From Zingiber officinale (Eukaryota; Streptophyta; Magnoliopsida; Zingiberales; Zingiberaceae): a stretch of DNA of 64,000 nucleotides. Under the pieces are notes generated by a model. That model ran no database searches, was not told the DNA's origin, and worked only from the letters and a program-made list of their open reading frames with translations. The translations under genes were made by a program, and so were the position numbers. Below, one piece after another: positions 1 to 64,000 of this stretch. The stretch lies in NCBI RefSeq assembly GCF_018446385.1, contig NC_056005.1, forward strand, positions 92,594,984 to 92,658,983, written 5' to 3'. Positions within the stretch are counted from its first letter, which is position 1. Each line of letters begins with the position of its first letter.

Positions 1-53
1 TTTTTGTTTTCTTTCATAATAGATAGACTATTTTTTCGTTGCTTATAAGAGTA

Positions 54-251
54 CATTGATGTTAATGGGTAAGTGTTATAATACTCGAATGTTGATATAA
101 TCAATATGGATGAGTGTTATTATTAGTTTTCTGGATTAGTTTTGATATTGATCATTGATGTTAATGGGTAAGTGTTATAATACTCGAATGTTGATATAAT
201 CAATATGGATGAGTGTTATTATTAGTTTTCTGGATTAGTTTTGATATTGAT
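54..251. repeat. 99-bp tandem duplication at an LTR start
   Basis: Bases 54-152 and 153-251 are near-identical copies with a period of 99. The unit covers flanking DNA plus the first ~38 bases of the neighbouring LTR, so it duplicated the insertion boundary after the element had landed. Bases 1-53 are AT-rich and hold nothing I can identify. Confidence 0.85.
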
Positions 252-1201
252 CAATCGAGTTAAATTAAATTTTATATATTTAATGTCTTATGTCTAAGTG
301 TGCAGAAATTTAGGAACACAAGAAGTCGAGTGGAAGACATAACGAGTAAGAAAGATGACACGAGAAAGGAGCCGACGTGCACGGTGCATCCGAGGGACGA
401 GAAATCGAGAGGGAGTTTGATCTAGGAGAACGTTGGAGTTGGGGTTCAAGTAAGCTAAAATCCGAATGGTCGGAGTATCACTCAAGCGTGCGAAGAGTGG
501 ATTATCAACTTGACCATCCCAAGTGCCTCCGTTTGTCCGGAGGTGCCTTGATCTGAAGACCCAAGGCGTCTCAGATGGATCTCATCTACCTAGCATGCAA
601 AGAGGAGTTGATGATATCTGCAGGACTTAAGATACCTTCGATGAACTGAGGTGCCTCCAAAGGTTTGAAGTCATTGCCGTCGAGATAAACAGTGGAGTCC
701 ACGTCAACCGAACTAAGGTGCATTTGATGAACCGAGGCGCCTGCAATTGCCAGCTTAGCTAGAGGAACGTTGCAGAGTGAATCATGTTTAGCCGAATTGA
801 GGCAGCTCCGATAGAATTGAGACGCCTCAGATGCTCCACATTAGCAACAGTCACTTTTCGACCAATAGACTATAAATAAAGTCCTTGAGTTCGAAGTGAA
901 AAGATCACACTTTGTATTTCTATTTCCAAATCTTTCTTTCATTTCTTGTTCTTATATGTTGTAAGGGATTACTCCTCCTTCAACCCTTGTCAAAGAAGGA
1001 GCTTGATCGTGCTTTTCATAGTCTTGGATTAACAACCATTCAGGTTGTAACCAAGTAAATTTTCTGAATCTCTTACTTTATTTTTATGTTATTTCTTTTA
1101 TTACTTAATTAGTGTGTCATTGCTAAAAGTAAGTTAGCAAGAGATTTGAATTTTAACTTGTAAGCTATTAACCCCCTCTAGCCGGTCCACCGATTCTAAC
1201 A
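214..1201 (+). repeat. 5' LTR of gag-only element 0
   Basis: The start is approximate (TGTTATTATTAG near 214) and was set by similarity to the LTR starts of the sister elements (TGTAAGTACC in element 1). It ends ACCGATTCTAACA at 1201, directly before a primer site. Length is ~988 bp against 957-964 bp in the sisters. It carries a CCAAT and a TATA box and ends with the CCCCCTCTAG core shared by all gag-only and solo LTRs here. Confidence 0.75.
861..880 (+). promoter_or_regulatory. LTR promoter: CCAAT and TATA boxes
   Basis: CCAAT lies at about 861-865 and TATAAATAAA at 871-880. Both sit inside the LTR, ~330 bp before its end, as expected for the U3/R border of an LTR promoter. Confidence 0.5.
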
Positions 1202-1217
1202 AGTGGAATCAGAACTC
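1202..1217 (+). other. Primer-binding site (decayed initiator-Met type)
   Basis: TGGAATCAGAACTC follows the LTR end after two bases. It is a mutated form of TGGTATCAGAGC, the usual match to initiator-Met tRNA seen intact in gypsy 1 and copia B. Confidence 0.65.
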
Positions 1218-1260
1218 AACTACTTTAGAAGGGCTAACCGCCGTCTAAAGCTAATTGAAG

Positions 1261-2431
1261 AATGACTGGATCAAGCATTCACCGACCGAAGTTTGAGGAG
1301 AAATTCATTGTCTAGAAACATAAAATGGAGGTATTATTTAAAACTGATTTTGATATAATGCTTTGTATTAAAAATGGTTTTGAAGTACTATGAGACGAGG
1401 ATGGAAAAACAAAGGAAGAGCTCCTATGGACCAAAAGAAGAGAGATGAATTCATGGTCAATGGTAAGGTAGAATTTCATTTATTAAATGTCTTACCAGTA
1501 TAGGAAATCAAACAAATCGGTACTTATAACTCCACGAAAGAACTTTGGGAAAAGTTCTTAAAACTCCATGAAAGTACATCAAAAATTAAGTTGGCTAGAC
1601 AAGATGTACTTTAAAACAAAACTCGGCAACCTCCGACTAGAGAAAGGTGAGTCAGTTGCCCAACTACACACAAAGCTCAAAAAGCTTATCACTAGACTCA
1701 CCAACCTCGGAGAAACGATGCCAAATTGGGATACTCTCCGATATGCATTAAATGCATTTTTAAGAACTCCGGAATGGACATCAATTGTAGACTCCTACTA
1801 CATTTCTAAGGACCTTGAGGCAAGTAGTTTAGAAAATTTATTTTCAACCTTAGAACTTCACGAATCTCAATGTACAAGTCTAAGAAAAGAACAGGAGCCA
1901 AATTAGAACTTAGCACTAAAACCTAAGAAGAATGAACCAGATTCAAAGTCATCTCTTGACGGAGATCAGGAGACTTATATGATAAGGAAAATGAGTCAAT
2001 TCTTTAAAACTAATGATTTTGATAAGAAATAAGCAACAAAGCTACTTCGAAGGAAGAAGAATAGAAAAATAAGATGCTACAATTGTAAGAAAGGACACGT
2101 CAAGGACAACTACCCCAGATTGAAAAATAAAGGAAAATAAAATGACAAAGGGTCAAGAAGGTCCAAGCAAAGAACTCTCATACTAACGTGGAGTGAGTCA
2201 TCGTCATAAGAGTTCGAGATCGAGGAATACGGCAGACTAGCACTAATGGCTAACCACCAAGAAGAAGATGACGAAAGCACCTCAGAAGAGAGCATTGATG
2301 AAGGGGGAGCATCCACCTACAAGTTCAACACAGTAAGTAAGGTACGACTCTTACCTTTCGATAAGTTGTACGAAACTATTAAGATACTAAGTAGATCACT
2401 CAGAAAAACAAGAAAAAATATATTGAAATAA
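1261..2431 (+). pseudogene. Broken copia-type gag (UBN2 domain and zinc knuckle)
   Basis: Gag would coat the element RNA and form the virus-like particle. An N-terminal stretch from about 1264 (MTGSSIHRPKFEEK) is interrupted by stops. The best-preserved part, 1568-1906, is the UBN2-type core with TLRYALNAFLRTPEWTSI and YYISKDLEASSLENLFST. A zinc knuckle at about 2072-2116 reads CYNCKKGHVKDNY: it is one residue short and its last cysteine is tyrosine, so it should not bind zinc. The 3' part, 2246-2431, begins MANHQEEDDESTSEES. Frames change several times and no pol follows. The same gag occurs in the elements at 6608-21512 and 35195-57489. Confidence 0.8.
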
Positions 2432-3137
2432 AGAAAAATAAATTAGAACTAGAGAGTAAGTTAGAAGAAGTTGATAAACTTAAAATTGAAAATGTAAAAT
2501 TAAAAGATCATTTCTTACAAATTCCAAATGTTAGATATCATGGAAGGTTTAATTGACATGTTAAAAATCACAGGGTCAAATTTAAAAATTTTTAAATCTT
2601 GATATTCCATGAAAATATTTAATAAATCTAGTAGGTAAGAATTTGTTTTGGATTCCAAAATATATTGTAACATATTAGATTTTTCTTTTAATTGTTAGAG
2701 ATTTAATTGTTAGAAAGTAATTTGGTTGAATTATTAATATTATTAGAATTTTTTCTTGTAAACTTTCTATTTGATTTTCTTTAAAATTAAATTTTTTTTT
2801 GAAGAAATATGTTACCTGTTAATAGAAAATACTTCAGAATTTTTTGACTTTTAGATAAGTTTTTATGATTTTTTAAGGAAAATTGAAATTTTTAAAATTA
2901 AAATTTTTAGAGATTAATTTTAAAAAAACTTGATTTTCTACAAATAACCATTACATTATGAATGTTCAAAAAAAAATTAGCAAGTTGTTTTGATATTGAA
3001 AACTATTTTTTGATATTTAATTTAAAAAATCACTATTTCTATAAATAAAAATATTTTCTAACTATAAGAAAATAGTTTTTCTTATGTAAAATTTTTCTAT
3101 GATGAGATTGATTATCTTTAAAATTGATAAAAAATTT
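2432..3137. other. AT-rich non-coding spacer of gag-only element 0
   Basis: About 700 bp of very AT-rich sequence with homopolymer runs and stops in all frames. It corresponds to the AT-rich spacer between gag and the polypurine tract in the sister elements (17160-18360 and 54460-55580). I see no gene or structured site. Confidence 0.7.
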
Positions 3138-3578
3138 CTCACTTGGTTACCAGGATTCATAAACTCTAGTACTTAAGTCTGGAGGTCTAGAATTCGAATC
3201 CTGGGGAAGGCAAAAATCCATTGCCAGGGGTGGGAAGTCCTAGTGAGTAATGGCACGGCCAAAGGGTCGTCGGTCGACGACATTAGAAGCCGTCAAATGG
3301 GCCGACGACATAAGGGCCGCCAGTGGGCCGCCGCAAGGGCCGCCCAAGAGGCTAAAGGGCCGAGTCGTTACAATAAAAAGTCGCCTTTTTATTGTAACGA
3401 CCCGACCATTTGGCCTCTTGGGCGACCCTTGTGGCAGCCCAACTGACGACCCTTTTTGTCGCCGTTACTCACTAGGTCTTTCCACCCCTGGCCAGTGGAT
3501 TTTTGCCTTCCCGAGGATTCGAACTCTAAACCTCCAGGCTTAAGTATTAGAGTTTATGAATATTGATAGCGAAGTGAG
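3138..3578. repeat. Palindromic unit 1
   Basis: Arms pair end to end around a centre near 3383 (AAAAAGTCGCCTTTTT). The left arm has CACTTGGTTACCAGG and the right arm ends GATAGCGAAGTGAG, slightly diverged. Confidence 0.85.
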
Positions 3579-4072
3579 TCACTTGGCTATCAGGATTCAT
3601 AAACTCTAATACTTAAGCCTGGAGGTTTAGAGTTCGAATCCTCGGGAAGGCAAAAATCCACTGGCTAGGGGTGGAAAGACCTAGTGAGTAACGGCACGGC
3701 CAAGGGTCGTCGGTCGACGACATTAGAGGTCGTCAAATGGGCCGACGACATAAGGGGCCGCCAGTGGGCCGCCGCAAGGGCCGCCCAAGAGGCCAAAGGG
3801 CCGGGTCGTTACAATAAAAAGGCGCCTTTTATTGTAACGACCCGACCTTTTGGCCTCTTGGGCGGCCCTTGTGGCGGCCCAACTGGCGGCCCTTATGTCG
3901 TCGATCCATTTGGCGACCTCTCATGTCGTTGACCGACGACCCTTTGGCCGTACTGTTACTCACTAGAACTTTCCACCCCTGGCCAGTGGATTTTTTTTGT
4001 CTCCCCCAGGATTCGAACTCTAGACCTCCAGGCTTAAGTACTAGAGTTTATGAATCCTGGTAGCCAAGTGAG
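3579..4072. repeat. Palindromic unit 2
   Basis: Centre near 3820 (AAAAAGGCGCCTTTT). The right arm is longer than the left by an extra block near 3895-3955, so the hairpin would have an asymmetric bulge. Confidence 0.85.
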
Positions 4073-4077
4073 CGGCG

Positions 4078-4526
4078 CTCACTTGGCTACCAGGATTCAT
4101 AAACTCTAGTACTTAAGCCTAGAGGTCTAGAGTTCAAATCCTGGGGAAGGCAAAAATCCACTGGCCAGGGGTGGAAAGACCTAGTGAGTAACGACACGGC
4201 CAAAGGGTCGACGGTCGATGACATTAGAGGTCTCCAAATGGACCACCAAATGGGCCGAAGGGCCGGGTCGTTATAATAAAAAGGCGTCTTTTTATTTTAA
4301 CGACCCGACCCTTTGGCCTCTTGGGCAGCCCTTGCGGCAACCCACTGGCGGCCCTTATGTCGTCGGCCCATTTGGCGACCTCTATGTCGTCGACAGACGA
4401 CCCTTGGTCATGCCGTTACTCACTAGGACTTTCCACCCCTGGCAGTGGGTTTTTTCTTTCCCCAGGATTCGAACTCTAGACCTCTAGGCTAAGTAGTAGA
4501 GTTTATGAATCCTGATAGCCAAGTGA
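4078..4526. repeat. Palindromic unit 3
   Basis: Centre near 4282. The left arm lacks part of the GC-rich block present in the others. The junction to its left reads GTGAGCGGCGCTCAC, itself a short palindrome. Confidence 0.85.
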
Positions 4527-4945
4527 GCGACGCTCAAAAATCCACTACCAGGGGTGGAAAGTCCTAATGAGTAACGACACGACCAAGGGTCGTCGGTCGA
4601 CGACATAGAGGTCGCCAAATGGGCCGACGACATAAGGGTCGCCAGTGGGTCGCCGCATGGGCCACCCAAGAGGCAAAAGGGTCGGGTCTCACTTGGCTAC
4701 CAGGATTTATAAACTCTAGTACTTAAGCTTGGAGGTCTAGAGTTCGAATCCTGGGGAAGGCAAAAATCCATTGCCAGGGGTGGAAAGTCCTAGTGAGTAA
4801 CGGCATGACCAAAGAGTCGTCGGTAGATGACATGAGAGGTCACCAAATGGGACGACGACATAAGGGCCGCCAGTGGGCCACCGCAAGGGCCGCCAGTGGG
4901 CCGCCGCAAGGGCCGCCCAAGAGGCCAAAGGGCCGGGTCATTACA

Positions 4946-4954
4946 AAAAAGGCG
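4946..4954 (+). other. Polypurine tract of gag-only element 0
   Basis: AAGGCGGAGAT directly precedes the 3' LTR start. The sister element on the - strand has AAAAAGGGGGAGAT at the same place. Confidence 0.55.
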
Positions 4955-5423
4955 GAGATTATAAGTATCTCGAATTAGTTTTGATGTTAATTAACCGAGT
5001 TAAGTTAGGTCTTGTATATTTGATGTCTTGTGTCTAAGTGTGTAGGAACTTATGAACATAAGAAGTTAAGTGGGAGATGCAGCGAGTTAGAAGAATAACA
5101 TGTGAAGGGAGCCAATAGACTTAGTGCATCTGAGGGATAAGGAGTTACGGAAAAGTATACCAATGGAGCTAGAAAGACGCGCATGGTGCATCTGAGGGAT
5201 GAGAAGCTGAGAGGAAGTCTGCTCGAGGAGAAGGTCGGAGTTGGGTTCGAGTGAGCTCAACTTCGAATAGCCAGAGCATCACCCAAGCGTCCCAGACACC
5301 TCCATTTGACTGGAGGCGCTCTGATATGAAGACCCGAGGTGTGTTAGATGGATCTCAAGTGCTTCACATGCAAAGAGGAGGGAATGACATCTGTAGGACT
5401 TGAAGCGACCTTGATGAACCGAG
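4955..5423 (+). repeat. 3' LTR of gag-only element 0 (first half)
   Basis: It starts TATAAGTATCTCGAATTAG and runs parallel to the 5' LTR from 214 on, sharing for example TTTGATGTCTTGTGTCTAAG and later GACTTGAAGCGACC. It stops at 5423, where copia A begins. The missing ~500 bp should be beyond base 64000. Confidence 0.75.
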
Positions 5424-5665
5424 TGAAAGAAATAAGATTGAATAAAAATGAGATAAAATTATAAAATTATTGATTGCTTTGGTTTGTCCATAAAGGGATA
5501 ATTTATAGATATATTATAAGACTCCATCAATTGATAGAGTAATAAATAAAAGAAATATTATAAGACTTCGTCAATTGATAGAGTAATAAACAAAAGGAAT
5601 AATTGATAGGTCCTAATTTTATTTTGGTGTAATCATATTGAATGATTCTCTATTACCCCTCAACA
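5424..5665 (-). repeat. 3' LTR of copia A (short, 242 bp)
   Basis: On the - strand it starts TGTTGAGGGGTAATAGAG and ends TTATTTCTTTCA. It contains two copies of a CTATCAATTGA-centred stretch. It abuts the broken LTR of element 0. A short LTR of this size is common for copia elements. Confidence 0.65.
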
Positions 5666-6607
5666 AATTCAACGGGAGATCTTTGACGTTGAGTTTGCTT
5701 GCTAGTTTGTTAAAATGTTATTTGGATAATGACTTAGTAAAGATACCAACAATTTGATCCTATATAGAAATATAAGAAATAGATAATTATTGATTCACCA
5801 TATGCTCTCGAACAAAATGAAAATTAATTTCCACATATTTTGTACGAGCATAAAAGATTAGATTTGCTATAAGATATGTTGCTCTAATATTATCACACCA
5901 AATTTTTGGTGCAATATTTGATGCAAGATGAAGTTTAGATAGAAGTGATTGAAGCCAAATAATTTCATACGATGTATTTGCTATGACTTTATATTATGCC
6001 TCAGTGCTTGAACGAGATATCGTAGGTTACTTTTTTAAATTCCATAAAATAAGGTTTTATTCAAGAAATATTGCATATCCACTAGTAGAGCGTCTATCTT
6101 TAGGAGAACTTGCCTAATCCACATCACTATAGACATGTAAATCTCAAGATGATTAGCGATATAAAAGAACACTATGTAGAATAGCACCTTTGAGATAGCG
6201 AAATATTCTTTTCACACCTTCCCAATTTTGTTCAGTGGGAGCATACATGAACTAACAAGTATGATTTACTATAAAGGTAATATCAGGGCATGTGATAGTG
6301 ACATATTGTAAGCCTCCAACAATACTTCGATAAATTAGTGGATCAAACATCACAGGATAGGATGAAGTTGCAAAGAGTTGTTTATAGCAATTGGTGTAGA
6401 GACTGGACGTGCTTTATCCATTTTAGCTCTTTGAAGAAGCCTAGTAATGTAATTACTTTGAGAGAGGAAATTGCCTTCCTCATGTGGAATAAGTTCAATA
6501 CCAAGAAAAAAAAAAAAAGGAGCAATACCCAAATCTCGACTAAGAATTTTTTTATTAAGAAGACTTAATAAAGTTATGATACCCTTATGATCGTTGTCGG
6601 TTATAGG
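5666..6607 (-). pseudogene. Copia A: end of reverse transcriptase and RNase H
   Basis: At 6532-6350 the - strand reads FFLGIEL, then LSQSNYITRLLQRAKM and ARPVSTPI, the conserved C-terminal part of copia reverse transcriptase. Downstream, in several frames, are remnants of the RNase H domain, including a KICGN-FSFCSRA stretch near 5850 that matches the KYVEINFHFVRE motif of this family. Stops and frameshifts are frequent. The upstream half of the same domain lies at 21513-22117, on the other side of gag-only element 1. Confidence 0.75.
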
Positions 6608-7261
6608 TGTTGGACCAAATTGGGTCGGTAAGAGGGGGGTGAATTACCTGTAAGAAGAAAACAAAATCCCTTCCCGTTCTTTTGACTTGTATTAGTAGCA
6701 CAATTCTAATTAAGAAACAATAATAGACAAAATAATAACTTAAAAGGAAAATAAGTAAGAGACTATGATTTTTACTTGATTACAACCTAAGTGGTTATTA
6801 ATCCAAGGTGGTTGCAAAGCTCTACTAAAAATGTCTCCTTTGATGAAGGCGGAGAAGTCTCTTACACTCTTTGAAAAGCTCAGAAAGTTGTTAAGAAGTT
6901 AATATAGAAGTTGTTATATTTTTCCTAGGTCTAGAGGTCTTTTTAAAGCTCTTGGAAAAACTTATATGATGCTGGAAGGCGCCTTTAATAGGGTGAAAGG
7001 CGCCTCCAGCATGACAAATCCTATCCGTGTGAAGATAAAGTTTATCTTTGCAACAGTCGCTATTTGAAGGCACCTTTAAGGGGTTGAAGGCACTTTCCAT
7101 AGAGGCTCGAAGGCACCTTCAACCCTTGAAGGCGCCTGTAACGCCCGAAAATTCTCGAAACTATTTTAGAAATATTCTATGATTTTTCTGGGATTTTAGA
7201 ATATTTTTATGGAATTTTTAGGATAGCGGAAGTAGCAAAAATAAATAGAAAACGAAAATAG

Positions 7262-7340
7262 CCTACGCGGGAATTGAACCCGAGACCTAGCGAACCCTAT
7301 GACTTATAGATAGCTTTAGTAAACCAAGTGAACCCAACAG
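7262..7340 (-). other. tRNA-like segment inside gypsy 1 LTR
   Basis: The - strand reads CTCGGGTTCAATTCCCGCG, which fits a tRNA T-arm and pol III B box with a 4-bp stem. About 50 bases upstream is a weak A-box-like stretch. I cannot fold a full cloverleaf, so it is not called a tRNA gene. The same segment recurs in the 3' LTR at about 14472-14550. Confidence 0.35.
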
Positions 7341-7406
7341 GGCCGTGCTGAAAGAAAAGGGAAACAATTAAATTTATATTAGAGTTGGGTGAAATTACCC
7401 ACTTAA

Positions 7407-7414
7407 TATAAATA
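7407..7414 (+). promoter_or_regulatory. TATA box of gypsy 1 LTR
   Basis: A TATAAATA stretch follows the GGGTGAAATTACCCACTTAA dyad. The same sequence is at 14618-14625 in the 3' LTR. Confidence 0.45.
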
Positions 7415-8984
7415 GAAAATTTAAGTGGGGTTTGGTTTATTTTGTTTGGTTCGGCAACTTCTCCTCCACTCCAACCCTCACCGCTGATGCCCCTTCTCCA
7501 TCCTCTTTTTCTCTCGGCGTACCAAGCCTAGGGCCCCAGGAGCACCTTCCGGCGACGACTCCGACACGAGGACGCTCCCCTCCGCGAGAGGAACGCTTAG
7601 ACGCGAGAAGATCGTCGAAAGGATCGTCTCCTCTGGAAATCTAGCGATTAGAATCGTAAGAAACTTCGAATAGGAGGTAAGAAACCCCTCACCTACAATA
7701 TAAGTAGCTTCCGTTTGAATGCATGCTTTTAGATTAGTTATACTCGGATTTTTGTCGACATCTAGGGTGTATTTAACCCTCCTCGCAGCTTTAGGGATTA
7801 GTCGAGCACCTCTAGATGGGCCGGACGCGTTTGCCCTCTTCAGTTTGAGGTGTTAGACGTTGTCGGGTGCCTAGAGGTGGTCTCCCTACTAGAGAGGAGA
7901 GTTAGAGCACACCAAATGCTCGATAAAAAGATTAGGACAGCTTTTGATTCAGTGGGCATTTATTCAGCTCAGTCAAATGCCGTATAGATGTATTGATCCA
8001 GTTAATTAGCTTTATTACAGCTTTCATGGGACTAGATGTCCAACGGGTGGGCTCCCACAGTCGCCTCTAGGTTCAGACAACCTAGCTCTAGGTTCAGATA
8101 ACCTAGAAACGGCTAAATAAAACAGTACAGCTATTCAGTATTTTATTTTCAGCAGTGGCACTGTACAGGATCAGATATCCATTGGGTTGGACTCCCACAG
8201 TCGTCCCTAGGTTCAGATAACCTAGTAAACCCTACTAGATTCGGAACTTGCAATCCCGGGTCTAGCTAGGGATGCGCGCACAGCACGTACAGTTGTCAGG
8301 GCCCTCAGCAGCATGATTATTATTTTAATCTACTTATGTATACAATTTTCAAAACTCTCAGTCACCTATGTGATCAAGATTTAATTCAGTATCAGCTTAG
8401 TTTAGTTTAGTTTCAGGTTCAGTTTAGTTCTTCCTGAGTGATACCATGAGTTAGCTCCATGCTTAGATTTTGATATGCATGCTATGTTTCAGTATTTGTG
8501 CTTAGTAACTTTGCTATGTCATGCTTATCTATGTTCAGTACGTATTTCAAATAGCATGTTTTCAAAACATAAATTGCATCGTGTGCATGTTTTGTGAGGT
8601 AGCCGGTTTCTTACTAAGCTTTAAGCTTACAGATACTTTTTCCTTATACTGCAGATAAAGGTAAAGGGAAAATGGACTAGCGGAGGCTGGAGGACAATGC
8701 GATGAAGATGTGTGTGGAAGGAACTTGGAATAAAAGATCTTAGGGATCTAACAAGCTTTATTTATGCATTAGAACTTTCAGCAAAATTAGTTAACTGTTA
8801 GAACTTTAATATTCTACACATAGTACATTTGCATGCCATGAATTAGTGAACCATGCGTGATATCATGTTTAAAATGTTAGCTAATACATGTTAAAAATGT
8901 TTCTAGCTGTTATAGACTTGATGTGTATGAGTTGGGCACGAAATAGTGCTGAAATCAGGGGTTCTGATTCGAAATCAGAAACCC

Positions 8985-9310
8985 AGATCGATCTACAGAT
9001 CGATCAGAATTGGGTTGTGCCACTGGATCGGTCAGCTGACCAATCCAGTCGCGAACAGAGAGTTAGCGTCTGTTATGGATCGGTCAGCCGGCCGATCCAG
9101 ATGCGAACAGAGAGTACAGAAGCTCACTGATCGGTCAGCCACTGGATCGGTCAAGCCGATCGATCAGTGTACTCCTGGATCGGTCGGTAGACCGATCCAG
9201 CCGCATACAGAAGCAATATAGCTTATGGATCGGTCAGCCGACCGATCCAGAGTTTTTCTCCGTGCCAGTATCAAGCTGGAACGATGACTGGATCGATCTG
9301 ACAGCCCAAT
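8985..9310. repeat. Cluster of ATCGGTC palindromes in gypsy 1 5' LTR
   Basis: At least six dyads of the form ATCGGTCAGCCGACCGAT or GATCGATC lie within ~325 bp, spaced by unrelated sequence. The 3' LTR has the same cluster at about 16180-16510 in altered form. The repeated symmetric site suggests a protein-binding or structural role in the LTR, which is inference. Confidence 0.75.
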
Positions 9311-9548
9311 CGATTCATGGATCGATTGAAATGCCTGGTTACAGCTAGCAGGACATCCGAGAGGAATAGATTATCTTCCCTAGCATGTGTACAACTCCTA
9401 GGTACACCTAGAATATTAAGTTCATATTTTACAGTTATCAGCTTAGTAAAATTTTAATCAATCCAGATTTCTGCAATAGTAATTTAGCACAGCATAATGT
9501 AGCGATCGGCCTCACAGCCTAATCAGTAGAAGGCGGGTCGTTACAGAG

Positions 9549-9560
9549 TGGTATCAGAGC
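9549..9560 (+). other. Gypsy 1 primer-binding site
   Basis: TGGTATCAGAGC, three bases after the LTR end, is the standard match to the 3' end of initiator-Met tRNA that primes minus-strand synthesis. Confidence 0.9.
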
Positions 9561-9758
9561 AGTTCCCATACTTCCTACACACACATCAGCATTGAACCTG
9601 CAGCTTCCAAGTAAGAACATCTCTCACTTTCGTTATGTTTCTTGCTTTCATGTTCAGATATAACTAAAGAATGCTTGTTTATGATAGTAGTTAACATGAT
9701 AACAATAGTTACTCTATTATGCTTGTGTTAGTCATGTATGTCCTTCATGTCTTTAGAA

Positions 9759-11030
9759 ATGGCACGAGGACGCCCAGCTAGAAGGGCAACAGCCACTGAG
9801 CCCCAGCATGAGGCAGGCAGTTCAGTGCCTCCCCCAGACCTTACAGCATTAGTGGCTCAGTTACAGCAGCAGCTAGCTGAACAGCAACAGGAGATAGTCA
9901 CCTTAAAGGCTAATCAGCATAATACTCCCACAGTCACCCCGGAACCAAACCTAACAACGCCAGTAGTCTTAGAGGTTCCACCAGTCCAGCCTACAGCACC
10001 AGTAGCCCCAGCAACAGAGACAAGAAGAGAAGCTTATCTGATCCAGTGGCAGAGAGTCAAGCCCGAGAACTTCTCTAGCACCAGTGAACCATGGGATGCT
10101 CAAGCCTGGTTCAAAACACTGGAGAGTACGATGGAGCTTCTGGACTGGCCAGAACATGAGAAGGTGAAGTGCGCCTCCTTCTGTCTGACAGGAGATGCAC
10201 GTATGTGGTGGGAGAGAATTAGAGTGAAGCGCCCAGTAAACCAGATGACATGGGATGACTTCGAGAAGGAGTTCTTTGAGGAATTCTTTCACATGCGGGT
10301 TACAAACCGCCACTACGACGAGTTCACTGAGTTTCGTCAGGGCAACCTTTCAGAAAATGAAAGGATTGGTGCGGTAGTTCAATAATAATTCTCTAGTGGA
10401 AAGAACGAGTCCGGTTGATGCTCAAGATGCTGAGGCCGGAAATAGCAATGAACGTGGCTGGCGGCGTTCATAGGCCGCAAACCACCGAAGAACTAGTCAG
10501 CAGTGCTCTGACCACCGAGCACTACCAGAACAGTATCAAGCAGCAGAAGCAAGTTCTCTCAGAGTCCAAGGGACAAGGAGGCTCAGGTACTCAGAAACAC
10601 CAGGGCCACAGCTCCCACGGCTCTAACTGGAAAGGGAACTCCAGCAACAAGCGCAAACCAGGGAGTTATCCAAAAGGAGGACCAGCCAGCAAGCAGCCCA
10701 GTTATCCAAAGTGTGCTACTTGTGGGAAATTCCATCCTGGAGTTTGTCGTAAGGGCACACGAGGATGCTTTGAGTGTGGACAGGAAGGGCATATGGCTAA
10801 GCAGTGCCCGAACAAGACTAGTCTTCCTCTACCCCAGCCGATTCAGTATGGAGGCCAGCCAGCTCAGTTACATCAGATGCAGGCCACTCTAGATGGTCCA
10901 CACATCAGCCAGGGCAGACTAGAAGCCCCTCCAGCTACGACAAATGCACGGATCTACTCACTGACCAGAGAGGACGTAGCAAATGCCTCGACAGTTGTTA
11001 CAAGTCAGATTAGTATTTTACAGCAAAGTA
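9759..11030 (+). pseudogene. Gypsy 1 gag (frameshifted)
   Basis: Gag is the RNA-binding capsid protein. The likely start is the ATG at 9759 (MARGRPARRATATEP); an upstream in-frame ATG lies at 9738. A Gln-rich coiled stretch LVAQLQQQLAEQQQEIV is followed by the retrotransposon gag domain with AWFKTLESTMELLDWPEHE and DARMWWERI. The frame stops at 10383, inside a 37-bp stretch resembling a copia LTR. It resumes in another frame from 10415 through a serine/glycine-rich linker. A CATCGKFHPGVC cluster and a classic zinc knuckle follow, CFECGQEGHMAKQC at 10766-10806. The zinc ligands are intact. Confidence 0.88.
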
Positions 11031-11434
11031 CAACTGTCTTATTCGATACTGGGGCAACCCATTCATATATATCCAGGGCATTTGCAAAGAAATTAGCGAT
11101 ACCCCCAGAGGTACTCAGTAGTCAGTTTCTGACAACGCTACCGTCAGGAGAAATTATGGCATCCACGCACTGGCTCAGAGCCGTGCCAATCATTATAGCA
11201 GACAGAGAACTTTTTTGTGATCTGATAGTGCTAAATATGACGGACTACGATGTCATCTTCGGAATGGACTTCTTGATCAGATACGGTGCCTCCATCGAGT
11301 GTCGTAAGCAGAAAGTCGTATTCCAACTCAAGCGTATACGCTCGAGTTTATCGGAGAACCCAAGAGAAAAGCCAAGAAATTTCTCTCACTATGAAGGCAC
11401 AGAGTTAATGGATTCAGGATGTATGGGATTTTAG
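11031..11434 (+). pseudogene. Gypsy 1 aspartic protease
   Basis: The gag frame runs on into a retropepsin-like domain: VLFDTGATHSYISRAFAKKL with the catalytic DTG at 11045-11053, then DLIVLNMTDYDVIFGMDFL. The protease would cut the polyprotein inside the particle. The frame stops at 11432-11434, before the reverse transcriptase, although pol is normally continuous with it. The domain looks intact up to that point. Confidence 0.85.
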
Positions 11435-12390
11435 CACACGTAGTCAGTACCAGACAGATCGACACCTAGCAGAGGTCCGAGTCGTATGTGACTACCCAGA
11501 GTCTTCCCCGAAGAGTTACAAGGCTTAGCACCAGACATGGAGATAGAATTTGAGATAGAGCTCATTCCCAGACAAATCCTATCTCCAAAGCACCTTACCG
11601 CATTGCTCCAGCAGAATGAAGGAACTTCATGAGCAACTCTGAGTTGCTTGACAAGGGCTTCATCCGTCCTAGTCACTCACCATGGGAGCACCTGTATTGT
11701 TCGTGAAGAAGAAAGACGGGAGCATGCTCCTGTGTATAGACTACCGCACCGAACCAAGTCACAATCAAGAAGGTATCCTCTTCCCGCAATAGATGACCTG
11801 TTTGACCACTAAAGGAGCGAAGGTGTTCTAAAATAGACCTCGGATCAGGTTATCATCAGTGAATGTTAAAGAAGGGGACATACCCAATACAGAGATTCGG
11901 GACTAGATACGGACATTACGAGTTCGTAGTCATGCCCTTTGGCGTGACATGCTCCACTACTTTCATGGACCTTATGAACAGGTATTCGGAGAATATTTAG
12001 ATAGGTTCGTTATCGTGTTCATCGATGACATCCTTATCTATTCCGAACTCGGGAAGAACACACGCACTGAGAATAAGATTGCAGACCCTTCAGCAGAATC
12101 AGCTGTACGCCAAGTTCACCAAATGTGAATTTTGGCTAGATCAGGTGTCCTTCCTGGGTCACATCATCTCAAAGGATGGTATCATAGTAGACCCCAGTAA
12201 GATAGAAGCTGTGAGCAACTGGAAAAGACCCAAGAACGCCAGTGAAATCAGAAGCTTTCTGGGATTAGCAGGTTAATACAGAAGATTCGTAGAGGACTTC
12301 TCCAGGATAGCCTCCCCACTGACAGCTCTCACCAGGAAGAACAGAAAATTTCAGTGGACAGAGGACTGTGAGAATAGCTTCAGCGAGCTA
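11435..12390 (+). pseudogene. Gypsy 1 reverse transcriptase (multiple frameshifts)
   Basis: Fragments in all three frames match the chromovirus RT: a degraded finger start (EIEFEIELIPRQI), VKKKDGS at about 11700, FIDDIL with both catalytic aspartates at 12018-12035, and [20 protein letters not shown] with IRSFLGLAG up to 12276. At least four frame changes and small deletions lie between these. No functional polymerase can be made. Confidence 0.85.
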
Positions 12391-12810
12391 AAAAGGAGAT
12401 TGACCAGTGCACCTATTCTGACTCTACCAGAAAACGCAGACAGCTTTGATATATATAGTGATGCCTCTAAGTTGGGACTAGGAGCAGTGCTGATGCAAGA
12501 TGGCAAGGTAATCGCCTATGCCTCCAGACAACTCAAGGAATATGAGAAGAATTACCCTACTCATGACCTTGAGCTTGCAGCAGTAGTGTTCGCTCTCAAA
12601 ATTTGGAGACATTACTTGTATGGAGCTCAGTGCAGAGTGTATACAGATCATCAGAGTTTAAAGTACTTCTTCACTCAGAAGGATCTAAATATGCGACAGC
12701 GCAGATGGCTAGAGCTGGTCAAGGACTACGATATAGACATCCTCTACCACCCAGGAAAGGCAAATAGGGTAGCAGATGCACTTAGCAGAAAGTCCAGTGC
12801 TGCCCTATTA
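12391..12810 (+). pseudogene. Gypsy 1 RNase H domain
   Basis: An open stretch (12400-13167 overall) contains [18 protein letters not shown], the acidic start of gypsy RNase H, then [32 protein letters not shown] and the final ADALSRK. It would degrade template RNA during reverse transcription. This part looks undamaged. Confidence 0.88.
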
Positions 12811-13059
12811 TCTTTAGCAGCCATGTCACCGCCCCTACAAAAGGAGATCTCAGATTTCGGTCTTGAGCTCATAGTCGGACAACTCTCTACTATGACATTA
12901 GAGTCTACCTTGCTCGGTGACATCCAGACAGCTCAGGAGCAGGATCCTGAAATTCAGAGAATCAAGCCAGGTTTAGCAGAATCAGAAGGTGGAGAGTTCA
13001 GAATATCAGATAGCGGGGTATTATATTTTGGTGATGACATTATGCGCTCCGGATCGGAA

Positions 13060-14319
13060 GAACTACGAAGAAAGATTTTAGATGAGGCTCACAAGACTCC
13101 CTATGCGATGCATCCTGCTCCACCAAATGTATCGGGACTTGAAGAAACGTTTTGGTGGCCTGGATGAAGAGAGACATCGCCGATATGTCAAGACCGCCTA
13201 ACCCGCCGAGGGTTAAGGCGAACATCGAGACCGTGGGAGTTTTGCATCATGATACCGAATGGAAGTGGGAGGATATTTCCATGGATTTCATAGTGGGATT
13301 ACCGAACCACGAATGGTTTTGATACCATCCGGGTAGTCGACAGATTGACCAAATCAGCCCACTTCTTAGCTATCAGGATATCCTACTCTATGGAACAGCT
13401 AGCACAGTTGTATCTCAAGGAGATCATTAGATTACATGGAGTCCCACGAACCATTATTTCAGACAGAGATAGTAGGTTCACGTCACACTTCTGGGAGTGT
13501 GTACAGACAGCTTTAGGCACGAAGTTAAAGTTTAGCACAGCCTTCCATCCTCAGACAGATGGACAGACGGAGCGGGTAAATCAGGTACTCGAAGATATGC
13601 TCCGAGCATGTGCCCTAGATTTCAAAGGAAGTTGGTGCAAATATCTGAGTCTAGCAAAATTTGCATACAACAACAGCTATCAGGCCACTATCGGTATGGC
13701 ACCTTATGAGGCTCTCTATGGGCGGAGGTGTAGATCTCCAATCTGCTGGTATGAGAGTGGTGAACAAAAAGAACTAGAACTTCAGACAGATCTAGTGGCA
13801 GATACCACAGCAGCTATACAGCAGATCCGCCAGAGGATAGAGACATCTCAGAGCCGCCAGAAAAGCTATGCTGATACACGGCGCAGACCCTTAGAGTTTT
13901 CAGTTGGGGATTCAGTGTTCCTCAGAGTAGCTCCCATGAAGGGAGTAATGCGTTTTGGGAAGAAGGGTAAGCTAAGTCCCAGATATGTGGGACCATACCT
14001 TATCAGCAGAAGAGTGGGCAAGGTAGCATATGAGCTAGAGCTACCCCAGGAAATGTCAGCTGTCCACAATGTATTTCATGTCTCTATGCTGAAGAAGCAT
14101 ACCCCAGACGCCACCCAGGTGATTGAGCCCCAGTCGGTACATATCCGCGAGGACCTCAGCTATGACAGTCGGCCTATTCAGATAATAGACCAAGCAGTTA
14201 AGAAATTACGGAACAAGGAAGTACCATTAGTCAAAGTTATTTGGCACAGTCACACAGCAGAAGAGGCAACATGGGAGACAGAAGTCAGCATGAGACAGAA
14301 GTACCCAGAGTTATTCTAA
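13060..14319 (+). pseudogene. Gypsy 1 integrase with C-terminal chromodomain
   Basis: The zinc-binding N-terminus is damaged. A frameshift follows ETFWWPG at 13167, and the region that normally holds the cysteine pair is shortened and scrambled (13170-13260). From 13345 the core is open: D in [12 protein letters not shown] in TIISDRDSRFTSHFW, and E in TDGQTERVNQ, the D,D,E triad. The C-terminus has GPYLISRRVGKVAYELELP and a chromodomain at about 14143-14316 (LRNKEVPLVKVIWHSH, EEATWETE). Chromodomains of this lineage are thought to steer insertion toward heterochromatin. Confidence 0.9.
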
Positions 14320-14340
14320 GTTCAAGGACGAACTTTTTAT

Positions 14341-14354
14341 AAGGTATGGGGGAT
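14341..14354 (+). other. Gypsy 1 polypurine tract
   Basis: AAGGTATGGGGGAT ends exactly where the 3' LTR begins. It primes plus-strand synthesis. Confidence 0.75.
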
Positions 14355-16724
14355 TGTAACGCCCAAAAATTCTCGAAACTATTTTAGAAATATTCTATGA
14401 TTTTTCTGGGATTTTAGAATATTTTTATGGAATTTAGCGAAAGTAGCAAAAATAAATAGAAAACGAAAATAGCCTACGCGGGAATTGAACCCGAGACCTA
14501 GCGAACCCTATGACTTATAGATAGCTTTAGTAAACCAAGTGAACCCAGCAGGGCCGTGCTGAAAGAAAAGGGAGGCAATTAAATTTATATTAGAGTTGGG
14601 TGAAATTACCCACTTAATATAAATAGAAAATTTAAGTGGGGTTTGGTTTATTTTGTTTGGTTCGGCAACTTCTCCTCCACTCCAACCCTCACCGCCGACG
14701 CCCCTTCTCCCTCCTCTTTTTCTCTCGGCGCACCAAGCCTAGGGCCCCAGGAGCACCTTCCGGCGACGACTCCGACACGAGGACGCTCCCCTCCGCGAGA
14801 GGAACGCTTAGACGCGAGAAGATCGTCGAAAGAATCGTCTCCTCCGGAAATCTAGCGATTAGAATCGTAAGAAACTTTGAATAGGAGGTAAGAAACCCCT
14901 CACCTGCAGTATAAGTAGCTTCCGTTTGAATGCATGCTTTTAGATTAGTTATACTCGGATTTTTGTTGACATCTAGGGTGTATTTAACCCTCCTCGCAGC
15001 TTTAGGGATTAGTCGAGCAACTCTAGATGGGCCGGACGCATTTGCCCTCTTCAGTTTGAGGTGTTAGACGTTGTCGGGTGCCTAGAGGTGGTCTCCCTAC
15101 TAGAGAGGAGAGTTAGAGCACACCAAATGCTCAATAAAAAGATTAGGACTGCTTTTGATTCAGTGGGCATTTATTCAGCTCAGTCAAATGTCGTATAGAC
15201 GTATTGATCCAGTTAATTAGCTTTATTACAGCTTTCATGGGACTAGATGTCCAACGGGTGGGCTCCCACAGTCGCCTCTAGGTTCAGACAACCTAGCTCT
15301 AGGTTCAGATAACCTAGAAACGACTAAATAAAACAGTACAGCTATTCAGTATTTTATTTTCAGCAGTGGCACTGTACAGGATCATATATCCATTGGGTTG
15401 GACTCCCACAGTCGTCCCTAGGTTCAGATAACCTAGTAAACCCTACTAGATTCGAAACTTGCAATCCCGGGTTAGCTAGGGATGCGCGCACAGCACGTAC
15501 AGTTGTCAGGACCCTCAGCAGCATGATTATTATTTTAATCTACTTATGTATACAATTTTCAAAACTCTCAGTCACCTATGTGATCAGGATTTAATTCAGT
15601 ATCAGCTTAGTTTAGTTCAGTTTCAGGTTCAGTTTAGTTCTTCCTGAGTGATACCATGAGTTAGCTCCATGCTTAGATTTTGATATGCATGCTATGTTTC
15701 AGTATTTGTGCTTAGTAACTTTGCTATGTCATGCTTATCTATGTTCAGTACGTATTTCAAATAGCATGTTTTCAAAACATAAATTGCATCGTGTGCATGT
15801 TTTGTGAGGTAGCCGGTTTCTTACTAAGCTTTAAGCTTACAGATACATTTTCCTTATACTGCAGATAAAGGTAAAGGGAAAATGGACTAGAGGAGGCTGG
15901 AGGACAATGCGATGAAGATGTGTGTGGAAGGAACTTGGAATAAAAGATCTTAGGGATCTAACAAGCTTTATTTATGCATTAGAACTTTCAGCAAAATTAG
16001 TTAACTGTTAGAACTTTAATATTCTACACATAGTACATTTGCATGCCATGAATTAGTGAACCATGCGTGATATCATGTTTAAAATGTTAGCTAATACATG
16101 TTAAAAATGTTTCTAGCTGTTATAGACTTGATGTGTATGAGTTGGGCACGAAATAGTACTGAAATCGTGGGTTCGATTCAAATCGAACCCGATCGATCTA
16201 CGATCGATCGATTGTTGTGCCAACGATCGGTCACCGACCAACCAACCGCAACAGAGTTAGCGTCTATTATGGATCGGTCACCACCGATCCGATGCGAAGA
16301 GTACAGAGCTCACCGACGGTCACCGACCAATCGGTGAGCCACCGATCGGCTGCCGATCGATCACAGACTCCGGATCGGTCCAGACCGATCCACCGCATAC
16401 GTACAATATAGCATGGATCGGTCACCGACCGATCCTTTAGTGCTTCCTATCAAGCTGGATCGATCACTGGATCGATCCGACAGCCCAATCGATTCATGGA
16501 TCGATTGAAATGCCTAGTTACAGCTAGCAGGACATCCGAGAGGCATAGATTATCTTTCCTAGCATGTGTACAACTCCTAGGTACACCTAGAATATTAAGT
16601 TCAGATTTTACAGTAATCATCATAGTAAAATTTTAATCAATCCAAATTTCCGCAATAGTAATTTAGCACAGCATAATGTAGCGATCGGCCTCACAGCCTA
16701 GTCAGTAGAAGGCGGGTCGTTACA
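14355..16724 (+). repeat. Gypsy 1 3' LTR (2370 bp)
   Basis: It starts TGTAACGCCCAAAAATTC and ends GGGTCGTTACA. It is almost identical to the 5' LTR except for scattered changes, a deletion near 14433 and the strongly altered patch at about 16165-16450. Confidence 0.93.
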
Positions 16725-17157
16725 GCGCCTTTCTCTCGAAAGGCGCAAGGGAGCCTTCAATACCATTGAACGCGCCTTCAGCAACTACTGCCGAGCTCTA
16801 AACTTCTCCTTTGGCTCTTCTGCTGCTCCGCTCACTTGGATGATTTCGGCCATCCGGAATAGAGCTCACTCGAATCCATTTTTCAACCTTCTCCTCGAGT
16901 AGGCTTCTTCCCCTACTTCTCATCCCTTGAACACCGCGCATATCCTTCTCGTCCATCAGTGTACTCTTCTGCAACACCTGGCCCCTCAAATGCACTAAGT
17001 CCGTCGGCTCCTTTCCTGTGCTATCCTTCTCACTAGCTGCGTCTTCCGCTCGACTTCTTGTGTTCCTAAGCTCCTACACACTTAGACACAATGATTAAAC
17101 ACAACAGGATCTAACTGAATTTGGTTGACCAAATCAAAACTACTCGGGGTACTTACA

Positions 17158-17171
17158 ATCTCCCCCTTTTT
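17158..17171 (-). other. Polypurine tract of gag-only element 1
   Basis: The - strand reads AAAAAGGGGGAGAT directly before the 3' LTR start. Confidence 0.7.
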
Positions 17172-18360
17172 GATGTACATCAACCCAAATTCAAGTTAGA
17201 GTTAAAAATACAATAACATAAAAGTAGATAACAAATTGTTTGCAAAAATAAGTAAAAAAAATGCTTGCAAACAAATAAAAAAAATTCTAAATCTTACCTA
17301 CCCCTAAACTTGTACTTATATCTCCCCCTTTAATCACATCAAAACAGATTTAGGAAAAATAAAATAAATTTTTTTGAAATAAAATTTAAAATATATTTCT
17401 AGGAGTAGTCTACACAAATAACTAGAAAGAATTTTCAACAGAAGTCTAAGGGATAAAAAAATTAAGAATTTTGAAAAAATCTGAAAATTTTTATACTAGT
17501 TGAATAGTCATAAAAAAATTTAAATAATATTGAAATTATTTTAAGTGAAAAACTAAAAAAAAAACTTCTATTTCAGTTAGTTAATTAAATATTTATTTCA
17601 ATAATCAGCTTCTAGGCTGTGGCGAGGCACTAGACTTTCTTGAATATTGGAACAACAACCACTTCTAGACAAAGCCTTTTAAAAAAAATTAAATATTCAA
17701 TTTTCTTCCTGAACATTCTAGGTCTATCTTTCAAAAACATAACACTTTAATCTGAGCATGTTTTTAGAACCCGATATAAGTTCCTACCTACTAGGTTCAT
17801 TAAAATTTTTTTAGGGATATATTTCTGTGATATTTTCTAATTTGGCCCTAGCGATTTCTAATGTACCAGTTGATTTTACTATAATTTCTAAATCTTGGGT
17901 TTTGATAGTAATTAGAACATGCATGGTTATCTTTCAATCTCTCTATTTGTATTTTTAATTTTTCGTTTTCTAATTTCAAATTATCGAACAATTATAGTGG
18001 ACATGCATTGATTAATTGTCTTTTCAAGTCCATATTTTTTTTTCTAACTTTTACATTTTTTTAGAAAGTATTTTGATAAATTTAAAAGATTATTTGGGAG
18101 ATAGTGCGTGTACCTCACTTATCTCATGTTCTGATGCTCTTCCTTCATCGGAGCTTTCCTATGATGATCCTCTCTCTTCATCAATGCTCATCTCTGAGCC
18201 GCTTTCATCTTCCTTTTGATGGTCTGTCATTAGGGCTAGTCTGGCATAAGCTGTAATCTCGGATTCTGATGTTGACGTTTCATTCCACATCACCTTCAAG
18301 GTTTTAAGCTTCAATTTCATTGGTCTTTTGCTTGTCCTTGTCCTTTTTCTTTAGTTTTGG
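17172..18360. other. AT-rich non-coding spacer of gag-only element 1
   Basis: AT-rich sequence with stops in every frame between gag and the polypurine tract, where a copia element would carry pol. A degraded acidic tail of gag (Ser/Asp/Glu-rich on the - strand) is discernible near 18120-18300. Confidence 0.7.
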
Positions 18361-19246
18361 GCAGTCATCTTTGATGTGTCATTCTCCTTGGCAGTTATAG
18401 CATCGGACGTTTCTTTTGTTTCGAAAGTGCTTCTTTCCTTGCGACTTATTAAATTTATTAGATTTAATGAATTTACTAAATTTTCTTACCATTAGAGCTA
18501 CTTCATCTTCATCAATTGACGCTTCAGAGTCTGGATCGTCCGTTTTTCCCTTCAGGGCAATGTTCTGATTATGCTCTCTTTTCATCTCTGCTCTAGATTC
18601 ATGAAGTTCAAAGGTGAAAAAAGATTTTCTAAAGAACTAACTTTGAGATCTTTAGATATATAAAACGAGTCGACTATAAAGGTCCACTCGAGTGTCTTAG
18701 GAAATGCATTTAAAGTGTACCTTAATGAATCTCGGTTCATTACCTTTTCTCTGAGATTCGTGAGTCCAGTGATGAGTTCTTTAATCCTTGAGTGCAGATG
18801 TGCAACCATTTCTCTTTCTTACGTCTGGAGGTTCATCAGTTGGTTCTAGAGCAGATCCCATCTCGTAAGCTTTGCTTCAGAAGTTTCTTCGTGAAGCTCC
18901 AGGAACTTCTCCCAAAGTTCCTTTGCTGATTTGTAATCTCTGATTTTCTTTACTTCCTAGGGTGGAAGTACGTTGAGTAGGTGGAACTTGGTTCTTCCGT
19001 TCACTATGAAGTTTGCTTACTCTTTCTTAGTCCATTGGTATTCTTTCTTTTCATTTTCTTGTGGATTTTTGGGATCTAGAAAATCATATTTAATTATCAA
19101 AAGAATTTCAAAATCAATTTTAAAAAAAATATCTCCATGCATTTCTTCCATAATGCGAATTCTCTCTCGAACTTCGTCGGGTAGATGCTCGGTCTGACCA
19201 TCGTTTTGGTGCTTCAATCGGCGGTTAGTCCTTCTGAGGTGTTCTA
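18361..19246 (-). pseudogene. Gag of gag-only element 1 (broken)
   Basis: On the - strand from 19259 the gag N-terminus is visible in part (LEHLRRTNRRLKHQNDGQ, later FDFEILLIIKYDFLDP). The UBN2-type core lies at 18809-18582 (LHSRIKELITGLTNLREK, ISKDLKVSSLENLF). A basic linker follows (KFIKSNKFNKSQGKKHFRNK) and then the zinc knuckle at about 18411-18367, CYNCQGE-stop-HIKDDC, where a glycine codon has become TGA. No protease or pol follows. Confidence 0.82.
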
Positions 19247-19258
19247 GCTTTGATACCA
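19247..19258 (-). other. Primer-binding site of gag-only element 1
   Basis: The - strand reads TGGTATCAAAGC right after the 5' LTR end, one base off the initiator-Met match. Confidence 0.8.
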
Positions 19259-19260
19259 CT

Positions 19261-21512
19261 TGTTGGACCAGGTTGGGCCGACAAGAGGGGGGTGAATTGC
19301 TTGCAAGAAGAAAACAAAATTCCTTCCCGTTCTTTTGACTTGTATTAGTAGCACAATTCTAACTAAGCAACAACAATAGATGAAATAACAACTTAAAAGA
19401 AAAATAAGTAAGAGACTACAATTTTTACTTGGTTACAACCTAGGTGGTTATTAATGTTGGATCGAGAAGCGCTAGAGGGGGGGGGGGGTGAATAGCGCTC
19501 GTGGCTTTCACTTGTTCGATTTTAAGACGTATCGAGAATAAACGCCCACATTTGTTGGTATCAGAAATAATCAAAGGAAACAAACACACAATCACAAAGA
19601 CTCCAAGATTTACTTGGTTCGGAGCCTAGGGCGACTCCTACTCTAAGGCCCACATTTGTTGAACGTTTACTTTGGACAACAATTATAATTCTGAAAAAGT
19701 GTTACAAATTAAGTACAATGAAAGCTATAATAAACTTTATACCGACAATAAAAATACTCAATTTGAAGCTCCTGGTTATCGGGGACTTACTACAACCTTT
19801 CTGGATCATCTATTGCGCAACACGAAGAAGAATGATTGCTTGGAAGTTGTTATCCTAAGTTGTTGGTCGAGATAGCCTTAAATAGGCTGTTAAGGGTGCC
19901 TCAAAGCCTCTTGAAGGCGCCTCCATTACTGCCGAGTCAGCCGCGCGGATGAGCGCTAAACAAGTCGCCGCTGATCCACTTGAGGGCGCCTTCAACCTCC
20001 TTGAAGGCGCCTTCAATGCCGTCCGAGGCGCCTCAAGCTTCGCTGCTCGTGCTTCTTTTGCCTTGCACCCGAGGCGCCTCCAAGCTCCATAAGGGTGCCT
20101 CAAGTATTGTTCATCAGAGGCATAAGGCGCTCTTTTGTCCCTGCAAGATGGGTTAGTCCACAAAACAACTATATATCCTTTTAAACAAAGTTAGCACATT
20201 ATAAACATAATAACAGAAGATATTTTGACAGTCTCTGAACTGTCCGGTTCTGACTTCGGATTTCCAGCCTGAAACCCTAGGTCGAACCGACGCCTACTAT
20301 TCCCTCTTCCAGGGAATGTGTCCTCACCTACTCCACTCAGGAGAAGTTACCTTTTGCCAGTTCGACCCTCCAGACCGACTGGACTTTTGCTTAGCGTCTA
20401 GTGCTTTCGGTCTTCATGCTGGACGTCCGGTCCATGACCCGTCCAGACTTCCACCTGGTTCGCGACACCAGGATTTCAACCTAGGGTTACCGCCCCTTAG
20501 GATTTTTGCCCTAAGCTCCGACCCTCCAAGACTTTCTGCCTAGGGTTACCACCCCCTAGGACCTAGGGTTACTGCCCCCTAGGGTTTTCCACTTACCTAA
20601 CTGCAGCTAGGACTTTTGCCTAAGAAACCTTAGGACTTTCCTGCAAAGCTCATTCAACATATCAAATAACAAAACACCCTAACTTTGAACCCTTTGACAT
20701 AATCAAAACATAGGTTCTATCGTCGGATGCTTCCTGCACCAACAATTAATCCAAGGCGGTTGCAAAGCTCTACTAAAAATGTCTCCTTTGATGAAGGCGG
20801 AGAAGCCTCTTACACTCTTTGAAAAGCTTAGAAAGTTGTTAGGAAGTTAATATAGAAGTTGTTATATTTTTCCTAGGTCCAGGAGTCTTTTTATAGCCTC
20901 TGAAAAAACTTATTCGAGGTTGGAAGACTCCTTCAATAGGGTGGAAGGCGCCTCCAGCGTGGGAAATCCTATCGGTGCGAAGATAAAGTTTATCTTCGCA
21001 ACGGTCACTGTTTGAAGGCACCTTCAAGGTGTTGAAGGCTCCTTCCATAGAGGCTCGAAGGCGCCTTCAAGGGTTGAAGGTGCCTTCCTCCCGAAAGGCG
21101 TGAGGGCGCCTTTAATACCATTGAAGGCGCCTTTAGCAGCTGCTACTGAGCTCCAAACTTCTCCTTTGGCTCTTCTGCTGCTCCGCTTGCTTGGATGATT
21201 TTAGCCATCCGGAATAGGGCTCACTTGAACCTATTTTCTGACCTTCTCCTCGAGTAAGCTTCCTCCCTGGCTTCTCATCCCTCGAACACCATGCACATCC
21301 TTCTCGTCTACCGATGTATTCTTCTGTAGCACCTCGTCCATCGGATGCACCGATCCCATCGACACCTTTCCCATACCATCCTTCTCACTAGCTACATTTT
21401 CCGCCTTACTTCTTGTGTTCCTAAGATTCTGCACACTTAGATACAATGATTAAATACAACAGGACCTAACTGAACTTGGTTGACCACATCAAAACTACCC
21501 GGGGTACTTACA
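19261..21512 (-). repeat. 5' LTR of gag-only element 1 (split by a solo LTR)
   Basis: The LTR consists of 19261-19454 plus 20750-21512, 957 bp in total. On + it starts TGTTGGACCAGGTTGGG and ends GGGGTACTTACA. A TATAAAAA box lies on the - strand at 20895-20888. GGCGCC-type palindromes are frequent around 20930-21125. Confidence 0.88.
19455..20744 (-). mobile_element. Solo LTR (1290 bp)
   Basis: TGTTGGATCGAG...CACCAACA is flanked by ATTAA at 19450-19454 and 20745-20749, with no internal region, so it is the product of recombination between two LTRs of a former element. On the - strand its end carries CCCCCCCTCTAGCGCTTC before CGATCCAACA, the same U5-end core as the gag-only elements. GGCGCC motifs cluster at 19910-20070. 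A repeated CCTAGGGTTACC motif occurs near 20480-20585. Confidence 0.88.
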
Positions 21513-22117
21513 ATAGGATGCCATCTACATAAATAAGAAAAAAATATCATAGATCCATTATTATATTTATAGAATAGAGATGAATCAGTTTTTTATCAAG
21601 AAAATCCTTGAGCTTGTAACTAATTAGATAATCAATGAAACCATGCATGAGGAGCTTGTCAAAGACCATATAAAGATTTTTTGAGTTGACAAACATGAGA
21701 TGGAAATTATAGATGAATGAACCCAGGTGGTTGCTCCATGAATATAGTTTCCTAAAGATGACCATTAAGAAATGTATTTGAAATATCTAATTGTCATACA
21801 GGCTAATTAAAACTAACAACTACAAATAATAATAGTCTGATAGATATAATTTTGATGACAAGGCTAAAAGTATCATAAAAGTCAATACCTGGTTGTTGAC
21901 TATCAGCTCAATGCTTAAGATGGAATACTCATTTAGAGCCCACAACATTAATAGAGGGAGTACATGGAACTAGGTTTCATGTTCCATTGCGAAGAAGTGC
22001 ATCAAATTTTATAGTCATTGCATTACACCAATTCAGATCCTTGTTCACTAGTGTGAAACAAGTTGGCTCAATAGATTTAAAGAGACTACTAGAGCTCATG
22101 GAAGGGGATGTCGAGTT
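21513..22117 (-). pseudogene. Copia A: central reverse transcriptase
   Basis: Read on -, the region holds broken copia RT motifs: DLNWCNAMTIKFDALLRN, VGSK-VFHLKH, then LDISNTFLNGHL, EQPPGF, and IYVDGIL at the edge (about 21540-21518), where the catalytic YVDD has become YVDG. Stops are frequent. The RT continues at 6607 beyond gag-only element 1, and its start lies at 34274 beyond the solo LTR. Confidence 0.78.
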
Positions 22118-22190
22118 TGTTGGTGCAATCGACCTCTAGGATTTTGATATTTAACAATATGAAAAGGGTTGACCTAAACAGGACTTGATG

Positions 22191-25125
22191 TGTAAAATAC
22201 CAGAAAAGGGCAGATAATAATAAGGGGAATTTTCTGGAATTTGTAGAAATTTTTTGAGAATTTTTCGGAGCTCGTATGGACGAGTTTACGGGGATAAAAA
22301 AACAGGGCCCGGGAAAGCCTGTTTAGGCTACCCATTTAAGCGAGGAAAAGTTTATTTTTCTTTTCCTTTTTCTAATTCTTTTTCTTTTTTCTTCTTTGTT
22401 TCTCTCGCCAAGCCTGTGCCTTAAGCCTCACGACACCTCCTTCTTGCGCCGAGCCTCTTCTCTCGCGCCTGACGCCGACCCTAACCGCACGAGGCGGTTT
22501 CTTCTCCCCTCTTTCCTTCTTCTTCCCGCACTCGACCCCTTTTCCCCTCCCTTGTGCCCTAATCTCTGCTCTACTGCCGCACACCTACCTTTCCTCTTCC
22601 ACTTCACCGAGCGACGGCGCTGATCGCCGGCACACGAGCACCGTTCACTTTTCTCTCGTCTCTGCCCAAAGGCGTAGCCGAGCGCCGACCACCAGGTCCG
22701 GTACCAGTCGCTTGTGCCCTAGCGCCGCCGCCGCACGGGACAACGTCGGCCTTCTCAACGTCGAGCCCTAGTTTCTCGAGGCTGATTTCTTCCTCTCTGC
22801 CGAGGATTTCGTCGCTCCTATCCACTGTGGACTCACACCCGATCACCGCCGATTCCACACCGCCGCTGATCGCTACCTGCCCCCTTCATCCGGTCCAGCC
22901 CTAGTTTTTTTTTCATTGGTGCCCTAGATCCAATCTGCCCATCTCCGGCTACTTAGGTCAGTGACTCCACCTGGGTTTTATTTTCAGCAACTTCATGGGC
23001 TGTGAGGCTACAAATGAATGTTCGGATGTGGTATTGATGTGGGTTTGATTTCTCTACTCAGTTTCGGTGATACTGTTCGCCATCTATTCGGAGCATCAGT
23101 TGTTATCACCGGTTGTACACCATCTCCGATTGTAGGACACTAGCGATCACCTTGAAGGTTAGTGAGTATTGGCTTAAATTGTGTTGTTAAACATATATGG
23201 AATTGAGGTAAGTGTAGGGATTTGATACGTGTTGTGGATAATGGATTGATTTAGGTATGATTTGATTACATGATCGTGTGTAGGTTTGAATTAGAGGTTG
23301 TAATTAGTTGTCGAGTGTGAATTATGTTTATATTTGTGTGTTGATTAGGGTTTTTTCCCTAATTTAGTGTTAGAGATTTTATTTAGTTACTTATTGGAAT
23401 TTAGCTAAATAAAATATACACATTGATTGGTACAGGACTCTGATTCAAGATGAGTATCTCGACGTTGGATTGGACTTTTCGATTTGGAGGCGGGTACTTT
23501 GACTTTATGTCATTTGATATGCATAGTAATATTTTTAACAAATAGCAATGATTGTGTTTCTTATTTGCTTCGGTTGATTACTACCCGATCTGTTACATGC
23601 TTGTTTGTTTATTTGTTATGCACATCATGTTAGTACATATCTGATTATACATGCTTATAGGGGTAGTGACACAATTATGTTATTTATTATGTTCAGGACC
23701 TAGGATTTTTGATACCTTATCTGATCTGTGTACCTTTGATTTGGTTCATTGTCCTATGGTACACATTTTATATTTATATATGGATATTGCTATGTTGTTC
23801 AGGATATTGTCATGTTTAGTGTCATGCATCATCTCGCATGATTGCATGCTGTGCGATAGTCTGCTCCATTATTATCGAGCATATCGCCAGTTACATGTAT
23901 CTGTACACACCACCACTCATGGGTTAGTAGTATATCAGACAGGTGTGTGGCAGTTCTGCTGTTTGGCACCGTTGGTCTGGTGAATCAGCGTGGTAGCCGA
24001 CAGACGGTTCTGCTCTGTTTGGCTCCGCTGATTTAGTGTAGTAGCGTGGTAGCCGGTAGGCGGTTGGACTCTGTTTGGCTCCGTTGGTCCGCTCATGGGT
24101 AGTGTGACGCAGCGTGGTAGCCGGCAGAGATTCCTCCCCGTCATCGTGTGCCGGGAGATGAGAGCATTGAGCTCCCCCATTTATGATTTGGGGTAGGCGG
24201 ATAGGTGTACTCCGACAGCATCCCGTCCACTCGGTCACTCATCAGGAGTAGTGATGGCAGAGTGCACAGTTGTCACAGCCCTACCCACTCGGTCTCACCA
24301 TTGTGTGTAAGATGGTTGACTGACCTCAGGGGTGACCATGACATTTGCATCATATGCATGATGCATTTATTGCTTGTGTTTGCTGCATTTACTTGTTGCA
24401 TTTATATGGATGTATATTATTGACATGCATACAGGATTTATGACACTCTCGGTCTGACGACCTGTTGTACTTATACCCTGGTCCTGGTTAGTACAGTTTC
24501 TCCTGCATATTTCAGTTGCATTTATCCTTCTTGTATCAGGAGACTGTACGCATGATTAGTGTTGGTTGTTATTTTCTTTATTATGCATATCAGTTGTTAC
24601 CTACTGAGTGTTGGACTCACACCGTCCTCCGTTGCTATTTTCAGGTTGATGTTGTCCGGAGAGTTCCAGTCGTTAGTCCCCTGCAGTCCACGAGGACGTG
24701 TGTTGATCTTTTAGTTTTCTTGTTTAGACTATGTTTAGACTTGTTCTGTTTTAATAAATTGGATCTTGTATGGATTCTTATTTGTCGATGGGCTTGGATT
24801 TGATGTGTTTTGCTACATGCCTGCCTGGATGGCAGAAGAGGTAAGTTCATTGTGATTTGTGTTTTACGAGTGTAGTGGAGTAGGATATCGGTTTTGAGCT
24901 TTATGGGTGTAGTTGAGTAGGGTTGTTTTTGAGTCTTCTTATCACTGTTCTAGTTTGTTAATTATTAACTTCGTGGGTGATTGCCTTATATTATTGTTAT
25001 TGTTCCGGCCGTGTTGGCCGATGTATATGTGGCCCTGGGGGCATTGTAGAAGTTTCAGATTGTCACCCGTACAAGGGAGGTGCTGTCGAAATTTCTTCGG
25101 ACAGGGACTTTCCCGGAGCATGACA
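22191..25125 (+). repeat. Gypsy 2 5' LTR (2935 bp)
   Basis: It starts TGTAAAATACCAGAAAAGGG and ends CCCGGAGCATGACA. A GC-rich block at 22400-22900 has open frames on both strands (for example 22396-22623 and the - strand at 22604-22858). They recur in the other LTR with frame-neutral and non-neutral changes and match nothing I know, so I do not call them genes. Confidence 0.92.
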
Positions 25126-25132
25126 ATTTATT

Positions 25133-25145
25133 TGGTATCAGTGCC
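25133..25145 (+). other. Gypsy 2 primer-binding site (weak)
   Basis: TGGTATCAGTGCC lies 7 bases after the LTR end. A better initiator-Met match, TGGTATCAGAGC, lies at 25216-25227, about 90 bp inside. Either could be the ancestral site. Confidence 0.5.
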
Positions 25146-25489
25146 AGGTTGGCGATACTTGTTTGTATATTGTGTTAAGGATTTCGAGATTTATCTGATA
25201 CCAATTTATTGGTATTGGTATCAGAGCGGGTTATGATACCTGCTTTTGGTGTTCTGGATTTTTGGGTTAACCCAAGGTTACTAGTTAACTTGGGTACTTA
25301 TTTTCGGATTTAGTATGGATTTCCGTCGATTTTCTCGTTCATAATTTTTGAGGTCAATTTGGGGACTGGACAGCGACGGAACATCTCCATACGGCAAATA
25401 GGTATGATATGTTATCTTATAGTTGATACTTGTAGTAATATCTGTGATATAACTTAACAGATAGGAGGAGATCTACTCACATAGCAGCG

Positions 25490-25818
25490 TCGAGACGTGG
25501 TGCTGGATGGCCACGTACGAGGACTTTGGGATCCCTGGACTTGCCAGAGATGCCTACTGGTGTTGAGCCTGTCAGTCAGGGACAGACTCAGGATACTGCG
25601 GGCGCATCGGGCTCTCAGACCCCGATGACTTTTTTTTTAGAGGTGCCTACCTCGGCTGCACCCGTGGTACCCACCTCTACCAGATCTACGGTACCACCAC
25701 CAGCACCACCGGCGTACCCGGCGCCACCGCCACTTGGACCTACTAAGTACCCGGCACCAGCGACACCCGCACCACCAATAAATTTACTCTGGTTAGATCG
25801 GTCAATAGAAGACTGATT
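25490..25818 (+). pseudogene. Gypsy 2 gag, N-terminal remnant
   Basis: The translation resembles the gypsy 1 start (RRGAGWPRTRTLGSLDL against MARGRPARR) and runs into a proline/alanine-rich low-complexity stretch typical of the gag N-terminus in this lineage. The open part is 25526-25818. The gag core, zinc knuckle and protease do not follow; after 25818 the sequence is non-coding. Confidence 0.65.
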
Positions 25819-27730
25819 TACGCTTGTCGACTTGGGTAGTCGTAGATCGATTTACCTTAGTTGCTTGTGGAGGATTAATGTACGTTTGTTAGATTTAGAT
25901 AGTCGATGACCGATTCATTTTTGGGTTGGTCCAATCAGCAGAGGATCGACTTACTCTAATTATAGAGATGCTGATCTTTGGAGTTATTCATGCTTAGTTG
26001 GGTATTTTGAGCACATGTGAGTACAAGGCTTATACCGACATGGAAAGGACTAGAATAACTGTATAGCATTGTCGGCTCGACTAGTTTTAGAGGATCGATG
26101 TATCCTATTCCATGAAGACTTTGACCATGGACTGTATGTACCGGGTTGGATAACTTAGAAGGTAGCATAAGGAATGTTAGGTTGATTGGGTTAAATATGC
26201 TGATTATGTTTATCTATGTGGTGTGTACATATGATTATTATGTGTTGTAGGAGTTCTATGATAGACGGTCTAATTGCATGTAGTGGGTGTATACTTGTCC
26301 AGTTATGATTATTGTGGGTATCTAGTAGATTATATCCTAGTGGTTAGGCATACATGTCTGATTGGTTTATCGGAGGTATTTTGTCGATTTAATCTATGTT
26401 GTGGAATGTGCACATGTGTTTGAGTGTTTATTTGGAGGTATCTTATCGATTTAATCTGAGTTATGATATGTGCAGATGTGTTCGGTGTAATATTCGAGGT
26501 ATCTTGTTGATTATATTAGTTTTGTGTGTACACTCGTGTCTATTATGATTTGTTGGAAGTATTATGTTGATTATTCTCTTGGCATAGGTGTATATATATG
26601 TTAGGTGAATGTTGTTTGAGGTGTATTGTCGATTATACCTACGTTGATATATGCACACGGGTTCGGAATGTATTTTTGGAGAATGTATTTTTGAAGGTAT
26701 CACGTTGATTTATATCTGTGTTATGAGTATGTTTGGTGTGTACTAATTGGAGGATTATGTCGATCATACCTATGTTGTGTGTACACATGTGCCAGGTGTA
26801 TTATGGGTAGCATTATGATGATTCTACCTATGTTGAGTGTTTACAAAATGTCATTTGTAGTATTGCTCTGTCAACTAATTCTACTATTAGTGGGTGACCC
26901 ACTACGATGTTGATAGAGTTGATGATGGATTTGATATGCTTACTGTATTGTGATACCCTTGGCTGCCACAGTGATATGTGGTAGAGTGATCTCATGCAGT
27001 TTCTAGTTGGATAGTTAGGTGTCTTGGTCACTTATGGGATGTTTGTGGTGAAGCGTTGCTCCCACATATTTTGGATTGTTGTGGTGGAGCGTTGCTCCCA
27101 CATATTTTAGATTGTTTGTGGTGGAGTGTTGCTCTCACCTATTGTGGATTGCTTGTAGCAGAGTATTGCCCCCATATATATATTGTAGATGCATATTATG
27201 GTTTTGGTTGTGGTGGAGCGTTGCTCCCATATATTGAGGATTTCTTGTGGTAGAGCATTGCTCCCCACATATGTGGTATTTCCTGTGATGGAGCGTTGCT
27301 CTCATGCTGGAGGATCTATTCTTTGGTGATTTATATTGTTGGTGATTAGATTTCAGAGTTATTGTCAGAGATCTTATGGTTAGGAATATCTTTAGTACGG
27401 ACATTGTGAGTTCTTGATTTTACCATTAAAGCTTGCAGAGCCTTAGATGTTTTCAGGGACTTAATGATTTTGATATTCGTAGGATGTTTGGATCGGTTTC
27501 CATTGTCTTTGTTGACGATGTTGTGGTCTATTTCAGATCTAGTCTATTTCAGATCTGGTCTATTTCGGATCTGGGGTGAGTCACGTACTCCATCTTTGCA
27601 TAGTTCTAGAGATGTTTCGACGAGAACATCTATATGTCAAGATCAATAGTGCGTATTTGGATTGTCTTATGTGAGATGATTGGGACACACGGTCACCAGT
27701 ATGAGTATACCATGGTTCCACAGGAGATAG
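25819..27730. repeat. Gypsy 2: degenerate tandem-repeat DNA in place of gag/protease/RT
   Basis: From about 26190 to 26830 a ~70-80 bp unit recurs loosely with the theme GGTATCTTGTCGATTATACC then GTGTGTACACATGTG. From about 27040 to 27310 a shorter unit recurs around GGTGGAGCGTTGCTCCCACA, whose core AGCGTTGCT is a near palindrome. Stops fill all frames. In related elements this interval encodes the gag core, protease and most of reverse transcriptase. Confidence 0.7.
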
Positions 27731-27733
27731 AGG

Positions 27734-28330
27734 TTGTTACAGCTGGGAGCAGCCGAAATCAGTGCAGGAGATCCGCAGTCCTTGGGACTGGCAGGATATT
27801 ACAGACCTTTCGTCGAGGGTTTCTCCTGCATAGCTATGTCATTGACACGCCTGACCAGGAAAGGCGTGAAGTTCACGTGGTCCGAGGATTGCGAGACCAA
27901 CTTTCAGGAGTTGAAGCGGAGATTAGTGTCGACTCCAGTTTTAGTTTTACCTTCTAGAGAGGACGGATTCGTGCTCTATACCGACGCGTCTATTCAGGGT
28001 TTGGGCGCTGTTCTGATGCAGCACAGCAGGGTAGTCTCCTATGCTTCTCGACAGTTGAAGGAGCATGAGAAGAACTACCCAGTTCATGACCTGGAGTTAG
28101 CTGCCATCATCTTCGCTCTGAAGCTTTGGCGGCATCATTTATACGACATTACATTTGAGATTCTCACTGATCATAAGAGTCTCAAATATTTTCACCCAGA
28201 AGGAACTTAATCTCCGACAGAAGAGATGGATGGAGTTCCTGAAGGATTATGATTGTACCATTAGCTATCACCCGGGGAAAGCTAATGTGGTTGTCGATGC
28301 ACTCAGCAGGAAGTCCAGAGGGACTTTGGC
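27734..28330 (+). pseudogene. Gypsy 2: end of reverse transcriptase and RNase H
   Basis: The homology begins at [15 protein letters not shown], the RT thumb/connection, then [18 protein letters not shown]. RNase H follows: [49 protein letters not shown] and VDALSRKS. A one-base shift occurs near 28190 (FHPEGT against [13 protein letters not shown]). Confidence 0.88.
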
Positions 28331-28589
28331 TTGCCACCGAATTTCAGTCACAGACTTGGTTCAGGGTTTCTTCGAGTTAGGCCTTCAGGAGCAGGGACAG
28401 ACAGAGCAGGGTATTCTTGTTACCATGGTTGCTCAGTCATCGATCAGGACGAGGATCTGAGAGGCTCAGGCTAGTGATCAGCATTTGCAATTTATATGTA
28501 GCTAGATAGCTTCCGGGCAGCAGACCGAGTTCACACGAGACGAGGAGGGTATTATATACTTCCTAGGCAAATTATGCATACCTCAGTCT

Positions 28590-29684
28590 CATCCGGTCTT
28601 ACAGGAGCTACTTCAGGAGGCTCATCGCTCTCGATTTGCAATCCACCCAGGCGGGACTCGCATGTATTGAGATTTGAGGTGTTCCTACTGGTGGAACGGT
28701 ATGAAGAAAGACATCGCAGAATTTGTAGCTAAATGTCTTGTCTGTCAGCAGGTGAAGGTTGAGCACCAGAGACCTACCGGTTTACTTCAGCGGATTCCTA
28801 TTCCCGAGTGGAAATGGGAACACATTACCATGGACTTTGTGGTGGGTTTGCCGAGGACACGACGAGGCCATGATGCGATTTGAGTAATCATTGATCGATT
28901 AACCAAATCCGCGCACTTCTTAGCGATCCGGAGGAAAGATTCCCTGGATCGATTGGTATATCTGTATTGTCGGGAGATCATCAGATTACATGGTGTCCCT
29001 TTGACTATTATTTCGGATAGAGACCCCCAGTTCACGTCTCGATTCTGGCAGAGTCTGTAGCAGGCCTTGGGCACTCAGCTCCGTTTCAGTACTGCTTTCC
29101 ATCCGCAGACAGGTGGACAGTTAGAGCGGACCATTCAGACTCTAGAGGACTTGCTGAGATCGTGTGTATTGGATTTTGGAGGCAGTTGGGAGGACCATTT
29201 GCCATTGGTAGAGTTCGCCTATAACAACAACTTTCATTCGGCTATCCAGATGACACCGTTTGAAGCATTGTATGGTAAGCCTTGTCGGACACCCACCCTC
29301 TGGGATGAGGTTGGGAAGGCTCAGCTGTTGGGACCTCATAGAGCTCAGCATGAGGCAGAGTTGGTCCGTACTATCAGACGGAGGATGTTAGAGGCGCAGA
29401 ACCGCCAGAAGAGTTATGCTGACCGGAGACGCAGACCCTTGGAGTTCTCTAAGGGTGACTATGTATTTCTGCGAGTTTCACCCACGAAAGGGGTGAAGAG
29501 ATTTGGCCTCAGAGGTAAGCTAGCTCCGCGATACATTGGCCCTTTCCAGATCCTGGAGAGGATTGGAGCAGTGGCTTACCGGCTGGCACTACCACCGTCC
29601 CTGGCAGGCGTGCATGATGTATTCCACGTATCTATGCTGAGGAGATACGTACCTGACCTGACGCATGTGCTGACAGATATCTAA
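28590..29684 (+). pseudogene. Gypsy 2 integrase
   Basis: The zinc-binding domain is recognisable: H near 28623, [18 protein letters not shown] after [10 protein letters not shown]. The core has [30 protein letters not shown] and FHPQTGGQLERTIQTLEDLL, keeping D, D and E. In-frame stops occur at 28881 (TGA) and 29057 (TAG). The C-terminal part reads GPFQILERIGAVAYRLALP and HDVFHVSMLRRYVPD up to a TAA at 29682-29684. Confidence 0.88.
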
Positions 29685-29689
29685 GTTCC

Positions 29690-29870
29690 AGTTCAGCCTG
29701 ACGTCACTTACGAGGAGATTCTGGTATGGATTCTAGACCTGAAAGAGCGTCAGTTGCGGAACAAGACTATCCGGCTGGTTAAAGTCAGATGGCAGCATCA
29801 TTTGGATGAGGAGGCTGCCTGGAAGCTCGAGGATACTATCCGAGATCAATAGCTCCATCTTTTCACTTGA
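29690..29870 (+). pseudogene. Gypsy 2 chromodomain remnant
   Basis: After the TAA the frame continues as VQPDVTYEEILVWILDLKE, LRNKTIRLVKVRWQHHLDEE and AAWKLEDTIRDQ-stop-LHLFT. This is the Tekay-type chromodomain with a TAG at 29850 and an unusual A-W for the normal T-W. Confidence 0.75.
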
Positions 29871-29970
29871 GGTATGTGATTTAATTTACTGTTCAGTATT
29901 TTATACTCTTTACCTGTTGTTAGTATTTGCTGATGGTAAATAACGAAATTTGGGGACCAAATTTTTATTA

Positions 29971-29981
29971 ATGGGGGAGAA
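29971..29981 (+). other. Gypsy 2 polypurine tract
   Basis: ATGGGGGAGAA directly precedes the 3' LTR start at 29982. Confidence 0.75.
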
Positions 29982-32900
29982 TGTAAAATACCGGAAAAAG
30001 GCAGATAATAATAAGGGGAATTTTCTGGAATTTGTAGAAATTTTTTGGGAATTTTTTGAAACTCGTATGGACGAGTTTACGGGGATAAAAAAACAGGGCC
30101 TGGGAAAGCCTGTTTAGGTTACTCATTTAAGCGAGGAAAAGTTTATTTTTCTTTTCCTTTTTCTAATTCTTTTTCTTTTTTCTTCTTTGTTTCTCTTGCC
30201 AAGCCCGTGCCTTAAGCCTCACGACACCTCCTTCTTGCGCCGAGCCTCTTCTCTCGCGCCCGACGCCGGCCCTAATCGCACGAGGCGGTTTCTTCTCCCC
30301 TCTTTCCTTCTTCTTCCCGCACTCGACCCCTTTTCCCCTCCCTCATGCCCTAATCTCTGCTCTACTGCCGCACACCTACCTTTCCTCTTCCACTCCTCCG
30401 AGCGACGACGCTGATCGCCGGCACACGAGCACCGTTCGCTTTTCTCTTGTCTCTGCCCGACAGCGTAGCCGAGCGCCGGCCACCAGGTCCAGTACCAGTC
30501 GCCTGTGCCCTAGCGCCGTCGCCGCACGAGACAGCGTCGACCTTCTCCACACCGAGCCCTAGTTTCCTGAGGTCGATTTCTTCCTCTCTGCCGAGGATTT
30601 CGTCGTTGTTGTCCACTGCGGACTCACACCCGATCACCGCCGATTCCACACCACCGCTGATCGCTACCTGTCCCCTTCATTCGGCCCAACCCTAGTTTTT
30701 TTTTTTCATTGGTGCCCTAGATCCGATCTGCCCATCTCCGGCTACTCAGGTCAGTGACTCCACCTGGGTTTTATTTTCAGCAGCTTCATGGGCTGTGAGG
30801 CTACAAATGAATGTTCGGATGTGGTGTTGATGTGGGTTCGATTTGCCTACTCAGTTTCGGTGATACTGTTCACCATCTATTCGGAGCATCAGTTGTTATC
30901 ACCGGTTGTACACTATCTCCGATTGTAGGACACTAGCGATCGCCTTGAAGGTTAGTGAGTATTGGCTTAAATTGTGTTGTTAAACATATATGGAATTGAG
31001 GTAAGTGTAGGGATTTGATACGTGTTGTGGATAATGGATTGATTTAGGTATGATTTGATTACATGATCGTGTGTAGGTTTGAATTAGAGGTTGTAATTAG
31101 TTATCGAGTGTGAATTATGTTTATATTTGTGTGTTGATTAGGGTTTTTGCCCTAATTTAGTGTTAAAGATTTTATTTAGCTATTTATTGGAATTTAGCTA
31201 AATAAAATATACACATTGATTGGTACAGGACTCTGATTCAAGACGAGTATCTCGACGTTAGATTGGACTTTTCGATTTGGAGGCTGGTACTTTAAGTTTA
31301 TGTCATTTGATTTGCATAGTAATGTTTTTAACAAATAACAATGATTGTGTTTCTTATTTGCTTCGGTTGATCACTACCCGATCTGTTACATGCTTGTTTG
31401 TTTATTTGTTATGCACATCATGTTAGTACTTATCTGATTATACATGCTTATAGGGGTAGTGACACAATCATGTTATTTATTATATTCAGGACCTAGGATT
31501 TTTGATACCATATCTGATCTGTGTACCTTTGATTTGGTTCATTGTCCTATGGTACACATTTTATATTTATATATGGATATTGCTATGCTGTTCAGGATAT
31601 TGTCATGTTTAGTGTCATGCATCATCTCGCATGATTGCATGCTGTGCGATAGTCTGCTCCATTATTATCGAGCACATCGCCAGTTACATGTATCTGTACA
31701 CACCACCACTCATGGGTTATTGGTATATCAGACAGGTGTGTGACAGTTCTGCTGTTTGGCTCCGTTGGTCTGGTGACTCAGCGTGGTAGCCGGCAGACGG
31801 TTCTGCTCTGTTTGACTCCGCTGATTTAGTGTAGTAGCGTGGTAGTCGGCAGGCGATTGGACTCTGTTTGGCTCCGTTGGTTCGCTCATGGGTAGTGTGA
31901 CGCAGCGTGGTAGCTGGCAGAGATTCCTCCCAGTCATCGTGTACCGGGAGATGAGAGCATTGAGCTCCCCCATTTATAATTTGGGGTAGGAGGATAGGTG
32001 TACTCTGATAGCATCCCGTCCACTCGGTCACTCATTAGGAGCAGTGATGGCAGAGTGCATGGTTGTCACAACCCTACCCACTCGGTCTCACCATTGTGTG
32101 TGACATGTCATCGTGTACCGGGAGATGAGAGCATTGAGCTCCCCCATTTATAATTTGGGGTAGGAGGATAGGTGTACTCTGATAGCATCCCGTCCACTCG
32201 GTCACTCATTAGGAGCAGTGATGGCAGAGTGCATGGTTGTCACAACCCTACCCACTCGGTCTCACCATTGTGTGTGACATGGCTGACTGGCGTCAGGGGT
32301 GACCATGACATTTGCATCATATACATGATGCGTTTATTACTTATGTTTGCTGCATTTACTTGCTGCATTTATATGGATGCATATGATTGACATACATACA
32401 AGATTTATGACACTCTCGGTTTGACGACCTGTTGTACTTATACCCTGGTCCTGGTTAGTACGATTTCTCCTGCTTATTTCAGTTGCATTTATCCTTCTTG
32501 TATCAGGAGACTGTACGCATGATTATTGATGGTTGTTATTTTCTTTATTATGCATATTAGTTGTTACCCACTGAGTGTTGGACTCACACCGTCCTCCGTT
32601 GCTATTTTCAGGTTGATGTTGTCCGGAGAGTTCCAGTCGCTAGTCCCCTGCAGTCCACGAGGACGTGTGTTGATCTTTTAGTTTTCTTGTTTAGACTATG
32701 TTTAGACTTGTTCTGTTTTGATATATTGGATCTTGTATGGATTCTTATTTGTCGATGGGTTTGGATTGGATGTGTTTTGCTACATGCCTGCCTGGATGGC
32801 AGAAGAGGTAAGTTCGTTGTGATTTGTGCTTTATGAGTGTAGTGGAGTAGGGTATCAGTTTTGAGCTTTATGAGTGTAGTTGAGTAAGGTTGTTTTTGAG

Positions 32901-33092
32901 TCTTCTTATCACTGTTCTAGTTTGTTAATTATTAACTGCGTGGGTGATTGCCTTATGTTATTGTTATTGTTCCGGTCGTGTTGGACGATATATATGTGGC
33001 CCTGGGGGCATTGTAGAAGTTTCAGATTGTCACCCGTACAGGGGAGGTGTTGTCGAAATTTCTTCGGAAAGGGACTTCCCCGGGGCGTGACA
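29982..33092 (+). repeat. Gypsy 2 3' LTR (3111 bp)
   Basis: It starts TGTAAAATACCGGAAAAAGG and ends CCCGGGGCGTGACA. Relative to the 5' LTR it is longer by 176 bp, almost all explained by one tandem duplication at 31934-32281. Confidence 0.92.
31934..32281 (+). repeat. 174-bp tandem duplication in gypsy 2 3' LTR
   Basis: Copies at 31934-32107 and 32108-32281 are essentially identical. The 5' LTR has one copy (about 24133-24310), so the duplication arose after insertion, or in the template of this LTR only. Confidence 0.88.
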
Positions 33093-33168
33093 TGATGGTT
33101 GGGAGAGAGAAGTCTAGTCAGGACTAAATGACTAGCAAAGGTAAGTCCTAACCAAAGGTTAGGTAAAG

Positions 33169-33364
33169 TGGAAGTCTCGGTGAGTGAAGTCGGGTCCTAG
33201 TGAGTGAAGCTAGGTGATGGAAGTCCCGTTGAGTGAAGTCGGGCCCTAGTGAGTGAAGTTTGGTGGTGGAAGTCCCAGTGAGTGAAGCCGAGCCCTAGTG
33301 AGTGAAGCTAGGTGGAGGAAGTCCTGATGAGTGAAGTCAGGCCCTAGTGAGTGAAGCTAGCCAA
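33169..33364 (+). repeat. Four-copy 49-bp minisatellite in the solo LTR
   Basis: Four copies begin at 33169, 33218, 33267 and 33316. Each contains GAGTGAAGTCGGGCCCTAGT followed by GAGTGAAGCTAGGTGG with small changes. Confidence 0.8.
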
Positions 33365-33910
33365 CCCTAGGAGGTAACCCTAGGTTATACTTGAATTCTG
33401 TTAATACTATGCTAACTCAGTGTTGCAGGGAAGCTCAGTTAGGTCGACGGGCTGACCAGGTAGCTGACACGAAGTCCAGATGGGTCGAAGGGCTGACCGG
33501 ACGTCTAGCAGGTAAGTGAAGGTAAGTCACTCGAGGGGAGTGACTGTGGGGACGCGTTTCCGGGATGGGAACATTAGGCATCGATCCAACTTATATCCAT
33601 TTAGGATATCTAAGTCGAGATCGTGACTAGATTTCGGTCTCGAGGAGACAAAATTTAATTACTATTCTGTTTTATTATAAATTATGCTAACACTCTGTTT
33701 TACAGGATATAGAATTTACATTGCCTCGGACTAACATTTTCTTACAGGAAGGAGATTGCTGGAAAACAAGGGTCCGAGCGCCCGGAAGGGATCCGAGCGC
33801 CCGGAGGCAATTTTTATCCACAACGTCGCTTTGCCACGTGGAGCACCCTAGTTGGCTTGGCTTCATCACATTCAGGGCATCCTGAAGGGATCCAGCCGCT
33901 CCGAACCTCC

Positions 33911-33918
33911 TATATAAG
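33911..33918 (+). promoter_or_regulatory. TATA box of the solo LTR
   Basis: The sequence TATATAAG, within CCTCCTATATAAGGAGG, lies ~360 bp before the LTR end. The spacing is like that in gag-only element 0. Confidence 0.45.
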
Positions 33919-34273
33919 GAGGGTGAAGGCTGAAACAACTTAAAAACTCACGATCTATGCTTTTGTGCTCCTGCGATGCTGTGAAGGCTCTCCGACAAGT
34001 TTTGTTTTCTTATTATTCTCTTATTTGTCTATTTATTTTCCTTTACTAAAATTCCTGTACTATATTTGTAAAAACATTTCGAATTATTAGTAATTGCCCA
34101 ACGAAAGCACTCAACGAGTGCGGGCCATGGAGTAGGAGTCGACAAAGGCTCCGAACCAAGTAAAACGACCTTGTTAGCATTGTGTTTTTGTTTTTCCGCT
34201 GCCTACTCTATACGCTGAAGTTTTTTAATAGCTATTCAGCCCCCCCCCCCTCTAGCGAATTCTCGATCCAACA

Positions 34274-35194
34274 GAGTTGTCATTGGTGGGAACATGCATA
34301 GATGTCACTTAAGGGAAGCATACGGTGAGGAGTATTATCATCCAAATCACTTGTTGATGGCAACGAGGAAGTAGGTTGACATAGTGATTTAGATGACAGA
34401 CTTGTATTATCTGAAGATCCACAACTAGAGAGCATATTATCTTCGACTAGTGAGGCTTCCAAGATTGGAGTAGTAACTTGAGATGATTCTGATGGTATAG
34501 GAAAGTTGTCAGAGAGCTCTGGAACATGACCTTGGATGCCATCAAGTTCTACAATGTTAGGTGACATCAAGAAGGTGCCACTTATATCTGGAGGAGAGAT
34601 CTAAAAAGCTACTGAAAAAGGGAATAAAGACTCATAAAAAGTAACATGTTGTGAAATATAGATTTATCCTGTTGGTATATGCAAGTAACTATAACCATAG
34701 TGCAAATTTCTATAACCAAAGAAAACATATTGTAGTGAACAAGAGTCAAGTTTGTGTTTAGAGTAGGGGCATAACCATGGATAACATGTGCAACCAAAAA
34801 TTCGAAGGAAAGTGTAATCAAGAGTTTGATTATAAAGTTTTTCAAAAGGGCACTTATGATTGAGTAATGGAGTAGGAAGTTGACTTATGAGATATAAAAT
34901 AATGCTAACAACTTCATACCAAAATTTACGTGGAACTGATGCATGATGAAGAAGAGCTAAGGTAGTTTCAACTATATGTCTATGTTTTCTCTCAACAGAG
35001 CCATTTTATTCTGGAGTGTGAGGACAAGTGACTCGATGAATAATTCTAGAAGAGATAAGATGGCGATGGAGAGCAAGATATTTGTCTTCCCAATCAGAAT
35101 GAAAAGAGAGTATTTTATGATTAAAATATTGTTCAATTTAATTTTTAAAATTATAGAATATATTTAATAAATCAGATTTCCTCCTTATAGGATA
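34274..35194 (-). pseudogene. Copia A: integrase C-terminal half and linker
   Basis: The - strand from 35030 reads NGSVERKHRHIVETTLALLH, which contains the catalytic glutamate region of copia integrase. It continues FWYEVVSIILYLISQLPT and FLRIFGCTCYPWLCPYSKHK, then FFGYRNLHYGYSYL. A serine/proline-rich linker (34570-34280, begins SPNIVELDGIQGHVPEL) leads toward the RT. Several stops interrupt it. The upstream half is at 57490-58100. Confidence 0.78.
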
Positions 35195-35498
35195 TGTTGG
35201 CACAGCGGGGTCGGCTAGAGGGCGCAACATCTGAAAAAAAAAACAAGAACCTTTCCTTTTTCCAACTAAGATTAGTAGCAATATCAAATTATAATAAACT
35301 AAAATGAACAACTATTTAGAAATAAAAGAGATAAACAGATTTGACTTGGTTATAACCTAGGTAATTGTTAATCAAAAATGGTTGAAAAGCTCTACTAGAA
35401 ATATCTCCTTCGTGTAGGCGGAGAATGTTAGAATGTATACTAAATGTCTAGCTTTTTGTAAACATTTATTATGAAAGAAGAATCACATTGGTCAAATA

Positions 35499-36838
35499 TG
35501 TTGGATCGAGACCGCGCTAGAGGGGGGGGGGGTGAATAGCACTCGCGGCTATTTCGTTCGATTCATAAAACACTCGAGTAAAGATGCAGCGGAATAAAAA
35601 CAAACAACACAAAGACACAGGTCAATTTTACTTCGTTCGGAGCCTAAGGTGACTCCTACTCGAAGGCCCGCGATCCTTGATCACTTCCGGTGGGCAACAA
35701 CTATAAGTTCGAAAGTATACAAAAGATGATTTACAAGTAATGCAGTAAGTAATCTTATACCGACAATGGAAAATACTAAATTGAAGCTTCGGGTTGTCGG
35801 TGTCGAGTTGCAGCACTTCGGGACGAGTTCGTTAGCAGCTAAATGCAGAGGGAAGACTTGAATATTGTTGTCTTGAGCTGCTGGTCGAATCCTCTTTATA
35901 AACAGTGTTCAAGGCGCCTTAAACAAGCTCCAAGGCGCCTTAAATGAGAATTTTATCCCGATCTGCTCGCTGGGATAATCCTTTGACTGCCGCGACCTGA
36001 AGGCGCCTTAAACCCTTTCAAGGTGCCTCCAAGCTGTCTAAGGCGCCTTCAACCCATCCAAGGCGCCTTAAGCCTGCTCTTCGCGCCAGCTCAGGATTTT
36101 GAACCCGAGGCGCCTCCAAGTCCGATGGAGGCGCCTTGGACACTGTTCATCCGAGGCAAATCTTCGTTATTTTGTACCTGCAAGATATGTTAGTCCCAAA
36201 CAACATCCTGCAACACAAAGTTAGCACAAAATAACAGTATGGATAATAAAGAATGTTTAAGACAGTCTCCGGACTGTCCGGGTCTGACTTCGGATTTCCT
36301 ACCGGAAACCCTAGGTCGACCCGACGCCTACTGTTCCCTCTACGGGGAACGCGTCCTCACCTACTCCACTCAGGAGATTTACCTGCTGCCAGTGCGATCC
36401 TCCAGATCGACTGGACTTTTGCTCAGCACTCGATGCTTCCGGACTTTCTGCTGGACATCCGCTTCCCTACCAGTCCAGTCTTTCACCTGGTTCGCGACAC
36501 CAGGACTTTCCACCTAGGGTTCCCACCCCTAGGACTTTTGCCTGAAGCCATCGACCTGCCAAGACTTTCCGCATAGGGTTACCACCCCCTATGACCTAGG
36601 GTTACCACCCCCTAGGGTTTTCCCTTTGCCTAACCGCAGCTAGGACTTTTCTCCACCTAGGGTTACCACCCCCTAGGACCTAGGGTTACCACCCCTTAAG
36701 GTTTTCACCTGCCTAACCGCAGTTAGGACTTTCCTGAAACACTCATTCAACATGTTAGATAATAGAGAATCTTAACTTTGAATCCCTTTGCCATTATCAA
36801 AACTTAGGTTCGATCGTCGGATGCTTCCTGCACCAACA
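35499..36838 (-). mobile_element. Solo LTR (1340 bp) in the copia B 5' LTR
   Basis: TGTTGGATCGAGACC...CACCAACA is flanked by AAATA at 35494-35498 and 36839-36843. It belongs to the same family as 19455-20744, with the C-run/CTCTAGC core, GGCGCC motifs at 35905-36150 and CCTAGGGTTACC repeats at about 36500-36700. Confidence 0.88.
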
Positions 36839-38338
36839 AAATATCTACATTTATGCTAGGTGTATTTATCCATTTAATTTATATTGTAGATAACATGGTG
36901 TGAGGAGACACACAGAAGTTCATGTTATCAGTTCCTTATAAATTATAAATAGTAGCTCACAACCAAGATGGAATGGGACAAACCATTGGAGTGGTTGTGG
37001 TGTAATTTGGTATTAGTTTATCTTAACTAAAAAATTACAGTAGTACACTATGAGTGTATTGAGCAGGACCATTAGAGGTAGTTTCTTTTTATACTGACTA
37101 CATAAAAGAACAAAATCTCTATTATTATGGAAGTGCGTACTCTTAAGCATGATATAATAACAAGAACGTATACTTAATATTTATTTATTTAATTTATCAA
37201 AGGGTGTGATTTAGTTCGTTAAATCAATAGGCCCGATAAGTCGGGAAATGATATTATTTATAAGGCGTGTTGTTGATTATAGAATGAAACTGTGTCCTAG
37301 TAATCTACGTTGATGATGCCCCCTTGAGGAGCTCATAAAGATTATCATGTAAACCCTACAGGTGGACTTAGTCCGACATGACAATAAGGTTGAGTGGTAC
37401 TATTCTGGGAGATAGATATTAATTAAGTGAGTTGTCAGTAACTCATTTAATTAGTGGACATTTGATATCTTAAACAAAGGGAGACTAACACACTCGAGAT
37501 AAGAAGGAGCCTATATTGTAATATGGGATTGGTGCGGTAGTGCAATAATAAATCTTTAGTGGTATGAGTTATTATTGATGAACTCGAGTTGGGTGTTCGA
37601 GGCGAACACGGGAAGCTCAAGCTCATCGGGAGACAAAAACTAATTCCTCCTCTAGGTCCCTATTGTAGCCTCTTATTTATAAAGTCTTATATCCACCTAA
37701 AGCACAACTTCTTACCCATCTTGAAGTGGTTGGCCAAGCCTAGCTTGGAGACCAAGCTAAGGCAGCCAAACCAAACCAAGATGGGAGGTATGTTGTGGTC
37801 GGCCTAACTAGGAGCCCAAGCAAGGGTGATCGACCACATTGAAATTAAGAGCGAGTTTTAAATTTTGAAATATTTCCTATTGTGGGAGCCATGATTTTAA
37901 AAGAGAGTTTAAAAATTTTAAATCTTTCCTTTTATAGCTTTCTACAAAGGATTAAGAGAAAGGTTTTTAATCATTCCTTATTTGTAGTTTAAAAGGAAGA
38001 GATTTTAATTTTTGATAAAACTTCCTTTTTTTGTAATCATCCACATGTTTTAAAAGAGAGATTTTAATTTCTAAAATTTTCCTTTTATAACCAACCATGA
38101 AGGGATTTAAAAGAGGAATTTTTATTTAAAAAATTTTTCTTACCAGAAACAAATAAGGAAGTTTTAATTTCATGTTTAAAACTTTTCTTGTTTGGATCAA
38201 TAGGGGTGGCCAGCCCTGACAAGAAGAAAAGGAAGTTTTAATTTTTATTTTAAAACTTTCCTTTTTAGTCATAGGAAAAAAAAAATAAGGAAGTTTTAAT
38301 TATGTTTAAAACTTTCCTTATTTGACAAGACCAAGGAT

Positions 38339-38346
38339 TATAAAAG
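38339..38346 (+). promoter_or_regulatory. TATA box of copia B LTR
   Basis: A TATAAAAG stretch followed by a purine-rich leader. The same sequence is at 52860-52867 in the 3' LTR. Confidence 0.5.
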
Positions 38347-39259
38347 AGAGGGAGGGTGTGCCTCTTGAAGAAAAGACATCTTTTATTCCTCCTCTCTTAT
38401 TCCTTGTGGCTGACACTTCCTATTCTCCTCTTCTTCTTTGGTGGCTAGCGGCATCGATCTCTTGGAGTTCCTTTGGTGGCTGGATTTTGTTTAAAGAAGA
38501 AGAGGAGAAAGGAGACATTGTTTCCTAGCATCCCTTAGAGATTGGTTGGTGGTCGAAACTCATCATCCTTTGGAGGTTGTTGGTGGTCGAAACTTGGAAG
38601 CAAGAAGAGAAGGCTTGGGTGGATTTCATCTTGGTAGATCGTCGCCCACACGATGTCCAAGAGAAGGAGAGGAATACAATAAAAGATCAAGAGGTCTATA
38701 AGCTACAAAAGGTATAACTAGTTTTTGTTTTCGCATCATGACTAGTTTATCCTTTTGTATAGATCTTGGAAAACCAAACACAAGAGGTTAACGATTTACG
38801 TTATCTTTTTTGTTATCAATTTTATTGTTCGATTTCATGTTTCGATATTGTGTTTCTATTGAGGTCTCTATAGTTAAACCTAGTTTACTGTAAGAATTTA
38901 AATATCCAATTTCTTTGAAAGGCTTTGTCTAGGAAGTGGTGGATGATCTCATATCCAAGAAGGCCTAGTGCCTCACCATGTTTAACCTGGAAGTCGATCT
39001 TTGAAATAGATATTTGATAACTTCTGTAATATGGTTTAACTTAGGAAGATCACATCGGTTAAACTTGGAGTAAAAATGTTAAGTATCGTTTCCAATTCAA
39101 ATTTAACTTCTGAAGGACAATTTGGATTAATAATGTTAAGCATTGTTTGCAATCCAAATTTAACTTCAGTAGAGCACATGGGTAGCTAGGATAGTTCTAT
39201 GCTTGTACAAATTTTTATACAGGGAAACTAGGACAGTATTCCGAGTAGCAACCAACAAT

Positions 39260-39271
39260 TGGTATCAGAGC
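39260..39271 (+). other. Copia B primer-binding site
   Basis: TGGTATCAGAGC, two bases after the LTR end, is a perfect initiator-Met tRNA match. Confidence 0.9.
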
Positions 39272-40293
39272 TAGGCTTAACCTCTGTGTGTTTGGTTTTA
39301 GTTTAATTATGCACATGCCATACATATTTTAGGCAGGATAATAGTAGGATGTGCAAATAGATTAACTCTGTGGTTATAGGCTCCAACTATTATGGCCTAT
39401 TGTGACTGTGTGTGATTGTATTTATTAAATACAGCATGAGCTGTATTAGATTTAGGATTTTATGTACATTCCTTTGTGGAATATAGGATCGATATATATA
39501 AAATTTTATTTTTGTCGCGGATCATATCCTTGCGAGGCGTGGTGCTATTTGAGGACCAGAGGCACAACAGAAAAGGAAGCTCGATGGACGTAACGACATG
39601 AACCCTAGGGCTGGCGGCTAGTTTTGACAACTGCTAGGGCTAGCAGCACATGGAGGATAGTGATGGAAGAGGCCATAATAGTTGGGAAATTATTTTTCCA
39701 TATTTATTCCTTTTATTTCCTATGCTGTGTGTGTGCATGTTAAAATCTTCATCTTAAATAACTAAGTGGGAGAGAGATTTGTAAATAAATTCCACAGTCT
39801 CCATTACTGGTTTGTAAGTGATGCAAATAAACTTGCGTTTTGGCTCTGAGTGCCTTCCTCCATATCAGATGAGTTTGTTTGAGGATCGCTAGATCAAACT
39901 TCCTTTATGGATGATTATAGGAAATTATTTAGGAGCGTGTGATCTTCTCCATCTGAAGGGCACAATCCTATTTAATGGACTAAGTATCAAGTAATGGTAT
40001 ACACTTAAGCGCATTTAATAGTATCCTCCCCATCGGAGTCACTGCTATTATTTGTGTGACCGAAGGAATATCAACTATTAATTTTATTTGTCATAAAGTT
40101 AGGTTAACAAGAATAAAATTAATGGGTAAAACCTCCTTTTACAAATGTTTGAATTAGTATACGTTCACACTATTGTGGCATACAAAATTCACGGTGTTTT
40201 GAGGTGTTGGTGAATTTAAATAATATTATTTGAGGACTCAATATTATTCTAAATTATAAAGTTTTGACTAAAATTTATTTTGTGATTCTTAGG
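39272..40293. other. Copia B 5' leader
   Basis: About 1 kb of non-coding leader lies between the primer site and gag. It has many stops and no recognisable feature. Confidence 0.7.
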
Positions 40294-41140
40294 ATGACTT
40301 TCAACCCACTGGTTATTATTCTGAAAGAGAACAAACTTACTGGTCCCAATTGCATAGATTGGAAAAGAAACCTGGACATTGTCCTAACTGCTAAAGGCTA
40401 TAAGTTTGTACTGTTAGAGGTCTGCCCTGAAGTGCTTAATAGTGATTCTAGTGAAGAGGAGATTGAGTATCATAAGAAATGGGTCAAGGCAGATGAGATG
40501 ACGTGGTGCTACATTTTGGCTTCTATGTCAAATGTGCTGCAACATCAGCATCAATCCATGCCTACTATCTATAATATGATGTACAATCTCAAGAAACTCT
40601 TCGGATACCAGAATCGGGTTGCTAGGCAAGAGGTTATGAGAAACTTAATTGCAACCACCATGTTAGAGGGGACACCCGTAAGGGATAATATCCTCAAAAT
40701 GATGACTTACTTGAACGAGATACAAATCCTTGAAGCTGAAATCGATGGGAAAACCCATGCCGATATTATTCTCTAAACGCTACCCAAAAGTTTTGAGCAG
40801 TTCTGCCTGAACTACAATATGAATAAAAGGATTTATTCATTGGCAGAACTACTGACAGAACTTCAGGCAGCAGAAGGGCTATTTCGTCATAATTCTCAAA
40901 TTCACTTTGCTGAAAATGTTTCTACTTCTAAGTCGAAAGGCAAGAAGAAGAAACAAGCTGGCTCGGCAAAGAAAGTGAATCGATCTCTAGGTACTGGACT
41001 AAAAGTAGGAATAAAGAAGCCGAAGGGCAAGTACTTTATTTGCAAGCAATCTGGATATTGGAAGGCAGACTGTCCTCGTAGGAAAGAGAACAATAAAGGT
41101 ATATCTTATTCTCTAGTAGTTGAAACATGTTTAGCGTTGT
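40294..41140 (+). pseudogene. Copia B gag (one in-frame stop, zinc knuckle mutated)
   Basis: The start is ATG 40294 (MTFNPLVIILKENKLTGPN), chosen because LTGPN begins the conserved gag N-terminus; an in-frame ATG at 40264 adds ten unlikely residues. The copia gag core shows WKRNLDIVLTAKGYKFVL and AEMTWCYIL-like spacing. A TAA at 40774-40776 breaks the frame, which is otherwise open through TLPKSFEQFCLNYNMNK. A lysine-rich linker follows. The zinc knuckle (~41032-41073) reads YFICKQSGYWKADC: the first cysteine and the histidine are both tyrosine. Confidence 0.87.
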
Positions 41141-41619
41141 TATCTACCAGTACTTGGTGTATAGATACAGGAGCCACTAATCATGTCTGCAATTCATTGC
41201 AGGGGTTCCAGGAAACTCGACGACTATATGAGAGAGAGATAACCGTCTACATGGGCAATGATACAAAAGTGGCGGTTGTTGCAGTGGGAGATGTCTACTT
41301 ATCATTTGATAGGAATAGAACTTTGATTTTGAGAAATTGTCTTTATGTACCAAGTTTTAGAAAGAATTTAATTTCAGTTTCTAAACTATTTTTGGATGGA
41401 CATGTTGTTTCTTTTGATGACAAAGTGGTTATCAAGAAAAATAGGGTTATTATCTGTTCTGGTACATTAGTTGATAATTTGTATACTCTAAATCCAACAA
41501 CTCCCACAAAGCAACAAATGAAAATTAATAACACATCCTCTAATTCAAATAAGAGAAAGGAACCTTTGAAAATGAACCAGACATATCTTTGGCATCTAAG
41601 ACTTGGTCATATTAACTTG
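41141..41619 (+). pseudogene. Copia B protease and start of GAG-pre-integrase
   Basis: WCIDTGATNHVCNSLQGF carries the aspartic protease DTG near 41164. FLDGHVVSFDDKVVI follows, then LWHLRLGHINL, the histidine part of the HHCC zinc domain. The frame is the same as gag and is broken at 41620, where the CACTA starts. Confidence 0.88.
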
Positions 41620-41945
41620 CACTACAACAAAAACCCTCATAGACATCGGTTTTCCACCGGTGTCTATTACATTTTCGACCGATGTCTATGAAGCCGATGT
41701 AAAAGGTCAACCATTTTAGACATCGGGTTAAAACCGGTGTAGTATCACTTAACGACACCGGTGTTCGAATCGATTATTAACCGGTGTAGTATGACTTAAC
41801 GACACCATTTCATCAACGGTGTAAAACCGATGTAATATTATATGTTAATAACACCAGTTTTGGCAGCGGTATACGACCGATGTAATATCAGTTAATAACA
41901 CCGGTTTTGCAGCGGTGGAAAACCGATGTAATGTCGGTATTTTTT
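41620..41945. repeat. Left terminal and subterminal repeats of the CACTA
   Basis: The terminal inverted repeat is 41620-41650. Then ~300 bp follow with about eight copies of GACATCGG / CCGATGT / ACCGGTGT motifs in both orientations. Subterminal motif arrays of this sort bind the TNPA-type protein in known CACTA elements. Confidence 0.88.
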
Positions 41946-43031
41946 AACAGCACATTGATTTCCGAAACAATGAATACAGTAACCAAAAAATACACAAATT
42001 ACACAAATATTCTTCATTCAACAATATCCATAAAATACACAAATATTCATAAATTACATAAATAATCTTCTTACAACAGTATCCATAAAATACACAAACA
42101 TTCTTTTTACATCAAAAACTAATAGATATCAGAATCAAGGTAGAACATTCTTTTAACAACACATCAAGGTAGCTAGAACCGCACTTCAAATGTAATCTAG
42201 CATGCATTCAGCCCACTCGAACCGCACTTCATCAATTTCAACTCTGGAGTACTTGAGATTTGTAAACTGTAAAAACACATAAATAATATATTAGTAAAGA
42301 TGTAATTTTGAAAGCTGGAAATGGTAAAGATGCAATTTTGAAAGCTGGAAATGGTAAATATGCAATTTTGATTTATTTATTTTTTTTTCCAAATATCTGC
42401 TCTAGCTCTAACGAGGCCAGTCTAGTTTTTCTGATCTCTATCCTTCTAACACTTCAAATAAGCATTTTGAAAGCTTTTCAGTCTGGTTTTGTAATGAGAA
42501 CTACCAATAAACTAAATTTGGAATGCAAAATATCTAAACCAAAGAAAGTCCCTTTCTAATTGATACTTGCAACAAAGATAATCTACAATACTTTATACAA
42601 AGTTAATTCATGATCAGGATCCAATAATCCACCATATGTCAAATAACTAAAATAAATGTGTACATGTATCAAATAAAATAGAATACTAAGTTTTTAAAGA
42701 CTGCTGTGGAAGACTATTGTTCATAATGCTTAATTCATTGAAGGATAATTGCGCGCATCCGCATACACACCGATACACATATACATATACATATGCATAT
42801 AATATGCAATTTAGAGGCCTACCAAAATGTATAAATGGCAAAGGCCACTGAGCATACATACAAAATTGTGAAAATTTGTCTGACTAGAAACTCCCCAAGT
42901 CAACCTTATTTTTGGAATGTATATGTGAATTCTTCAATGGCAATGGGCACAGCTTTCCTCCTGTTCGGAAATGATAAAACAGAAACTTGGATAGTATCGA
43001 GAAACACTATAGATTGAGATGATAAAAATAC
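41946..43031. other. CACTA interior, unassigned left part
   Basis: AT-rich sequence with a duplicated GATGCAATTTTGAAAGCTGG-like unit near 42298-42370 and an ACATATAC microsatellite near 42770-42800. It might be the 3' flank captured with the EXO1-like fragment. I see no coding sequence. Confidence 0.6.
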
Positions 43032-43251
43032 CTTGCAGAGGAAGAAGAATTTTGAACGTCTTTTAGAGGTGCACGGAGGACACTTGCACGGGCACTTGAT
43101 TGAGTGTATCTGAAAGATGACATGAGCGCTGCAAATCTGTCCATTGATCTCTCCGCTACAGTTGTGTAGTTGTTCACATGTGAAATGTCACAACCGAATT
43201 TTCCTCCCCTTACCATGGCGCCATTGTTGTTCAAACGAGACACTTGATTAT
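43032..43251 (-). pseudogene. EXO1-like C-terminal exon (captured fragment)
   Basis: On - the exon starts after CTCTGCAG at 43252 and ends at CTCTGCAAG|GTATTTTT, so both splice sites are present. The peptide includes GGKFGCDISHVNNYTTVAER, SMDRFAALMSSFRY and LRAPLKDVQN, resembling the C-terminal region of plant exonuclease 1 (a 5'-3' nuclease of mismatch repair and DNA end resection). The catalytic nuclease domain is not in the window. The family call is from memory of the family pattern; the exon structure is seen directly. Confidence 0.65.
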
Positions 43252-43406
43252 CTGCAGAGTACCGGTATTATTAGTTTTATTTAGCATAAACCTTTTGACT
43301 GTGATTACTGTCTCCTTCGCTCGTTATAGAGTATTGCAAGCATAACAACTTTATCATCAACTGATGTGAAGAACATAAACTTGGTTATGAAAGAAGTAGC
43401 TCGAAC

Positions 43407-43690
43407 CTTCTCCATGATGAACTGAAGTCCTTGCATTCTTTGATGGCAGATTTTCCTGATTCATTACTAAGATGGGTGGCTGATTTTCCTTGTCCTCAGA
43501 TAGTTTTCTTTTCTTGACAGGGTAGCCACCAGGAATACAATCGTTATTTTCATTACCATATGTGGCACCATCATTGGGTCGATGGAGACTATTGACATCT
43601 GATGGCTTATGCTTGAAGTATGAGCTTCTCACAATGACTTTTCTGTTTGTAGACATTCTTGTCTCGTCGACCACAGACGTTGCCTGGTGG
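43407..43690 (-). pseudogene. EXO1-like upstream exon (captured fragment)
   Basis: On - the peptide has STNRKVIVRSSYFKHKPSD, then a basic KKRKLSEDKENQPP stretch that could be a nuclear localisation signal. It ends at GGAGAAG|GTTCGAG, a good donor at 43407. The right boundary is uncertain: an acceptor-like TTTACAG lies at about 43760, but an in-frame TAA follows it. Position and orientation fit an exon just before 43032-43251. Confidence 0.6.
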
Positions 43691-43949
43691 GACGTCTTTT
43701 ACTTGTGTGATGTTAAAAATGGCTTACATCTGGAGGAGGGAATCTACGGACCTGTAAAGCCACCTGAAAGCCATGATCTCAGGCAAGTTTAATTATACTT
43801 ACAGCTGAAATCAAAACTAACTTACCATGTATAGTTAGCCTATTTTCGTCCTGTTTCTGGATTGGATTGAGGAACTTATCTTCCATCTGGTAAAAAACAA
43901 AGAGTTATACCGATTTTTTTGTTGAGAGAGTACTAAAGGAGCTCAAACA

Positions 43950-44153
43950 TTATATCGTTTCCATTGCTGGTTCTGTAACATGACCTTCAGGACCAGAGCC
44001 ATCCTTGTCATCTTGATCAACTGGACTGCTTTGAGTACTGCTCATATAACAAGTAGCATCTTTTGCTGAAGGAGGTGGTCCAGAGCTACAAGTTCCAGAG
44101 CTTGGAGAAGATGAATCTGGTGTTACCAGATCTTTCTGCATGACTTTCAACAA
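43950..44153 (-). pseudogene. Unassigned exon-like open stretch
   Basis: On - an open frame begins near ATGCAG|AAAGATCTGG, an acceptor-like site, and encodes a Ser/Pro-rich peptide with KDLVTPDSSSPSSGTCSSGP and QSSPVDQDDKDGSGPEGHV. It might be an earlier exon of the EXO1-like gene because order and orientation agree, but I do not recognise it. A 25-bp piece of it (44046-44070) is repeated exactly at 45748-45772. Confidence 0.4.
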
Positions 44154-45305
44154 AGGTAAGAAGAGAAGCCAAAAAAACTTATGAAAGACACTGGATCATA
44201 TCCAAGAGGTCATTCCATCAATTATTAAAGTCCAAGCCATCATGTCCTTCAGGAATTCCCAACAAGTACATGTGTATATTATCAATTCATACAGAAAACA
44301 CATAAAAATAAAACATGTTCTGTACACTTTCAACAGAATATTTTGCATTGTTCAGCTTGAAAATTACCACACTATATCTATAGTTTAATTCAGTGTTCAA
44401 AAGAACAACTTTAATGAATGATTTTAATTATTTGGTTCAAAGTGAAGCAACCCACATGTATGAAGGTTGATTTGCTTTTATTATATTTCTTGATGAAAAT
44501 GATTTAATTCAGTTGTATTAAGAGGTCTTGTTCAAATTGTACTACAACCAGTTACAACTAAAAGAAATATTTCTTAGGTGATTTCACTAGCAATCAATTT
44601 TCCGATTCTGAAACTAAGATTAAACCAGGAAAACCCAGCCATCAATTTGCAGCTTCTAAGTATCAAACTTAATGGCATAGAAACAAGGTAAACGTTGACA
44701 AGAAAATTGATTGTGCTAATTATTTCAGATGGATCGCTTAAAAATCAATGTTCACTAAACGAACCTTTTATCCATTAGATTCTTTCATAAGCAAATAAGA
44801 ACTTAAATAAATAAATCATAAAATAAAATTTAAGAACCATCAAAATGATAAAGATCTTAAAGAAGATGTCGTATGGCATTCATCCATGAGACAGGGAATT
44901 TATCACATTCTCCAAACAAAAAAATTATAATTAGCGTGAGAAAATATAAAACAGAAAGTGTAGGATGACATAAATGAACAGGAAATTCCCAATTTCTCTT
45001 GCTATTCCGACTGCCTTCAAGAGTTAACACACCAATTGCTTGTAAAAGTTAATTTTCATAAATTGCAAATTGGTTGAACGCCAGTCACCATGAGCAAGAC
45101 ACAACATTGAGTTGGTCAAATACACACCAGATGATGGTAATATTGAAGTTGGAATTAACATCAACGTGGCTTGAAGTGTTGACTTAGAACAATGAGCAAT
45201 CTTGTAACGTCTTCGCAATGCATATATTAGAAACTAAATTCAAAATCCCTCTATATAATTAGGAAAGATTATTAACAATTTCATCATTGTCAAATATAAA
45301 GGCAC
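44154..45305. other. CACTA interior, intron-like and unassigned
   Basis: Mostly AT-rich sequence. An open stretch on - at 45218-45024 (YKIAHCSKSTLQATLML) has no ATG and matches nothing I recognise. No gene is called. Confidence 0.5.
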
Positions 45306-45459
45306 CTTTTTTCCTGGCCTCACAAGGCACAAGGCAACTTCTACTGCTGTATTGGCAGCAGCAATCACATCTGCTGCTCTACCAGTCACTGGTCCTTCTT
45401 GTATAACATGAGTGTGTGCCACCACAGTAATAAACCCATCAATATGACAGCCCATGTCA
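45306..45459 (-). pseudogene. EBP1/PA2G4-like exon (captured fragment)
   Basis: On - a 154-bp exon runs from CTGTGTTGCAG|TGACATGGG to AAAAAAG|GTGCC, both consensus splice sites. It encodes DMGCHIDGFITVVAHTHVIQ, EGPVTGRAADVIAAANTAVE and VALCLVRPGKK. This matches the methionine-aminopeptidase-like fold of the EBP1/PA2G4 growth regulator family, which binds RNA and ribosomes and controls organ growth in plants. Relative to the family pattern an extra residue appears at QEGP. The following exon of the parent gene is not found. Confidence 0.82.
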
Positions 45460-45546
45460 CTGCAACACAGAGAAGATATTGTCAAAAAACCTCAAAAGAA
45501 TTAAATCGTAGAGAGTCACAAAACAATCTAGATAATTAACATATAC

Positions 45547-45618
45547 ATTTTAACGATGTCATTTTCTTCCAGTACATTCTCGTCATTGCCAAGCTTAGCT
45601 TGAAATAACGGAATACAA
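45547..45618 (-). pseudogene. EBP1/PA2G4-like preceding exon (partial)
   Basis: On - the stretch NDENVLEENDIVK ends at a donor-like AAAAT|GTATATG, and joins in sense to the next exon's DMGCHIDGF. Upstream residues (CIPLFQAKLG) diverge from the family pattern, and the right boundary is unclear. It was probably truncated at capture. Confidence 0.65.
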
Positions 45619-45747
45619 GCATGATAGAGTGCCAAGGGCCCCCACAGATCTGTCCATATGGCTTGAAATAAAGAGAAATAACCACTTAAATTAGAGGGAT
45701 CAAACAAATTTATGAAGATAAAAAAATAACACAAATCCATCGATTGA

Positions 45748-45794
45748 ATAACAAGTAGCATCTTTTGCTGAATAACAAGTAGCATTTTTTGGTT
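45748..45794. repeat. Filler repeat copied from 44046-44070
   Basis: Bases 45748-45772 equal 44046-44070 exactly, and part of the unit is repeated in tandem immediately after (to 45794). Such short templated copies are typical of error-prone end joining. Confidence 0.75.
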
Positions 45795-46301
45795 ACTGTC
45801 GGTGTTAATAGTACTACTACTGTCAGGGACTTTTGTCAGTTTTTGTAATTTTAGACGAGTCGGCATCGATTGAATGTCAGCTTCAACATCATCCATCTCG
45901 CACTAACCCAATCCTAACTCGGCCAAAGTGCAACGCCCCTCAACCAAACTCAGCAGACTCATAAGGCACTTCGACTCGACTGTGATCGCCTTAGGCAAAC
46001 TAAACATGTCAAAACTCAGTTTCGAATGAACTCAAACCTCTTGTACTCATCCAATCCAAATAAGAGCTCACATTGTCATCAAATCCTATAGGTAGGATTT
46101 TGTATACGTAGCACAACAAGCACTATTACTCAACATTAAATCATGTATAGGTATGTGCTCAAATACTCAGCATTAACAATTGAGCTCAAACACTCAGCAT
46201 TAAATCCATAAAACCACCACATTTTAAAGCAGTAAACTTATGTTTACAGAGTGCTATTACAACTTGCTAAGTTGTTAGTAACGGGGCCAGCAACAGCATA
46301 C
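45795..46301. other. CACTA interior, unassigned
   Basis: An open - stretch near 45896-45810 (MDDVEADIQSMPTRLKLQKL) is not recognised. The rest (45900-46300) is non-coding. Confidence 0.5.
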
Positions 46302-46422
46302 CTTGTTTATATTGTCCATCATTATTCCTTTAACCTTAGTTATATGAGCTTTTAGCTTTGAAAGTTTGCTCATTTCCTCTGGATGATTTATACAATACTT
46401 CATATGCTCCTTCAGCCTTGGA
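46302..46422 (-). pseudogene. VAMP72-type R-SNARE exon (captured fragment)
   Basis: On - a 121-bp exon lies between CTTTTTACAG at 46423 and AACAAG|GTATGC. It encodes [38 protein letters not shown]. This is the linker and first half of the SNARE helix of plant VAMP72 proteins (longin-type vesicle R-SNAREs for secretion and cell-plate fusion). The HPEE, KVKG and MM-NI spacing is characteristic. The longin domain, the second half of the SNARE motif and the membrane anchor are absent here. Confidence 0.82.
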
Positions 46423-46489
46423 CTGTAAAAAGCAGTCACATGTTAAAGTATGACCAAACAACTACAACTAAACTAACAAACTGTAAAAT

Positions 46490-47002
46490 CCCACTTAGTA
46501 TCAGAAGAGAAGTGAAATCATCCCACAAAGAGTTCTTCCCTTCCTTAAAAACTCCAGACCTGGAAGAAGCTAAAATTGTTCCCCAACTTTGCATATCTGA
46601 TATGGTCGAATGAGTAAAATTGGTGTCACACAAATGGCTAAATTTAATGTGCCAACATTGAAGAGAGACAGCAACACCGGCCGAGTTAATGCTGCACAAA
46701 CTTCACTTGCTAGTCTTTTAGGATCCTGAAACCTCCTTGCAAAGGATCCTGAAACCTCCTTGCAAATACATCTGCAACTCGCGACAGCTTACTCAGGCCG
46801 ACGACACGCCCTCCGGATGGCACATAGCCAACATGGCACTTGATGCTAAATGGAAGCAAGCAAGACTCACAGTAGGAAAACAAGTTGATGTCGTGAACAA
46901 CCACTAGCCCACCAACCCCTCTTGCATGGCTGACTCCCGGATTCAGTCCAGCTTCTGGAAATAAGGCACCCTGCACAATGTCTTTCGCCTTTTGTTTGTA
47001 CC
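46490..47002 (-). pseudogene. GTP cyclohydrolase I second exon (captured, frameshifted)
   Basis: On - it begins after TCTGTAATAG at 47003 with GYKQKAKDIVQGALFPEAGL. It continues GGVGGLVVVHDINLFSYCES, CLLPFSIKCHVGYVPSG and GLSKLSRVADVFARRFQDP, the hallmark core of plant GTP cyclohydrolase I, the first enzyme of folate pterin synthesis. A 23-bp tandem duplication (46721-46743, 46744-46766) then shifts the frame. Homology resumes in other frames as SAGVAVSLQCWHIKF and SRSGVFKEGKNSLWDDF. It cannot encode a working enzyme. Confidence 0.9.
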
Positions 47003-47566
47003 CTATTACAGAAAAGATTGGCTCAAATGAAGAAATTGATTGAACTATGCCATACACCAATACAAGCCACTAGTTCCTTACAGATCTTTTTGTGCATTCG
47101 TAATTCAGTAATTTGTAACACAAGTAACAGAGCAAATTGTAGGATAAGAATGCTGATAAAATGGATTTTATTCTCGGGTATGAATTGAAGTTTTTGATTT
47201 GGATAGTGAATCCAAATAACACAAGTTCTGAAGATTTCTTTACCAAGCAGAGAGAAGCAGAACATTCCTTATCTAAAGTGGAATAGAAAAACTACTCAGC
47301 TTTGTCTTATGATGTCAACATAGCATACTACTAACTACTTATCCTTGTAAAGAAAGCATTTTGGTTGCTAACAACTACACAACAATCTACTCACCAAATA
47401 AAGGATATTGGGAAAGCGATGGCAGATATCTAAAGCGAGTGGTTATGTTTTCTAAACTAAAGAAACGGAAGATGACCGACAGATCGTGTGAAATGCAAAA
47501 GGATGGAAAAAAAAAGAGGGGGGACCAACGGAGTAGCAGCAGATTTACAATAAAACGATCGCAAAC

Positions 47567-47747
47567 CTTTGGTTCCTCGTCGGAAGGCCTCGGCCACGCG
47601 ATGCGGCGTCCTCCGGAGGCCTTCTCGCTCGTGATTCTCTCCGAGGCCCTGCAGCAGCGCCTTGACGGTCTCCTCGATCGAGAGCGCGCACTTGGCATCC
47701 AACGCCAGCGGATCCGTCACCTCCTCCTCCTCCCCCCAGTCGCACAA
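47567..47747 (-). pseudogene. GTP cyclohydrolase I first exon (captured, no ATG)
   Basis: On - the frame encodes DPLALDAKCALSIEETVKAL, LQGLGENHEREGLRRTPHRV and AEAFRRGTK, ending at ACCAAAG|GTTTGCG, a consensus donor that joins in phase with the exon at 47002. The frame is open from at least 47747, but the first plausible start codon there is TTG, not ATG, so the initiator was lost or not captured. Upstream on -, 47748-48330 is GC-rich and may be captured 5' flanking DNA. Confidence 0.88.
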
Positions 47748-48400
47748 TGAGCGGGCGAGCGAGCAAATAAAGAAATCAAACCCTATTCACTGACAACAGC
47801 GAACAACACAATCTGCTCTCCTTCTTCCTCGTCGGCTGCTGCCTTCGCCGCCACCACCGCTGCCAGCGTTGGGCTCCGCTTTTCTGGTCTCCTCCGTGAC
47901 GAGATGTCGAGATCCTCGAAAAAAAGAAGATCGAAAACTTGGAATTTGATGGAGAGGGAGAGAGAGGAAAGAGGGCAGCGGTGAGGTTACTGCAAACTCA
48001 GAATTTAGAAATAAAAGACATGATTTGATCGTCTTCATCGGATCGGTGGAACTTAGTATCACCTTTCCCCTTAGTCATCTTCATCTTGCCTCCCTCCACC
48101 GCTACTATTCTGAAACCCTAGAAAACAAGACCAACTCGTCACCTCTCCTTTCTCGAAATACGAAGAAGGGTTCCTCTTCTTACCCAAAGGAAGGAGGTGG
48201 AGGAGATGCATCGTGAGTCAATCTTGATCGGGAGAGGAAGAGGCGTCGATCTAAGAAGGGGAAGAGGAAGATGAAGCTGAGAGAGATATGGTTGGACGGC
48301 CTGCGGCGAGGAGGAAAGTGGTGGCGTCACGACCGTATACGGCGCGATATAGGTTTAGGTTTGGAGTATTGGGGGGAAAATAAATTATTTTATTTTATCA
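47748..48400. other. CACTA interior, GC-rich, unassigned
   Basis: The region contains purine-rich and GGCGGCGG-type sequence with several unconvincing short frames on both strands. It lies directly upstream of the GTP cyclohydrolase fragment and could be its leader/promoter region. Confidence 0.5.
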
Positions 48401-48617
48401 TAGACACCGGGTTTTAAAAACCGCTGTTAAAATCGATGTCTATTAACGAAAAAAGGTGCTCATAGACATCGGCTTAAAAAACCGATGTCTATGAACGAAA
48501 ATCTGCGCTCATAGACACCGATTTTTGGAAAAATCGGTGTAAAATACTCAAAGACATCGGTTTTTGCTTAAAACCGTTGTTGTTCCACCGATGTCTATGA
48601 GAGTTTTTGTTGTAGTG
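48401..48617. repeat. Right subterminal and terminal repeats of the CACTA
   Basis: CATAGACAYCGG...ACCGATGTC motifs occur at least six times before the terminal inverted repeat at 48587-48617. Confidence 0.88.
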
Positions 48618-48620
48618 TTG

Positions 48621-49575
48621 AGTAGGATTCAAAGGCTTATAGCCGATGGACTCTTGGGTTCATTAGTGTTGGAAAACTTTCCAACCTACGAATCTTGCTT
48701 GGAAGGAAAAATGACCAAGAGACCTTATAAGGCTAAGGGGTATAAAGCAAAAAATGTATTGGAATTGGTTCATTCTGATTTGTGTGGACCTATGACTATC
48801 CAGGCGAGAGGTGGTTTCGAATATTTTGTCTCTTTTATAGATAATTATTCGAGATATGGATACATTTACTTGATGCACCGCAAGTCTGAGTGCTTTGATA
48901 AGTTCAAAGAGCACAAGGCTGATGTGGAGAAATGCCATGGCAAAATTATCAAGAAACTACGGTATGATCGTGGTGGCGAGTACCTCTCAGGAGAGTTTAG
49001 GAATTACTTATCAGAGATTGGGATTCAATCCCAATTGTCTGCACCTGGTACACCCCCAACAGAATGGTGTGGCAGAACGAAGGAATAAGACTCTTATGGA
49101 AATGGTTAGATCGATGATGAGTTATTCAGAATTACCAAATTCGTTCTGGGGATATGCTTTAGAAACGGCAGTGTACATTCTGAACTTGGTACCTTCTAAA
49201 TTAGTACCCTATACTCGCACGGAATTATGGAATGGGCGTAAGCCTAGTCTGAGTCATGCCCGAATTTGGGGTAGTCTAGCACATGTGCTGAAGGGAGATG
49301 CTGATAAGTTGGAATCTCGTACAGAAGTTCGTCTATTTATAGGTTATCCTAAAGGAATAAAAGGTGGTTTGTTTTATAGTTCTAAAGATCAGAAGGTCAT
49401 TGTTAGCACTAATGCCCGATTTTTAGAAGAGGACTATGTAATAAATCACAAGCCCATGAGTGAAATTGTTCTAAAAGAAATGAGAGAGGACACGCTTACT
49501 TTAGTACGAACATTGCAAGATGAATATCACAAGAAACTGCAACATGTATCACAACTGATACACAACTACAGATAG
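48621..49575 (+). pseudogene. Copia B integrase (one frameshift)
   Basis: After the TSD the zinc-domain frame resumes: LSRIQRLIADGLLGSL, CESC-like YESCLEGKMTKR. The core has LVHSDLCGPM, RYDRGGEYLSGEF and AERRNKTLMEMVRSMM, holding D, D and E. One extra C in CACCCCCAACAG near 49055 shifts the frame between SAPGTP and the NGVAERR motif. The tail is IWGSLAHVLKGDADKLESRT and VRLFIGYPKG. A stop ends this part at 49573-49575. Confidence 0.88.
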
Positions 49576-50870
49576 TGCCTCGTCGTAGTGGGAGGGTTGT
49601 GAGGCAACCTGGAAGATTCATATTTTTAGGAGAGTCTTCGGACCTGATCCCAGGTAAACATGAACCTGATCCCCGAACATATGACGAAGCACTCCAAAAT
49701 AAAGATGCAACCATCAAATAGTAGAAATAAAGAAGCACTCCAAAATGAATTCAGAAATAAAATCTATGTATTCTAACAAAGTCTGGGAGCTAGTAGAACC
49801 ATCAAATAGTGTAAAAATTATTGGATGTAAATGGATCTACAAAAGGAAAAAAGGGACAGACGGGAAGGTGGAAACCTTCAAAGCAAGGCTTGTTGCAAAG
49901 GGGTATACTCAGAAAGAGAGAATCGATTATGAGGAAACCTTTTTGCCAGTAGCTATGCTTAAGTCTATCTGGATACTTTTATCTATTGCTGCTCATATGG
50001 ATTATGAGATTTGGCAAATGGATATCAAGACAGCTTTCCTTAACGGAAGTGTTGAAGAAAACATCCATATGAAGCAACCCAGAGGGGTTTATTGAAAAGG
50101 GCAAAGAACATCTTGTATGTAAGCTCAATCAGTCTATTTATGGACTGAAGCAAGCTTCAAGGTCTTGGAACATTCGGTTTAATGAAGTAATCCAGTCTTA
50201 TGGATTTATTCAGTATCCGGATGAGTCTTGTGTATACAAGAAGTGTGATGGAAACGTGGTGGTATTTCTTGTACTATACGCAGATGACATTTTGTTAGTT
50301 GGAAAAATATCAAAGTGTTGTCGGAAGTAAGGGTATGGTTGTTCAAGCAATTTGATATGAAGGACTTGGGAGAATGCACACATATTCTCGGGATCAAAGT
50401 AAAAAGGGATCGCAAGAAAAGAATGTTGTGTTTATCCCAAGCTTCATATATTGATACTATCCTAGCTCGTTTTAACATGCAAGACTCTAAGAAAGGTTTT
50501 CTACCTTTTCGACATGGAGTATCTTTATCTAAAGAGATGTCTCCGAAGACATCAAAAGAGATAGAAGAAATGAAGGCAGCTCCTTATGCTTTAGCTGTAG
50601 GAAGCCTAATGTATGGTATGTTATGCACGAGATCAGATATTTATTTTTCCATGGGCATGGTTAGCAGATATCAAAGTAATCCAGGAAAGGGACATTGGAC
50701 TGCCGTAAAGCATATATTAAAGTTCCCGAGAAGGACTAGAGATTATATGCTGGTTTACCAAGCAGATGATTTGCTCCCTGTGGGTTACACAGATTCTGAC
50801 TTCCAATTAGATAGGGGCAATAGTAAGTCTACATCAGGCTATGTGTTTAGTTTAGGAGGTGGAGCCATAG
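49576..50870 (+). pseudogene. Copia B reverse transcriptase (two frameshifts)
   Basis: From 49745: KWIYKRKKGTDGKVETFKAR, LVAKGYTQKERIDYEETF, MDIKTAFLNGSVEENIHMKQ. A single extra G near 50085 shifts the frame. SIYGLKQASRSW and LYADDILLVG (catalytic YADD, ~50274-50294) follow. A second shift occurs near 50300, then FDMKDLGECTHILGIKVKRD and GSLMYGMLCTRSDI. A TAG at 50873 replaces the usual tryptophan in AIAWKS. Confidence 0.88.
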
Positions 50871-51278
50871 CATAGAAGAGTGTTAAGCAGAAATGCGTTT
50901 CAGACTCAACCATGGAAGCTGAGTATGTGGCAACCTCTGAGGCAGCCAAGGAAGCTGTATGGCTCAGGAACTTTTTGATGGACTTAGATGTGATTTCTGG
51001 TTTACCCAAAATCATCACAATTTATTGTGATAATAGCGGTGCAGTAGCAACTCGAAGGAACCACGAGCCCATAAGGCGAGTAAACACATTGGGCGTAAGT
51101 ACCACCTGATACGAGACATTGTAAAGCGAGGAGAAGTTGTTGTCACCAAGATTGCATCAGCAGATAACCTGGCAGATCCTTTCACTAAGGCCCTTTCAGC
51201 GAAAGCTTTTGATCGACATGTTGAGTGGATGAGAATCAGATGTATGGTAGCGTTTAAGGCAACATAGTCTTTTAGTAT
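50871..51278 (+). pseudogene. Copia B RNase H
   Basis: STMEAEYVATSEAAKEAVWL and IYCDNSGAVA contain RNase H acidic residues. A shift after 51100 separates KYHLIRDIV and SADNLADPFTKALS. The polypurine tract AAGTGGGAGA at about 51279-51288 follows directly. Confidence 0.87.
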
Positions 51279-51289
51279 AAGTGGGAGAT
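51279..51289 (+). other. Copia B polypurine tract
   Basis: AAGTGGGAGAT ends immediately before the 3' LTR. Confidence 0.75.
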
Positions 51290-53769
51290 TGTTAGAATGT
51301 ATACTAAAAGTCTAGCTTTCTGTAAACATTTATTATGAAATAAGAATCACATTGATCAAATATCTACATTTATGCTAAGTGTAGTTATCCATTTAATTTA
51401 TATTGTAGATAACATGATGTGAGGAGACACACAGAAGTTCATATTATCAGTTCCTTATAAATTATAAATAGTAGCTCACAACCAAGATGGAATGGGACAA
51501 ACCATTGGAGTGGTTGTAGTGTAATTTGGTATTAGTTTATCTTGACTATAAAATTACAGTAGTACACTATGAGTGTATTGAGCAGGACCATTAAAGGTAG
51601 TTTCTTTTTATACTGACTACACAAAAGAGCAAAACCTCTGTTATTATGGAAGTGTGTACTCTTAATCATGATATAATAACAAGCACGTATACTTAATATT
51701 TATTTCTTTAATTTATCAAAGGGTGCGATTTAGTTCGTTAAATCAATAGGCCCGATAAGTTGGGAAATGATATTATTTATAAGGTGTGTTGTTGATTATA
51801 GAATGAAACTGTGTCCTACTAATCTAGATTGATGATGTCCCCTTGAGGAGCTCATAAAGATTGTCATGTAAACCCTGCAGGTGGACTTAGTCCGACATGA
51901 CAATAAGGTTGAGTGGTACTACTCTTGGAGATAGATATTAATTAAGTGAGTTGTCAGTAACTCATTTAATTAGTGGGCATTTGATATCTTAAACACAGGA
52001 AGACTAACATACTCATGATAAGAAGGAGCTCATATTGTAATATGGGATTGGTGCAGAAGTGCAATAATAACTCTTTAGTTGTATGAGTTATTATTGATGA
52101 ACTCGAGTTGGGTGTTCAGGGCAAACACGGGAAGCTCAAGCTCATCGGGAGATCAAAACCAATTCCTCCTCTAGGCCCCTACTGTAACCTCTTATTTATA
52201 AAGTCTTATATCCACCTAAAGCATAATTTCTTACCCATCTTGAAGTGGCCGGCCAAGCCTAGCTTTGAGACCAAGCTAGGGTCGTCCAAACCAAACCAAG
52301 ATGGGAGGTATGTTGTGGCTGGCCTAGCTTAGAGCCCAAGCAAGGGTGGCTGACCACATTGAAATTAAGAGGGAGTTTTAAATTTTTGAAAACTTTCCTA
52401 TTGTGGGAGTCATGATTTTAAAAGAGAGTTTTAAAAATTTTAAATCTTTCTTTTTATAACTTTCTACAAAGGATTAAGAGAAAGATTTTTAGTCTTTCCT
52501 TATTTGTAGTTTAAAAGGAAGAGATTTTAATTTTTGATAAAACTTTTCTTTTTTGTAATCATCCACATGTTTTAAAAAATAGATTTTAATTTCTAAAATT
52601 TTCCTTTTATAACCAACCATGAAGGGATTTAAAAGAGGAATTTTTATTTTAAAAATTTTTCTTACCGGAAACAAATAAGGAAGTTTTAATTTCATGTTTA
52701 AAACTTTCCTTGTTTGGATCAATAGGGGCGATCGGCCATGACAAGAAGAAAAGAAAGTTTTAATTTTTGTTTTAAAACTTTCCTTTTTAGTCATAGGCAA
52801 AGAAAATAAGAAAGTTTTAATTATGTTTAAAACTTTCCTTATTTGGCAAGACCAAGGATTATAAAAGAGAGGGAGGGTGTGCCTCTTGAAGAAAAGACAT
52901 CTTCTATTCCTCCTCTCTTATTCCTTGTGGACGACACTTCTTATTCTCCTTCTCTTCTTCTTTGGTGGTCGGCGGCATCAATCTCTTGGAGTTCCTTTGG
53001 TGGCCGGATTTTGCTTAAAGAAGAAGAGGAGAAAGGAGGCATTGTTTCCTAGCATCCCTTGGAGATTGGTTGGTGGCCAAAATTCATCATCATTTGGAGG
53101 TTGTTGGTGGCCGAAACTTGGAAGCAAGACGAGAAGGCTTGGGTGGATTTTATCTTGGTAGATCGTTGCCCACACAACGTCCAAGAGAAGGAGAGGAATA
53201 CAATAGAAGATCAAAAGGTCTATAAGATACAAAAGGTATAACTAGTTTTTGTTTCCGCATCATGACTAGTTCATCCTTTTGTATAGATCTTGGAAAACCA
53301 AACACAAGAGGTTAACGATTTTAGGTTATCGATTTTATTGTTCGATTTCATGTTTTGATATTGTGTTTCCATTGAGTCTCTATAGTTAAACCTAGTTTAC
53401 TGTAAGAATTTAAATATCCAATTTCTTTGAAAGGCTTTGTCTCGGAAGTGGTGGATGATCTCATACCCAAGAAGGCCTAGTGCCTCGCCATGTTTAACTT
53501 GGAAGCCGATCTTTGAAATAGATATTTGATAACTTCTGTAATTTGGTTTAACTTAGGAAGATCACATCGGTTAAAGTTGGAGTAAAAATGTTAAGTATCG
53601 TTTCCAATCCAAGTTTAACTTCTGAAGGACAATTTGGATTAATAATGTTAAGCATCATTTCCTATCCAAATTTAACTTCAGTAGAGCACATGGGTAGCTA
53701 GGATAGTTCTATGCTTGTATAAATTTTTGTACTGGGGAACTAGGATGGTATTCCGAGTAGCAACCAACA
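51290..53769 (+). repeat. Copia B 3' LTR (2480 bp)
   Basis: It starts TGTTAGAATGTATACTAAAA and ends GAGTAGCAACCAACA. It is uninterrupted and shows the site (AAATA, near 51358-51362) where the solo LTR entered the 5' copy. Confidence 0.93.
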
Positions 53770-54459
53770 GAGAAGCCTCTTACACTCTTTGAAAAGCTCA
53801 GAAAATCTCTAGGAAATGATTACAGTAGTTGTTCTCAAGTTGTTGTTCTATTTCCTAGCTCTAGGGACCTTTTTATAGCTCCTGAAAATCCTATCCGTAG
53901 CTTGAGGGCACCTCCAAGGTGGATGGAAGGCACCTCCAGCAAGGCAGTAGCAGATAAGGCTTTATCCGTTGCCAACGGCTACTTTGGCCAGGTCGAGGGT
54001 GCCTTCTTATGGAGGGCGACCTCCACCTGAAGATGGAAGAGGCGCATGGGACGCCTCGGAGGCGCCTTCAACCTTTGTTGAGGGCACCTCCAACAGGTTT
54101 GCTCAGCTCCTTTTGCTCTCCTGCTGCTCTGATCGCTTGAGTGATTGCGGCCAACCGAAATAGGGCTCGCCTGAATCTAATTTTTGGCATTCTCCTTGAG
54201 CAGGATTCCGCTCCAGCTTATCGTCCCTTGAACATCGTGTACATTCTTCTCGTCCACCGGTGTACTCTTCCACAACACTTCGCCCCTCAGATGCACCGAG
54301 CTCGTCGACTCCCTTCCCGTACCATCCTTCTCGCTAGCTACATCTTTCATTCGACTTCCTGTGCTCCTAAGCTCCTGCACACTTAGACACAGGGATCAAA
54401 ACTAAACAGGACCCAACCTAACTTGGTTGATCACATCAAAACAACCACGGGGTCCAATA

Positions 54460-55600
54460 ATCTCTCAGTTTTTGATGTGCATCAACCCAAGTTCAAGTTA
54501 GGGTAATAACAAACAAGTAGTAATAAAAGAAATTGCAAATAAAATATTTTAAGTATAAAGTTTGCAATAAAAGAAATGCAACACTAAGTATGAAACAAAC
54601 TGATTTGAATTTAGAATTTAAAAAAATTCTAACTCCCCCTACTCCCCCTAAACTTGTATCTATTCCTCCCCCTTCGATCACATCAAAAAAATAGGGTAAA
54701 AATATGGAAATTTAAGTTTTAGGAAAAAACATGATTTAATAAAATAATTAAAAGAAATTTAAAATAATTTCTAAGTTATGGAGTTTCCCAAAAATTGACA
54801 AATACTGAAAACATTATCTTAATTAATTTCACAAGCTTATCAGTTTGTCAATTAAATATTTAATTCAAAAATTAGTTTCCAGGCTGTGGCGAGGTACTTG
54901 GCTTTCTTGGTTATTGGATCATCAACCACTTCTAGACAAAGCCTTTTAAAGAATTTAAACATTTAACTTTTTTGAAAGCTTTAGAAAAATATTTTAATTT
55001 AAGTATGATTTTGGAACCCAATATAGGTTCCTTCCTACTGGATTAACTAAAACTTTGGGGGGTAGATGATTTTTTGGAACTCTCCTTATTTGTCCCTGGT
55101 GATGTCTAATATACCAATTTAGCCTACCATAAATTCTAAGTTTTGATTTTTGAAAGTTATTTGGTTTTAAGCATGCATGGTCATTTTTCAATTTTTTAAT
55201 TTTTATTTTTAATTTTTTCATTTTCTAATTTTAGATTATCATACAATTCTAGAGGACATGCCTTTGCTAAGTTCAATTTTAACTTAGCATTTTCCTTTTC
55301 TAATTTCACTAGATCTTTAGTAAGAATTTTAATAAAATTAAAGGGCTGCTTGGGAGATAGAGCACATACCTCATTTACCTCAATTTTTTATGCTCCTCCT
55401 TTATCACTGCTTTCTTCTGATGATCCTCCCCCTTCATCTATGCTCATCTCTGAACTGGTCTCATCTTCTTCTTGATGGATTGCTGTTAGGGCTAGTCCAG
55501 CGTATGCTTCGATTTCATATTCGGAGGATGACCACTCATCCCATGTGGCTTTGAGATTGTGTTTGGGTCGAGCTGGCTTCTTATTCTTTTCCTTGTCTTT
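54460..55600. other. AT-rich spacer of gag-only element 2
   Basis: It corresponds to the spacer of element 1. A degraded acidic gag tail lies near 55380-55560 on -. No pol is present. The polypurine tract on - at 54460-54470 is decayed (ACTGAGAGAT). Confidence 0.65.
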
Positions 55601-56511
55601 GTTTTTCAGTTTTGGGCAGTTATCTTTGATGCACCCTTCTTTGTTACAATTGTAGCATTGGGCAGTCCTTCTATTTCGAAGATGCTTTCTCGTCTGTTAT
55701 TTAAATTTATTAGATTTAATAAATTTATTGAACTTTCTTACCAGTGAGCCGCTTCGACTTCATCAATGGATGCATCGGAGTCTTGATCTTCCATCTTTGC
55801 TTTTAGGGCAACATTGAGATTTGTCTTTTCTATATTTTTAGGATCTGCAATTCAAGATTCGTGAAGTTCAAAAGTGGAAAATAAATTCTCTAGCGTACTT
55901 ACCTCAAGATCCTTAGAGATGTAGTATGCATTTACTAAGGACATCCATTCTGAAGTTCTCGGGAAGGCGTTGAGCGCATATCGAATTGAATCTCGATTTG
56001 TTACCGATTCTCCGAGATTGTTTAATTGAGTAATCAGTTCCTTGATTCATGCTTGGAGTTTCGCTACCTTTTCTCCATTGTTCATCCTCAGGTTTGTTAG
56101 TTGGGTTCGGAGTATATCTCGCCTTGTTAACTTTGCTTTTGAGGTGCCTTCGTGAAGTTCTAAAATCTTCTCCCAGAGATCTTTGTCGGAGTCGTAGCTG
56201 CCGATTCGATTGACCTCCTAGGGAGGAAGGACGCTGAGCAGATGGAACTCTGCTTTACCATTCGCCACAAAGTCCGCATGCTCCTTCTTCATCCACTAAT
56301 ATTCTTCTTTCTTGCCTCCGTGCTGATCTGAAGGTGCTATAAAACCGTATTTCATTATTAACAGAATTTCAAAATCTGTTTTGAAAAATACCTCCATCGG
56401 GCGTTTCTATTGTGTGAAGTCTCCCTCGAATTTTGGTGGGTGAATGCTTGCACCGGCCATCGTCTTGATCTTGATGCTTTAGTTGATGGTTAGTTATTCT
56501 GAGGCGGTTGA
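55601..56511 (-). pseudogene. Gag of gag-only element 2 (broken)
   Basis: On - from ~56500: LRITNHQLKHQDQDDG, the UBN2-type core near 56200-55860 (NRDSIRYALNAFPRTSEW, YYISKDLEVSTLENLF), then the zinc knuckle at about 55655-55608, CYNCNKEGCIKDNC, where the zinc-binding histidine is cysteine. Several stops break the frame. Confidence 0.8.
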
Positions 56512-56523
56512 GCTCTGATACCA
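56512..56523 (-). other. Primer-binding site of gag-only element 2
   Basis: The - strand reads TGGTATCAGAGC two bases after the 5' LTR end, a perfect initiator-Met match. Confidence 0.88.
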
Positions 56524-56525
56524 CT

Positions 56526-57489
56526 TGTTGGCACAGCAGGGCCGACAAGAGGGCACAACGTCTGAAAAGAAAAACAAGAACCTTTCCTTTTTCCAACTAA
56601 GATCAGTAGCAATATCAAAATTATAATAAACTAAAATGAACAACTATTTAGAAATAAAGAGACAAACAGATTTGACTTGGTTACAACGTAGGTGGTTGTT
56701 AATCCAAGGTGGTTGCAAAGCTCTACTAGAAATATCTCCTTTGTGTAGGCGGAGAAGCCTCTTACACTCTTTGAAAAGCTTAGAAAATCTCTAGGAAATG
56801 ATTACAATAGTTGTTCTCAAGTTGTTATTCTATTTCCTAGCTCCAGGGGCCATTTTATAACTCTTGGAAATCCTATCCGTAGCTTGAGGGCACCTCTAAG
56901 GTGGATGGAAGGTGCCTCCAGCAAGACAATAGCGGATAAGGCTTTATTTGCTGCCAACGACTACTTTGGCCAGGTCGAGGGCGCCCTCCATAGGCATGGA
57001 GGGTCCCTCCCTTGCTTATGGATGGTGCCTCCCTTGCTTATGGAGGGCGCCCTCGGGCTGACGATGGAGAAGGTGCATGGGACGCCTCGGAGGCGCCTTC
57101 AACCTTTGTTGAGGACGCCTCCAGCAGGTTTGCTCAGCTCCTTTTGCTCTCCTATTGCTCCAATTGCTTGGGTAATTGCGGCCAATCGAAATAGGGCTTA
57201 CCCGAACCCAATTTTTGGACTTCTCCTCGAGCAGGCTTCCTCTCTGGCTTTTCGTCCCTCGAACGTCGTGATGTTCTTCTCATCCACCGGTGTACTCTTC
57301 AGCAGCACTTTATCCCTTGGATGCACCGAACCCGTTGGCTCCCTTCCCGTGCCATCTTTCTCACTAGCTGCGTCTTCGTCTTGACTTCCTGTGCTCCTAA
57401 GCTCTTGCACACTTAGACACAGGGATCAAAATCAAACATGACCCAACCTAACTTGGTTAATCACGTCAAAACAACCATGGGGTCCAACA
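56526..57489 (-). repeat. 5' LTR of gag-only element 2 (964 bp)
   Basis: On + it starts TGTTGGCACAGCAGGG and ends CATGGGGTCCAACA. GGCGCC/GGCGCCCTC motifs cluster near 56980-57120. Confidence 0.88.
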
Positions 57490-58450
57490 AGATAGAGTCA
57501 ATTATATTTACTAAAATAATCAATGAAGCTAATATAATATTGAAAACATTTATTAGACAAAATAGGTACAGGGCCCCAAACATATGAATGAATTATTTCA
57601 AGTGAAAAATTAGAAATATGATCAGATGAAGAGAAATGTAGCTTATGATTTTTAGATTCCATACATGCCCTACATGAATGAGATGGAGAGGAGGTAAAGG
57701 AAGTAGGTAAACCATATCTATTGATGATTGATTGAACAATGCGAAAAGGATGACCAAGTCGAGCATGCCAAACTGGTTTATTTATACGTTCACCAACAAA
57801 AGCTTTGATTGAAGAACTTTGAAGATAGTAGAGGCCATTTTTTATTCTCCCATAAAATACAATAGAATTTGCTTCTCTATCTTTTATAAGATAATGATTA
57901 TGATAAAATTCAAAAATGACATTGTTATCAAGATAAAGCTAATGTGGGGAGAGTAAATTTTTAGTAATAGATGAAACATGAAAGACATTGCGCATGTGAA
58001 AAATTCAAGTGAATAAATATATGTGTTTCTAAGATAAGCAATTTTAAACTTGAACCATCGCCTACTTGACCGTATTTGAGCCATAATACGACATTATGTC
58101 TGTAAGTATATTATAATATGATCTGACATGATGAGTTGATACAGTGCCAATATACCATTCAGTAGATGCAAACTCTGGGGTTTACCACGAGTGGGCACAG
58201 ACAAGAGGACTTTAGGATAGACTTGTGAAGCGGTTGGTTGTCTTGAAGCTGCAGGACTATCAATAAAATTTGAGTCAAATCATCTAGGATATTGAATATC
58301 AATATGTCTAATTCTAAGAAAAATTTGAAATTTAATTTGAGTATATTACCAATCAAATCTTTTGGAGTATTGATTTCCAGTATGTCCAATGATATGACAG
58401 ATTTGACATTGTTTTGAATTTTGTCTTTGATCATGATATTGTTAATTATG
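57490..58450 (-). pseudogene. Copia A: zinc knuckle, protease region, integrase start
   Basis: The - strand from 58435: a knuckle CQICHIIGHTGNQY (last cysteine lost), a degraded protease-linked stretch (LRNTYIYSLEFF, AMSFMFHLLLKIYSPHISF), then VWHARLGHPFRIVQSIINRY and CRACMESKNHKLHF, the HHCC domain. The integrase start follows, EIIHSYVWGPVP (first aspartate altered) and FIDYFSKYN. It continues at 35194 on the other side of gag-only element 2. Confidence 0.76.
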
Positions 58451-58822
58451 TGACATTGTCCTCTTCTTCTTCAGAAATGTGACGAAAGATGGTTCCAGTG
58501 GCAATAGCTTTCACTGGAACAAAATTTCCAGTGAGACATCACCTTCTACGGAACTGGCGGCGATGACAGAACATGAGGTTCTCCAACGTGAGCAACACTT
58601 CGATGTAGTCGAAGAAGGGAAGCTGGCCGGCTTCCAGTGGGCTGGGCGATAGCCATGGGTGGCGGCAGAAATTGAACTACAACCACTGCTGATCGACGGT
58701 TGCCCAGTTGTCTGCTGGTAGTAGGGTCATGGCCGGAGACGCTAGCAGCAACAAGTGCACCGGCAACAATAGGTGTACAGTTTCATTGGGCGGCGATAGA
58801 GGAGCAGGAACAGGGTCAGCAA
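58451..58822. other. Unassigned stretch at the right end of copia A
   Basis: The region is more GC-rich than the rest of copia A, with CACTGGAA / TTCCAGTG inverted copies near 58490-58535. By position it should be the gag of copia A on -, but I cannot match it to gag. It ends where the next element begins. Confidence 0.45.
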
Positions 58823-60245
58823 GTGATGTGCACAAATATTATGATCTTTTACGCATGTTTTAGCGCACATTCACGTGACTGATGCACATATATTCTTCAC
58901 ATGATCGCATCTTTTATCTTGTATTCATCATATCTATTGTTTTGTTCGGATATCTGCTCTTTGTTTGGTTTTATGTTGACAGGAAAGATTTTCAGAGCTT
59001 GAACGGAGGACATTGATGCACCGTAACCAACCAAATGACACAACCGTGCAACCCTGCACAACCGTGTGGCCAAACAGGAGAGGGAGAGCACACGGTCATG
59101 CAACCCTGCACGGCCATGCCACCCCAGACAGAGAAGGAGACTTGCACGGTCGTGCACCCCTGCACGGTCGTGCCCTAGGAGATAGAGCCCAAGGGCTACA
59201 TGGCCGCGCAATTCTACACGGTCGTGCAGCCACGCACCGAACCGAAGAAGGGAATGACCATGCCTCCCTTACACGACTGTGCCACCGCGGCCAACCCTAA
59301 GTCTATATAATGGTTTTAACCCTCTTTGCCAAAGAGGAGGCAAGCCGTCAGGAAGAAACAGGTCTTGGAGCAATTCTACGCCGCTTGGGATCGCCGTTTA
59401 GCGAACCTCCACCACCACATCGACTCCAGAAGCTGAGAGTTGGATACGAAGGCCGCTCTTCGACACCTGATAAGCATATCCCTTTTTACTTGCTGAGAAT
59501 TATATGTTTGTCTATACTATGTTTTCGGATATCTCTCTAGCATTCATGGAGTAGATCCCCTTGTTATGGGATTAGGGAGTAATCGTGGTACGGATTGATG
59601 TAAGACTCGAATTGTGTTTGTACTTGCTGGATGAACTTTCATGCTTTGTTTCAATCGTTAATTGCTTACTTTTGATTGTAAAGGACTTGTCAGCCTCGTA
59701 GAGGATTACCATTAGATTGTACACCCGAGGGGCCCTAGTGACAGGAGTAACCCGTTCACGGACATCTAGGATAGCTCCTTGAGAGGAAGGCAAATTCTCC
59801 CCAAGGGAGCGAGAGACTAGGCTTAGCTCTAATCACCATTCTTAATCTACCAATTAGAGTTATGTCCTCAAGATTAGCCGAGGTGCCCTAGTGACAGGGG
59901 TAAACCGTGACAGGACTTCTTAGGGCATTACTCTATCCTCGCTCTTGAGAATACCCACTTAGCTTCCGGTAATAGCAGGAATAAGGACAGCGAGAATAAG
60001 GCAAATCGAGACACATCAATACTACCACGACGAAACCGACCCCCTAGAACTCCTCATCACCAAGTAATATTTCGACTTGCGACTCTTGACTCTCTCCCTC
60101 GACCTCTCTTTTCCCTTAGCCTGATCAAGACCGTTGGTAGTCTAGCTAACCATAAGTGAGCGATTGCTAGTGCTTATAGCCAGTCCCTGTGAGATCGATA
60201 TTTTTATTACTGATGACAAATCCGTGCACTTGCGGAAGCGTAACA
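58823..60245 (+). repeat. 5' LTR of the Tat/Athila-like element (1423 bp)
   Basis: It starts TGATGTGCACAAATATTATG and ends GCGGAAGCGTAACA. It contains ~10 copies of a CACGGTCGTGC/CACGACCGTG-type motif at 59040-59290, a TATATAAT box at 59304-59311, and two GCCCTAGTGACAGG blocks near 59731 and 59886. Confidence 0.88.
59304..59311 (+). promoter_or_regulatory. TATA box of the Tat/Athila-like LTR
   Basis: A TATATAAT stretch lies ~940 bp before the LTR end, just after the GC-rich motif array. Confidence 0.4.
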
Positions 60246-60246
60246 A

Positions 60247-60270
60247 GTTTTTGGCGTAGTTGCCGGGGAC
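60247..60270 (+). other. Primer-binding site (Tat/Athila type)
   Basis: TTTTTGGCGTAGTTGCCGGG directly follows the LTR. It differs by two bases from the usual TTTGGCGCCGTTGCCGGGG. Confidence 0.75.
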
Positions 60271-60505
60271 TGTTTGCATTAAGATTAGTAGATTAGCAAT
60301 TTAGTTAACCTAGACTTGTGAATAGTTTGTGTTTTTCCATTTTATATTGCAATTTGTTTTCTATATACATAATCCAAAAAAGGCATTGCATTTTTTTCCT
60401 TGCAATTTAAATTTTGCATTGTCTTTCTTGTTTTTCATATAGCATTTTATTTCTTGTCTTTAATTCTTCATTTTTGTTTTTTCTCATAATTTTTTTTTGA
60501 TATCC

Positions 60506-62224
60506 ATGAGCACTAACATGTCAAGCAGGGCCTTAAGAGGTTTCTCTGCACCCATTTCTGCAATATTTTTATCTCCTATTGTGTAGCCTCATATTGAAGC
60601 AGAAAGTTTCCAACTAGACCCAGAGTTAATTTCCATGATACAAGGTCACAAATTTGGAGGAGAAGCATCAGAAAGTCCTTATCTACACCTTGAGACATTT
60701 CTAGAGCTTTGTGATATGGTGAATTGTGAAGGAGTATCAGCAGATACAGTTCGGTTGATGGCATTTCCTTTTAGCATCAAAGATCAAGCAAGGACTTGGT
60801 TATATTCTCTCCATCCTCAAAGCATCACAAGTTGGGAATAATTGGAGCAGTAATTTCTGAATCATTTTTTTCCTCCAAGCAGAACAATCTACACGAGGAG
60901 TTGCATCATAAATTTTGCTCAGGCACATGGAGAATCAATATTTGAAGCATGGGACAGATTCAAGAGTCTACAAAGACAGTGCCCTCATCATGGTTTAGAG
61001 AAATGGTTGATTCTACACATATTCTATAGGGGGATTTCTTTTTTAGATAAGTGTTTGTTAGATTCATCAGTTGGAGGGTCTTTTATGGACAAGAGTATAG
61101 AAGAAGCTTATACATTAATTGATCAAGTGGCATTGAACCTCCATGGATGTTCGAGAAAAAGTTGGATGGAATCTCCCTCAGAAATTCAAGAAGTACAAGC
61201 CATATATACAAGAGAGCCTGTTAAACAAAATGTAGTTCAACCACCTAAGAATGCCAAAATTCAGAAGTCACAGAATGAGGAGTTGAAACATTTGGGGGCA
61301 AGGATTGAGAGCATAGTTTCAAAATGGTTCAAAGAAGATCCCCCTCATTTGCAAACAAAATCTAGTGAGATTTGTAATGATATTGAGTTGAGAAAGGGAA
61401 AGAATCATGAAGAACTTCTGAAGAAGGACATGCTTAGAATTGAGGAGAAGAATAATAGAAGATCACAAGAACTCAATTCCATTTCTCCAAGAAGTTCCCA
61501 AAGGCCACAAGTACCTTTCCCTCAACGGTTGATCACACCATCACTAGACAAGCAGTTTGAACCTCTGTCACAAGCTCAACCATTCTCAAGACCTTCACCA
61601 AAGGTTCCTTTTCCACAAAGGCTAGTGAGGTCTAATGAAAACAAAGACTTTGGAAAATTCTATGACACTAATATGGTTGAGTGTAGATTTTTGGATGTAT
61701 ATGAAGATGAGGACTCTTAAAATGATGATTGTGATGATAATGCAGCAGACAACAAGTTTTTAGATCTACCTTCTGGGTTTACAGGGTGTTATGATGAAAT
61801 TGAGTTTTCGGATGATGAATGTGATGTGGTAGATCAACTTGAAACTGCAAATGAAATTAGTGATCCTCCTATAGATGATTCTCCCACTGAGGATATTGAT
61901 GTTGGTTTATTTTTTAATGCTTTTGTTGATGATGATAATATTGAAGAATGTGTAGGGAGCTGTGTTTTGGAAGCAACATCTCAAGAATCACTTCCTTCGA
62001 TCACACAACCAATTGATGATATGGAATTTGTAAGAATGGAATTGGTTGATGATAAATGTGTAAGGACTTTTGCAATGGAAGTGAAGCCCCAAGAATCACC
62101 ACCTTTTATAGCATCAACACCTGAGCCAGAGCCAGAACCATCATTTGCTTTAGAGGAAGTCACATCCACAGGTTTAGTAGTTTCAGGTATCACTCAGCAA
62201 AGTAAGGTTAGTATTTTTTTGTGA
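60506..62224 (+). pseudogene. Gag of the Tat/Athila-like element: one frame, four internal stops
   Basis: From ATG 60506 a single frame runs 573 codons. It is interrupted only by TAG at 60581 and TAA at 60839, 60851 and 61718, all one base from the expected Gln or Glu codon. The gag core shows HLETFLELCDMVNCEGVSAD, VRLMAFPFSIKDQARTWLYS and FLNHFFPPSRTIYTRS, matching Athila/Tat gag. The C-terminal half is charged, with repeated VPFPQRL motifs, then an acidic stretch rich in Asp/Glu. It ends TAA-free at a TGA at 62222. There is no zinc knuckle and no pol. Confidence 0.83.
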
Positions 62225-63784
62225 TCCTTTGGAAAACATTATAGAGGTACCCATTATTGACTTTATTGGATGTGATTAAGTTTTTATTTCTTATTCGACT
62301 TATTTTAATATGGTTATGGTTCCATCTTATCTAACACGTTTGTGGGAGATTTGTATTTCTTTTGCTTGTGCAGATTTCACTTGGGCTGCTAATTGGAAGT
62401 TCAATCTGAACCGTCTTCAACCACCTAAAAGAACTTCAAAGAAGACGAAGATGGAGAGAGCGATATCTCATTTTTCAACTCCTACATTGAAAGCTCCCTC
62501 CATAATAAGAGCTCTTGGTAGGAGGGTGTTGAAATATCTTACCCCTCCAAGAGTGAGATTTCGATGAATCCAATGAGGTGGTCGAGCTAATGACCTTAAA
62601 CAGGCGCTTCTTTGGAGCCAACCCAAGTTCTTTCTTATTTTATTTATGTCTTTAGTTATTTCTTATTTTCATAATAAACACGTGCCCTCTACATAATTTT
62701 TTCTTGTCTATCTTCTTATATAGGATTCAAAGATTAGGAAGAGCATGACTATCTGATGGAGAAGTCAATGACTTGCACGCATCATTTGGTAATTTCTTTT
62801 ATTTCAAACCTCTTCCTTATTCCATTTTTTATTTTCATTGGGACAATGAAAGATTTAAGTCGGGGGGGGGGGGGGGGGGTATGGTAGTTCTGTTAAATAT
62901 ATGCTTAGTTACATCAACATCAACCCTCACATTACTACTGACTTGTCTGATAGTAAAATGACTAGCATTTTCTTAGTTCATGTATTGTCCAGATAGTGTT
63001 AGTATGTTTGGTATATCTCCTTTCTCTATTTTTAGTAGCATGAAATAAGCTAAGTATTGTACGGAGTTTTGTATAAGTTTTGGCCTGATCTTAAGGATCT
63101 TATTTTCACTACACTTAAGTACTTAAGCTTGAATGGTAGATATACTTCTGAAATAGTTATGATTCATCCAAATTATTTAGTACTTTTATTCCCATGGTGA
63201 TTCCTTATTTACATTTTGGTTACTGGATAACCTCGGATCATGGAATCTCATTTGGAAAAATCTAAATCTCAACATATGCATCGCATGTGTAATAAGTGCT
63301 ACACCTCTATAGCACCAAAAAAAACAAAAAAAAATATAATAATAAATAAGGGATAAAAAAAATAGTTGTCGTGAGTAGAAACTAACAATTCACCCTTTCG
63401 AGACCGAGTTAGGTTACTGGGGAAATGAATGTTAGGTTTCTCTTGATTCCGAGAAGTACCCTTTGAGACCTTGTGTAACTTAAGGAAAATGAACCAAGTG
63501 TATGGCAGGTAAGTGCCTATCACCGGGAACATTAGGAATTCAATTGTATGACGACTTAACTAGGACAGAGGATGGAAACTTGAAAAGCTTGAGCTACTTA
63601 CTGCACCGAGCACAGAGGACTTATGTTTAGGCCATACTTAGGTTACTCCACAGTCATGCTTATCAGTGAAGCTAGATGATAGAGTTAGGCGAATGCACTA
63701 AGGATTATGAAACACTACAAGATTTCATGAACATAGTTTGTAGCATTTTGCTTGAGGATAAGCAAAGTTTCAAGTCTGGGGGTG
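62225..63784. other. Non-coding 3' region of the Tat/Athila-like element
   Basis: No gene is seen. It includes a short open stretch at 62310-62567 without similarity, a run of 18 G at 62862-62879 after AGATTTAAGTC, and the polypurine tract CAAGTCTGGGGGTG at about 63771-63784. Confidence 0.7.
62862..62879 (+). repeat. Run of 18 guanines
   Basis: An uninterrupted G18 preceded by AGATTTAAGTC, resembling the AAGTCTGGGGG polypurine tract of the same element. It may be an expanded internal copy. Length in a long homopolymer is uncertain in assemblies. Confidence 0.8.
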
Positions 63785-64000
63785 TGATGTGCGCAAATAT
63801 TATGATCTTCTACGCATGTTTTAGTGCACATTCACGTGACTGATACACATATATTCTTCACATGATCGCATCTTTTATCTTGTATTCATCATATCTATTG
63901 TTTTGTTCGGATATTTGCTCTTTGTTTGGTTTTATGTTGGCAGGAAAGATTTTCGGAGCTTGAACGGAGAACATTGATGCACCGGAACCAACCAGACGAT
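63785..64000 (+). repeat. 3' LTR of the Tat/Athila-like element (start only)
   Basis: TGATGTGCGCAAATATTATG matches 58823 onward with few changes and runs off the window. Confidence 0.9.

Follow-up and report, generated by a model that had tools for sequence, protein, structure and literature searches.

Tgm-Express1, a 5.7-kb soybean CACTA element in the wp allele of F3H, carries five fragments of unrelated host genes, as described in the available part of PMC1947982. The 7-kb element analyzed here, from ginger (Zingiber officinale), is a CACTA of similar size whose unrelated gene fragments likewise retain exons, introns and splice sites, but it differs from that account in its host, termini and source genes, and its fusion recurs with variant cargo. 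Tgm-Express1 lies within a gene and is associated with a phenotype and chimeric transcripts, whereas the ginger copy lies within a retrotransposon and was analyzed at the sequence level. The Pack-CACTAs of Arabidopsis, rice and maize share with the ginger element the CACTA termini and coding DNA from multiple loci, and they also form families to which inner pieces were added (available parts of PMC8903248 and of the review PMC13317346). Target site duplications (TSDs) in the CACTA set surveyed in PMC8903248 are 5 nt long, compared with 3 nt in ginger, and the Pack-CACTA account in the available part of that paper makes no mention of the ginger cargo set. Host gene fragments also lie inside Chenopodium CACTAs, but those pieces (Neprosin, 80 bp of AP2) are shorter and stand upstream of a transposase-associated domain (available part of PMC8978399). 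The initial annotation had called the present combination undescribed. This is consistent with the literature searched, in which the family and its four-gene combination appear unreported, but the kind of element, represented by Pack-CACTAs and Tgm-Express1, is already well described. What ginger gains is a probable four-gene Pack-CACTA family, none having been described in that literature.

All coordinates refer to the window, the whole 64-kb stretch of DNA that was analyzed. The element occupies 6,998 bp (41620-48617) and is bounded by inverted termini and a TSD. Its terminal arms (41620-41650 and 48587-48617) start CACTACAAC and comprise 31 nt that are 97% complementary, with one mismatch. 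When up to three mismatches were allowed, the outermost 26 nt of the terminus matched the window only twice, at both element ends, and gave zero matches in 100 shuffles. The element ends and their surroundings are as follows:

36839..39257, plus strand: host copia 5' LTR, approximate ends (repeat comparison), then TGGTATCAGAGC
40264..41619, plus strand: copia gag/pol, left of the insertion (Pfam Retrotran_gag_2 4.3e-7, Pol_BBD 5.4e-20)
41617..41619, unstranded: left TSD, TTG (sequence)
41620..41650, plus strand: left terminal inverted repeat (inverted-repeat detection and terminus search)
41643..41929, unstranded: left subterminal repeats, ACCGRTGT motif in both orientations (motif count, repeat detection)
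48398..48594, unstranded: right subterminal repeats (motif count, repeat detection)
48587..48617, minus strand: right terminal inverted repeat, differing from its left counterpart at a single position (inverted-repeat detection and terminus search)
48618..48620, unstranded: right TSD, TTG (sequence)
48621..50875, plus strand: right-hand part of the interrupted copia, with integrase and reverse transcriptase (Pfam rve 5e-11, SH3_retrovirus 3.7e-16)
51358..53769, plus strand: host copia 3' LTR, approximate ends (repeat comparison with the 5' LTR)

The insertion target was a copia retrotransposon. Deleting the element together with one TSD copy restores the copia reading frame, which then runs continuously across the TSD, from HINL into SRIQRL. 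Two further copia domains scored under the Pfam cut-off, gag_pre-integrs in the left part (2e-4) and RVT_2 in the right part (1.1e-6). Within the element, matches to ACCG[AG]TGT are all near the two ends and make up 14 of the 19 in the window (counted without a shuffle control), and we infer that these subterminal repeats are likely transposase-accessory binding sites. The Pfam search detected no transposase domain in the six frames of the element (E<=1 for all minus frames and one of the plus frames, E<=0.01 for the remaining two). Because there are non-autonomous CACTA members that lack a transposase, this result rules out an autonomous element only. Matches to ASFV_J13L, Pyr_redox_3, BcrAD_BadFG, LrgA and DUF7801 were under the cut-off and were disregarded.

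A 3-nt TSD is usual for the CACTA superfamily. Helitrons have neither inverted termini nor a TSD and insert between A and T, and Pack-MULEs have TSDs of 8-9 bp and Mutator-type termini. As classes for this element, Helitron is ruled out by the inverted termini and TSD, and Pack-MULE by the 3-bp TSD and CACTA termini. The inverted termini with a CACTA start, the 3-bp TSD and the subterminal repeat arrays are those of CACTA (En/Spm) elements, and host coding DNA from four source genes, lying between the termini and mobilized as a unit with a TSD, is the mark of Pack-CACTA (Pack-TYPE) elements. We confirm that the 7-kb element is a non-autonomous CACTA of the Pack-CACTA kind and that the composite exists. 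The initial description of a complete 7-kb CACTA with 31-bp termini, one mismatch, a TTG TSD and no visible transposase was borne out by repeat detection, the terminus search, the copia frame and the Pfam search.

The cargo lies entirely on the minus strand; GTP cyclohydrolase I contributes a partial sequence, VAMP727 a single exon, EBP1 two exons and EXO1 five, with introns retained between captured exons. Its pieces, together with two stretches outside the identified coding pieces, are the following, all on the minus strand:

42189..42269, minus strand: element sequence outside identified coding pieces, last exon of ginger models P0005, P0008, P0009 and P0127 (tblastn)
42906..42960, minus strand: last EXO1 exon with natural stop codon (tblastn); the parent, P0004, has the same terminal residues
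43032..43251, minus strand: fourth captured EXO1 exon, AG/GT; parent one residue longer
43407..43763, minus strand: third captured EXO1 exon, AG/GT; two in-frame stops in this copy
43826..43886, minus strand: second captured EXO1 exon, MEDKFLNPIQKQDENRLTIHG, AG/GT (tblastn)
43956..44147, minus strand: first captured EXO1 exon; match begins within the parent at residue 390, donor not GT here
45306..45459, minus strand: EBP1/PA2G4 exon DMGCHIDGF...LVRPGKK, AG/GT (PDB, protein search, tblastn)
45547..45649, minus strand: exon with EBP1 as its 3' part (45593 onward), LGNDENVLEENDIVK, AG/GT (tblastn)
46302..46422, minus strand: VAMP727 exon PRLKEHM...DNINK, AG/GT (protein search, profile, tblastn)
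46482..47002, minus strand: second captured GTP cyclohydrolase I exon, AG/GT (Pfam, PDB, tblastn)
47567..47738, minus strand: first captured GTP cyclohydrolase I exon, donor GT (Pfam, tblastn)
47810..48038, minus strand: stretch of the element preceding GTP cyclohydrolase I; models P0006, P0127 and P0129 take parts of it as 5' exons, and it may be a captured 5' UTR

The initial annotation had recognized all four genes. GTP cyclohydrolase I was matched in Pfam (2.9e-23) and PDB (5.8e-15). The EBP1/PA2G4-like fragment matched PA2G4 in PDB (1e-11) and is 94% identical to ginger EBP1. The VAMP72-type SNARE could be refined to VAMP727 (93% identity to the ginger protein over 41 aa); because only a single exon was captured, it stays under the profile cut-off (Pfam Synaptobrevin, 21.2 bits against 26.4), and its PDB match is weak (E 0.02). 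The EXO1-like nuclease could be refined to the C-terminal part (parent residues 390 to 683), in five exons; the searched piece is 93% identical to a ginger exonuclease 1-like protein over 92% of its length. Comparing the minus-strand cargo with protein databases and seeking its parents in ginger identified source genes for EXO1, EBP1 and VAMP727. Weak VAMP727 tblastn matches at 27800-28000 (E 3.6e-4 to 3e-3) lie inside a retrotransposon RNase H ORF and were rejected as chance. Splice sites are in register with gene models, and several are intact, as first noted: AG stands at nine of nine acceptors and GT at eight of nine donors, the exception being in EXO1. The identical orientation of the four fragments would arise in 1 of 8 cases by chance alone. 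This copy is decayed: besides the two EXO1 stops and the non-GT donor, the second GTP cyclohydrolase I exon contains 23 bp duplicated in tandem (46720-46765), and its frame breaks near 46690. P0007 is the gene model annotated at this locus, and splicing five exons from the locus gives 281 identical residues out of 282 against the NCBI record ZIOFF_070316 (UniRef "GTP cyclohydrolase 1").

The same fusion was found in ginger gene models on other scaffolds, which supports the earlier proposal of capture by one element. Among the matches listed, ten ginger records from about eight loci, including this one, contain at least two of the captured genes: P0005, P0006 and P0009 hold pieces of all four, and P0001-P0003, P0007, P0127, P0129 and P0160 hold two or three each. 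Which exons are joined varies among the models, and in some of them EBP1 and EXO1 pieces occur without GTP cyclohydrolase I. Element sequence beyond the coding pieces is also common to other records, P0127 matching from 42189 to 47918 and P0006 to 48038; in these copies, read as proteins, the shared sequence can be followed to about 570 bp from the left end and 580-700 bp from the right.

We compared the copies with their parent genes. The best 120 of 359 EBP1 matches yielded five records, all from ginger, that were examined individually, and 112 sequences used as comparison columns. At EBP1 position 12, six of the seven copies covering the site (this locus included) have T and one has I; both ginger EBP1 genes have A, as do 104 of the 112 other proteins. 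The absence of alanine from all seven copies fits one capture that was amplified later. For VAMP727, the best 120 of 243 matches yielded ten records, again all from ginger, that were examined individually, and 109 comparison sequences. The window has H at position 26, as do ginger VAMP727 itself and all 12 ginger chimera or partial records, and all 109 other proteins have Q; as no change is common to all copies, this piece provides no test of single capture. All six proteins listed in the EXO1 search were from ginger, and all were included. Where at least four of six EXO1 copies could be aligned (270 positions), nine positions are identical in all covering copies yet unlike the gene, a difference whose direction is undefined as there is no outgroup. 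Copy-to-gene identity (88.8-95.6%) and copy-to-copy identity (90.0-97.9%) overlap.

Very probably, the element is a non-autonomous Pack-CACTA mobilized in trans, which captured its cargo stepwise and was amplified as one composite, and of which a decayed copy has here been misannotated as a gene. The transposase of an autonomous relative would recognize the termini and subterminal repeats, and the cargo would have been acquired piece by piece as genomic DNA. The most likely route, a mechanism drawn from the literature, would be the fusion of neighbouring copies and their remobilization with the intervening DNA. A single ancestral composite may then have been amplified, with variants adding or shedding pieces, and the present copy would be a decayed passenger without coding function of its own, whose frames the annotation mistakes for a gene. 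Public databases list such transposon fragments under the names of ginger GTP cyclohydrolase 1 or of peptidase M24-domain proteins, an annotation error that inflates gene families. The recurring, variable cargo is also material on which stepwise addition of captured pieces can be tested.

A Helitron or Pack-MULE could instead have joined the fragments first, the CACTA taking up the composite whole at a later time. Elsewhere in ginger, VAMP727 pieces are also fused to PP2A-B56 and MVD pieces or to CBSX and sugar-transporter pieces, and these varied partners suggest that more than one carrier may have done the joining. We nevertheless consider this order of events unlikely, because the CACTA termini are the sole near-perfect inverted pair across the cargo (in a search that was not Helitron-specific and that decayed ends would escape). 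Another suggestion, which we hold possible but rather doubtful, is that a network of ginger carriers exchanging gene pieces has shared out the VAMP727 exon between one lineage with GTP cyclohydrolase I, EBP1 and EXO1 and others with the alternative partners. If so, and if related CACTA ends carry every one of these fusions, the family would be a traceable record of serial exon capture and exchange, and some chimeric transcripts could have been retained.

The composite might also be a functional chimeric gene: transcription would start on the GTP cyclohydrolase I side, splicing would run through to the EXO1 stop, and selection would act on the resulting protein or regulatory RNA in at least part of the copies. 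All pieces share one direction, the final piece stops at a natural gene stop, and the splice sites are largely intact. Gene prediction joins the pieces in the ten records, including P0129 and P0160 (GTP cyclohydrolase 1-like in NCBI), and fragments in Tgm-Express1 are spliced into chimeric transcripts (available part of PMC1947982). The stops, non-GT donor, duplication and frame break of this copy argue against such a gene, as do the inconsistent choice of exons among gene models, SYCESCLLPF in the captured GTP cyclohydrolase in place of SMCEHHLLPF in the aligned PDB chain 1wm9_A, and an EXO1 piece that lacks the XPG domains listed for its parent. It is very improbable. An ordinary host locus or assembly join hit by separate elements, which the model annotated here (P0007) and similar models elsewhere could suggest, is rejected with near certainty, given the unbroken copia frame across the TSD, termini that pair with one mismatch and the fusion recurring on other scaffolds.

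The K2P distance between the host copia LTRs is 0.062. Assuming 1.3e-8 substitutions per site each year, the copia would be about 2.4 million years old, which would be an upper limit for the insertion of the element.

The element that had been proposed from the sequence is well delimited. Repeat comparison confirmed its 31-nt inverted termini with one mismatch between the arms, and the target-site duplication TTG is present at both flanks. With up to three mismatches allowed, the outermost 26 nt matched the window only at the two element ends, and nowhere in 100 shuffles. By raw count, 14 of the 19 window matches to the repeat ACCG[AG]TGT lie inside the element, all in terminal stretches near both ends. 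No transposase domain was found with Pfam in the six frames of the element (three minus, three plus), which bears out the absence of a visible transposase.

All four gene pieces named in the initial annotation (GTP cyclohydrolase I, a VAMP72-type SNARE, an EBP1/PA2G4-like and an EXO1-like piece) were recovered. They all lie on the minus strand and are listed here from right to left.

Element and captured gene pieces
41620-48617: CACTA element, 6,998 bp, with inverted ends
47738-47567 and 47002-46482, minus strand: GTP cyclohydrolase I (Pfam 2.9e-23; PDB 5.8e-15)
46422-46302, minus strand: one VAMP727 exon (93% identity over 41 aa to ginger VAMP727, P0124)
45593-45547 and 45459-45306, minus strand: EBP1 (matches ginger EBP1 P0014 and P0019)
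44147-42906, minus strand: five EXO1 exons, down to the same natural stop codon as in ginger exonuclease 1-like (P0004)

The claim of intact splice sites in several pieces also held: in the register set by the gene models, GT stands at 8 of 9 donors and AG at all 9 acceptors. Some of these are cryptic sites on which the models draw, since the exon borders compared are those of the models. Because introns lie between the captured exons, the arrangement points to uptake as DNA and not via spliced RNA. Between VAMP727 and EBP1, the stretch 45810-46007 serves as an exon in the gene model P0009 and may be a fifth piece picked up by the element.

The window is a nest of retrotransposons, with three LTR pairs of 93-95% identity.

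LTR pairs in the window
7137-9546 with 14355-16725: gypsy-type domains in the ORFs between
22191-25125 with 29982-33092: gypsy-type domains in the ORFs between
about 36839-39257 with about 51358-53769: host copia, with gag, integrase and the other copia-type domains in the ORFs between

The element inserted into this copia as one unit. Its left flank carries gag and Pol_BBD (Pfam; gag_pre-integrase matched below the cut-off) and its right flank integrase and an SH3-like domain (Pfam; reverse transcriptase matched below the cut-off). Joining 120 bases per flank with a single TTG gives the open frame ...YLWHLRLGHINL-SRIQRLIADGLLGSL..., and the 7 kb therefore arrived as a single unit. This speaks strongly against the alternative attached to the initial annotation, a host locus hit by separate elements. 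The insertion is younger than the host copia, whose LTRs diverge by K2P 0.062 over 2,406 sites. Elsewhere in the window, we observed a perfect 174-bp tandem duplication within one LTR (31933-32281) and complex direct and inverted repeats with a unit of several hundred bases (3137-4954).

Protein searches with the cargo pieces ranked Zingiber officinale records top. At least 10 ginger records, among the matches listed, carry two or more of the four pieces; all such records are from ginger, which gives no measure of breadth across Zingiberaceae.

Ginger gene models carrying two or more of the pieces
All four pieces: P0005, P0006, P0009
Three pieces: P0007
EBP1 and EXO1: P0001, P0002, P0003
GTP cyclohydrolase I and VAMP727: P0127, P0129, P0160

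P0129 and P0160 probably annotate the P0005 and P0009 loci a second time: the scaffold lengths agree, and stretches of 155 and 143 residues are identical, whereas no identical run exceeded 47 residues in the five other record pairs compared. The matches listed thus reduce to about eight loci, the present one among them. Some may be alleles, since a haplotype-resolved ginger assembly has been published (available text of PMC8342452). The locus tags of P0006 and P0009 follow directly on each other within a single scaffold, which fits the expectation if copies insert near each other. The window stretch 42189-42269 is common to P0005, P0008, P0009 and P0127, and stretches upstream of 47738 to P0005, P0006, P0127 and P0129. 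P0001-P0003 start with the EBP1 N-terminus instead; judged by its gene models, the family therefore comprises no fewer than two structural types.

Five window exons, spliced, reproduce the 282-residue ZIOFF_070316 (P0007) with 281 identities, residue 1 alone differing (M versus a TTG codon in the window). Its EBP1 residues V40 and C45 occur in no other copy compared, and these private changes assign P0007, by sequence, to this locus or an allele. UniRef names this record GTP cyclohydrolase 1. The copy is decayed in several places: the third EXO1 exon has two stops, the fourth is one residue shorter, and the donor after the first is not GT. Its GTP cyclohydrolase I piece carries a 23-bp tandem duplication and, relative to other copies, a frame break near 46690.

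The pieces were compared for signs of a single origin of the copies, which the EBP1 result fits. At one EBP1 site, six of the seven copies covering it, this locus counted, have T and one has I (an eighth lacks the site); both ginger EBP1 genes have A, as do 104 of 112 other proteins, the remainder being T (4), V (2) and S (2) (from the best 120 of 359 matches). For EXO1, 270 positions are present in four or more of the six copies; at 9 of them all covering copies agree with one another and differ from the gene. The EXO1 identity of copies to the gene (88.8-95.6%) overlaps that among copies (90.0-97.9%), which argues against a simple picture. In the VAMP727 piece no change relative to the gene is common to all copies. 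At one VAMP727 site the window, 12 of 12 ginger chimeric or partial records and ginger VAMP727 have H, versus Q in 109 of 109 other proteins (from the best 120 of 243 matches), a pattern that indicates a ginger-lineage origin of this piece.

Judging from its termini, the element would move in trans through an autonomous CACTA. Capture could follow the published model, in which a pair of neighbouring copies moves as a single unit together with the intervening DNA (available text of PMC8903248 and PMC13317346); the variant cargo and the neighbouring P0006/P0009 pair are compatible with this model, not proof of it. That some CACTAs capture several genes is borne out by soybean Tgm-Express1, which has five gene fragments, against pieces of four genes here, and whose fragments are spliced into chimeric RNAs (available text of PMC1947982). 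The cargo combination had been called undescribed, and among the papers listed by the literature searches none reported it or described a Pack-CACTA from ginger. In the main text of the ginger genome papers checked for it, the word CACTA is absent. The Pack-CACTA kind is already known, and the ginger family with this cargo appears to be unreported.

Similar mixing extends to other ginger gene models. P0125 joins PP2A-B56, a diphosphomevalonate decarboxylase (MVD) piece and VAMP727; P0128 joins PP2A-B56 and VAMP727; and P0140 combines a CBSX piece (PDB 1.4e-14), VAMP727 and a sugar-transporter piece (Pfam 2.9e-5). In these three the VAMP727 label comes from the protein search with the VAMP727 piece, their Synaptobrevin matches being below the Pfam cut-off. 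P0008 combines a leucine-rich-repeat (LRR) piece, an EBP1 exon and the element tail. All four probably represent further mosaic transposon cargo that annotation has taken for genes.
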